Positions 1-64,000 of a DNA stretch of 64,000 nucleotides are shown here, one piece after another. The position numbers were made by a program, and so were the translations under genes. Source of the DNA: Tetracentron sinense. Its lineage: Eukaryota > Streptophyta > Magnoliopsida > Trochodendrales > Trochodendraceae. The notes beneath the pieces are model-generated. The model saw nothing but the letters and a program-made list of their open reading frames with translations, ran no database searches and was not told the origin of the DNA. The DNA is taken from contig CM026556.1 of assembly GCA_015143295.1 (NCBI GenBank), positions 20,770,547 to 20,834,546 on the forward strand, read 5' to 3'. Every line of letters begins with the position of its first letter. The stretch's first letter is position 1.

Positions 1-2279
1 TGGCACCGTTTGTTGGAATTGAGTGATTTTAGAACTATTACAAAGGTATTGGAACCCTCTTTGAGGTTCATGTTTAATGTTTTCCTTATTTTTAGTCTAA
101 GCTAAGTCAAAAAATGGGTTTTTAGAGGTCTTGTCTGATGGAATTGCAGATCAGTCAACTTTGGGGATAATTTGGTCCATAAATGATAGGAAATTTGGAA
201 ATTCTAAAATGCCAAAAATGTTCGTTTTCGAAAGAAGAATCCAACGCAAGTTGAATCGTCGAAATCTGATGAACGAGTCAAAAGTTATGGCCAAAATAGT
301 AGAGTAGGTCAAAAAAAATCTGCAGAACACCAATCGCTCGGTCAGAAGTAGCGAACGATCGGTCCAAAACCGATTGATCGGTAGCTATCGACTGGTCCAA
401 AATTTTGTATGGGAAAATTTTCCAGAGAGTGTTTTTGACTGATCGCACGATCATAAACACCAATCAATCGGTAGGCGACCGATCGCTCGGTCATAACCAC
501 CGATCGATCGGTCTTTCGTGTTTTTGACAGAATTTTAGTAAGGACTTTTAGGTCTTTTCGTTCTCAACCCTTGGGGCTATAAATAGGGGGTCCTACTCGA
601 GATATTAAAATACTCTACCTATTTCTAACCTAATTTGGAAAAAAGGGGGAGAAAACCTAGGGTTTTGAGAGAGGGGTTGCTTGGAGAAGAAGGAGATTAC
701 TAGAAGATTGAGAAGAAAGCTTGGAGATCGCCCTCAAAGCTTCCCCAAATCACCTCGGGAGCGTTTTGAATCCAAGGGAAGGATTTCTAAGGTCGATAAA
801 CCCTCTAACTCAACCCTATTATTGATGTTTTGTGAATATTGGTATAATGTAAATGATAGAAATGATAATTTGATTTGTTTTCCCTAATTAAGTATGGATT
901 AAGCTTACTAGAGATGAAAATGGACTTATACTATGGATGGATTGAACGGAGGAAGGGAAATACTATGGAGGATTGGGATGAATGTATGGATATGTAGTAT
1001 GTTTGGATTGTGTGGATGGATGATGGTGTGATGGAATGTTAAGAATGGGAAAGGATAAAGTATCCATAATTAACGCACTCTAGATGTTTGTTGAAATGTC
1101 TAAGAATGATAAATATTAGTATGGTGCTTTTGATTATCAAGAAATTAAGTTAAATGAATATTGTGTTGTTATGATAAATTATGCTCTATTTACTTGTATG
1201 GTGATCGGTATTCGGGTAGGCCAAACCTTATAGGAAAATCCTCCACGTTGGGAATTCTCTAACTAGGGAGATGTAACTTAGCGGAGTTTCCTAATGGAAG
1301 ATTGAAATCTAAAGGATGACTCATTTGAATTCCAATCACGACACTCAAGCACACGTGCACTTGCATGGTAAGTATTCAAGTCTCATGAGTTCACTTGTCT
1401 TACAAGCATGCATGCATTGGATATGAACATGTTACGAATTATGCCATGAAAGAATGATCCCCCACTATGAACATCCACTCTACGCGTTGTCGCACTCATG
1501 TTATGCTATGAAAGAATGATCCCCCATTACGAACATCCACTCTATGCGTTGTCGAACACTATGAATTATGCGTTGCCGGGACAAAACACTATGATTTTGC
1601 ATTGTCGGGACAAACACACTATGAATCATGCATGTATGAGTCTATGCATATGTTAAGTTAAGTTCATGGATAAGAATTTCACGGGGTACATGAGTCAAGA
1701 TGATGTTATGACATGTTATATGCTCTGCACTCTGATTATGTCTATTCTATGTGAAATTGTTATGATTAAGCTTAGATAAACTGAGTTATAATATTGTTAT
1801 TGCTCATGCTATCTTATGTTGTTGTTAGTTTGTTTATCCACTGAGTATTCCATGCTCAGTTGACCTGTCATTGTCTTCAGGTTTAGGAGGAGAGCCGTGG
1901 ACTGAGGAGGTGTACGCCGAAGAGGGGGAAGAAGGTGAGCTTCCTGAGGAGGAGGCTAGGGATTTTGATAGTTATCCCTATTGAATAGTTTTAGTATTTC
2001 TTTTAGAAGAGCTGTTATATTAGACTTTTTGACTTATAGTTGACGTTGTCTTAGTTGTTTTACCCTATTGATGGTTTTAGACTATTTCGTTTATGAGGAG
2101 CTATGATATGTAGATTATCAATGTACAGGATGGTTTGACTTTTCATGATCGAAATTTTACTATCCTCATTTTTGGAGACTCGTGTAGTATGCCTTGTATG
2201 TATGGATTTTAAGCAGGTTTAAGTAATGTGACAATTCTAAAGTCCTATTTTAGCCTTGTAGGATTTTGGGGTCGTTACA
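1..2279 (+). repeat. 5' LTR of plus-strand gypsy element (partial)
   Basis: This long terminal repeat ends in GGTCGTTACA, just before the primer site. It contains a U3 block conserved among these families (about 239-292), a cluster of ACCGATCGATCGGT-type palindromes (331-513), a TATA box, a purine-rich leader, tandem repeats of about 75 bp (1440-1620) and the shared 19-mer at 1841-1859. The matching 3' copy is 7209-12693 minus the solo LTR A insertion. The deduced full length is about 2460 bp, at the long end for Ty3 elements, as expected for Tekay/Del. Confidence 0.9.
577..585 (+). promoter_or_regulatory. TATA box of gypsy LTR promoter
   Basis: CTATAAATA followed by a G-run, about 65 bases downstream of the last palindrome. 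It is repeated at 7966-7974 in the 3' LTR. The position fits the U3/R boundary; the transcription start is inferred, not seen. Confidence 0.7.
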
Positions 2280-2283
2280 GAGG

Positions 2284-2295
2284 TGGTATCAGAGC
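2284..2295 (+). other. Primer binding site (tRNA-iMet)
   Basis: TGGTATCAGAGC lies four bases inside the end of the 5' LTR. It is complementary to the 3' end of plant initiator methionine tRNA, the usual primer for plant LTR retrotransposons. Confidence 0.92.
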
Positions 2296-2483
2296 ACAAG
2301 ACGTTAGAGTCCTTAGGGCTAAGGTATTAAGTATAGAATGTAGGAAGATGTCAACCTTAGGGAAGCAACATCAAGTTTAGGATTTTAAAATTGTTCAGGA
2401 TTGAGTTTTGGTTAAGCGTAGACTTAAGCATTTATGTGAGTGTGTCCCTCAATTAATTGTTTTCTTCTTCTCAGGACTGTGGC

Positions 2484-3702
2484 ATGAGGAGAGGCGGAAG
2501 AAACATTAGACATGGAGGGGGCAATGTGACCGATGGGGATACTCCAGAGGGTACTCCCCAATGGGATGTGAGTCAGGTCATGGAAGCGATTGCTACAGCC
2601 ATGGAGAGACAGGCTGAAATTATGGCCCAACAGACGGCATTGCTAGCAGCTGGTCAAACTAGGCAAGAGAGGCCGGCTGATGTACACCCACCCCGATATA
2701 ATAGAGTGGAAGCTTTTAGGAGAATGGGTCCTTCAGCCTTCTATAGGAGTACGGATCCATCGGTGGCAGAGTTGTGGATTATGCAATTGGAGAAGATATT
2801 CTCTGTGCTCGAGGCTACTGATGAACAAAGAGTGAGGTGGGCCTGATTTATGATGTAAGGAGAGGCAGAACATTAGTAGAGTGTGGCATCTAGGAAGAGA
2901 AATGAGGTACGGTTTGGATAGGAGTGGACATGGGGAGAGTTCCTCAATGTCTTCTATGAGTAGTATTCTCCGACATCTGTGAGGGAGCAGAAAGAGATCG
3001 AGTTCTCTACTCTTAGGCAGGGGAGCATGTCAGTGGCCGAGTATAAGGCCAAGTTTGTAGAGTTATCCCGGTTTGCACCTCATCTGATCACGACAGAGAG
3101 TATGAAGGTGAGGAGATTCGAAGGAGGTTTGAGGGATCACATCCGAGACAAGGTAGAGATCCTACGTCTTGAATCATGTCGAGAGGTAAGCGAACGAGCT
3201 TTGATTGCCGAGAGGAGGTCGGCTAAGTTTTTGAGGAAGAAGGGACTGCAGGAAGGCAAGTATGGCCCGTAGGATAAGAGGCCAAGGATGGCAGGTCCAG
3301 CTCCAGTGGCTAGGCCAACCCCGTATTAGAGGCCAATAGTTGCACCAGCCATTCACCGTGCTACTCCTCAAGCACCACGAGCCACCCCACCTGTGCCATG
3401 GGTGACTACTTATGAGGTATACAGTTATTGTAGTAAGAGGCATGTGCTGGGTGAGTGTCGAGCAGTCACAGGGGGATGTTTTCATTGTGGTAGTATTAAG
3501 CATCGGATTCGTGATTGCCCAGTTCGGAGTATGCAGATGCCACCACAGAGTCAGCCTCAGGCAACTAGACCCCTAGTTAGGCAGCCAGTACAGCAGAGGC
3601 CATCTCAGGGTCAGAGGCCCTAACAACCTCGCCAGCCAGTTCAGGGTAGAGCGTTCGCCATTTCCGAGTAAGATGCACAGGCGTCCGATGACGTTGTGCA
3701 AG
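2484..3702 (+). pseudogene. gag remnant of plus-strand gypsy element
   Basis: Fossil of the capsid/nucleocapsid gene. Recognisable parts in order are an N-terminal low-complexity stretch, a retrotransposon-gag core (KFVELSRFAPHLI-type motif) and a CCHC zinc knuckle (CFHCGSIKHRIRDC). It is broken and cannot encode a whole Gag. It aligns in layout with the intact gag of the young element at 38368-39642. Confidence 0.85.
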
Positions 3703-3845
3703 GTATGTTTAAATCATAGATTAAATTATGTATGATGTTATTCGGTTTGTATGACTATGATGTTGCTAATGTGTATAAGCATACTATGTATATAATTTTG
3801 ATTTATGCACATGTTTTGATACACTTAGCTATGTATCCAATTCAG
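3703..3845 (+). other. gag-pol spacer with GT/AG borders
   Basis: AT-rich non-coding stretch of 143 bases between the gag remnant and the protease. It begins GTATGT and ends TTCAG. Spacers of nearly equal length with the same kind of borders lie at the same place in the other two gypsy elements. This resembles the intron known in Ogre-type Ty3 elements; splicing here is inference. Confidence 0.5.
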
Positions 3846-6800
3846 GCACTTTGTTGGTAAATGACTGTTTAGCTCGTGTGTTGATTGACACCAGATCGAC
3901 TCATTCTTTTGTCACTCCTAGTTTTGCTCAAGCTTTTCCTTCGGAGCCAAGTCTATTAGACCGTAAGCTAGCTATCGCCACTCCAGTGGGTAGTTCAGTC
4001 ATCACCGATAAGATCTATCACGCTTGTGATATTCGGGTAGGTCTTAGGCAATTGCCAGCCGATCTGATTGTCCTGGATTTTTAAGATTTTGACATCATCT
4101 TAGGCATGGATTGGCTTTCCAACTACCATGGCCATGTGGACTGTTTTGGGAAAGTGATTAACTTCAAGCCAGTCAGTGGGCCTCCCTTTCATTTTTGGGG
4201 TTTGAACAAGAGGGATGTAGCTAGATTTGCAGCCTTGAGCCTTTCTGCACCGGAAGCACCGAACTCTTCAAACATTCCAGTGGTGAATGAATTCCTAGAT
4301 GTTTTCTCTGAAGATTTACCGGGTTTACCACCGGATAGGGAGATAGAGTTCACAATTGAATTAGCTCCGGGTACGGCACCTATCTCTAAAGCTCCTTATA
4401 GGATGGCTCCAGCAGAGTTGAAAGAGCTTAAGGAGCAGATCGATGAATTGCTTGGTCTTGGGTTTATTCGCCCAAGTGTATCACCTTGGGGAGCTCCTGT
4501 TTTGTTCGTGAAGAAGAAGGATGGTTCGATGAGGATGTGCATCGACTATTGGCAACTGAACAAGGTCACCATCAAGAACAAATATCATTTGCCTAGGATC
4601 GATGACTTGTTTGATCAGTTGCAAGGAGCTAAGTATTTCTCCAAGATCGACTTAAGGTCAGGCTACCATTAGTTGAAGATAAAGGCGGAAGATGTGCCTA
4701 AGTCTGCATTCAGGACCAGATATGGGCATTTTGAATTCCTAGTCATGCCGTTCAATTTGACAAATGCTCCGGCAGCATTCATGGATCTCATGAACAGGAT
4801 CTTCAAGCCGACTCTGGACCGCTTTGTGATCGTGTTTGTGGATGACATTCTAGTGTACTCCAGGACATAGAAGGAGCATGAGATGCATCTCCGGATCACA
4901 CTAAAGACACTTCGTGAGCATAAGCTATATGCTAAACTTAGCAAGTGCGAGTTTTGGCTAGAAAAGGTAGCATTTTTGGGTCATGTGGTGTCAAAAGAGG
5001 GGATTTCAGTTGATCCTGCTAAGATAGAAGCAGTGGAAGGATGGGGAAGGCCAAAGAGTGTTACAGAGGTTCGAAGCTTTTTGGGCCTAGTTGGTTATTA
5101 TAGAAGATTTGTGGAGGGTTTTTCTAGTTTGGCAGCTCCGCTTACTCACCTAACTCGAAAGAACGCTAGGATCGAGTGAAATGAGAAATGTGAGAAGAGT
5201 TTCCTTGAATTGAAGAAACGTCTTACCACCGCTCCCATCCTGACTGTACCATCCGGTAGTGAAGGTTTTGTGGTATACAGTGACGCCTCACTCATTGGGT
5301 TAGGTTGTGTTCTCATGCAACACAGGAAAGTTATTGCTTATGCTTCTCGGCAGTTGAAAGACCACGAGAAGAACTATTCCACCCATGATTTAGAGTTAGC
5401 AGCTTTGGTTTTTGCTCTTAAGATCTGGAGACACTACTTGTACGGTGCGCAGTTTAAAGTTTTCACCAACCACAAAAGTCTAAAGTATTTGTTCTCGCCG
5501 AAAGAGCTGAATTTGAGGCAACGTCGTTGGGTGGAATTCCTCAAAGATTATGATTGCTCTATCCAGTACCACCTGGGAAAAGCGAATGTAGTGGCAGATG
5601 CGCTAAGTAGGAGACCTACTGGGTTCTTGGCACACTTGATGATCCAAGAATGAGTTACTTGAAGAGGTGTCTAGCCTTTATGCGGGTTTCAGTGTGGGAG
5701 CGTCTGGAGCCTTGTTGGCTAACATTATGGTCAGGCCAACCTTACTGGACAGGATTAAAGACCTGCAGTGGAATGATGGAGAACTGCACACTGCCATGAA
5801 CAAGTCGCTTAGCAGCGGGTTTAAGGACTTCTCTTGGAAAGATGGTGGAGTTTGTTTCAAGGGTAGACCTTGTGTTCCGGATGATGAGGATTTAAGAAAG
5901 GAGATTCTGGATGAAGCACACAAGTCCAAGTACACTGTCCATCCGGGAGGTACTAAGATGTACCAGAACCTCAAGAAATATTTTTGGTGGAAAGGTATGA
6001 AGAAAGATGTGGATACCTTTATATCCAAGTGTTTGGTGTATCAGCAGGTGAAGGCCGAACATAGGAGGCCGGCAGGACTTCTTCAGTCTCTTCCTATTTC
6101 CGAGTGGAAGTGGGAAAATATCTCCATGGATTTCGTTGTTGGTTTGCCAAAGACGGCCAAGAACTTTGATGCCATCTGGGTTGTGGTTGACCGATTGACT
6201 AAGTCAGCTCATTTTCTTCCATATCGGATCACTTTTAACTCCAATCAATTGGCTAACCTCTATATCAAGGAGATAGTTCGTTTGCATGGAGTGCCAGTTA
6301 GTATTATTTCCGATCGAGATCCGAGATTTACATCCAAGTTTTGGAAGAGTTTTCAACATGCTATGGGTTCCCGTTTAGATTTCAGTACAGCTTTTCATCC
6401 GCAGACAGATGGGCAAACTGAGAGGGTGAACCAGATCATTGAGGACATGCTACGAGCTTGCATGTTGACTTCCAGGGTAGTTGGGTTGATCACCTATTGT
6501 TGGTTGAGTTTACCTACAACAATAGCTATCAAGCCAGCATTCAGATGGCTCCGTTTGAGGCACTTTATGGGAGGAGTTTTCGTTCACCTTTGTGTTGGGA
6601 TGAAGTTGGCGAGAGGAAGCCTTTGGGTCCCGAGCTCATTGGTCAGACTGTGGATAGAGTTCAGTTGATCAGGGAGAGGTTGAAGGCAGCTCAGAGTAGA
6701 TAGAAAAGCTACGCCGATACTCGAAGGAGAGATCTTGAGTTTCAAGTTGGAGATTTTGTGTTTGTAAAGATCTCACCTACAAAGGGGGTGATGAGATTCG

Positions 6801-7165
6801 GCAAGCGGGGCAAGCTTAGTCCGAGATATGTGGGTCCTTTTGAGATCATCACCCGAGTCGGGGAAGTCGCTTATCGGGTTATCTTACCACCTCACATGGC
6901 AGGTGTACATAATGTCTTTCACATCTCTATGTTGAGGAAGTATATTTCTGATCCTTCACATGTCATTCATTTGGAACCGTTGGAAATTCGGGAAGATTTG
7001 ACTCTAGTGGAGCAACCTGATCGAATTTTAGACCGGAAGGAGCAAATTTTGCATTCTAAGGTCATTCCTCTTGTACTCTTGTAATGGGAGCATCACTCTA
7101 GAGAAGAGGCTACGTGGGAGAGAGAAGCCGAGGTTCGCGAAAAGTACCCACACTTATTCACCTAA
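3846..7165 (+). pseudogene. pol remnant (PR-RT-RH-INT-chromodomain) of plus-strand gypsy element
   Basis: Fossil polyprotein region. Domains in order: aspartic protease, reverse transcriptase with a VDD catalytic motif (FVDDILVYS), RNase H ([12 protein letters not shown]), integrase with an HHCC zinc region and core blocks ([27 protein letters not shown]), a GPF/Y-like module (RYVGPFEII), and a C-terminal chromodomain-like stretch. The order RT-RH-INT identifies Ty3/gypsy; the tail points to a chromovirus. Several breaks are present, so no functional product is expected. Confidence 0.88.
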
Positions 7166-7195
7166 GGTACGTAATTTCGAGGAAGAAATTCTTTT

Positions 7196-7208
7196 AAGGG
7201 GGGGAGGA
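7196..7208 (+). other. Polypurine tract
   Basis: A purine run rich in G directly abuts the start of the 3' LTR (TGTAGAGACCC at 7209). This is the standard site for priming plus-strand DNA synthesis. Confidence 0.85.
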
Positions 7209-9244
7209 TGTAGAGACCCAAATCTTTTTTCATGTTTTTATTGCATTGCATTAGGGGTATTATAGTCCTTGTGATGTTTTAATGTTTATTGTATTGTATA
7301 TCTAATGGGTGTAGTGTGATTAAGGTTTAATCAAACTTCTAGTTCAGGAATGTCATATCACACTCTAAACTTTAGGAAGCTCTAGTTTTGGCACCATTTG
7401 TTGGAATTGAGTGATTCTTGAACCATTACAAAGGTATTGGAACCCTCTTCGAGGTTCATGTTTAATGTTTTTCCTTATTTTTAGTCTAAGCTAAGTCAAA
7501 AAATAGGTTTTCCGAAGTCTTATCTGATGGAATTACAGATCAGTCAACTTTGGGGACAATTTGTTCCATAAATGATAGGAAATTTGAAAATTCTAAACTA
7601 CCAGAAATGTTCGTTTTCAAAAGATGAATCCAACGCAAGTTGAATCGTCGAAATCCGACGAACGAGTCAAAAGTTATAGCCAAAATAGTAGAGTACGTCA
7701 AAAAAAATCTGCAGAACACTAATCGCTCGGTCAGAAGTAGCGATCGATCGGTCCAAAACCGATCGATCGGTAGCTATCGACTGGTCCAAAATTTTGTATG
7801 GGGAAATTTTTCAGAGTGTGTTTTTGACCGATCGCACGATCATAAACACCGATCGATCGGTAGGCGACCGATCGCTCGGTCATAACCACCGATCAATTGG
7901 TCTTTCGTGTTTTTGACAGAATTTTAGTAAAGACTTTTAGGTCTTTTCGTTCTCAACCCTTGGGGCTATAAATAGGGGGTCCTACTCGAGATATTAAAAT
8001 ACTCTACCTATTTCTAACCTAATTTGGTAAAAAGGGGGAGAAAACCTAGGGTTTTGAGAGAGGGTTTGCTTGGAGAAGAAGGAGATTACTAGAAGATTGA
8101 GAAGAAAGCTTGGAGATCGCCCTCAAAGCTTCCCCAAATCACCTCGGGAGCGTTTTGAATCCAAGGGAAGGATTTCTAAGGTCGATAAACCCTCTAACTC
8201 AACCCTATTATTGATGTTTTGTGAATATTGGTATAATGTAAATGATAGAAATGATAATTTGATTTGTTTTCCCTAATTAAGTATGGATTAAGCTTACTAG
8301 AGATGAAAATGGACTTATACTATGGATGGATTGAACGGAGGAAGGGAAATACTATGGAGGATTGGGATGAATGTATGGATATGGAGTATGTTTTGATTGT
8401 GTGGATGGATGATGGTGTGATGGAATGTTAAGAATGGGAAAGGGCAAAGTATCCATAATTAACGCACTCTAGATGTTTGTTGAAATGTCTAAGAATGATA
8501 AATATTAGTATGGTGCTTTTAATTATCAAGAAATTAAGTTAAATGAATATTGTGTTGTTATGATAAATTATGCTCTATTTACTTGTATGGTGATCGGTAT
8601 TCGGGTAGGCCAAACCTTAGAGGAAAATCCTCCATGTAGAGCCCCGAATTTTCACATGCATTGTTCATGTGAGTAGGGTTGTGAATAGCGTTGTGAACAG
8701 TGTCAATTCTAGGGATTTCGTAGCATCCGGGCCTCCTATACACATGGGTCGTGCCCATGGGTTACCTTAGTTGGCTTAAGAACCTAGGATCATGAGTTAT
8801 AAGAATGGTGTAGAGGTGGGATTCAAGGTAGATGGGGTATAAGAACACCCTAAGTGTCGAGAGGAACGTCTTAACATTATCCTCAACTTTGAATAGCTCT
8901 AGTTCTCTCACCTCTTATCAGAATCAACTAATTCTTGAACCATTAGAACTGTGTTAGAATCCCCTTCGAGGTTCATGTTTAATGTTTTTCCATATTTTGA
9001 GTCTAAGCTAAGTCAAAAGTGGGTTTTCCGTTGTTTTTCTGCTGAAATTATAGACTAGTCTATTTGTGGGCCCATTTGGAACTTTTAAAACTCAAAATTA
9101 GGATTTTTGTAAAACATGAAAGTTGTTCCTCTTCAAAAGATGAATCCAACACAAGTTGAATCGTTAAAATTAAACAAGCGAGTCAAAAGTTATGGTCAAA
9201 ATACTAAAATGGGGTAAAATCTATCGGAATCCGAAAAATAGGGG

Positions 9245-9392
9245 TGCGATCTATCGCAAATAAGCTGCGATCGATCGTAAAACGGTACGATCTATCACAA
9301 ATTTCTATGATCGATCGCATTCAGGCACGTTTTTTTTTTATTCCTTTCGGGTTCAAGTGCAATAGATCGCACCAAAGGTGCGATTGATCGCA
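9245..9392 (+). repeat. Cluster of six TGCGATCGATCGCA-type palindromes
   Basis: Imperfect 14-bp palindromes at 9245, 9266, 9286, 9306, 9358 and 9379 share the core GATCGATC with TGC/GCA arms. They lie in the U3 part of solo LTR A, upstream of the presumed promoter. Equivalent clusters occupy this place in every gypsy LTR of the window, with different arm sequences. Confidence 0.85.
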
Positions 9393-10480
9393 CTCGCGCC
9401 CAGTTGGCTCTTAAAACCGAGTTTTTTGGGGGTTTTGGGGGAACCTAGACCTAGAGAGGGATTGAGAGGGAGAAAGGGAAGGAAGATTGGGGATTTTCAA
9501 GAGGGGTTTTGTGGAGATCAAGTGGAGCCAAAATCAATGTGGGTCTTCCTCACCTAGCAAGTACTCCTCCATCTTCAAGTGGCATTCTTCCTCAAGCAAG
9601 GAGATTCCAAAACAAGGGTTTCTTCAAGATCTAGCTTTGATCTCAAAGGTTAGTACACCCTACTAACTACCTTGGTAATAATCTAGCTTTCTTGGTTATG
9701 ATGTGTATTGAATCTCCCTTATTTTCCCTCTTTTGGTTTTAAATGCTTAACTTCCCTAAATTAAACAAGATAAAGGATGAGTTGGGGATGTAATAATGGA
9801 TGAAATGGTGTTGAGGCGATGGGATGCCGTATGTATTGTGACGTGTGTTGTGTGATGGAGAAATGGTGGATGGGAATTTTATGCATAAAGAATACACCCC
9901 TTGTGTTTGATGAAAAACATACACTAAGCAACTTAAATCAAAAGGCTATAATTGTGATGCTTATCAAGTGTTTGAGAAAATGTTTAAATGAAGATTTGAA
10001 TGACTGAACTTGAATTATGAAAGCATGCATTGAGTTATTCTTTCTAAATGTCTACCTTGATCAAATGCACTATATGTCATTTATATTTCCATATGCTCAT
10101 ATTAAGAATTGAAATGCTACGCTCATGTGATCATCCTACTCAAGTATGTCATCATGCCTACTACAATTGCTACACACATGCACGCATGTTTGCATGAACT
10201 GGGTTTCTTTCACAAGTGGTGGTACATGATAATTAAAACAAGGAAATGATATGTCAAGGAGGTTGGTAGCCCAGGGATGTGCGGGTACTACCCTCTGGCT
10301 CATAAGAAGCAAAACAAGAACATGTCAAGGAGGTTGGTAGCCTAGGGATGTGCGGGTACTAGCCTCTGGCTCACAAGTTAAACAAAAAATGAAGGTCAAG
10401 GGTAGGGCATATCCCCGGGATATGTCATACCTGGTTCACATGAAAACGCAACAAGCAAGAATCACGAAGCATGGAAGGAT

Positions 10481-10842
10481 GTTAGTGTACTAAGACCAGG
10501 TACGGGCACTAACATCTGTTCCCAACAAGTATGAGAGGATGCTAGTATACTAAGACCAGGTACGGGTACTAGCATCTGTCTCCAAGTAAAATGACAAGCA
10601 TGAAAGGATACTAGTGTACTAAGACCAGGTATGGGCACTAATATCTGTTTCCATGACAAGAATAATATGAAAGTATGCTAGTGTACTAAGATCAGGTACG
10701 GGCACTAGTATATGTTTCCAAGGCAATATGAAAGGGTGTTAATGTACTCAGACCAGGTACGGGTACTAGTATCTGTATCCAAGAAAGAATTAAGAAAAAA
10801 TGGAAGGGTGATAATGTACTAAGACCAGGTATGGGCATTATC
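10481..10842 (+). repeat. Six tandem stem-loop repeats with covarying stems
   Basis: Units at 10481-10513, 10541-10573, 10610-10642, 10677-10709, 10738-10770 and 10810-10842 share a loop close to TACTAAGACCAGGTACGGG. Each is closed by a 7-10 bp stem. Stem sequences differ in step: GTTAGTG/CACTAAC, GCTAGTA/TACTAGC, GATAATG/CATTATC; the others pair with one mismatch or G-U pairs (unit 5 is the weakest). Paired changes suggest that the fold was selected, in RNA or in single-stranded DNA. Confidence 0.85.
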
Positions 10843-12693
10843 ATCTGTTCCCAGGCAAACAAGGAAATTCACAAGCAAGTCGACAAGAAAACACGCATGA
10901 TACTCACGAGACAAGAACCAGATAAGAACCTAGTATATCCGTCCATTTCATAGTTCGGGTACTAGCCAACGAGAAGAACCTCATAAGACATGTAAGGAAC
11001 CCATAAGAAGCAAAAAAAAAATTGTAAAGCTTGAATTACAAGAATCACAAGGAAGGTGAAAAAGGTTTTAGTCAAAGCATAAACCCTAAGTATGAGTTTA
11101 AATCTGATGCACAAGATTTTATTGGTTATCGTTATTAGTTCCGCACTCTGATTTTTGAAATGAAGTGATGAACTGTATGATGTATGTTGTTTTATTGTTA
11201 TTACTATTGTTAGTTAGTATCTTGTACTCACTGAGTATTCCATGCTCAGCCGTACTTTTATGTCGGTAGGTACATTACATGATATGTGGACTCTTGTCCC
11301 TTGGATCGAGGCAGCTCAGGGTGAGCAGGAGGTTATTCAGATGCTTACCTAGATATTAGGAGGCTTGGTATATGGCCAAGGGTTGGGATGAGTGAGAGAG
11401 AGACATGTATTTGGGTTCTTATGCCTATGGGATAATTGTATCATTTGAGTTGGGACTCAAATTAAGAAGTCATGTACATGTGTTATTTTATATTCAGTTA
11501 TTGTAGACAATTTGTGCTTGGAATACAGTTAAGTGATTAAAGAAATTTCTAGTCCTCTATTTTGCATGCCTTGTATACTCTTTGCAGGTGAGTTTAAGTG
11601 TAGGTCACGTTGCCAAAGTATCCTAACTCCTAGGGGGTATTTTGGGGCGTTACACTCCACGTTGAAAATTCTCTAACTAGGGAGATGTAACCTAGCGAAG
11701 TTTCCTAACGGAAGATTGAAATCTAAATGATAACTCATTTGAATTCCAATCACGACACTCAAGCACACGTGCACTTGCATGGTAAGTATTCAAGTCTCAT
11801 GAGTTCACTTGTCTCACAAGCATGCATGCATTGGATACGAACATGTTATGAATTATGCCATGAAAGAATGATCCCCCACTACGAACATCCACTCTACGCG
11901 TTGTCGCACTCATGTTATGCTATGAAAGAATGATCCCCCATTACGAACATCCACTCTATGCATTGTTGAACACTATGAATTATGCGTTGTCGGGACAAAA
12001 CACTATGATTATGCGTTGTTGGGACAAACACACTATGAATCATGCATGTATGAGTCTATGCATATGTTAAGTTAAGTTCATGGATAAGAATTTCACGGGT
12101 ACACGAGTCAAGATGATGTTATGACATGTTATATGCTCTGCACTCTGATTATGTCTATTTTACGAGAAATTGTTATGATTAAGCTTAGATAAACTGAGTT
12201 ATAATATTGTTATTGCTCATGCTATCTTATGTTGTTGTTAGTTTGTTTATCCACTGAGTATTCCATGCTCAGTCAACCTGTCATTGTCTTCAGGTTTAAG
12301 AGGAGAGCCGTGGACTGAGGAGGTGTACGCCGAAGAGGGGGAAGAAGGTGAGCTTCCTGAGGAGGAGGCTAGGGATTTTGATAGTTATCCCTATTTAGTA
12401 GTTTTAGTATTTCTTTTTGGAAGAGATGTTATATTAGACTTTTTGACTTGTAGTTGATATTGTCTTAGTTGTTTTACCCTATTGATGGTTTTAGACTATT
12501 TCGTTTATGAGGAGCTATGATATGTGGATTATCATTGTACAGGATGGTTTGACTTTTCATGATCGAAATTTTATTATCCTCATTTTTGGAGACTCGTGTA
12601 GTATGCCTTATATGTATGGATTTTAAGCAGGTTTAAGAAATGTGATGATTCCAAAGTCCTATTTTAGCCTTGTAGGATTTTGGGGTCGGTACA

Positions 12694-15600
12694 CCAAGTC
12701 TATGACATACAAAGGGTCTGAAATGTATTTCCGGAACATCGACACATGGACCACATTGTGAACTGCGGCCATATGAATTGGAAGAGCTACCCAATAAGCA
12801 ACTTCACCAACTCTAGTGACAATCTCGAATGGCCCAACATACCGAGGACTGAGTTTGCCCTTCTTGCCGAACCTCATGATCCCCTTGCTAGGAGATACTT
12901 TCACAAAGACTTGATCCCCAACCTGGAATTCCAAGTCCCTGCGGCGAGTGTCCGCATAGTTCTTCTGACGATCCTAGGTAGCTTTCAACCGATCCCGGAT
13001 GATCTTGACTTTGTTCGCAGTTTGCTTGATCAACTTAGGACCCAACACCTTTCTCTCTCCTACTTCATCCCAATAGAGAGGAGACCTACAGCTTCGCCCA
13101 TACAAGGCCTCAAATTGTGCCATTTGGATGCTCGTCTGGTAGCTATTGTTATAGGTAAATTCAATCAAAGGCAAGTGTTCTTCCCAGCTACCCTTAAAAT
13201 CTAACATACATACCCGAAGCATGTCTTCGATGATTTGGTTTACCCTCTCGGTTTGTCCATCCGTCTGTGGATGAAAGGCGGTGCTAAAGTCTAGTCGGGA
13301 ACCCATAGGGCTCTGAATGCTCTTCCAGAACCTGGATGTGAATCTTGGATCCTGATCAAATACAATGCTGACTGGCACCCCGTGCAATCGAACCACTTCC
13401 TTGATATAAGTGCCGCTAACTGGTTCAAGTTGAATGTAGTCCAATAGGGTAAGAAATGCACAGACTTCATCAAACGATCTACTACAACTCATATTGCATC
13501 TGAGTTCCTTGTCGTCCGTGGCAAGCCAACAATAAAGTCCATGGAAATGTTCTTCCATTTCCACTCAAGAATAAAGAGAGACTGTAATAGACCCATCGTT
13601 CGTATGTGCTCTGCTTTCACCTACTAGCACACCCAGCACTGTGCCACATACTCTGTAACATCTTTCTTCATATTTTACCACCAAAAGTACCCATTGAGGT
13701 TTCGGTACATCTTCGTACCCCCGGGATGCACTGTATAGTTCGAACGGTGGGCTTCATCCATAATCTCCCGCCTTAACTCTGCATCGGCAGGGACACACAG
13801 TCTTCCCCTGAATATGATAGCACATCGGCTAGTCAGAGAAAGTCTTCACTCCCCTTGGCAACTTCCTTTTCTCGGAAACGGCTGAACCGTGATGTTCGCC
13901 ATCATTGGATTACGGATGGAACCATTGACACTGACGTCCGAATTTTTAAAATCTTCCAATAGCTTCCATTCTTGCACCAACATGTGAGCCAACAACCCTG
14001 GAGGTCTTCTACTCAAGGCGTTAGCCACTACATTTGCTTTGCCTGGGTGGTATTGGATGGTGCATTCATAGTCTTTCAAAAATTTCATCCAACGTCGTTA
14101 CCGTAAATTCAGTTCTTTTTGGGAAAAGAGGTACTTGAGGCTCTTGTGGTCCGTGAACACATAGAACTCTTCCCCGTAAAGGTAATGTCGCCAAATCTTG
14201 AGTGCGAACACCACTGCGGTAAGCTCTATGTCATGCGTGGGGTAATTCTTTTCATGCTCCTTTAATTGCCTTGATGCATAGGCAATGACCTTCTTGTGCT
14301 GCATGAGAACACACCCAAGCCCGACGTACGAGGCATCACTGTACACCTCATAACCACCATACCTTGATGGCACTATAAGGACGGGAGCCATGGTAAGCCT
14401 CTTCTTCAGCTCCATGAAATTGATCTCGCACTTATCACTCCATATAAACTTGGCATTCTTCCTGGTCAGATAAGTGAGCGGCGCTGCTAGGCTGGAGAAC
14501 CCCTCTACGAATCTCCTGTAGTAACCTACCAAACCCAAGAAGTTGCGTATCTTAGTGACACTCTTGGGCCTCGCCCAACTCATGACTGCCTCTATCTTCC
14601 TCGGATCTACCGAGATGCCTTCCGCAGAAACAACGTGGCCTAGGAATGCCACTTCCTCCAACCAAAACTCACACTTGCTTAGTTTGGCATACAGCTTGTG
14701 CTCTCTCAGCATTTCCAAAGCAAGGCAAAGGCCTCGTGTGTGATCTTCCCGTGTCTGGGAATAAACCAGGATGTCATCGATGAACACTATCACTCATCGA
14801 TCCAGGTATGGTCGGAACACCCGGTTCATCAGATCCATAAAGGTTGTCGGCGTATTCGTGAGACTAAAAGGCATCACCAAGAACTCGTAATATCCATATC
14901 GAGTCCTGAATACAGTTTTGGGAACATCTTCCACCTTAATCTTCAACTGGTGGTAACCAGACCAAAGATTAATCTTAGAGAAAAATTTTGCTCCCTTTAA
15001 CTCATCGAACAAGTCATTAATCCTAGGCAATGGATACCTATTCTTTATTGTGACCATGTTCAACTGCCTGTAATCGATGCACATCCGCATCAAGCTATCC
15101 CTCTTCTTAACAAATAGCACCAGGGCACCCCACGGTGAGACACTTGGTCGAATGAATCCAAGGTCTTGTATCTCCTCCAATTGGGTCTTCAACTCCTTGA
15201 GTTCAATCGGGACCATCCTGTATGGAGCCCGGGAGATGGGAGCTATGTCTGGTGCAAGCTCGATCACAAACTCAATCTCCCTGTCTGAGGGCAACCCTGG
15301 AAGCTCCTCTGGAAATACATCCAAGAATTCACTCACGACCGGAATGATCGAAGAGTCCTTAGCCTCGGGGTTCGCTAGACTTAACGTCGCAAAGCGGATG
15401 ATATCTTTACTTCTCAACCCCCGAAAATGAAATGGCTTCCCTTCCACTAGCTTAAAGAGTACCACCTTCTCAAAGTATGCCACCTCACCATAGTGAGCTG
15501 CTAACCAATCCATCCCCATGATGAGATCAAAGTCCTGAAATCCAAGGACGATGAGATTAGTTGCCAACTTGTAGCTTCCAACTTGAACTGCACTACCTCT

Positions 15601-15770
15601 AAAAATGCTATCTGCCACCACTGTCTTGTCGAGAGGAATCGAAATGAATAACTCTGGTTCCAGTTGACTAGGCTCTGTAGAAAAGCCTTGGGAAAAACTC
15701 AGCGAGACAAATGAATGAGTAGACCCGATGTGAATCAACACTCGAGCCAAACATTCATTGACTAATAAAG
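12694..15770 (-). pseudogene. pol remnant of minus-strand gypsy element
   Basis: Fossil pol with protease near the right end, then reverse transcriptase (FIDDILVYS motif), RNase H ([13 protein letters not shown]), integrase zinc region, integrase core ([14 protein letters not shown]) and the GPF/Y-like module ([13 protein letters not shown]). The left end is the insertion point of the other gypsy element, so the chromodomain region is not in the window. Broken; no product is expected. Confidence 0.87.
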
Positions 15771-15915
15771 TTCTTGAAATTATAGCTAGCTAAGTCAATC
15801 CATGCATCAACATCATATATATAGATATATAGATGTATAACATGCCACATACGTACACAAGGAATAAAGCATAATAAGACAATCATAGATAAAAGAATAA
15901 ACTCTAAACGCATAC

Positions 15916-17199
15916 CATGCACTATATCATTCGATGCAAGTGCATCTCCCTCAGTCAAGGAAAATACTCGTCCTTGGTTCGCCTGGCGTGGCGGAGGTAC
16001 AGACCATGCAAGCTGGGAGGAGGCCTGATATGATCCTGCTGGATGAACTGGGGGCCTAATCCCCTGAGACTGACGTGGCAAATACCGACTTGGGCAATCC
16101 CTAATCAGGTGGCCCTGACGACCACAGTAGAAGCATACGCCTATTGCCTTCCGGCAATCTCCTATCTAATGTCTTCAGCCACAAGAGGTACAGACCTCGT
16201 ATGTCTATGTCGAAGGGGCCGTAGGTGGAGCATACCTCGCTGCTTGAGGTGCAACATGTTATGGGGCCGAAAGAGCCTGAGGTCGTGGTACCTGAGGCAC
16301 ATTCTGTCATGGAGCTGGAGTCGCATAAGATGGCCTCTGTGGTGGTGTTGGCCATGCATACTGAAGTGGTGTTGGCCAAGTGTACTGATAAGGGCCAGTC
16401 TGGGCCCGCCTCTCTAGAGGTGCTGAACTGCTGGATTGGCCTCTCGCCAAATCTCTCTTCTTAGACACGGCCTTAGAGTTGGTCTTAATCAATAAGGCCT
16501 TGTCCACTACCTCGGGGTAGGTAGCATGCCTGAAAGCTGAGACTCTCTCCATGATCACGTCTCTGAGCCCTTGCTCGAATCTTCTTGCCTTCATCGCCTC
16601 CGTAGCAATCATGTGGGGCGCGAAGCGTGACAGCTCGGAGAACATGGCCTCATACTAAGCCACAGACATAGAGCCCTGCTTGAGGTTGATAAATTCTCTT
16701 TCTTTTCCTGAGCTCCCACCGGGAAGTACTTCTTGTAGAAGGTATCTATGAACTCGCCCCAAGTCCATGGTTGACCTTGCCTGGTCAATTCCCAAGTCCT
16801 CAAGGCAGAAAACCACCAATGGTGGGCCTCATGCTATAGCATGAAAATAGTCCATGCCACTCTTTCTTCCTCTGTGGGCGAGAGGACCGCGAAGATCTTC
16901 TTCGACTGGAGGATCCAAGCCTCTACAGCAAGAGGGTCCACACTCCCATGGAATGCTGAAGGCCTCATTCTGTGAAATGCCTCAACCCTAGCTATGCGAT
17001 GTACTGGTGCTGTAGGCGGTGGAGTAGCAGGAGGTGGGGTAGGTTTTGCAAGAGGTGGAATAGCCTGCCTGATCGCAAGCAATGCCAGAGTCTCTACAAT
17101 AAAGTCGAGAACCTAAGAGAGGTCCGGCTACTCATCCTCATCCTGAGAAGAGGAAGAAGCTCTCGTATGTGGTCCGGGACCCCTTGTGCCTCGCCTCAT
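15916..17199 (-). pseudogene. gag remnant of minus-strand gypsy element
   Basis: Fossil Gag. It begins with an ATG at 17197-17199 followed by an Arg/Gly-rich start like that of the other two elements. A gag core (FIDTFYKKYFPVG, ELSRFAPHMIATEAM) and a degraded zinc-knuckle region follow toward the left. The gag-pol spacer (15771-15915, about 145 bases with GT/AG-like borders) separates it from the protease. Confidence 0.82.
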
Positions 17200-17539
17200 G
17201 ACTAAAGTCCTAAGAACAATAGCAACACATGAGTCTAACTTAGAACCATGATTTATGCATTGATTCAATTTTCAAAATCGAGCAATCAATAATAGTATAG
17301 TACTATCATATTCTTCACATCAAGTCATCAGAGTATTTATAACATTATACTTTGGGGTTCTAGCGTCCCTAAGACCCGTACTTGGTTGAAGCAACAATTT
17401 AGACTAAGACTAAAGTTTAGTCTTACACTTGGAACATGACTCGCTTCTGACTTACTTCCTTCCTAACTTGCTTCCGGACATATGCTCTTGTCAAGTTGTG
17501 GTACCAGATTCTAAGTGACCCTAAAGACCTAAAGCCTAA

Positions 17540-17551
17540 GCTCTGATACAA
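17540..17551 (-). other. Primer binding site of minus-strand gypsy element
   Basis: Eleven of twelve bases match the tRNA-iMet primer site found in the other elements, four bases inside the 5' LTR boundary at 17556. Confidence 0.75.
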
Positions 17552-18162
17552 CTTCTGTTGCAACCCAAAACCCACCCTAGGAGTTAGAGTGAATCTTGGA
17601 TGACTTATCATGACCTACGTGACATGATTAACGAATCATCCTACAAAATACACGGAGCATATACAATAGAGGACAAAATAGCAGAAGCATACATTAACAT
17701 GGCTAGGAGCACAAATGTAAAAAGGAGCGGGTGCTCCACTAATACCTGCCGACATCAAAAGTACGACTGAGCATGGAATACTCAGTAGGTACCAGATACT
17801 AACCAACAATCATAGCAATATAATAATAGAAATAAAGCGGAAGCAGTTCATATCATAACAGGAAGATAAACAATTTATATTTCATGCTTGTATCACATCA
17901 AAACCGAGAAAACTATTGAAATCATCATGTGCTTGACTTGACTTGAAATACTCTTTTCGTGCTTGCTTGAAAACTTGCCTTGTCGTGTTTAGTCTAGTTT
18001 GTCTTGTCGTGTCCTATCTTGCTTGTCTTGTCATGCGTGTCATGTCGTGCTTGTCTTGTCGTGTCATGCATGCCATGTCATGAAATACAAATGCTCATGC
18101 TTGCTTGCTTGGAAATTAAACATGCGCATGCACTTGGGATGTTAGTGCCCTTGAACAACTTG

Positions 18163-18320
18163 AAGGGAGGGTGGTGTAAACCCCCTCTTAAGAAAATGAG
18201 ATGCAACTTGTGAGGAGGATGGTTTAGAACCCCCTCTTTTTAAAGAGATTCGACTTGTGAGGGAGGGTGGTATAGAACCCCCTCTTATCAACTTGAAGGG
18301 AGGGAAGTGTAAACTCCCTC
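18163..18320 (-). repeat. Tandem hairpin array in gypsy LTR
   Basis: Four units (18163-18187, 18211-18239, 18259-18286, 18296-18320) each pair a G-rich arm such as GAGGGAGGGTGG with a C-rich arm such as ACCCCCTC across a short A-rich loop. The last unit changes both arms (GGGAG with CTCCC). The array occupies a similar place to the hairpin arrays of the other LTRs but has unrelated sequence. Confidence 0.65.
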
Positions 18321-19302
18321 ATTTGAAAAAATACAAATAAGTGAACATGCATGCTTGGAGGTGCACTAACATCTTGCTTGCTTGTTCTTGTTCTTGTCAA
18401 AAGTGAGGCAAAATATATCTTAAGATATGCCCTACCTCTATTTACCAACCCTTATGTTTGGCCTTGTTATGGTGTTCATGAATCGAGAATAAAATCCTTG
18501 TTCTTGAAAAACTCGGTAAACCATGTCGTGCTTGTGATGTCGTGTACATGATATAGCTTGGAAATAAATATGACATATAGTGTTCAATAATACATGGAAT
18601 ATGTAACGCCCCAAAATACCCCCTAGGAGTTAGGCTATATTTGGGCCCGTTACCTACCATACAACCATCTTGCGGAAGCATATAAGGCAAGCTAAATAGT
18701 GAACTGAAAATTTCTTTATTAACTTAACTGTATTCCAAGCACAACTGTTTACAATAACTGAATATAAACTTTGACATGTACATGAAATCCTTGACTTGAG
18801 TTGCCAACTTAAATGGTACAATATCCCCAACCAAATTCCCAAAATACATGACTCTCTCTCTCTCTTCCCAACCATGGCCACAGGCCAACCCTAACCTCTG
18901 ACTAACACTCCAATAACCTCCTGCTCCCCCTGAGCTGCCTCGATCCTCGTGTAGTGTACCTACCGACATCAAAGTACGGCTGAGCATGGAATACTCAGCG
19001 TATACCTACTACTAGCTAACAATGTTATATCACAATAATATCACATGCGAGTACTTTTAAAAGAATTCAGTTCATAATTCATGCTTAAAACAACATAGGC
19101 ATTCATTTGTCAAATCTTATCTTTCGTAGAAAATAAAACACTTTTCATAGTTCTTGTAAGTTCTTGTAAGTTCTGATGAGTCCTTATGAGCTTACAATTT
19201 CTTATTAGTTCTTTATGAGACGTATGAAGTCTTGTGAGGTTCCTTGTGAGCGTATGAGTTTTCGTGAGTTTCTTGTGAGCTTATGAGTTCTTGTGAGTAT
19301 CT

Positions 19303-19815
19303 TGTGAGCAAGAGGTTAGCACCCGCACAACCCTGGGCTACCAACCTCCTTGACATTCCATGTACTTGTGAGCTTTCTTATGAGATATTCTTGTGAGCCA
19401 GAGGTTAGCACCCGCATTACCCTGGGCTACCAACCTCCTTGACATTTCCTTTACTTGTGAGCTTTCTTATGAGATATTCTTGTGAGCCAGAGGTTAGCAC
19501 CCGCATTACCTGGGCTACCAACCTCCTTGACATTCCATGTACTTGTGAGCTTTCTTATGAGATATTCTTGTGAGCCAGAGGTTAGCACCCGCATTATCCT
19601 GGGCTACCAACCTCCTTGACATTCCATGTACTTGTGAGCTTTCTTATGAGATATTCTTGTGAGCCAGAGGTTAGCACCCGCATTACCCTGGGCTACCAAC
19701 CTCCTTGACATTCCCTTTACTTGTGAGCTTTCTTATGAGATATTCTTGTGAGCCAGAGGTTAGCACCCGCATTACCCTGGGCTACCAACCTCCTTGACAT
19801 TCCCTTTACTTGTGA
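19303..19815 (-). repeat. Six-copy minisatellite with internal dyad, solo LTR B
   Basis: Units of about 85-90 bp. Each contains GAGCCAGAGGTTAGCACCCG, a short loop, CTGGGCTACCAACCTCC and a TGACATTCC/CTTGTGAGC linker. GGGTGCTA and TAGCCC within one unit can pair as a hairpin. Diverged relatives of this unit occur in solo LTR A, solo LTR C and the young element. Confidence 0.85.
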
Positions 19816-20528
19816 GAGTTCTTCTGAGTACTTATGGATGCTTCGTAGCTTATGAGTTCTTATGAATTATTGGTAGCTTGTAAAAATCTCGTTATGTAAA
19901 GCATAGAGTGCGTGGAGTGCTTGTGAGCATCATCATGTACATAGGGAAAGCCTTAACAATTCATATGATCTCATACAAAACATGTTTTCATTATAGCGTA
20001 CTTGAAAAATTCTAGAAACATAGCATATGTTCACTCATTGCATTGCATCATCAAAACCATGGCTTTTAAGCCTATTCCATCATATTACAATTCAAAATCA
20101 TGGTTTATTTAAAGGTAATGTCATTCACTTGCAAGCATAGCCACATTCATCCCTCTTTTTGAAAAACCCCCAAATTATAACCCTTGTTTACCCAAAATCA
20201 TCTATCTCCCATTTGCATCATAACATGGTGGAGTAATAGATTCCAATCATGATTTCATTCTCATTTCAATATTTAGATCATAGCAAAGTTAGATGGTAGA
20301 GGTACTTACTTGTAAATCACTTCCTAGGTTGGAGAAAAACCCTTGAGTTGGATCCCCACTTGATTGAGGAAGGACCCAAGCTTTGATTTGGGGAAGATCA
20401 AACCCTTGATTTATGCTCTTCTTGATGCAAATCCAAAAACCCCCTTGATAATCTCAAAGAGATTCTCCTCCTCTTTCTAAGAACTCCTTTTTGGCTTAGG
20501 GTAAACCAAAACCCTCTAATTGATCTCA

Positions 20529-20537
20529 TATTTATAG
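20529..20537 (-). promoter_or_regulatory. TATA box of solo LTR B
   Basis: The minus strand reads CTATAAATA, downstream (in element orientation) of the palindrome cluster and upstream of a purine-rich leader. This matches the layout of the plus-strand gypsy LTR. Confidence 0.6.
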
Positions 20538-20590
20538 GCAAAGGGGTGAAAACCCCCAAAAATCGCATTAAGGAAAGTAAAATCGCGTAT

Positions 20591-20778
20591 CTACGATCGT
20601 TCGTAGTGATTTACGATCGATCGTAGCTTTCTACGATCGATCGTAGCTTCCTACGATCGATCGTAGTTTCACCCGAGAGTTTCCAGCATTTCTGGGGCTT
20701 TACGATCGATCGTAGCAATTCTACGATCGTTCGTAGCGCCTCTACGATCGTTCGTAGGGTCCCTACGATCGATCGCAA
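20591..20778. repeat. Cluster of eight CTACGATCGATCGTAG-type palindromes
   Basis: 16-bp dyads start at 20591, 20611, 20631, 20651, 20700, 20721, 20742 and 20763. Several are perfect palindromes. Some carry GATCGTTC in the centre, which breaks symmetry only in the core. They lie in the U3 part of solo LTR B. Confidence 0.9.
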
Positions 20779-22979
20779 CTTTTGCAGAAAGTTTCAGCAT
20801 TTTTGCGTTTTCGAAATTCGGCCATAACGTTTGACTCGTTTGTCCGATTTTGATGATTCAACTTGCGTTGGATTTGTCTTTCGAAGGAGCACAACTTTCA
20901 TGTTTTTCAAAACTTCCAATTCTTCCTTTTTATTAGACCATTTTGCCCCTAAACCTGACTGATCCGAAATTGGGTTTCGTCAGTCCAGATTTTAAACCGA
21001 CCCGACTTCAGAAATCGGTCTTTTAACCTAACTCCAACTCAAAACCAAGACAATTGATCAACATGAACCCCAAAGAGGGTTCAATTACCTTTCCAAAAAT
21101 CCAAGAATCGCTTGATTTCGACAAGCGGTGTGAACAGTAGGACTATTTAAAGTCAAGGGTATGCTAAGGCATTCCCATTCTTGACACTTAGAACATTTCG
21201 AGTGTTTCACACTCTTTTCATTCGGTTCCAAAACCATACTCACACCTCATGACTCATTAATCCATAGGTTTTTAACACACCTAGGTGATCATGGGGCACA
21301 ACCCAACATGCATGAGAGGCCCCGGTCGCCACAAATCCCTTGAATCGACATTATTCATACCACTATACATTTAATGCTTTGAGCATGGTTTCATACTCTT
21401 TGCATGTTTTCTCAAAACACCTTACACTTCTTGATTCTAACATGAAACTCACATCACACTTAGCCTATGAGGGAAACTCTCACTCTCATTAACCAAACCC
21501 AACTTATAATAAGGGCCTTTGGCCCTTACAATACTAGTGTCCTCGACACTATTCACTTGAACAGTGAACCAAATTTTCGGGGTTCTACAGAATAGCACTC
21601 ATTTCAACTCATAAGTATATTCATTCCATTATAGAAAAGTGAATAAATTTATACATGCATTTCTATAAGCAATTCTTCACCTTGACATTTCATCAAACAT
21701 TTGGTGTATATATTATGGTTAAAGCCTACATCTTGCTTTTCTAGATGGATTAACGGTCATGAGTTACATGTGTGTTCATTATAGGTACAATGCCTTTCCT
21801 ATTTCATTCATTACAAAATATACACACGGCATCATCGCCCATTCACAACAATCCATCTCTATCCATTCACCCCATCACATTATCATGCTTAGAATTTGGG
21901 GAAAAATCACAAAAGAAAATAAAAGAGGAAAAGGAGATGACTAGGAGGGTAGCATATGGTACCGACCTTGAATGGATGAGGGAAAAGCCCTCCAAAACAT
22001 GCATGGAGTCGCTGTTGATCTTGGAGGAGCTGCTCCTAGCATGCTTGAGCCTTGGATTGAGAAATCCAAGCTTTGGGGACGATCTTGGGTTCTCAAACTC
22101 TTGATTCTCTCAAGTTGATGCCCTAGGAGAAAACCCCTTTTCTCCTCTCTTCCTCTCACTCCAAAATATTGCTAAGGGTGTTTATGAACACCCTTGACTC
22201 GAGCCAGCCCTTAAAAGTAAGGGCAAAATACCCAAAAGATGAAAAAGCCCTTAATGAAATTTGTACAAAATGCAAAGGACCGAGCGATCAGTCTCCTACC
22301 GAGCGATCGGTGTTTTTAACCAAGCTCTCGGTCAAAAATCACCTCTTTAGAATTTTTTCCCATACAAATTTTTGGACCAGTCGATAGATACCGATCGATC
22401 GGTTTTGATCCGATCGATCGCTCTTGTGATCGAGCGATCGGTGCTCTACAAATTTCGACACTGAGTCCATTTCTCACTCAATTCCACTACTTGGACTTAT
22501 CCCACTTATATTCTAACATCTTCTAAACATGACTAGGACCCTTCTAAGGCTATAGTACATTATTAATTATTTGATAGTACTCATTCCAAATTCTCAAAGG
22601 TTCCAAATTCTAATTTCTTGAAAAATAGAGATTACAAAGTATCATGCCTTGACACGCATTCCAAGACATATACAAAAGTTCCAGGGTTCTACTCTTTATT
22701 AATCAAATTAAAAAGAATCTAACAATCTAAATGACTTTTTTGGGCATCATGTCTAACAATCTCCCACTTGCCCTAAAAGTCACTGTGTCATAGATTGCAA
22801 TCTCATACTATCTAAGTGTGTTACAAATACTTTATCTAATAAAGCCTTAGTCATCGGGTTAGCAAGATTAAGTTGAGACCTAATCTTTGTAACAATATCT
22901 TGCCTCTCAATTATCTCATGAATAAGATGATACTTCCACTCCACATGTTTCATCTTCTTGTGGCTCCTAGGTTCTTTGC

Positions 22980-25900
22980 TATGAGCTATTACACCATTAC
23001 TATCACAGTAGAGAGTAATAGGTTCAAGTGCTGAAGGAACATCTCCTAGCTCTTACAAAAACCTTCTGAACCAGACTGCTTCTTTTGCTGCTTCAGAAGC
23101 TGTAATATATTCTGCTTTTGTGGTGGAGTCTGCAATACTTTTCTGCTTTATGTTGCGCCAACTGACAGCAGCACCACCACCCAATGTAAACACATACCCA
23201 GATGTGGAAGCTCTATATTGGAAATCGGAATCAGTATAACCCAATCCAACTAAATCTTCTGATTAAAAAGTAAGCACATAATCCCTAGTCCTTTTTAGGT
23301 ACTTCATGATGTGCTTCACTACAGTCCAATGATTAACACCTGGATTGCTTTGGAAACTACTAACTCCCACTACATGACAGATATCCAGTCTAGTACATAA
23401 CATGGCATACATGAGGCTCCCAACTGTCGAAGTATAAGGGCACCTCTTCATCTGCTCGATCTCATCAGCTAATGTAGGGGCCATCTTTTTAGACAAACTG
23501 ACACCATGTCTAAAAGGAATGAGTGTTGTCTTACAATTACTCATACTGTACCTAGACAAAATCTTGTCTATGTTGGAAGTTTAGCTCAATCCCAACATTC
23601 GGCATTTTCTATCTCTCAGAATCTTTATTCCGAGAATATAGGATGCCTCTCTCAAGTCTTTCATTAAGAAATGCTAAGAAAGTCATATCTTGACTAATGA
23701 CAACATCCCTACATCATTCTCAATAAGTAGGATGTCATCTACATAAAGAATTAGGAATACTACCGCTCTCCCACTGTCCTTCTTGTACATACAAGATTCC
23801 TCTAAATTCTTTTGGAATCCAAATTCTTTGATCAAATGATCAAATCTTTGGTTCCAGCTTCTAGAAGCTTATTTCAAACCATATATCGACTTGTTGAGCT
23901 TGCATACCTTATTCTCCTTGTTAGGAGCAATGAAGCTCTCAGATTGCTTCATATAGATGTCTCCATCTAACATTCCATTAAGGAAAGCAGTTTTGACATC
24001 CATTTGCCATATCTCATATTCATGGTATGCAGTAATAACCAGCAATATCCTGATGGATTTGAGTATATCTACAAGTGAAAAGGTATCCTCATAATCAACT
24101 CCTTGAATTTGAGTGTAACCTTTTGCAACAAGTCTTGCTTTATAGGTCTCCACGTTACCATCAGCTTCTTCCTTTTGTAAATCCATTTGCATCCAATTGG
24201 CCTTATAACATCTGGTGGATCTACTAAAGTCCAGACGCCGTTGTCATACATGGAATCCTTTTCCGCATTCATGGACTTATTCCATTGAGATACATCTACA
24301 TCTAACGTAGCTTCCTAATAAGTATTAGGATCCGTATCCTCATCATCAGGGGTAACTAGATAAACCTCATTATTATAATACTGAAGTCTATCTGGTGGTC
24401 TTAAAACTCTTTCAGACCTTCTCAGTGCAATAGAATTAGAAGAATTAATAGTGGAAGGATTAGGTTCATCTTGGACACTGGCTGTGTTGTCTTTCATCTC
24501 ATGAAATTCAACCTTTTTAAGAAGATCTATTTCTTCCTCCAAGAAGGTGGCATGATGCCTAACAACTATTGTTTGGTCTGCCTTGGAGTTGAAATAGAAA
24601 CCCTTAGTTTCTTTTGGATACCCTACAAAGTTCCATTTCTCTGTTCTAAATTCCAACTTAGTGGGTTCAAGTTTGTGAACATTCGCAGAACAAGCCCATA
24701 CCCTTAGATGTTGTAAACTAGGTTTTCCTGTCCACAATTCATAGGGTGTAACCGGTATAAACTTAGAAGGAACCTGGTTCAGAATGTAAATGGCAGTTTG
24801 TAAAGCATATCCCCAAAGATATGAAGGTACATCGGCATGGCTCATCATAGAGTGAACCATATCTAATAAGGTCCGGTTTCTTCTTTCAAAAACACCATTT
24901 TGTTGAGGAGAGGCAGGACTTGTCCATTGCGAGATAATCCCATTATCCTTTAAGTAATCCATAAACTCGTTGGTGAGGTATTCACCACCTCGATTTGATC
25001 GAAGTGTCCTTATGGATTTTTCTGTTTGATTCTCAATTTCTAATATGAATTCTTTGAACTTTTCAAATGTGTCAAATTTGTGTTGCATCAAATAGACATA
25101 TCCAAATATGGAATAATCATCGTTGAATGTGGCAAAATACCGGTATTGCCCTCATACAACAATGTTAAATGGACCACATACATCACTATGTATAAGTCTT
25201 AACTTTTCTTTGGCTCTTCCTACATTTTTAGGGTAAGGCTTCTTGGTCATCTTCCTTTTGAGACAAGACTCGCAAGTAGGGAGTGGTTCTACCTTGAGGA
25301 ATTCAAGGGGACCATCTTTTACCAACTTCTTGATCCTATCAAGATTAATGTGACCAAGTCTCTTATGCCAAAGATAAGTAGACTCTGTGCAATGTCTCTT
25401 CATTCTAGACATTCTAGATGATGAAGCATTGTCACTTTGCAGACATTCATTATTTACCAAAGAAAATATTAAATTAATAAAGACCATTAATGACATTACC
25501 AGTAATCAAGACCATTCCATCTTTCTTAGTTTCAACAATTGAATTAAAAACGAAGGAGAATCCACAAAGTAAAAGTCTAGATACTAAAATCAAATTACGA
25601 TGTACAGAAAACACGTAAAAGCAATCTTCTAAAATTAATGTCTTTCCATTAGGTAAATAAAGAGTAAACAAGCCAAATGACTTTAATGCAACATTTGCAC
25701 CTGAGCCAACTTTAAGCTTCTACTCCTATTTAGTCGGTTTTCTGGTTTCCATGAACCCCTACAAACAATTGCAAACATGTACAGTCGATCCAGAATCCAC
25801 GCACCATGAGTTAGGAGGACCATCCAAAAAGTTTTACTCAACAATAATCAATACTTCAAAGCATCTCATACCTTGAGTATTGTCACACCCTTCTTAAGAG

Positions 25901-26720
25901 TTACGAAGTAAGTCCTACAGTTCCTCTTCCAGTGGCCTGAAACACTTTCCCTTGCCTTTGTTTTCCTTGCCAGTATCACCTGAAGAACCTTTGGCAACTC
26001 TTGCCTTAACCCTGTTGTCTTTAAACTTACCTTTTTGCTTATTCTTCTTTCTAAACTTTTTAGATCAATTAGACGTATAAGGTTTATCAATGATTAAAGT
26101 TTCACCTTTAGTTGACTTTTTGATCAAATTTTTTGTAGCCACAAGTGAGTTCATAAGCTCACTTAGTGACATTTCACTCTTGTTCATGTTATAATTTAAC
26201 ACAAACGAATTGAAGGACGAAGGGAGTGACTGCAGAACAATGTCAACCTGAGTGATGGCATCCATCTCTCCTCCAAGAATCTCCAATTTATTCAATAAGC
26301 CCATCATCTTTATGATGTCCTCCCTTACTGGAGTTCCCTCAGCTATCTTGGTGTTAACAAGGGATTTCAACTTTACTTGTCGAGCTGACCTATTTTGCTC
26401 ACCAAGCATCTCATGTAGGTTTTGCAAAATGTCAAAAGCCTTATCCATGTGTTCATGTTGGCTTTGTAAAATGTTAGACATCGAAGCCAGTATGTAACAC
26501 TTGGTCATCTAATTGGACCTCTCTCATTGCTCTAACTCAGCCTTTTGAGCTAGTGAAGCATCTGGAGGAATTTCGGGTTTAGGTGTCTTAAAACATAGGT
26601 CAAGGTTATCCGCAGCAAATACTATTCTAATCTTTCTTTTCCAGCCTACATAGTTAGTTTCGACTAACTTTTCATCACGAAGAATTTCAATCAATGGGTG
26701 CAGGCCTGTGATGATCTAAT
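22980..26720 (-). pseudogene. gag-pol remnant of Ty1/copia element
   Basis: Fossil polyprotein. From right to left: gag (LTR-copia gag-polypeptide type, about 26720-26065), a degraded zinc-knuckle/protease part, integrase zinc region (HKRLGHINLDRIKKL with CESC), integrase core ([17 protein letters not shown]), reverse transcriptase (KARLVAKGYTQIQGVDYEDT, IWQMDVKTAFLNG) and RNase H ([18 protein letters not shown]). Integrase before RT marks Ty1/copia. Broken; no product expected. Confidence 0.88.
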
Positions 26721-28417
26721 CAAATGACAAAAAAGATAGTATTACGAATCTATTGTATTCATTAATACCTATTAGATTATGGGTCTGTTTCTAATGGTAT
26801 TGCCAATTTGGGAAGAATCAATTGGCATCGAATACCTAGACATTGGCTTATGTAATCCTACCTTTGGGCACAATATCACATCGCCTTGAATAGATAGAAA
26901 CTATCTTCTCCATTTTCACAGATCTCATCTAGTGAATTCTGGAGCAATCGATTTACTGTCTGATCTATAAGGGATGTGATACTCACACTTTGACGTTATT
27001 GTATAATATCTCTTATTCATGTGCCCACCTACCATGAACCTAGTAAACACCTAGCAAAAGCTCACGCTTTGGTGTTGTTGCTCCCATTATTTGCTTATAC
27101 AATTTTCACCATGTTCTCACATAGGTGAGAGATATTGGGCCCAGCTTTGGCCTGTCAGTTTACTCACACTCCCCACTATAAGATCACATAGTATATGGTA
27201 GAAGATCATAATACGTAGGGACTTGTCCCCAGTCTTATATACACATGATATATAAGGGCAATTATTTGAACAGAATAATTAAACAAATTAAAACAGATAT
27301 CATCTCATGATAAAATAAACAGCAGTTATCATCTCATGATAATAAACAATGATAAACTTCATATAAGATTAATCGTTATGGGTCAGTAAAATGCATGGAT
27401 GCAAGAGAATGGGATAAGAATAAAGGCAGCTCGCAAACTTCTTCGTGATCCTTTCCTTTATCATCTTATCGAGATCATCATCACAGCATCCTCCTTAATA
27501 GCATCTCCACCAATGCATAATATGAAATTTAAATGACATTAGGGAAATCAGTATTCCATTCGCCCTTTTCAAGGAAACCCAATAAATCTGCCCTTTACAG
27601 ATTGCCAAAACCTAGAACATATTATCCTCTAATATGAATGCATGAATGATAAATAATTTATCATAAAATTTGACCCATAACTATAATTTCATATAGTTAG
27701 ATGCAACATGGTGATGGAGTACTTTTTCTTATTTTAAAAGATTTAAAATATTGATAACAATTATCAATTTGCTCGATAAAATCTATGTCTTATATAGTTC
27801 AAACCCCGGAGAATAAAACAATTGTATTTTCCATAAAACAACTTTCATAAAATTATTTTTAAAATATAAGATAGAATTTTCTTAAATCTCTACAGTATTT
27901 TATTTCGTACTTGAATGCAAGATCCTTTCTCGAATGCAAGATCCTTTCATGTCGATTGGTTCTACTATTATCCAAGATTGGTTCTACTACTATCCAAGAT
28001 CAAAATAAAAAATTAAGAGAATCGAAATTCCTAAATATGATCTCAACATAAAATAGGATTTTATAACTTTTCGAATAAAATCTATTTATGGGAAAAATCA
28101 TTCATTAATTATTTTAAACAATTAATAAATATATATTAAATGATCAAATCATTTAAAAATGAAATTTCAAAATAAACTCTTTATTTTGAATTTAATTATA
28201 TCACATATAATACTAGTTTTGTAAAATTATTTAATTATCATTATTATCAAATCTCATTCGATAACATAATAAAAATAATTATTTATTTATTCATCTCATG
28301 AACAAATAAAATAAAACTAGACATCATTAAATAGATCTAAATTAAATTCATTTCATGAATTAAATTATCCATTTAATTATCTTAATAAAATAAACAAAAA
28401 TTACTCCCTAACCATGA
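26721..28417 (-). other. Long untranslated leader of Ty1/copia element
   Basis: AT-rich stretch of about 1.7 kb between primer site and gag with no convincing coding potential on either strand. Leaders this long are known from BARE/Angela-type copia elements. I see no other feature in it. Confidence 0.55.
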
Positions 28418-28429
28418 GCTCTGATACCA
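28418..28429 (-). other. Primer binding site of Ty1/copia element
   Basis: The minus strand reads TGGTATCAGAGC, two bases inside the 5' LTR boundary (28432). tRNA-iMet type. Confidence 0.9.
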
Positions 28430-30512
28430 CTTGAAGGGGGATCCGGATAAAAATTTATGCAGAAACTGGATCCCGATGATCTTTACACCATAGAAAGAAA
28501 CTAAAATTTTTTACACGTTTTAGTCATATTACCTCGGTGATTGATGTTCACTGGTGAAACTAAATCCACTCGAACCATCAGAACTCTTTGTAGAGATGTC
28601 TCGAAGAAATACTCCAAGCTCGATCTTTGTTCTTCGCTATCCCCATGAAGCTTTAGAATCTCTCGTTGGAATTGAAGAAGCAAGAAGAATAAGATCGAGT
28701 AATGGTGTAGACTTTCTATCACACAAAATCCTAGGGTTCAAAACCCTTGAATTGAAAAACCCAACTTGAAACTACCCTTGTAGCTCACAAAAATCCCTAG
28801 GGACTCTCCCTAGGGGCTCACGGTTTGGAGAGGAGGAGAGGGAGAGAAAAAATTTCTGGAGAATTAATGAGAATCCTCTCCCACGCGTTTTGGGTGTTAG
28901 GGTATTTATAGATTGGATCAAATCCATATCCTACTCCAACTACAATTTATCCCTTTAGGAGTTATTTATCAATAATAACTCTTATTATTAATTTAAATAA
29001 ATCCTAGTTTAATTACAACTACTTTAGTTATAGTAATTTTACTAATTAAAGAGTCTTTTTTCCAAAATGGATTCCTTAATTAAAGGGATTAGTCAACAAC
29101 CAACCAAAAGGAGGAATCCTAATCAAATTAGGAGACCACAAAAAGGGGGGGCGTGAACCATAGAGGGGCGTGAGCTTTAGGCGGTTCTTGGATTCCTAGT
29201 TGTAATCCAATTACAACTCATCTTAATCCTAATTTCATTTCAACCATTTGAATTTAAATCCATAATTAATAGAGTTATTATTCAATAATTATTCAAGTAA
29301 CCAAGTCCCAATCCAATTAGGATTAGTAAAGTGGGTGCCCCATTCATGGGTTTTAGTCCATGGGTTTGGGCCCATATTAAAGGTCCATCCTTATGGGTTT
29401 AAGGATATAGGTCAATCCAATTTTCCCTTTAATTAGGTTAATTAAATAATTACTAATATAATCCCTTAATTTAAATTAACAATTAATTTAAACCATAGAT
29501 TAATATTTAATCTAATTAATTAATGATTAACATTTAATTATTTCTTAAATAATTGATTAGCATTTAATCAATTTATGAGCTTATATTTCTTATGTGAGCA
29601 TCTCCACAAATTGCTCTGGGACATTCTTACCATGGCTTACCCAATGTTATCCCATTGACCCTAAACAGGAATTACATCAGAATTGCAAGTGACGTGCAAT
29701 TGAATCCCAGTGTATGAACATTAACCAGTACGGATCCCGCCACATGAACTTATTAATTCAATTAATCCTTCCAAATACATTACCTAATGGGCCTTCGAGA
29801 TTATTTATACTTTCTAACTCATAACCCATTGCACATCATCCGGGTTTCCAAGACTTTTGATTAAGCCATGAGAAACAATTTCTCATGTAAAACATTTTGA
29901 GAAAAACCTTTTGTAAGTATAATATACTTTAAATAAAATATATTTTAAATTTTTTTTATTTCAAAATTATCTGCGCATGATTTAAGTTTAATCGACTGTC
30001 TTACCAGGAACTTGGATAATCTCTCAAATTAATGAGTATGGATTTCTTGTTTGACATTCATCATGACTCGAACAGCTTTCTGACTATCCAACTGTCACCG
30101 TATCGTAGCCCTAATGTAGAGAATACCTTAGTGGAACTAAAACAGTTAGATTACTGCTTAGTTATAAATGAATGCAACAGATCTGAGGATCATTGAAATT
30201 GTTCAATGTGAATGAGAGACCAATTATCTCATAGTATGTTTATGCAAGAGGTCTCTCATTGCATGCAATCAGTTAGTGTACAATTAAGCTCCCATATGTT
30301 GATGTGTAGTCTCCACTACAATAGTTCAAGATAGAACTACATCTCCACTATTGAGAACATTTTAGCATAGTGACAGCCATATAAGTGAAGTACCCAACAT
30401 CACCCATAACTGTGACTATATAAGGTATAAAGAACTGAAAAGTCATATCTGCCTGTGATAATCCAATTATCGCATCCCAAAATACCCCCTAGGAGTTAAG
30501 GGATACTTTAGA

Positions 30513-30922
30513 GGTGACTATTCGTACCTGTCAAACCATCCTGAAATAAACAAGGCCAACATGATATAATGACAACGATAATCAGAGTGCAAAAGCGTGA
30601 ACTAACTTTTTCTTTTCTTCTATAACTCCAAAATAGTATTCCAAGTGCAAATATACGTAACATATCAAGTCAAAGGTGGGCATGCCCACCTATCAAAATA
30701 TACGAAAGAACTCTCTCGGTGACTATTCGTACCTGTCAAACCATCCTGAAATAAACAAGGCCAACATGATATAATGACAACGATAATCAGAGTGCAAAAG
30801 CGTGAACTAACTTTTTCTTTTCTTCTATAACTCCAAAATAGTATTCCAAGTGCAAATATACGTAACATATCAAGTCAAAGGTGGGCATGCCCACCTATCA
30901 AAATATACGAAAGAACTCTCTC
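30513..30922. repeat. 205-bp tandem duplication within solo LTR C
   Basis: Bases 30513-30717 repeat at 30718-30922 with no difference that I can see. It includes the CCAAAATAGTATTCCAAG segment present once in the young element's LTR. High identity suggests a recent event or an assembly duplication. Confidence 0.9.
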
Positions 30923-32501
30923 GGACTCTCCTCTCAACAGTAGTCGATGTATGGCCACACGTCCAAATCCCTATCCTCTTGAGACTGCAACGACATAGGT
31001 GGCTCCCTCTCCTCTACGTACTCTTACTCGACCCAAAGCTCAGGGTCAAAGACATCCACGGAACCTGTAGACATAAAAGTATGGCTGAGCATGAAATACT
31101 CAGCAAGTACAAGCTACTAGCTAGCCAAAGCAACAACGAAAGCATAACAACAGTGAACACGATACGAAATATCAATTTAAACAATACTAGCAGCATAGGA
31201 TAAATAGTATTGAACATGAAGCGATATCAATATCTTGACATGCGTGCATCAATGCGAAAAACCTCGGTAAAACTCATGTTGGGAAACCCTTTTCATGTCT
31301 CGGTCTTGTTTGTGAAAATCATGCATGCGTGTCTGTCTTGTCTTGCATTTTCTGTCTTGACTTGTATACTTGTGAGCCATAGGTTAGCACCCGCACATCC
31401 CTGGGCTACCAACCTCCTTGACATTTCATTCTCTTGTGAGCCAGAGGCTAGCACCCTTCATTTGGGCTACCAACCTCCTTGACATGTACTTGTTCTCTTT
31501 CACTTGTGAGCCAGAGGCTAGCACCCTTCACTTGGGCTACTAACCTCCTTGACGTGTTCTTATTTTATTCACTTATGAGCCAGAAGCTAGCACCCTTCAT
31601 TTGGGCTACCAACCTCCTTGTCATGTACTTGTTTTCATGTTTGATTTATCATATAAAGCTACTCATGGAAAACCCGGTTCATGCATGCATGCATGCTTGT
31701 GTGCTTGTCAATAGTGGCAACCATGATGACATGTTTGAATGGGAGGATCACATGAATGTAGCATTTTGATTTCTAGCATAATCGTATGACGAAGTAGGTA
31801 ACATCTAGTGCATTTGAGAAATTGATCATTCATAAGAAGATTTACACAATTCCTATTTCAATTTTCTTCATTTAATTCATTTACTCCTAGTTTAAGCATT
31901 TTGTCGAACACATAGCATGCAACATTTCCTTAGTAGTTCATCTTACTCTTTTTAGTGCATATTTTCCATCAAATCATCAAGGTAAGTTTCTTATTTGTAG
32001 AGTGCAGTTCCACTATTTTTCAACTTCATTTATCACACAACATCCATACGGCATCCAATCGCCTTAACCCCTCGTCCATCCACACATCACCACATTCCTT
32101 ATTATCTTGTTTACATTTTATAGAAATAGCCCTTTCAAAAGGGAGGGAAAACATGGAATCAAGAATCATCAACAAAATGAAAAACCTAGATTATTGCTAA
32201 TAGGAGTTAGTAGGGTGTACTAACCTTTAAACTTGGAGGAGAATTTGAGGGAAGATCAGATCAGATCCTTTGAGTAGAAAATCCTTGCTTGAGATGGGTT
32301 TTGAGCAAAACCCTAGCTCTTCCTTTCTCTCCTTTCTCTAAATCTCTCAATATAAGCCTTGAGGGTTTATGAAACCCTCACCCATGGATTTGGGGTTTAT
32401 ATAGAAAGTGGGGTGGTCAAATGACCATCCTACCCTTAAAATCTCGGCTAAAACAGATCAAATAGGCAACGTACTCGAGGATCGTTAGACCGGTCATAGG
32501 A

Positions 32502-34829
32502 TGTAACGCCCCAAAATACCCCCTAGGAGTTTAGGGATATTTTAGGTGTCACACTGCGAACCTATCAAACCATCCTGTAATGCACAAGATAAAATACAGT
32601 ACTCATAACGATAATCAGAGCGCGGAAGCTATCATATATGCGGAAGCGTAAACAAATTTTCATTTCTTCTGATGATCCAAAATAGTATTCCAAGTTAACA
32701 TAAATACAAGACATGTCTAAGCCTAAGGTGGACAGGCCCACCTATCAAAATATCAAAATACACCAAACCCTCTCATACTCTCCCCTCAACAGTAGTCGAG
32801 GTATGGCCATGCATCGAGGTCTCGGTCCGCCTGAGACTGTAATGGGATAGCCGACTCTCTCTCCTCTGTATACTCTTCCTCGACCCAAGGCTCCGGGTCG
32901 AGGGCTCCCTCAGTACCTGCCGACATGAAAGTACGGCTGAGCATGGAATACTCAGCGAGTACAAGCTACTAGCAGACCATAACAATAATAAAAACACATA
33001 ATAGTGATATCATACAAGCAGTAATAGAAACATCACAAAGAAACAGTATAGGGCATGACACAATACAAGCATCCTGAAGGGCGTACATGAATGCGAAAAT
33101 GCCGATAAAACTCATGCTTGAAAACCCTTGTCATGTCCCGGTATGCCTCGTAGAAATCATGTATGCGTGCATGCATGAATGCATGATCATCATCTTGTAA
33201 ACTTGTGAGCCAGAGGCTAGCACCCGAATCTCCCTGGGCTGCCAACCTCCTTGATATGCAATGCACTTGTGAGCCAGAGGTTAGTACCCGAATCCTCCCT
33301 GGGCTACCAACCTCCTTGTTATGAAATGCACTTGTGAGCCAGAGGCTAGCACCCAAATGTCCCTGGGCTACCAACCTCCTTGTTATGAAATGCACTTGTG
33401 AGCCAGAGGCTAGCACCCGAATGTCCCTGGGCTACCAACCTCCTTGATATGCAATGCACTTGTTGTTTATTATATGCACATGCTCTTGAAATCACGGTTC
33501 ATGCTATCATGCGTGCTCGTGTACGTGTCCATAGTGACAATCATGATAATGGAAATAACCAAATATGACATTATAATTCAATTCATGATATGAACATAAG
33601 TAACATAAGTAGTTTGCATAACATTTGATCAATTTATCATTTATAAGGACACATGCATAAAACCCATTTCCATGTCCTTCATTGAGATCATTTATTTATA
33701 GTTTAGGCATTTTGTCAAACACTTTCATACGTTATTCCTTAGTAGTTTATCTCCTTCTTTTTAATGCATATTTTCCATTCAATCACACAAGAGTAAGTTT
33801 GTTATTTGTACAATGCCCATCCTCCATTTTCCAATCCACATCCCACACATCATATATCACACATTCGGCATCCAATCGCCGTATCCAACCTCCATCCAAG
33901 CATCCCTACTCTTTCTTTATCTTGTTTATATTTATTATAGATGACACATTTTGCAAGGAATAAAACGCCCTAACAAGAATCATATTTCATAAGGAAAAAC
34001 CTAGATTTATTGCTAGGGTAAGTTAGTAGGGTGTACTAACCTTAGATCAAGGTTTGATCTTGAAGAAACCTTGAAATAGAAGCTCTATTTGGAAGGAAGA
34101 AGCCTTTCCTTGAAGGGGACTTGAGTTGGGGGAAGAAACCTCTTTCAAAACGTGAGTGAGTGCTGCCCTAGCTTGGAGAATGCACCTCCACACGAGCTTG
34201 AGTTGAAATCTTGAAGAAAACGTGCTTGGGGACGGTCTAGGGTCTTCACCCCTTTGATTTCTTCTCCAAAAGCAACCTAGGTTTAGGAAACCCTTTTCTC
34301 TTCTCTCTTATCTCCCAAATCTCTCTAAGTATAGTGAATGATGCCCTAAGGCTCGGGCAAGCCTTAAGGAGAAAGGGTTTAACCCCCAAAAGACGATAAA
34401 GCCCTTACTGAAATTTCTGCAAAAACGCGAAGACCGAGCGATCGGTGGTTATGACCGATCAATCGGTTGCCTACCGAGCGATCGGTGTTTATGACCGATC
34501 GACCGGTCAAAAACTCACTCTCTGGAAAATTTCCCCATACAAAATTTCTGACCGTGCGATAGCTACCGATCGATCGGTTATGGACCGATCGATCGCTGAC
34601 TGGACCGAGCGATCGGTTCTCTGTATGTCTGGACTGTTTTGACCATATCTTTTGACTCGCTCGTCGGATTTCGACGATTCAACTTGCGTTGGGTTCGTCT
34701 TTCGAAAACGCACATTTCTGACGTTTTGGAATTTCCGATTTCTCCCTTATTTATTAATTAGACTACAAAAACGGCCAATTAGCTACGAAGGTGCTATTCA
34801 TTAAGGATGAAAAAGTCCGGGGTGCTACA
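32502..34829 (-). repeat. 3' LTR of young gypsy element
   Basis: Plus-strand TGTAACGCCCC... to ...GGGTGCTACA. The copy at 39948-42275 is offset by 7446 bases. It carries the 19-mer (32937-32955), GAGCCAGAGG-type repeats (about 33204-33450), seven ACCGAGCGATCGGT/ACCGATCGATCGGT palindromes (34433-34617) and the U3 block (34641-34693). The C-rich run directly right of it (34831-34844) is the polypurine tract on the minus strand. Confidence 0.95.
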
Positions 34830-34921
34830 TTCTCCCCCCCTTACAAAAATTTCGTCCCCGAAATTTGGACGATACATACATGCACAAAATCAAAACAAAA
34901 TTACAAGCCATATGCACAAGT

Positions 34922-37900
34922 CTATTCAAACAGCTCGGGATACTTTGCTTTGACTTCGGCTTCACGCTCCCACGTGGCTTCTTCTCGGTCATGATGTTGC
35001 CATTGCACGAGGACTAGCGGAATAGTCTTGTTGCGAAGCATTTGATCTCTCCTATCCAAAATATGAACCGGCTTCTCAACTAAAGTGAGGTCCTCTCGGA
35101 TCTCTATCGGATCAAGCTCGATGACATGAGAAGGATCCGAGATGTACTTCCGGAGCATAGAGACATGGAATACATTATGGACCGCCGCCATGTGAGCGGG
35201 CAAAGCAACACGGTAGCCACCTCGCCAACTCGAGTAATGATCTCGAACGGACCCACATATCTCGGGCTAAGCTTGCCTCTCTTCCCGAATCGCATAACAC
35301 CTTTGGTCGGTGAAATCCTTACAAACTCAAAATCACCGACTCGGAATTCAAGATCCCTCCTTCGGTTGTCGGCATAGCTTTTCTGTCTATCTTGTGCGGT
35401 CTTTAACCTCTCCCGGATAAGCTTGACCCTATCCGCGGTTTGTTCAATTAACTCGGGGCCCAAAATCTTTCTTTCTCCCACTTCATCCCAATACAACGGG
35501 GATCTACAACTCCTTCCGTACAAAGCCTCGAAAGGCGCCATTTGTATGCTTTCTTGATAACTATTGTTGTAAGCGAATTCCACCAAAGGTAGGTGATCTT
35601 CCCAACTTCCCTTGAAGTCTAGCATACATGCTCGGAGCATATCTTCAATAACCTGATTCACCCTCTCGGTTTGCCCGTCGGTCTGTGGGTGGAAAGCTGT
35701 GCTAAAGTCTAACCGGGAGCCCATTGCACCTTGAAAACTTTTCCAAAACCTGGATGTGAATCTTGGGTCTCTATCCGACACAATACTCACTGGCACCCCG
35801 TGTAATCGGACTATTTCCTTGATGTATAGCTCCGCTAACTGATTGGAGTTGAATGTAGTCCGGTACGGTAAGAAATGAGCGGACTTCGTGAGTCTATCAA
35901 CAACTACCCATATAGCATCAGTCTTCCTAACCGTCTTCGGCAACCCCACGATAAAGTCCATAGAGATATGTTCCCATTTCCACTCGGGAATAGGGAGGGA
36001 CTGCAAAAGTCCAGCCGGTCTCCTGTGTTCGGCTTTGACTAGTTGGCACACCAAGCATTTAGACACATACTCCGCTATTTCTCGCTTCATGTTCCGCCAC
36101 CAAAAATGCTTCTTCAAGTCCCTACACATTTTGGTACCCCCGGGGTGAACGGTGTACTTGGACCGGTGAGCCTCGTACAAGATTTCTCGCTTAAGCTTCT
36201 CATCGGCTGGGACACATACTCTTCCCTTGAAAGTGATAATTCCATCTTCCCTCACCATAAAGTCCTTACTGCCACTTTTAACTGACTTGCCTCGGCAAGA
36301 AAGTAGTTCGGCATCCATTTCCTGCAACTCCTGGATCATGCTCAACATAAATGGCCTAACTGTGATGTTAGCCATTACCGGCCCATAGGTAGGGAGACTA
36401 AAACTAATGTCGAGGTTGGATGCATCCTCCAGCAATCTCCACTCCTTCAGCATCATATGCGCCAAAAGTCCAGTAGGCTTCCGGCTAAGAGCATCGGCTA
36501 CTACCTTTGCCTTGCCCGGGTGGTATTGAATGGAGCACTCATAGTCCTTCAAAAATTCTACCCATCTTCTTTGCCTCAGGTTCAACTCTTTCTGGGAAAA
36601 CAAATACTTAAGGCTTTTATGATCTGTGAATACCTCAAATTGTTCCCCATAAAGATAATGTCGCCAAATCTTCAATGCAAACACAACTGCGGCGAGTTCT
36701 AAGTCGTGAGTGGGGTAATTCTTTTCATGCTCCTTCAATTGTCTTGATGCGTAGGCAATGACTTTCTTATGCTGCATAAGGACACACCCAAGTCCGATAT
36801 GCGAAGCATCGCTATATACCTCATAACCACCATGTCCGGATGGCACAGTAAGGACAGGGGCTGTGGTGAGGCGTTTCTTCAACTCTTGGAAACTTACTTC
36901 ACATCGGTCACTCCAACTGAACTTTGCATTTTTCCTTGTCAAGTAGGTGAGAGGTGCAGCCAGACTGGAGAATCCCTCCACAAATCTCCGGTAGTAGCCT
37001 GCCAATCCGAGGAAACTACGTATCTCCGTGACGCTCTTGGGCCTCTCCCAACTCATGACTGCCTCAACCTTGGCTGGATCTACAGAAATGCCCTCGACCG
37101 ACACCACGTGTCCAAGAAATGCGACCTTCTCTAACCAGAACTCGCACTTACTCAATTTGGCATATAGCCTATGCTCTCTCAACATCTCCAGAGCAAGGCG
37201 GAGGTCTCGCGCGTGATCTTCCCGTGTCTGGGAATACACCAAAATGTCATCAATGAATACAATCAAGCATCGATCCAAGTAAGATCGGAACACCCGGTTC
37301 ATCAAATCCATGAATGCCGCCGGTGCATTCGTCAGCCCAAAAGGCATGACAAGGAACTCGTAATGCCCATACCGAGTCCTGAAGGCCGTCTTCGGAACAT
37401 CTTCCGCCTTGATCCTTAATTGATGATACCCCGATCTAAGATCAATTTTGGAGAAGAATCTCGCTCCCTTCAGTTGGTCGAACAAGTCATCGATCCTTGG
37501 CAAGGGATAACGATTCTTGATAGTTACCTTGTTCAACTGACGGTAGTCTATACACATTCTCATCGACCCGTCTTTCTTCTTTACAAAAAGGACCGGAGCT
37601 CCCCACGGTGACACACTTGGTTGGATGAAACCAAGTTGTTGTAACTCCTCAATTTGCTTCTTCAATTCTTCAAGCTCTATCGGGGCCATTCTATATGGGG
37701 CTCTTGAAATTGGAGCGGTGCCCGGAGTAAGCTCTATAGCGAACTCAATCTCCCGATTCGGAGGTAACCCGGGAAGTTCCTCCGGAAACACGTCCAAGAA
37801 ATCACTCACGACCGGAATGGCCGAGGAGTTTTGTGCTTCTAGGTTTGTTACACTCAAGGCTGCGAGGCGAGCAATGTCCCTCTCTCTTAATCCTCGGAAG

Positions 37901-38247
37901 TGAAAAGGCTTACCCCCTTCCGGCTTGAAATTCACCATCTTCTCAAAACACGCAACATGCCCGTGATGGTTTGACAACCAATCCATCCCTAAGATGACAT
38001 CAAAATCCAAGTCTTGAAAATCTAGGACGATGAGATCGGCTAACAGTTCATTCTCCCCCACTTGAACCACACTATCCCCGAATATCTTGTCCGTATCAAC
38101 TGACTTGCCGAGTGGAGTTGCAATGGTCAACTCCTGCTTTAACGGAGTAGCCTCAGTCAAAAATCCCTTTGCGAAACTAGGCGACACAAAGGAGTGAGTG
38201 GATCCTGTGTCGATCAACACTCGGGCAAGACATTCGTTCACTAACAA
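34922..38247 (-). pseudogene. pol region of young gypsy element (PR-RT-RH-INT-chromodomain)
   Basis: A 1047-codon open frame covers most of pol. Domains in order: aspartic protease with DTGS near residue 13, reverse transcriptase ([21 protein letters not shown] catalytic motif), RNase H ([13 protein letters not shown]), integrase zinc region, integrase core ([27 protein letters not shown]) and GPF/Y module ([13 protein letters not shown]). A chromodomain-like tail (TWEREAEVKAKYPELF) follows in the same region. In this family pol makes and integrates the DNA copy. About one break; treated as a recent fossil. Confidence 0.9.
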
Positions 38248-38252
38248 AGCGC

Positions 38253-38394
38253 CTGTGCGATTAAGTGACTACTATTAGTAGATTTCAAACAAAAAGCATC
38301 ATACATAGGTAACCCTTAGTATAGAAACTCACAAAGCAAACCATAGAAATTTTACACAATTTAAATTCTAGAATTCGTGCGTACCTTGCACGAC
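38253..38394 (-). other. gag-pol spacer of young element, GT/AG borders
   Basis: 142 non-coding bases between gag and protease. On the minus strand the spacer starts GTACGC after CAAG and ends CACAG. Length and borders match the spacers in the two older elements (3703-3845, 15771-15915). Because the element transposed recently, the spacer is a normal part of the family rather than decay. Confidence 0.55.
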
Positions 38395-39642
38395 ATCATC
38401 GGATGCACGTGCGTCTCTCTCGGATAAGGCAAAGACTCGGCCCTGTGTGGCTGGGCGAGGAGGCCGGGTAGACTGTGAGGCCCTCGAAGCCTGAGAAGAG
38501 CTAGGCTGAGATGTCTGCCTAACCGGGGGCCTGCTCCCTGAAGACTGAGTTGGCAATTGACGCCGGGGACAATCTCTGACCATGTGGCCTTGGTCACCAC
38601 AATGGAAGCAACTTCCTGAAACTCTCCGGCATTCTCCCGCTGGATGCCTCCTCCCACAAAGAGTGCAAACATCATGCAAATAGGAGGACGGAGCATACCC
38701 CGTAGCCTGAGTAACTGCGGGGCGAGGAGCATATGAGGTAGCCGGGCGAAAAGCCGGTGGAGCGAAAGAGCGGGGAGCCTGTGGTGCTGAATACATCCTC
38801 TGTGACTGAGCCGGGCCTGCAGACTGATACAAGCTCGTCCTTACTCTTTTCTCCCCTGAACTACTCGACTGTCCTTTTTCCATTCCTCTTCTTTTGAAGA
38901 ACTCCTCGGAGTTCGACTCGGCCAATAGTGCTTTATCAACAACTTCAGAATATGTCTCATGTCTAAACATCGAGACTCGGTCCTTGAGATAGGCCTTCAA
39001 CCCCCTCTCGAATTTCCGGGCCTTCATAGCCTCGGTCACTATCATGTGTGGAGCAAATCGAGATAGCTCCGAAAATTTGGCTTCATAAGCCGCTACAGAC
39101 ATATTACCTTGCTCCAAGGTAATGAATTCGACTTCCATCTTTTCTTTCATCCCGACCGGAAAATACTTCTTGTTGAAAACCTCCAAGAATTCCTCCCAAG
39201 TCCAATCTTGACCTTGCCGGGTCAACTCTCGGGTCCGAAGTGCAGACTTCCACCAATGATCGGCCTCGCCTTCAAGCATAAAGGCGGCCCATGTGACCCT
39301 TTCCACTTCAGTAGGTGCTAATACCGAGAATATCTTCTCAAGTTGCCGGATCCAACCCTCGGCAACAAGTGGATCAATGCTTCCACAAAAAGTTGGAGGC
39401 CTCATCCTCCGAAAAGCTTCTATCCCGGCTTGGGCTCGGTTAGGAGGAGCCGGTATGAGCGCCGCATTAGGCGGAGTGGCCGGTTGCCTTGCCGCCAACA
39501 TAGCCAAGGTCTCGGCTATGGATGCGAATGCTTGGGCAAAGTCGGGTTGATAATCACCCGATGGAGCATCACCTCCATTACCCCTTGTGTTGTACCCGCG
39601 ACCCCGGGTATTGCGTCTCATGATTTCTCCTGAGAACGACAA
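38368..39642 (-). CDS. Gag polyprotein of young gypsy element
   Basis: Open frame of 424 codons. Gag packages element RNA into cytoplasmic particles. The N-terminal third is Arg/Gly- and Ala/Pro-rich. The central retrotransposon-gag domain includes WTWEEFLEVFNKKYFPVG and SELSRFAPHMIVTEAM. The C-terminal part has a zinc-knuckle-like CTLCGRRHPAGEC followed by a classical CCHC knuckle, CFHCGDQGHMVRDC, then a basic, Ser/Gln/Pro-rich tail. The last few codons run into the gag-pol spacer, so the true 3' border depends on whether that spacer is spliced. The first ATG is uncertain; a second lies a few codons downstream. Confidence 0.9.
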   Translation of the reverse strand: MSFSGEIMRRNTRGRGYNTRGNGGDAPSGDYQPDFAQAFASIAETLAMLAARQPATPPNAALIPAPPNRAQAGIEAFRRMRPPTFCGSIDPLVAEGWIRQLEKIFSVLAPTEVERVTWAAFMLEGEADHWWKSALRTRELTRQGQDWTWEEFLEVFNKKYFPVGMKEKMEVEFITLEQGNMSVAAYEAKFSELSRFAPHMIVTEAMKARKFERGLKAYLKDRVSMFRHETYSEVVDKALLAESNSEEFFKRRGMEKGQSSSSGEKRVRTSLYQSAGPAQSQRMYSAPQAPRSFAPPAFRPATSYAPRPAVTQATGYAPSSYLHDVCTLCGRRHPAGECRRVSGSCFHCGDQGHMVRDCPRRQLPTQSSGSRPPVRQTSQPSSSQASRASQSTRPPRPATQGRVFALSERDARASDDVVQGTHEF

Positions 39643-39932
39643 TACAACATGAGTCTAACTTGGATACGCATTTAGTACAATTTCGCAATTCACTTAATAC
39701 ATATTCATCAAGCACATTTAATAAGTACAACACAAATAATGTACACATGGTATATAACACAATAGCATAACATACAATCCGTGTTCCTAGCGTAGGACTC
39801 TATGTTCGGTTGAAGTTCAACCCATTTTGACTAAGACTAACTTGTTAGTCTATACTTGGAATACAACTCTCTAAGGTGATTCTAATACCTTGTTCAATCA
39901 TCTAAGTGACCCTATGGACTCTAATGCCTAGA

Positions 39933-39944
39933 GCTCTGATACCA
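39933..39944 (-). other. Primer binding site of young gypsy element
   Basis: The minus strand reads TGGTATCAGAGC, three bases inside the 5' LTR. tRNA-iMet type, a perfect match to the other elements. Confidence 0.93.
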
Positions 39945-39947
39945 CTC

Positions 39948-42275
39948 TGTAACGCCCCAAAATACCCCCTAGGAGTTTAGGGATATTTTAGGTGTCACAC
40001 TGCGAACCTATCAAACCATCCTGTAATGCACAAGATAAAATACAGTACTCATAACGATAATCAGAGCGCGGAAGCTATCATATATGCGGAAGCGTAAACA
40101 AATTTTCATTTCTTCTGATGATCCAAAATAGTATTCCAAGTTAACATAAATACAAGACATGTCTAAGCCTAAGGTGGACAGGCCCACCTATCAAAATATC
40201 AAAATACACCAAACCCTCTCATACTCTCCCCTCAACAGTAGTCGAGGTATGGCCATGCATCGAGGTCTCGGTCCGCCTGAGACTGTAATGGGATAGCCGA
40301 CTCTCTCTCCTCTGTATACTCTTCCTCGACCCAAGGCTCCGGGTCGAGGGCTCCCTCAGTACCTGCCGACATGAAAGTACGGCTGAGCATGGAATACTCA
40401 GCGAGTACAAGCTACTAGCAGACCATAACAATAATAAAAACACATAATAGTGATATCATACAAGCAGTAATAGAAACATCACAAAGAAACAGTATAGGGC
40501 ATGACACAATACAAGCATCCTGAAGGGCGTACATGAATGCGAAAATGCCGATAAAACTCATGCTTGAAAACCCTTGTCATGTCCCGGTATGCCTCGTAGA
40601 AATCATGTATGCGTGCATGCATGAATGCATGATCATCATCTTGTAAACTTGTGAGCCAGAGGCTAGCACCCGAATCTCCCTGGGCTGCCAACCTCCTTGA
40701 TATGCAATGCACTTGTGAGCCAGAGGTTAGTACCCGAATCCTCCCTGGGCTACCAACCTCCTTGTTATGAAATGCACTTGTGAGCCAGAGGCTAGCACCC
40801 AAATGTCCCTGGGCTACCAACCTCCTTGTTATGAAATGCACTTGTGAGCCAGAGGCTAGCACCCGAATGTCCCTGGGCTACCAACCTCCTTGATATGCAA
40901 TGCACTTGTTGTTTATTATATGCACATGCTCTTGAAATCACGGTTCATGCTATCATGCGTGCTCGTGTACGTGTCCATAGTGACAATCATGATAATGGAA
41001 ATAACCAAATATGACATTATAATTCAATTCATGATATGAACATAAGTAACATAAGTAGTTTGCATAACATTTGATCAATTTATCATTTATAAGGACACAT
41101 GCATAAAACCCATTTCCATGTCCTTCATTGAGATCATTTATTTATAGTTTAGGCATTTTGTCAAACACTTTCATACGTTATTCCTTAGTAGTTTATCTCC
41201 TTCTTTTTAATGCATATTTTCCATTCAATCACACAAGAGTAAGTTTGTTATTTGTACAATGCCCATCCTCCATTTTCCAATCCACATCCCACACATCATA
41301 TATCACACATTCGGCATCCAATCGCCGTATCCAACCTCCATCCAAGCATCCCTACTCTTTCTTTATCTTGTTTATATTTATTATAGATGACACATTTTGC
41401 AAGGAATAAAACGCCCTAACAAGAATCATATTTCATAAGGAAAAACCTAGATTTATTGCTAGGGTAAGTTAGTAGGGTGTACTAACCTTAGATCAAGGTT
41501 TGATCTTGAAGAAACCTTGAAATAGAAGCTCTATTTGGAAGGAAGAAGCCTTTCCTTGAAGGGGACTTGAGTTGGGGGAAGAAACCTCTTTCAAAACGTG
41601 AGTGAGTGCTGCCCTAGCTTGGAGAATGCACCTCCACACGAGCTTGAGTTGAAATCTTGAAGAAAACGTGCTTGGGGACGGTCTAGGGTCTTCACCCCTT
41701 TGATTTCTTCTCCAAAAGCAACCTAGGTTTAGGAAACCCTTTTCTCTTCTCTCTTATCTCCCAAATCTCTCTAAGTATAGTGAATGATGCCCTAAGGCTC
41801 GGGCAAGCCTTAAGGAGAAAGGGTTTAACCCCCAAAAGACGATAAAGCCCTTACTGAAATTTCTGCAAAAACGCGAAGACCGAGCGATCGGTGGTTATGA
41901 CCGATCAATCGGTTGCCTACCGAGCGATCGGTGTTTATGACCGATCGACCGGTCAAAAACTCACTCTCTGGAAAATTTCCCCATACAAAATTTCTGACCG
42001 TGCGATAGCTACCGATCGATCGGTTATGGACCGATCGATCGCTGACTGGACCGAGCAATCGGTTCTCTGTATGTCTGGACTGTTTTGACCATATCTTTTG
42101 ACTCGCTCGTCGGATTTCGACGATTCAACTTGCGTTGGGTTCGTCTTTCGAAAACGCACATTTCTGACGTTTTGGAATTTCCGATTTCTCCCTTATTTAT
42201 TAATTAGACTACAAAAACGGCCAATTAGCTACGAAGGTGCTATTCATTAAGGATGAAAAAGTCCGGGGTGCTACA
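39948..42275 (-). repeat. 5' LTR of young gypsy element
   Basis: 2328 bp, the same length as the 3' LTR, with one difference noticed (within the last palindrome of the U3 cluster). The 19-mer is at 40383-40401, repeats at about 40650-40896, palindromes at 41879-42063 and the U3 block at 42087-42139. Confidence 0.95.
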
Positions 42276-42886
42276 TAGGAGCAGTCAATCGGTAGTCTAG
42301 CGGTCGAACGGTTGGCTGGAGCAGTCGATCGGTCCAAAACCTCCTCTCTGGAAAAATTTCCCATACAAAATTAGTGCGATAGCGGTCGACCGGTGGGTAG
42401 AGCGGTCGACCAGTAGGCTACGAGTCGACCGGTGGCTGGAGTGGTCGACCGGTTGGTCTGTGTTTTGCCCATTTTGCTGATTTTCCTCATTTTTCTACTT
42501 TGGTGTTTTGGCCATATCTTTTGACTCGTTAATTCGGATTTTGATGATTCAACTTGCGTTGGAATCGTGTTTCGAAAAGGAACATTTATGATGTTTCAGA
42601 ATTTTCAATTTTTCCCTTATTTATTAATTAGACTATTTGAAAGGCCAATTGGCTATGAAAGTGTTATTCATTAAGTACGGAAAAGTCTGGAGTGCTACAC
42701 CAATCACATAACTTTCCTACAATATATCATAAGGACCTTTATCGATATATCATATTGTATTGGTCATCTCATGATCATGGTCAATTACTCATAATGAATA
42801 CACAATAGATAAAGAAGAAGTCTTTATTAATCAAATTAATAAGAATTAAACAATCTAAATGACTTTTCTGGGCATCATGTCTAACA

Positions 42887-43549
42887 CTTCCCCTATAAGC
42901 GTTTCATGTGCACAAGTACTCTTATACATTGTAGAGTAGGTCAATATGAGTTACATAAGATGCAAAAAATAATCAATTTATTGGATGAGACAAAATTTGT
43001 CACTTAAATATGAATATCTATTCCTTGATACTGCAGGATGCTTCATATAAAATGGCACGTCAATGTTTGTCTATTATAGATTTTTATATGGTTACATGTT
43101 TTAAATCATGAATACTAGGTGTAGTAATTTGTATATTACCTGCTAGTGCATGCACATGTGTAAAACATATTTTTGTCTTCTTTTTTTTTATTTATGGGCA
43201 TCACAATTCTATAAGAGTTGATATATGGAAATAATCATATATCAATTTTATACCATATGTAAAAAATTTAAAAGTTACTTATTGTAAGTGCAAACCAAAT
43301 GCAAATTTAATCTTTAGAATCTTAAAAGTCATTTTTCAGATGTGTAAACCAAATGCTATTTTATGCATCGAATAACTTTGTCAGACTTCTTAAGGAGTTA
43401 CTTTCTAAGAAGTAACCCCTAATGAAGTATTTTTCTTCTCTGGGAAGTCTATCCAAACGCCACCTTACCTTAGTTAGTATTTTAGTCATATCCAAATAAT
43501 AGCGTATTAGACATTAATTAAGCAATGAGGGTTTTAAGGTAGTTGTTAG
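42887..43549. other. Intergenic DNA, no gene seen
   Basis: AT-rich sequence to the right of the copia element with only short chance frames and no recognised repeat. It is probably the host DNA into which the left-hand nest was built. Confidence 0.5.
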
Positions 43550-43654
43550 TAGGGTTGTCAATGGGCCATGCTTGGGCTGAGTTTTTGTGTTTTTAATAGG
43601 CCCAACCTATGTAGAAGATTTTTGAGGCCCAAATGTGGCCCGTTGACACCCCTA
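43550..43654. mobile_element. hAT-type MITE, 105 bp
   Basis: Terminal inverted repeats TAGGGTTGTCAATGGGCC and (right end, complement) TAGGGGTGTCAACGGGCC, about 18 bp with two mismatches. It is flanked by the 8-bp duplication GTTGTTAG (43542-43549 and 43655-43662). An 8-bp TSD and TAGGG-type ends indicate a non-autonomous hAT element. The related site at 47163-47170 lacks the insertion. Confidence 0.88.
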
Positions 43655-43808
43655 GTTGTTAGTTTTCTTGAGGGATAGGATACTAATATTTGAGTGCCAT
43701 CGAATGGAGCACGAGATGAATGAATGAGTAGAGTGGAGCGAGAGATGCCCCTCTTTAGTTTCACACCCCATGAATCTCTCTCTGGATACCTATTACTAGG
43801 GTGCTAAC

Positions 43809-45998
43809 TGTTAGACATATATGCCCACGAAAGCCATTCTGGAAGTACTTATCTATTTAATCAATAAATGCATATTTTTACATTCACACATTGTCTTCTA
43901 CATTGGGTAACATATGAAAAGTATCTCATTGGATGAGACTACTTTGTCCCTTAGGTAACATTGTAGGAAAACCATCCAATTAGTTGATAATTGATTGCTA
44001 AGGAGATATGGTTTTTCCGGTTCCTTGTGGACCTAAAATTGTTCTAAGTTAATCAGTATACATCTGGACAATGTATTCCTAATAACTTACACATTATTAA
44101 TTCCATATGATGGAGTGATGAATCTCAATCATTGAGAGAAGGGTCTCTTGACTAAGATGTGGATATAAGTAAGAAGTACTTATATTGCAACTTGATCGCT
44201 CAGTTGATACCCTTAGAAATATACTGTCTTTATATTTAGGGTAATCCATTTGACAGATTGTCCTTAACCTGAGAGGTCCACATCTTCTCTAGTATTTGCA
44301 TATATAGCTTCGATGTAGTCAATCGTCAATGTCCAACACACCAGACTAAATACGGATTCACTGGGTTATGTACGCTATATTGGAAGAGTGTACGTATGTA
44401 CGCTCAACAAAGATTCCACTACTCTAAACAGTGTAAATAATATTGAGTTGATACTTGTCAAAACCGGATTTGAAAAACCCAGCGCTGGTATTTATCGATG
44501 AAATGGTTTTATCGAGGAATATATTTTTTGTATAAAATAAATGTAACTATTATTATTATTTCTTTTAAAGAATTTCTAAAATGTTTTGAAAGTCCAAGTT
44601 TTACTAAAAGTATCAAAGAAAATGGGTTCTTAATATAAGCCAGGGATTAAAGACAGTATTAGATATTGTCGCATAAGCTTATAACAATATTAGAAGTGGA
44701 TGGACACATCTGTAAACAAATCTTGAGATAGTAATACGTGCAAGTAATTCTCTATTTTCTGGGGGTTAATCACATTGTGTTAATGGGCATTAACTGTGAT
44801 TGGTGGAAGTCTAGGGATATAGATGACATTCTATAATCCTAATGGAGTGTAGGAAAGGTGTTTCTAGTAACAATGCTTTAACCAAAAGGTTGAGTACTTG
44901 GTCCCACAACCGGAAATAAGAGATTCCTTTAGATCCCACACACAAGGACTTTCTTAAAGTATTTAATTTAATTAATAATCAAATTAATTTATTTCTCTAA
45001 GTAATCACTATATGGTATAGTGAAGCTCTAAAAGGTGGAATCACATTAGATGTGAAAAACCAAATGGGTAGGACCCATTGGGGATTATTTTAAAAGAATA
45101 ATTCAAGTGACCAAAATGGTTTAATACCCTAAGAGGCGTGTGGGGTGGGACCCACCTAGGGTGGGACGCCCACTCCATGAGGAAATAATAATTGTTATTA
45201 TTTTTAATTAGTTTCTAATAACTAATATCCTTATTAGATAAGGTTAGTTAATTAGTTAGAGTTAGTTACTAATTAAAGATTCCTTGTTGGATAAGGATTC
45301 TATTAGTTTCTTACCAATCAAAGAATCCTAATTGGATTAGGATAAGGACAAGATTAGTTGAACACTAATAGATAAGATTAGTTTCTATTTTGATTAATCC
45401 TAATTAATTATGGAGAAATCAAATAAGAAACAAATTGAGAGTATCCTAATAGGATTAGGATAAGGATAAGATCCAAGATGGATCTATATATAGGGGTGGA
45501 CGTCCATATTGTTGGACACTTAATAATTTCCAGATTTTTGGAATTCCCTCTCCTCCCTCAATCTCACGCCCCTCTCTCTCTTCTCCCAAGGTGTACGGTC
45601 ACACCTCCCCTCCCCTTTCTTCTCTTGTTTTTCTAGTTTGGAAATAGAAGATAAATATCAAAGGTTTTGTTTATCAAGAAAGGTTCTTGATCAATAAAAA
45701 TTGGATCTTTATTTCAAGATCATAGAGCTGGAAATTTGAAAGAGCTATTAGCTTCCATTAGAGAAAGCTTTAAAGAAAAAGAAGGTCCGTGTGGATTGCG
45801 AAGGAGACTTGACGCTTGTGAAGTTTTGCCCGTTTAGCATTCTATCGTGGAATTGACTTAACAATTTCAAAGTCGCAAAGGTGATTGTGATTTTTACTCT
45901 CATTGAATAAAATCAATTAGAATCTTAGTCAGATCTTGGGATTCGATGTATGCCCCCCAAGAACTGTTTTTCTAAAATTAAAAAGAGGCATACTTTCA
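43809..45998 (+). mobile_element. Solo LTR of a Ty1/copia element
   Basis: 2190 bp, TGTTAGACATATATGCCC... to ...CATACTTTCA, flanked by CTAAC (43804-43808 and 45999-46003). Its start resembles the copia LTR ending at 42886 (complement TGTTAGACATGATGCCC) and its length is similar, so the two are related subfamilies. A TATA box (45484-45494) is followed by a C/T-rich leader. Confidence 0.9.
45484..45494 (+). promoter_or_regulatory. TATA box of copia solo LTR
   Basis: CTATATATAGG, about 500 bases from the LTR end, with a pyrimidine-rich leader 60 bases downstream. Confidence 0.55.
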
Positions 45999-46003
45999 CT
46001 AAC

Positions 46004-48289
46004 AAAAGTCAAGAAACCCTACTTTCGTTAATACATATATGGACACATCTCCAACTCAAGGTCACTGCTTTCTTTTTCTGGAAATAAGTAGATCATTTCA
46101 CTTTCATTTCCACCGACTTCATCCCCACATTTCTGGCGGATCTCCTGACATTTTCTGCAGTTGCTTTAGTAGCATACCGAGAAGCCCCTATTGATTTCCT
46201 CCAAATAACCTGCGGAAGCCCCAAATTTTTTAAATTTTTATTCCCACTAGCTTATGTCGCGGACCTCACGGTAACAAAGGTATTATTGTGGATAGGTGGT
46301 AAATGGACAAAATCTGTGTTTTTCAGCTCCAATTGCTGGAAGTGCTTGGACATGGTCATAAGTGAGCTGGATTGGCGTCCACCAATTTTAGATGCTACTC
46401 CAAGGATTTCCTAATGGCACTTGTCACTTGAACGGGTGACACATTACCATTGAAATCTTATTAGACCGTAATCTAACAAAATGGGGCATCCTATTATCTT
46501 ATTTTGTATTCTAGTTAAAACCTCTAATAGGCAGGTACTTAGTACTTATCCTTTATTAGTAAAGGGATGAAATTCACTCGTCGGAATCAATATAAAATTA
46601 GGCCATGATCAATGCTTCTAAAATCATTCGTTTCAAAAAAAATCGACGATTCCACATAGTACTTTTGATCGATAAATCAATTTGATTTTTTTCATACCAT
46701 TCGTTCAATGAGAAAATAAAACATACACTTTATCGTCAGTTTCTAGTCCTAAGCTAGTAATGGAAAGAAACCCTATACTATAAGAATTTGAAGAATTTTT
46801 TTTTATTGAAAACCACATGTTGTGTCAGAAGAAGGATAGTTATACAACCAGTTCGCTGGCCTATAAATGAGATGGACAATTTATTATGTATCAACCCATA
46901 GGTATTTCATTGGTCCATAAAAGTAAGCACAAAACGAATTAAAGATACCAAGAAAAATGATATGTTGATAAGAACGATTTTGATGAATCCATTGCACGAA
47001 ATGAAAAGATACTTGGAAATGGAGACGAAAATCAGTATGATTTGTTTATTCCATAAAATTATTTCATCGCCTAGATGTCATAAAGAATTGAGCATTCTAA
47101 TTTGTTTCAATTAGAGGAATAGAAATGTTGTGATAGAAATCCAATATTTTGCAATGAGACGAGTTGTTAGTTTTCTTGAGGGATATAGGATACTAATTTG
47201 AGTACCATATTTATAATAATGTTAAACAGCTAGTGTTAGGCTCGGAGCTCCATCTGAGTCTTAGGACAGTAACTGAAGTTTTTCCTAAATAAGTCATCTC
47301 TCCCGAATGGAGCACTTTGCATAAACAATGTTATGTTAAGCCTTACCATATCAGAATTAAGGAAGCTGATGCTGACTGTGATACATTGTTCACACGCATC
47401 GGCAAATTATCTATCAAGAGCCTTGGACCCTTGGATTTGAAGACCATGCGCGTAGCTCCCAGCTCCATCCCAGTTAAATCAACGGTTCTCTGGTCCGCTA
47501 ACAAAATTACCTTTACACTTATATCTTCTTTATTTCTATTATTATATTCACTATTAACAAAATTGCCCTTACCTTACACTTATCTCATTTCCTCTCTCAT
47601 GTGCATTGCACGTGAAGCCTACTAGTTCTATATAATTTGGAAATGGCAGTGGTCTGGAACTTCTAAATCCAAGACGATTCTAATTTTCCAATCAATATCA
47701 ACTCTTGCTATAGATTGTCCAAATCTCAAGCAGTAACTACAAATGCCATATATGTGGATGTAGCATACAATTTCGTTCTCAAATCCTCAACCAAAGAGCA
47801 TTCAAAACTAAGGTATAAAGCAGAAATCCAAAATTTATGGGTTAAAACTTCAAATGACTTCACATCCGTCTAGACGTTAGGGTAATCAAAGAGATTGATA
47901 CCAGTGGAAGGATTCTAAGTTGCAGCGCGGCACTAAACATGTGGAACAGGTTCGCACCGTACCTGACCTAATAGTGTATTGTTATCCATCACTCTTCTTG
48001 GAAGCTCAGTGAAAGTCCCACTGGTCATTCAAAAGCATTCAAGATCGTTCTTTGACATTCTCCTGTTGAGCGGCGGTAGAAGCACAATCAACTAAATGAA
48101 AGATAATTACAAGGTAATGAAATACTGTAACACATTACAAATATAATTTTCCCCAGCCCTCAATTTTGTGGGCTCTGCAGCTTCGATTAGCATTGTGGAT
48201 TCCTCAGGTGAGATCAAGATTAAAAAACGAATGCTATAGTACAGGCGCTTTCCTTCATTACAAGATCACGTAAGCAATATTGTGTATAG
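46004..48289. other. Intergenic DNA with a local duplication
   Basis: I recognise no gene here. At 47163-47210 a block (GTTGTTAGTTTTCTTGAGGG and onward) repeats the sequence around the MITE at 43655-43700; a GAATGGAGCAC match follows in both places. A 102-codon frame at 47317-47625 has no recognisable motif. The stretch directly left of 48290 should include the 3' UTR of the exoribonuclease gene. Confidence 0.5.
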
Positions 48290-51200
48290 TTAATGCTTCA
48301 CACTGATGAAACACAAAGCTACTTCAGCTTGGGCCTGGAGCTCTTCCAAGACCTTTATAAGTTTCTCGTGGCACATTGTTGTCTCACTCTTCTCTGCCAG
48401 ATCTTTCCTCAGTCTGCATCACAACAAAACAGAACCAACATCAATCATAAAGTAGTCATAAAACATTTTAAATAACATGGAGGGAGTACCTAACTAACCT
48501 AAGTAATGGAGTATTGATTTAAATGTAAGCTCATCAAGGTCTATAACATATTTCATTAAAATGTAAAGGTGTTAATTTTATTCCCATATGTTCTTCCATG
48601 AAGCTCAACTCTGTTCTAAAGCTGTTCTTCAAATAAAAATTTACTCACTTGGATCAAGTTACTTTTTTAACCCAAAACCAAGTTTCATGACTATGTTAGT
48701 TAATTGATGAAAAACAGAATGAGTTTCATTGACTTGGAATAACATAATTACAAAGCAGCCATCAGTTGCCACGACCCATAAGGAGCAGATCTTGGGTTTG
48801 AATCCCCTCTTGGAAAGGCTGGGCAATCCTGAAAGTTATTATGCATCAAACCAAAGAAGCCATGCATGACTACGTATCCCTAACAGCAAACGATTATGAT
48901 GTAAAATGATCACAGCGGAATTGTTATGTTGCCGCTAGATGAATATGAATATAAAGTATAAACAATATACAGGAGAACAGCTTGCTGGAGAGAAGATTAC
49001 ACGGATCCCTACTTTCTCATTTCATCATAGTGTACCCAACCTGATATGCACTTCTACGTGTTCTTATATTCTATCTACAGCTAACACATTTTTCTCAAAT
49101 AAATTGTATAAAATTCAAGTGTATCTTATATTCTATCTACAGCTAACACGTTTTTCTCAAATAAATTGTATCAAATTCAAGTGTATCTCTCCTTTACATA
49201 GAAGATTGAGTTATGTGTAGTGTGTTGATATTGTCATGATAAATTGTTAGGTGATAATCCACAACCAATTGGCACCAAGTATGTTCTGATGAATAAAATG
49301 GTTTCTATGCACAAAAGAAAAAAAAATGAATACCCCTAAGAAAAGGTAGGGTATTTTGGTCATTTCGATTATGAACGTGAAAAATCATCAATCAACCCCT
49401 TACACGTCATCAGACCATCAATCCAATTCTATTGAAAATACAGATAAATAAATTGGGAAAGAACATATAGAAAGAAACAAGAGTTCCTAAGCCAAAATGA
49501 AGGGCATAAAAATATGTACCTTTGGACAATTGCTGTGTCTCCATGACCGGTACAAGTAATAAACATGGTGTTAATAGGTAAACTGGTATAAAGGCTATGA
49601 ATTCTAGCATCCATGCGAGTTAGTATGTCCTTCAGTTCAGAGGTCACAGTGCATTTGATGCCTTTCCTGCTTGTCAATTTTTTATGGCACGTAAGCAATG
49701 ATATCATCTCTGCAAATTTTCTGTTCGATTTTTCTCTGTCCTCTGCTTCTTTCTTGAAATAGGAATTCAACTCTGAGAATTGGGTCCAGACAAAGTGTAT
49801 CTTATCATTCTTTACCTAGAATCACAAATAAATACAAAATATTGAAAGTGTTTCAATCAGAAAACAAGGATTGAAACTTATAAGTACTTAGCCAGATATA
49901 AAATCAACCTCCTTTCTGGCCTTTGAAAGAGCCTCATCATCTGAAGACACAGGGAAAGCATGGCACGATCCAGCAGCATATCTCTTCACTATGGAAACAT
50001 CATCAATGAAAGAACAGGTTTTGCCACTCTCACTCAAAACCGTAACGAGCTTCTTCCGCATGAATGATGGAGGTGAACCAGATTCAGGTCCTAATTCCAG
50101 AGCAAGAGAGTCGAAAGCTTATATTAGGATCAAGAAAAAAAATTCTACATCAGCAAACAAAGCACACCAGAACAGCCAATAAGAAGGTATTTCAGTTATA
50201 CAAAATTTTAAGGAAACACAAAAATGTAAAATTCTAATGTGCCGTATAAATTTCAAAATCAACTGACTGTCGAAAATCGACATTGTCAATATTTACTTTG
50301 ATAGCCATCATTGGAGACAGTTCTAGGATTAATTAAGAGGGAGGAGAGAGGGGGGACTATGGAGAATAAAAAATAGAAGCAAACAACAGTCTATAGTGAC
50401 AGCCGAATGAGAGAGAGAGAAAGTGATCGAAAAAATATAGAAAAATAGCCCGACAATCAACTGACAGTCGAACAAGAAGAGAGAGAGAGAGGAAGAGGTT
50501 GTACCTCTTCTCCTTTGTTTTTTCGTCAGTTAATGCCAAGAAAGGTAATGAAAGGTATATAATAATGGGGCTCACACTAATCTAAATCATAAAATACCAT
50601 TTTTTAAGAGGGGTTTATGAGAGCTTTGTGATCCTAGAGAAATTTTGGGACATTTAAAAGCATTTTTTATTATTGGGTTGCTGGGCCTAGCTGTGTCTGG
50701 TCGCCTAGGCAATGCTTTTAACAACTTTAAGGGGGACCATATGGTTCACCCATTAGGCAAGAGAGGGCAAGTTAGCATGAGAAGAATATACCAAACACTG
50801 TACGGTCTCTTCTATCTGCAAACCCTTTTTTTGTTAGATATACAAACCCTAATATATTATATGGTAAAATACACAATAAGCATATAAAATAACATATTTT
50901 TTTGTTAGCCAATTTATCATGGTTAAATAAAATGAATCTCATACCCTTAAACAATACATATATCAAATTTCAATAATGGTTCTCTAGGCAGGTAGGCGAC
51001 TGGGCCCAGCAAAGGCCAAACGTCTAGGCGATTGCTTAAGGGAACTGAGGTGACGCCTTTAATAAGCATGCTTTGTATCAATGGTTCAAAAAACAATATG
51101 CACAATATTTGTCAATTTTTGACCCATGTTAACACTACAGTTCTCCCATGGCCTAGGTAATGAATTAGTTGTTTACATACAAGAGAACCTATGATATAAA

Positions 51201-53499
51201 TTGTTTACAAAGTGCTATAGGACTAACCCATACATATAAAATACTAAGCGAAAAAAATGATGGCAATATGACCACCCACACTTTTGAAAACATGATAACG
51301 AAAAATCAATATATGTTCACATATGGAGCTTAGCTGGGTGCATGGGATCAAAAATCGACTCAATTCCACCAAAGTTGACCGAATTGAATCGACTTCCGTG
51401 ATGTCCGAAGTGAAATGCACTAGTATTTTAAAAATACTGGACTTCCTGGTAAACTTCGACCGAAACAGAAAAAAATTGTTGATGAAATGTAGAACTTCAG
51501 TGGAAGTTAACCGAAGTGTATAGAAAATTTCTATAAACTGAAGGACTTCAGGTTTTAACTTAAAAGATAATACTAGTTTCACTCATTTTAAACTTACTTT
51601 CTTCATAAGGAAAGACATGTGTACCTAACATTAACAGTATTATAAATATAATTAACTTTAAAAGAGAGTGTGCTAGCATTAACCTTATTATAAATTGTAA
51701 TTTTATTATTAGAGTGTAGTTAGCATTAACCTTAATATAAATTATAATTTTATTATTCTAATAATCTTGTTATTAGTAAATTATGACCATAATGACTTTT
51801 TAGAAATATTTAAAAAAATCAAATAATTTCCTAATGGTATTTCATAAATTCAAAATTATTTAACTACCCATCTCCTCCTCTTCACATATTGATTCAATAT
51901 TGTAAAAACATTGAGCTCATCAATTGTAGAATGAAATAGGTTTAGAAACTAAATTAAATTTCAATTATTTATCGACTTCAATATGCATTCATAAGGTTTT
52001 TAGGTTTCCAAAACAATTAACATGGATAATCATTGAAAAATAAAGAGAATACATACTCCTTCACTTGACAAAGAAGATGAAATATAATTTTAAAAAATTG
52101 ACAATCCAGAAGAATACCAAGAAAAAATTACAGCTCAGATTAGCAGACAACGCATGTCGCTTAATATGATTCTCACATTTGAGTACTACATGCTTGCGTC
52201 AGTAATATAATGAATTCTAGATGTGTATTTAAGCTCAAGTATTGAATTTCTAAAGTTTCATCTTAGATTTCCAATGTTTCCTTAAAGTTTCCTAGACTTC
52301 TTTAATTTTTACATAACTTCTTTGGCCTTCCTTAAACTTCCTCGAAACATGTTAACTTCCTTAGCGACCAAAGTTTATACTGAAACCGAAGTTTAATACC
52401 TTGGCTGGGTGAGGATGTTGAGATTGGTGAGTGACGAAACTAGGAAAGAAAAAACCAGAAATACTCATCCAAAGAAACCTATGAATAGCCCCTGTAGGTT
52501 ACACAATAAAATAGGAGTCACATGGGATGTTTCATCATGGCTGAGAATGAGTGCGTCAATGCAGGTTGAAGGTGGAAAAAGGGAGTGGACTGAGATAGCG
52601 AGAAAAGATTTGAAGACGAAGCATTTTAATAGAAGATATGGCCTTCAATAGAGTGAAATAAGGTAAGATTATGAATAGCCAACCTCAAATAGTAGGAATA
52701 AAGCTATGATATGGTGATACATTTTCTTAGATGCGCTTTCGTGTGAATTGTGATGCACACTAAAATGAAAATAATGCTTATATCCTAATAAACTCCTTAC
52801 AGTATCAAACTAATTGTAAAATAGTGTTGCCTATATCATTTTTATGTACAGCATGTCCACCATCTTGTGTCCATGAATCCAATGCATGCTGATACTGCTT
52901 ATCAAATTTAGAGGAAAAATTAAATAGACAAGAAATTCTGCATAATCTCTACTAACGCTCAAAATTTTAGACAATGTACAATATAATACGAATGCATAAA
53001 AATAAATCACTTGCCATGTCTAATCTTTAATAGTGCCAGTTCCATAGCAGTTCTGGCATCCTCGATACTGTCATGTCCATTTCCTGACCCCTGTATGTCC
53101 CTAGAAAGAAATCTCTTGGCTAGCACTCGTAAAGCAGTCTTGTAATGTGCACCACGTGGATGCTTGTACAATATTGCAGTATCAATAACCAAATCATGAG
53201 AGATCTTCAATGCTAATAGGTCATTCTCTAGAGAGTGCCCAACTAAGATGGTCTCTTTGTAAACAATCTTTAGAAACTCTTCCTGGACAAAGAAAGCTAC
53301 TGTAAATAAACCAAATGAATGGCAAAATTTTAAAAAATGAACCACAATAAATAAAAAAATTTGAAGCAACAATGAAACCATTTATGGTAAAATCAAGTAT
53401 GCATGGAATACAAGGGAAACAAAACCAAATGAATGAACCTGAATATCTTTAAGAGTTGTAGTCACTCCATTCAGCATCTCACATGTGATTCCACTATAC
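48290..53499 (-). CDS. SDN5-like 3'-5' exoribonuclease, last five coding exons
   Basis: Host gene; the protein resembles small RNA degrading nuclease 5, a plant DEDD-type (REXO1-like) 3'-5' exonuclease. Exons right to left: 53439-53499, 53015-53282, 49909-50090, 49520-49815 and 48290-53413-side terminal exon 48290-48413, with stop TAA at 48290-48292. Exonuclease part: ILVGHSLENDLLALKI with catalytic Asp in ENDLLALK, and GNGHDSIEDARTAMELALLK near the domain end (HD..ED signature). A C-terminal region follows (SFMRKKLVTVLSESGKT; ITCTGHGDTAIV; ELQAQAEVALCF). Phases agree across all junctions if intron 53014-50091 has a GC donor. Upstream exons with the first catalytic DCEM-type motif are absent from the visible sequence, so the start is outside the window or lost. 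Confidence 0.85.
51341..52403. mobile_element. Non-autonomous hAT element in an intron of the exoribonuclease gene
   Basis: 1063 bp with imperfect ends CATGGGATCAAAAATCG and (right end, complement) CAAGGTATTAAACTTCG. It is flanked by the 8-bp duplication GCTGGGTG (51333-51340 and 52404-52411). No transposase coding is seen. It lies wholly inside the 2924-bp intron between exons 53015-53282 and 49909-50090. Confidence 0.82.
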
Positions 53500-55079
53500 C
53501 TGCACAACCCAGAAAACAACTGTAAACAAAAGAGTTGTGAATAGTTTTTAATTCCAAAGTGGAAGAAAAAGATACAATATTTTATTAATTGGGAAAACCC
53601 TAAATATAGTACTGTACTAGACCAACAAAGGGGCTGACCTATTCAGGAAAAAAATGAGTACGTTACATAATACTGAAAATAGCCCACACTCTGGACTTCT
53701 ATTAGGTAGTAGACCTCAGATTTAGAACCCTATGGACCACTTATGAAATTAATCTCAAAAAATTTATCCTACTTCTAGATTGCTGGTGCTCAGGACTACT
53801 GAATGATGTCCCCGACTCATTGACCAGGGAGACATCAATCAGCAACCTTTGTACATAGGGGATTCTATTCCCTACTGCATTTCCTGTTATTGCAGAAGAA
53901 CACTCTAACTTGGCTTTTGGGGGTAACTAAAGTTTTACTAAAAGGAAAGCAAGAGAAATAAAATTTACATGTATTGCAGAATAAAGTTCCATGTCCAAAT
54001 GAGGTTATTTGTACCATTTTGGAGAATGCATAATCCAATTGTAAGCACTATGGCTACGGATGAAAAATGGCATTATGTACTTAAATAGGTAACTATCTTC
54101 CAGGACGAAACTAAGAAAAACAACCTTCGGACTTAGAAGCCTATTCTATGGAAGAGATAAGTGCCCTTCTATTAGAGTATCCCTAAATAGAGAAGGCCTT
54201 GGACTAACATTCCTAATTCGACATCATTTAAGTCTCTAGACCCGATTCACTGGAGAAGACTTTCAGAGCGTCCTCTGAAATCTTTAATTAAATCATTAAA
54301 CCTCATTTCCCAGGAGTTCGATTGAAATACCATCAAAGTTCAACTTTATCCAACAAACCAAGCAAAAAAAAGGCATCACAAGAGTGTGTGCGGGCACATG
54401 GATCAGCATAATCTGAGAAGTAGGGAATCAAAAAGTATGAAAAAATAGGATCACAATCCTGTCACTTTAATTGTGGCTTACCTTTTTATATGTCAAAAAA
54501 TATCTGAATGCTTTGTTTTTGGTATCGTTGCAAATCATATTCTATTAGCTACACAACGAGCCCAAGATTGCACAATTTGGATATGATTTGAGTGACTATG
54601 GACAAATAAGGACAATGCGCAGCTTCATGGCAGGCTAACGGTTATATTTTTTTTCTATTTTTAGTTTTTCTAAAAAGTATTTGTATTTCAATAAATTATT
54701 GTTTGAGTCATGAATCATTATAGGTTTAAGATAGTCGTCTATGTCAATTCTAAGTATCACCATGAGTTTAAAAAGTGTTGGATTTTGGAAGTTAGTTTTT
54801 GGTAAGCCATAATGGAGTCCATATAGGGGCTGCTAAGTGATTGTTATGCAGAAAATCTATATGTCCCATTTTCAACAAGCTCTCTGCCCAATTTTTAGAT
54901 TTCAATATGGCAGGCTACGCCAAAAAAAGAGAGACTCTACATGCTCAGCCACAAACTAGCTAAGCCTCAAAAGTGCATATCTGACTACCAAGCAAAATCT
55001 CAATATTCCTAAGGCTATATGTCATTTGCTAAACTAATCGTTTGAAAGATTTGGTTGTAATAATATAGCTTCAGATAAG
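53500..55079. other. Probable intron of the exoribonuclease gene, left part
   Basis: AT-rich sequence with no open frame of note. A good minus-strand 3' splice site (pyrimidine-rich, ending GTGCAG at 53500-53505) borders the exon at 53499. I could not find the preceding exon anywhere up to base 64000. Confidence 0.5.
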
Positions 55080-56416
55080 CTATATTATGTGCTCAGCCTA
55101 CATCTGAAGGAGGATTTGCATTAGATTAATTGAGAACATATCGAAGGCTTTCTGTATGAAATTACTTTGGAAACTCTTATCCTCTTCTGAATATTGGTCT
55201 AAATTCTTCAACAAAAAATATTTGAGAGGTGAGTTTCTTTGGAACTTGGGGATTCATTTCAATCGTTCTACTACTTGGGTCTCATATGAATAGTCTAGCT
55301 CAAGATTTTATCCTCAAATGTCAATAGTTAGTGGGTAATGGCCAGTCTACAATTTTTTGGATGGATAACTCGATTAGTGATACTCCTCTCATTACTTTGA
55401 TTACTTCTCCGGACACATTTCCTCTTATTGCTGATTTACTGGATAATCAAGGTAATTGGAATCTTTCAGACGTTATTTATTATATTCCTATGGATGTGGT
55501 AGACACCGTTAGTAATAGTGGTTTGTTCACCTTTCACTGTCCGAATATGATCATATGGCGTCATTCTCCAACTGGTAACTTCTCTATTTCTAGTGGGTAG
55601 AATTCTATTAGAAATCATTTTTTCCTTCTATTCCTTGGAATAAATTTATTTGGAATAAATATGTCCCAACAAAAATAAGTATTTTTGGGTGAAAGATTCT
55701 TCACGATGTAGTTCTCAGTGAATATTATAATTCAGAAAATTGGCATTCCTATTGCTAGCAGATGGTACTGAGTATCATCCAGAATCTCTCAATCATCTTC
55801 TTAGATCTAGTGACTCTAGTCGACTAGCTATCAAGATTTCGGATTACTTTGTCGTATGCTCAATATTTGTATTCCATAATGATAGCATTCATTGTTGTTT
55901 GATGTGTTGGTTTTAGAGCATTTGGAAGGAAAAGTGCTCGAGAATTTATGATAATAATGTTAAATCTGCTAACATTATCATAGGGAATATCTCTAAATAT
56001 ACGAGTATCATCTTATCCTCCATAAATACATTGAAAGAATCATCATTAGGGATAAGTATAGCTATGATTTGTTTAAGTTTCCTCCAAAAATTTTCAAAAG
56101 AGAGTTTTGATTTGGAGATGGTGTAAACCAAGTTTGTGTTGGTTCAAACTCAATATTGATGGAGCATCGAAAAGAAATCCAGTTACAGAAAGAGGTGGAG
56201 TTATTCCTGATCGCAAAGAAAATTTTATTTCAGGTTTCTACTCATTTTATGGTCGTTCTACTAATAACACAATGGAATTCAGAGCTTTACTAGATGGGTA
56301 AATGTTTGTGCATCCTTGAACATATGGAATATTGAAATTGAATTGAATTCTACATTGGTTGTAAATTCAATCTCTATCATCATTGAACCCCTTGGTCTGT
56401 TTGGTATTGGAAGAAG

Positions 56417-56659
56417 AGTTGACTTGATTAGTTTGGTTTAGGGTTAAGGTTTGAAAGAAAGATATAACAAGAAGAAGAAAAGGAAGAAGGAGAAAAGAAA
56501 GAATAGAGAGCTTAACTTTTCTCTCTCATGCATTAGGTCATATACTTAGCATCTAGAAATGAATATTACAAGTATGTCATTATTACATACACTCTATCAT
56601 ACTAACACCCAAAGGTCTACTATATCATAGAGATACAAGAAACCTAACAATATTCAACA
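56417..56659 (-). repeat. 3' LTR of the LINE-nested copia
   Basis: 243 bp, plus-strand AGTTGACTTG... to ...TATTCAACA. Equal in length to the partner at 63155-63397. In element orientation the LTR starts TGTTGA and ends TCAACT, so its last base departs from the canonical CA end. Confidence 0.85.
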
Positions 56660-57970
56660 CTCCTCATCAAGTTGGTGCATAGATATCCCTCATGCTCAAC
56701 TTACTAATAATACTAATGAATTGAGATCTCCCAATCCTTTGGTGAAAACATCCGCTAGTTGATCCCTGAACCCCGGTCTTTACGAAAGGAGTACAAATGA
56801 CACCCGATATCAACTTCTCCTTAATAAAGTGACAATCAACTTCAATATGTTGTGTGATCATGTTGCACGAGATTATGAGCTATATTGATTGTCGCCTTGT
56901 TGTCACAATATAAACTCATAGGCCCTTGAGTAGGAACCCCAATATTTGAAAGTAGCAATCTAAGCCATAGGAGCTCATATACCCCGTGTGCCATAGCTCT
57001 AAACTTTGCTTATGCACTAGACCTGGCTACCACTAATTGTTTATTGCTCCTCCATGTCACAAGGTGCCACCCACAAAGGAACAATACCCAAACGTGGATC
57101 GCCTATCTGTAATAGAGGCTACTGGCCCAGTCTACATCTGTGTAAGCCTCTACCCTCAAGTCACCATGACTAGCATACATCAATCTTTTCCTAGGGGTGG
57201 ACTTGAGATACCTGAGTATCATGTACACTGCTTCCAAATGTCTTGAGGTCGGTGCATGCATAAACTAGCTGACAACACTGATGGCATATGCAATGTCTGG
57301 CCTAGTCAAAGAGAGGTAAATTAGGCGCCCTACAAGTCTCTAATACTTTCCTGAATATGAAAGATGTTCCCCACTGTCTTCACTGAGCTTGTGGTTCACA
57401 TCAATAAGGGTCACTGGGTTTACACCACATCATCTCGGTCTCCTCAAGTAAGTCAAGCACATACTCTGAGAAACAAAGATACCTTCCTTTGATTTGACAA
57501 CTCACATCCCTATGAAGTACTTCAAATGGCCCAAATCCTTGATCTCAAATTCCGCTGCCAGCTTACTCTTTCTTTCCCATTTCATCATAGTCATCCCCGG
57601 TCACCAGAATGTCATCCACATACACAATAAGGATAGTAGCTTTTTGGTGGAAATGCTTGATAAATAGGGTGTGGATTGCTTGGTTCTACTTGTTGCCGTT
57701 CTTCAACATAGAAGTGAAAATTTTCTCAAACCAGGCTCTAAGAGACTGCTTTAGGCTATATAATGTCTTCCTTAGCTTGCACTCTCCCTTTAGCTGAGGA
57801 ACTCATAAAGCCAGGAGGTGTCATGTACAATTCTTCCAAGTCACCTTGTAAGAAGACAGTCTTCACATCAAACTAGAATAGGGGCCAATCTTGGTTGGCA
57901 GTAAGGGAAAACAACATTCTTATGGAGTTCATATTGCCTATGGGGGCGATGGTCTCCTGGTAGTCTATAC

Positions 57971-58427
57971 CATATTATTAAAACTTGGCACGTCGACTCG
58001 AAACTCAGCCGAGTCGACTCGACTTGGCCAAGTTTCGAGTCGAGTTTGAGGTCAAACTCGGTTTTGACACTGAAAACCGAGTGACTTGCCTCGAGTTTTG
58101 TACTTTTTTTTGTTAAAACAAAATATCGAGTAAACCGGCCTACCCGAGTGACCAAATTATGTTTTTCTTTTTTTTAACACACCTCACCTATTCTTAAGTA
58201 TAAATACAAAACAAAGGGAGGTGTTTAGTATATATTGAATTATATATTTCATTTTAAACATGGTTTATCATTAATTTTGAATTTATACCATATATATATT
58301 ATTAGAAAAATATTATATATGTCTGAGTTTTAAGTGTCATTACTCAGACGAGTTTTGCCCAAGTTTCTGAGTTGACTCTACTCGGCAAGTTTCCAGTCGA
58401 GTCAAGTTTTCGGTTTTAAAAACACTG
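57971..58427. mobile_element. hAT-type MITE, 457 bp
   Basis: Ends CATATTATTAAAACTTGGC and (right end, complement) CAGTGTTTTTAAAACCG. It is flanked by the 8-bp duplication GTCTATAC (57963-57970 and 58428-58435). The interior is rich in GAGTCGACTCG-type dyads and AAACTCG motifs and has no coding capacity. Inserted in the RT remnant of the copia element. Confidence 0.85.
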
Positions 58428-58916
58428 GTCTATACCATGGGTCTGGGTGTATCCCTTGGCAACAAGCCTTGCTTTGTACCTATCAATTTAGCCATCTAAA
58501 AGGTGTTTCACAATGAAGATCCACTTGTAGCCCACTGGTCCTTCCCTCTAGGAAGCTCAACAACATCCCAAGTGTCACTATTTTCAAGAGCCCACATCTC
58601 CTCTTCTATTGCCTCTCGCAACTTTGGCCAAGAAAGAGCATTTGTCACACTACGAGGAATAGACACATAAGAAAACGACAAGGTAAAGGAGCGATACGAA
58701 GGAGATAAAAGTTAGACATAGGATTAGCACAAGAACGAACTTCCTTCCTTAGAACAATAGGAAGGGAAGAATCATCAATTAACTCAGAACTAGAATGAGG
58801 GATATTACCTTTGGCTGATGGATCAGAGGAGAGCATGAAGGCCTTCTTTATTGTCATTCTTCCTCCTTTCATATACCTTCAAAGTAAAAACAATTTCTCC
58901 TTGCCATCACAATCAG

Positions 58917-60080
58917 CAAGGTTCTAAAAATCGATAATATTGGCGATATATCACCGATATTTTTCGGTATCCGTCATTACCGACACATCTATACCATGTA
59001 TAGAAATTTTTACATGCTATCGGGAGTTGTCGGCGATTTATCGGCGATATGGACGATTTATCAGCGATAACTTACCGATTTCGACCAAACCAATTCACTC
59101 TACAGTTCACTCTATAAAAACAGTGATTCGATCATGCAAATTGCAAAAAATCTTCAAATTTGACAATGGAAACTGAATATTTTGATTTAGAAGAAAAAAA
59201 AGAAAAAGGATTGAAAGTTAAGAGTAGAGAAGAAAGAAGAAGGAAGAAAAGATTAGAGAGTACCGTGGCCGTCTGCCGCCGTCACCGTTTGTAGTAGCCT
59301 TCGTCGTCGTCGTCGTTGCCAGACGCCAGTCCAAGGTTCCTCCCCCCTCTTCGGCTTCTTCCCCCTTTTTTCTATTATATGAAATCATTGAATGAAGTAA
59401 GGCTTATTTAAACTTTAAACCCTAAAAAGGGTTATGCTAACTTCACTCTATGTTAAATAACATCCCATTTTATTTGTTTTAACTTTTAAGTGGTTTAAAC
59501 CTTAACTAGGGTAATGCTAATTTCACTCTTTGTTAATAACATGCTCTTTTAATTGTTTTAACCTTTAAGTGGTTTAAACCCTAACAAGGTCAAGGGTAAT
59601 GCTAATTTCACTCTCTGTTAATAATTTTCTATTTCAATTTTTTTAACCTAACAATGGTAATACAAGGCTAAGGGTTTTAACCTAAAATTAAAAAGGTTTG
59701 GAGATAACAACACCATAATTTGCAGGAAATCCTAAATCTAATTAAAGAATTAAATAACAAACGAATTTGATTGCAGATTGCAGTCCAAACTACAACCTAT
59801 TATATTTCAAATCTTTGGAACAGATTCAAACCTGAATAAATCTCAATTTTTTTTATTTCACTGCAAAAACATTGAATAATGTATACAGAAAACAACATTG
59901 CAAGACCATAGGACATCCTCAAGCTGCCCCCAATGGATCCCTGTTTTCTGAACACTTCTTCAAATTGTGTGCCCCCTTTTTTTGCTATTTAAAAAAAAAA
60001 AAATCGATAAACGATATATCTCCGATATATCTTTTTTTCGCAACTCGACATTTCGAGCGATATCGACATTCAGAACCTTG
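58917..60080. mobile_element. Non-autonomous hAT element, 1164 bp
   Basis: Terminal inverted repeats CAAGGTTCTAAAAATCGATA and (right end, complement) CAAGGTTCTGAATGTCGATA. It is flanked by the 8-bp duplication ACAATCAG (58909-58916 and 60081-60088). Subterminal GCGATATATC/CGATATATC motifs repeat at both ends, as expected for transposase-binding regions. No transposase frame. Confidence 0.9.
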
Positions 60081-63000
60081 ACAATCAGGTGGCAAGGAAG
60101 TTGGAACTGGCAGAGAAAACTGAGAAGACATCTCTTCACTGATACTCGCCCACTGAAGAGGGGTCTTCCTATTAAAATAAAAGAAAATAGACTCAAAGAA
60201 TGTCACATCCATAGAGGCAAATACCCAACGAGAAGAAGGATGATAACATTTGTAACCCTTCTGATTCGAAGCAAGCCCAAGGAACATACACTTGAAAGCC
60301 TTAGGACAAGCTTCGTACGGTCAAAACGAGCGATATGAACAAAGCAAACGCACCCAAACACTTTGGGAGGAATGGGAAACAAACAAGTAAAGGAGGATAA
60401 CACCCTAATAGGGATTTGGAAATCCAAAATATGAGATGGCATGCGATTGATCAGAGACACTACAGTTAAAAGAGCATGAGGCCAAAAGACCTTCGGAACA
60501 TTCATAGCAAACAACAAAGACCAGGTCACCTCCAGCAAGTGACGGTTCTTTTGCTCAGCCACCCATTTTATTAAGTACCGACACAGATGATTCAATGGAT
60601 AATGTCATGACTATCAAAATAAAAGGTAAGAGTCCCATACATATATTCTGCTCCATTATTAGATCTAAGAATCTTAAGTTTCGCATCAAACTGAGTAATA
60701 ACCATGGCATGAAAAAATTTAAAAATTGAGTAGACCTCACTTTTAGATTTAAGAAGGTAAACTTAAGTAGTACGTGAGAAATCATCCACAGAGCTAACAA
60801 AATAGTGAAAACCAGACAATGAAAGGACTAGGAAAGGACCCCATACATCAAAATGAACCATGGCAAAAAGAGTCACTTTTGTTCCCACAAAAAGTGTAAA
60901 AAATTTTACAATGTTTAGCCAACTCACATTGAAAAGAACAAATAGGAATTGGAAATAAACAACTGAGAAAATAAACGATTAAGTAACAAAAAAGATGGAT
61001 GGCCAAGACGTCGATGCCACATTAACAGATGCTCCTAAATAGTAATACGCCGAGCACCTGATGTGATCAACTGGATAGGTAATGCAACACATGGCAATAG
61101 GTTCAGCACATACAGTCCTCCCTCCTCATGTCTCATACCAATTGTCCTCGTCCCCAAGTCCTAGAAAACACAAGAAAAAATGTAACACTACAATTTAACG
61201 ATTGTGTAATGTTATTAATAGAAAGGAGATTTAAATCAAAATTTGGGACATGAAATGATAGAGGCATAGGAGTAGCAGGTACACTGCATATCCCAACAAA
61301 GGATGAGGAAGTGTCATCGGCAATCTGAACCTTATCACTACAGGAATAGATAACAACGATGACGTTAAAAAGGAAGAAATACCAGTCATATGGTTGGATG
61401 TACCTGAATCAATGATCCAAGAGTGATTGTGTGGTGAAACCGAGGCACTGAGGGCCGAGGTAGAAGTACTTGTGTGGGCAAAGAAGGATGTAAATGGTGC
61501 AGATGACGGTTCTAACTGAGCCATAAAGCGCCTGATATGCTCCATCTCATCACGAGAGAAAACACTACCCTTTGAAGAGTGTGCTGCGGACAGAGGAGAG
61601 GCAGCAGGATAGGTGCCGCAAAGATAACGGAATGGGCACTGGAGTGGACACTACCACCAAATCGGCTTCCCATACTATCACTAAATCTGCCCCCTCGAGC
61701 TCCACCAGAAGGATCTCGCTGCAGTGGTCAACCATGAAGTTACCAACATGCCTCTTTCGTGTGACATGGGTAACCACAATGCTCACACCAAATGCTAGCA
61801 CACTCATCACCATAGGTACCAGAATGGCCTCCTCCACGAGAACCATGACCACTACCTCTATGTCCCTGTGACATAAAGGATAGAACAGACTTGTCCTGAG
61901 GAGGAGGATTAAGCATCGCAGTGCGACGTCTCTCCTCCTTGTGTGGGTATGAGTAGGGCTCTGTTAGGGCGAAAAGTGGCTTCTTCCCTAGTAGTTGAAC
62001 TCTGACTTGCTCATATTCGGGATTCAATCCCGCTAACAACTCAAAGAACCATCCATCCTCTATATGCTTCCTATGAGCGATAGCATTGACACTACACTTC
62101 ACCTAGAAGTAGTAATGATTCAATTTTTCCTATAGACGTCGAAGAGTAGAGTAGTATGTGAAAAAGGGATTACCCCTTGCCTCAACTGGGAGATGATCTG
62201 GCGTAGGTCATAGGCTCTAGCCCCATTCTCCACCTCTGAGCAGGTCTAGGTGGCAGCATCCATATCTCCATAGTCGTGGTCTTATAGAAAGGAATAGGTA
62301 GTTACTGTTAATGTCGAACTGCATAGAGTTAAAGAGCTAGGACATGATAGTTGTGTTCTCTGCCTCTACTTGTCAAAGGCCTTATCAATCTCCATAGGCA
62401 TAAGGATGGTACCCCTCAAGTACCCCATTTTTCCTTTTCCCTTCACAACTAACATAACAAATTGTGACCATGCTAAAAAATTGCAATTATTCAACTTAAT
62501 GGTAGTGATTTGCACATTTAGAACATCCCTATGGCCAAGGTGCACTTGCCCACCACTAGTCATAGGGTTAGAGGAGTCTTGGCTCACTTCTGAGTCACCC
62601 ATTGCACTTCAAGGGGACTAATTTGCACAAATTAAATCCTTAAACTACCACCACAAATGGACACACAATCCAAATCAACACTTCCAACTTCACACAAAGG
62701 GTTTACACATCTCAAAACAACATTTCCAACTTTCACACAACTTTCCTCAAACACTAGAAAGGCACCCAACTTGCACATCACCTTCATTGAACACTTTCCA
62801 CTTTCATACAACTAGCACATCACCTTCATGAGAAATCAAATACCACCTCTCATGCACATTGCCATTGAAATTTCTTGCCAAACAAGCCAAAAAACGCATT
62901 TCCACGATAACTAGAGAGGAGTAAATCCTCATCGGAGCAACAATACTCCACCAATCAACATAAGACCTCCACCAATATCTACACGGATCAAACACAACCA

Positions 63001-63142
63001 ACTAACTTCACAAAACTCTCATCTCCATGCCTCAAAAAAATTTGGAATCAATACCACAAAACCCTACACATCAAGGCTCATTAGATAGGAAAAAAACTAG
63101 GTCATCCATACCTTGGCCGTACGGCCCCTTAGATCTTGAGAT

Positions 63143-63154
63143 GCTCTGATACCA
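63143..63154 (-). other. Primer binding site of the LINE-nested copia
   Basis: The minus strand reads TGGTATCAGAGC, directly abutting the 5' LTR at 63155. tRNA-iMet type. Confidence 0.88.
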
Positions 63155-63397
63155 AGTTGACTTGATTAGTTTGGTTTAGGGTTAGGGTTTGAAAAAAGGA
63201 AGAAGGAAGAAGGAGAAGAGGAAGAAGAAGAATTGAAAGAATAGAGAGCTTAACTCTTCTCTCTCATTCAGTAGGTTATATATTTAACATTTAGAAATGA
63301 ATATTACAAGTATGTCAATATTACATACACTTTATCATACTAACACCCAAAGGTCTACTATACCATAGAGGTACAATAGACTAAACAGTATTCAACA
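63155..63397 (-). repeat. 5' LTR of the LINE-nested copia
   Basis: 243 bp, about 90% identical by eye to 56417-56659, between the primer site and the TSD AGAAG. The purine-rich stretch near its left end includes GAAGAAGGA repeats. Confidence 0.87.
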
Positions 63398-63693
63398 AGA
63401 AGTTTATTGGCATTCGGCTTCATGGTATTCCTTATAATATTCATCACATCTACTAGAAAATCTAATGTTGCTGCGGATTGGCTAGCTAATAATGTTTGCC
63501 TCGCCCATAGTTCAGATATTTTTAATTCTATTAAAGAAGTCCCTGGCTCAGGAAGAGGAATCTTAAGAATGGATTATTTGGATTGTGGTAACATTCGCAT
63601 CATGTAATTTTTATTGTCTAGGGGTTTTGGTTTTATGTCCTCCCTTTATCTTTGCTTGTAATCTCTTTAATTTACCTACCGATCAAAAAAAAA

Positions 63694-64000
63694 TCTCTTT
63701 AATCTACTTTATAAATAGGAAGGTGTCTGCCAAACCCCCCATCTCCACTAGGCGGCTTTCATAAATGAAAAAAAAAATCCTCAATATACCTAGAAAATGG
63801 GTCAATGTATGGAAGAGAGAGCCAAGATTATCATAACGCATAAGGTCCTCATGCTCCATCATAGCCATCACCAAATGAAACACTTGGGACAGGGCTTCTT
63901 TCAACATTCTGTAGCAACCGCCAAGTCCTCATGCTCTCTTCTCAGTTCTCAGTTGCCCAGCTGCAGCTTTTGAACTTCACAAGCCACAGAGGACGAGATT
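63694..64000. other. Right edge, unassigned
   Basis: Sequence beyond the LINE's A-run. A 67-codon minus-strand frame (63704-63907) has no recognisable motif. It may be intron or an upstream exon of the exoribonuclease gene, but I see no match to that family. Confidence 0.35.

Follow-up and report, generated by a model that had tools for sequence, protein, structure and literature searches.

Tandem hairpin arrays in long terminal repeats of Tetracentron sinense: matched stem changes suggest an RNA fold under selection

In retroviral packaging signals (the psi stem-loops), the leader of the genomic RNA folds into several hairpins whose loops are G-rich and conserved. The arrays described here are similar in that several hairpins with loops of this kind lie between a donor-like and an acceptor-like site in what would be a leader, but they differ in consisting of up to seven tandem near-copies of one hairpin class (more in class G), in lying inside the long terminal repeat (LTR), and in being described from sequence. 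To our knowledge, plant LTR retrotransposons have been little studied for cis-acting RNA signals. The consulted part of PMC12786077 takes the same view and says it is not clear if CAR-like export motifs exist in plant elements. It presents the export elements of mouse IAP (RTE) and MusD (MTE) as structured cis-acting RNA, and notes a structured leader in a plant pararetrovirus. By analogy, these mouse elements and this leader appear to be the nearest models (PMC12786077); RTE and MTE share with the present arrays a structured cis-acting RNA in an LTR element but are not described in that part of the source as tandem arrays. The consulted part of PMC3601003 ties conservation in the long R regions of LTRs to stem-loops, a constraint like the one considered here, but describes no hairpin arrays, and the LTRs of plant Metaviridae (Ty3/gypsy) could not be modelled there owing to length variation. 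The same part reports tandem repeats in U3 of Tnt1 that are involved in transcription control; these also lie inside an LTR, whereas the present array lies downstream of a TATA-like site and its RNA pairing is kept. Stem-loops derived from transposable elements in enod40 RNA resemble tandem repeats (PMC10578108, consulted in part) and are a different thing from an LTR hairpin array. Among the open-access literature matches listed, at the level of titles and abstract openings and with most subscription papers outside, none mentioned RNA hairpins arrayed in tandem in the LTRs of plants. We rate structured cis-acting retroelement RNA as a known kind of signal, and its tandem form, differing by family, as unusual.

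The window, a 64,000-nucleotide stretch of T. sinense contig CM026556.1, contains a solo LTR inside the 3' LTR of another, older element. The features of this LTR are as follows.

8630-8634, + strand: target site duplication CTCCA, left copy
8635-11654, + strand: solo LTR, 3,020 bp, TGTAGAGCCCC...GGGGCGTTACA
9648-9667, + strand: conserved GGTTAGTA-CACCC-TACTAAC, a perfect 7-bp hairpin that reads as a splice-donor-like site
10253-10306, + strand: class-B hairpin, GAGGTTGGTA/TACTACCCTC, one mismatch
10322-10375, + strand: class-B hairpin, GAGGTTGGTA/TACTAGCCTC
10401-10431, + strand: class-H hairpin, GGTAGGGCATATCC/GGGATATGTCATACC, one mismatch, read by eye (a similar unit occurs twice in locus L078)
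10473-10522, + strand: class-A unit, type U1
10533-10582, + strand: class-A unit, type U2
10602-10651, + strand: class-A unit, type U3, one C-A mismatch in the window copy
10669-10718, + strand: class-A unit, type U4
10730-10779, + strand: class-A fusion unit (unit 5), U5 5' arm and U6 3' arm, weak stem
10802-10851, + strand: class-A unit, type U7
10930-10965, + strand: class-G hairpin, CTAGTA/TACTAG
11233-11257, + strand: LTR motif GAGTATTCCATGCTCAGCCGTACTT, common to a wider LTR group
11655-11659, + strand: target site duplication CTCCA, right copy

The class-A array thus consists of six hairpin units (10473-10851) with the loop TACTAAGACCAGGTAYGGG or one near to it. The preliminary description had reported six units with a near-identical loop, and they are present far above shuffle expectation: the loop core (up to two mismatches) has nine matches in the window, six of them inside the array, compared with a mean of 1.3 in shuffled sequences (0 of 100 reach nine). 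Its further statement, that the stems differ yet stay paired, holds for five of the six units, in which the 10-bp inner stem is complete or has the single C-A mismatch of unit 3, but unit 5 is weak. The arms of unit 5 meet at nine of ten positions, four of them as wobbles, the remaining position is A-C, and its lowest-energy fold differs from the array-type hairpin; comparison with seven-unit copies identifies it as a fusion of U5 and U6. Folded as RNA, single units of the window array have z-scores from -0.79 to -2.79, and the whole array has a z-score of -3.14 on the + strand versus -0.42 on the - strand. The two class-B hairpins, the class-H hairpin and the class-G hairpin of the same LTR are absent from the preliminary description. 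Class-A loops contain a self-complementary GTAC, noted by eye, and class-B loops do not. Elsewhere in the window, outside the LTRs studied, there are tandem repeats with periods of 62 (49058-49188) and 47 (51611-51757).

The 19-nt loop TACTAAGACCAGGTAYGGG has 2,493 exact sites in the 1.16-Gb genome (reversed control, 0), which at three to seven units per copy corresponds to some hundreds of class-A LTRs. We compared 30 of these loci (L001-L030), in which the fullest arrays have seven units in the fixed order U1 to U7. Each of the seven unit types has its own 10-bp stem, and every type is built as an outer 4-bp helix, an internal loop (G / TG), the 10-bp helix and the 19-nt loop. The asymmetry of the internal loop is kept in all seven types. 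The outer helix, missed in the preliminary description, also varies in matched fashion (GGAA/TTCC, GAGA/TCTC, GAAA/TTTC). By this comparison, the window copy is one unit shorter through the U5-U6 fusion. Copies differ in array length, with three to seven class-A units per copy among L001-L030 and up to 17 units in class-G arrays (L101, L102). Such variation fits slippage or recombination between units, as expected. A search of the window against Rfam gave no matches at the gathering score; the best hit within the LTR had an E-value of 0.16 and lay on the opposite strand.

Hairpin arrays accompany a very abundant LTR motif, GAGTATTCCATGCTCAGCCGTACTT, which has 24,167 sites in this one genome when up to two mismatches are allowed (control, 0). 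The 23-letter motif had no exact match in viral and genome contig collections, both of which are without plants. Thirty motif loci were read, the first on contig C1 rather than a random sample and some of them apparently the two LTRs of one element. Every one carries a hairpin-containing tandem repeat no more than about 750 bases upstream of the motif. Read by eye, 12 of these loci belong to class B, 15 to class E, two to class F and one to class G with H, though class E, a short palindrome, may represent something different. The class-E arrays (GAAGGG-TCT-CCCTTC and similar) occupy about the same place in the LTR (L061-L063, L066, L069-L071, L073, L074, L083, L085 and L087-L090). Linkers in class-A, class-B and class-G arrays are enriched about three- to four-fold in CAAG, which is missing from class F and gives a mixed picture in class E. 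Two relatives of the solo LTR lie within the window.

18602-21589, - strand: related LTR with six class-B hairpins at about 19300-19805
32502-42275, - strand: young related full-length element, target site duplication TAGGA, LTRs 99.96% identical, class-B arrays at about 33215-33460 and 40661-40906

A tandem repeat with GAGGG/CCCTC arms at 18156-18287 lies upstream of a copy of the LTR motif (17759-17783, - strand), and the adjoining motif suggests that it is probably the array of a further LTR.

The differences between unit types were matched to a high degree. Matched change was assessed for classes A, B and G. When the commonest observed form of each class-A type was compared, all 98 pairs of the seven types were canonical (95 Watson-Crick and three G-U), in a fold that was read from the same sequences on which pairing was then tested, and differences between types were two-sided in 68 cases and one-sided in 16. 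Of the 5,040 possible pairings of 5' arms with 3' arms, one reaches 98 canonical pairs, the true one. A few old events in a small founder set, later amplified, could have left such a pattern as a by-product of descent with no structural constraint, and the recurrence of the same seven types through the family does imply few events. We simulated the columns independently, with each column keeping its own number of changes, on 30 trees (the 15 most parsimonious of 1,500 random trees, plus 15 taken at random). With types as tips and event numbers fixed in this way, none of 30,000 simulations reached 98 canonical pairs (best, 95), which argues against descent alone.

Class G repeats the pattern. 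In the nine units of L078, 62 of 63 pairs are canonical, a number that no more than 0.5% of simulations reach on any of the 30 trees and that 168 of 362,880 arm swaps reach. Here the seven inner pairs are counted; the eighth is frequently unpaired. Across 13 loci with 132 class-G units, 11 forms occur at least three times, and 75 of their 77 inner pairs are canonical, with 71 two-sided versus 38 one-sided differences. In the full set of 132 units, from which decayed and misregistered units were not removed, the seven inner pairs comprise 811 Watson-Crick, 53 G-U, 17 A-C and 43 other combinations. In class B, 48 of 98 units have the form GAGGTTGGTA/TGCTAGCCTC with three wobbles, in a set gathered with a pattern near the commonest form and therefore biased towards it. 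Pair 9 of class B occurs as T-A, T-G and C-G, the path expected for compensation.

A strict per-pair covariation test is not passed. In a home-made test resembling R-scape, run with 200 simulations on 175 distinct class-A units (identical units counted once, with a limit of eight differences from a type), no pair had E < 0.05, and the best values were 0.325 and 0.65. Predicted stem pairs made up seven of the 12 top-ranking pairs. Matched changes on the same branch numbered four, against a null mean of 1.23 (14 of 600 simulations reach four), and those on deep branches numbered two, against 0.18 (4 of 600 simulations reach two). The unit tree in this test is built from 50 letters and is unreliable, and the type-level simulation was added beside it, not as a substitute. 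We think that the weak per-pair signal is due to few old events. The absence of a significant pair in this tree-aware test is what a by-product of descent would also give, but with the type-level simulations and class G against it we regard that explanation as highly improbable. The argument in the preliminary description that matched changes imply selection on the fold is therefore upheld at the level of unit types and in class G across 13 loci, but not at the level of single pairs.

Changes within single copies give a different picture from those between types. Of 54 changes private to one class-A unit, 15 give G-U, 19 give A-C, 16 give other mismatches, two break existing wobbles, and two occur where the partner has also changed; 37 of the 54 break the pair. 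All class-A changes from Watson-Crick pairs, shared ones included, comprise 88 G-U, 50 A-C and 26 others, an excess of G-U over A-C that comes in part from a single U2 variant with G-U, present in 18 units. These decay counts leave out ten of the 250 class-A units, each with more than six differences from every type. The preliminary description had proposed covariation across family copies as support for the fold and mostly one-sided changes as evidence against it, and the outcome is divided, with a best E-value of 0.325 and most copy-private changes breaking the pair. Since copy-private changes are mostly pair-breaking, inserted copies decay regardless of the fold, and the matched differences thus arose in the replicating lineage. 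Selection, as far as the sequences indicate, acted in the source lineage and not on old inserted copies.

Matched changes might also arise with no selection through quasi-palindrome correction, in which template switching within a hairpin, in the course of reverse transcription or replication, rewrites one arm to match the other. The stems are inverted repeats in a retroelement, and a single event of this kind could make matched changes. Symmetry is also seen in GATC-rich palindromes that lie upstream of the TATA region, at a place where selection on RNA is not expected. However, such copying sits poorly with the G-U wobbles that persist in the common forms, with the G / TG asymmetry in all seven types and with changes that are scattered single pairs. 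Matched changes are also rare in copies, at two of 54 singleton positions and, over all class-A changes, at nine of 191 changed pairs that are two-sided and paired, some of which are unit fusions. We consider this process improbable as the source of the pattern.

The wobbles also bear on which strand is folded, as a G-U pair on one strand is A-C on the other. In the common forms, the counted helices contain three G-U pairs in class A, four in class G of L078 and three G-U states in class B, and no A-C. Although these counts are based on few states, the ratio of G-U to A-C in class A and in class G of L078 together is 7:0, compared with 15:19 among the class-A singletons (Fisher P 0.010), and it becomes 10:0 when class B is added (Fisher P 0.002 against the same singletons). 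One exception lies just outside the seven counted pairs: a common class-G form, seen in 11 units, has A-C at its position 8. In folding comparisons with 60 shuffles, the sense strand folded better than the antisense strand in nine of 11 arrays, namely all nine of classes A, B, F and G, and the antisense strand folded better in both class-E arrays tested (L069, L085). This wobble polarity fits a sense RNA. Where the preliminary description had allowed RNA or single-stranded DNA, wobble polarity and sense-strand folding, as read from the genome, point to RNA and away from single-stranded DNA.

The same evidence bears on palindromes acting at the DNA level, either as sites for dimeric host proteins or as cruciforms that drive or shield transcription. 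LTRs often have repeated enhancer motifs, and the arms of classes A and G share a YTAGTR/YACTAR look, both of which would suit such sites. The tandem repeats of Tnt1 provide an example of repeated motifs of this kind in an LTR (consulted part of PMC3601003). A dimer, however, should recognise its two half-sites separately, which gives no reason for units to differ in matched fashion, and the G-U polarity of the counted helices and the better folding of the sense strand in nine of 11 arrays also speak against a DNA site. We give this explanation little credence. Stems of 10-14 bp also seem too short for a role as small-RNA precursors. We consider it likely that a sense-strand RNA fold was under selection in the source lineage.

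The likely carrier of the arrays is represented by the young element at 32502-42275. It contains gag, zinc knuckle, RVP_2, RVT_1, RT_RNaseH and Integrase_H2C2 in pieces and in gypsy order, and an integrase core with a score under its cut-off. A Chromo domain (PF00385, E 3e-06) is encoded at the C-terminal side of pol by the piece at 34925-35179, in a different frame from the rest of pol (35104-38247, - strand). The pieces for gag, protease, reverse transcriptase, RNase H and integrase, together with the Chromo piece, make this a chromodomain Ty3/gypsy element, which we take from the look of the element, not from a tree, to be a Tekay-type chromovirus. The primer site TGGTATCAGAGC, presumably of the tRNA-Met type, follows its 5' LTR and also follows the LTR in six of the 30 motif loci. 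Chromodomains are found only in chromoviruses according to the consulted part of PMC6317226. As the solo LTR has no coding part, its kinship with the young element rests on shared LTR segments and hairpins.

The array probably lies within the transcribed part of the LTR. Of 39 class-A copies, 21 have a TATA-like site upstream of the array, at a distance of about 0.96-1.18 kb among the copies listed, and the pattern used found none in the window copy. Downstream of the LTR motif, AATAAA was found in one of 14 LTRs inspected, the one at 18602-21589. Upstream of the TATA region there are short tandem palindromes around GATCGATC (9245-9400, 20589-20775, 34432-34615 and 41878-42064), outside the likely transcript, whose outer letters vary by LTR family yet are symmetric (TGC/GCA, CTA/TAG, ACC/GGT). 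Class-A arrays are flanked by a donor-like site in 33 and an acceptor-like site in 31 of 39 copies. A search for spliced copies, using one predicted junction of a related family with up to two mismatches, gave six sites, compared with six in the reversed control. The idea of an intron is weakened because the donor-like GGTTAGTAC belongs to a perfect 7-bp hairpin. This hairpin, GGTTAGTACACCCTACTAAC, is identical in four LTRs (window positions 9648-9667, 32206-32225, 34022-34041 and 41468-41487), and its arms resemble those of the array units.

Taken together, we propose that the array is a set of tandem RNA hairpins in the probably transcribed LTR part of a chromodomain Ty3/gypsy element, and that selection would have kept the fold in replicating source elements. 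Genomic RNA would start near the TATA-like site about 1 kb upstream of the array, and the hairpins with their single-stranded linkers would form a multivalent cis-acting binding platform in its leader. This platform may bind the element's own Gag/nucleocapsid and help to select genomic RNA for packaging, a tentative reading to which we give rather less than an even chance. Alternatively, the partner bound by the hairpins might be a host factor that serves nuclear export, or translation of a long structured leader, which we regard as possible but doubtful. More speculatively, and in our judgement rather unlikely, the place downstream of the TATA box could hold a modular "address" that each LTR family fills with its own tandem hairpin class (A, B, E, F, G or H), read by its own Gag, so that cohabiting families would avoid packaging each other's RNA. 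If so, the hairpin classes would change in step with Gag, in the manner of a recognition code.

The diverged tandem units of one LTR allow compensatory changes to be compared internally, and the decayed insertions serve as an internal neutral control, so that selection on an RNA fold becomes testable from genome sequence by itself. If the hairpins do address RNA to Gag or to export, they would open a way to study how plant elements choose their own RNA.
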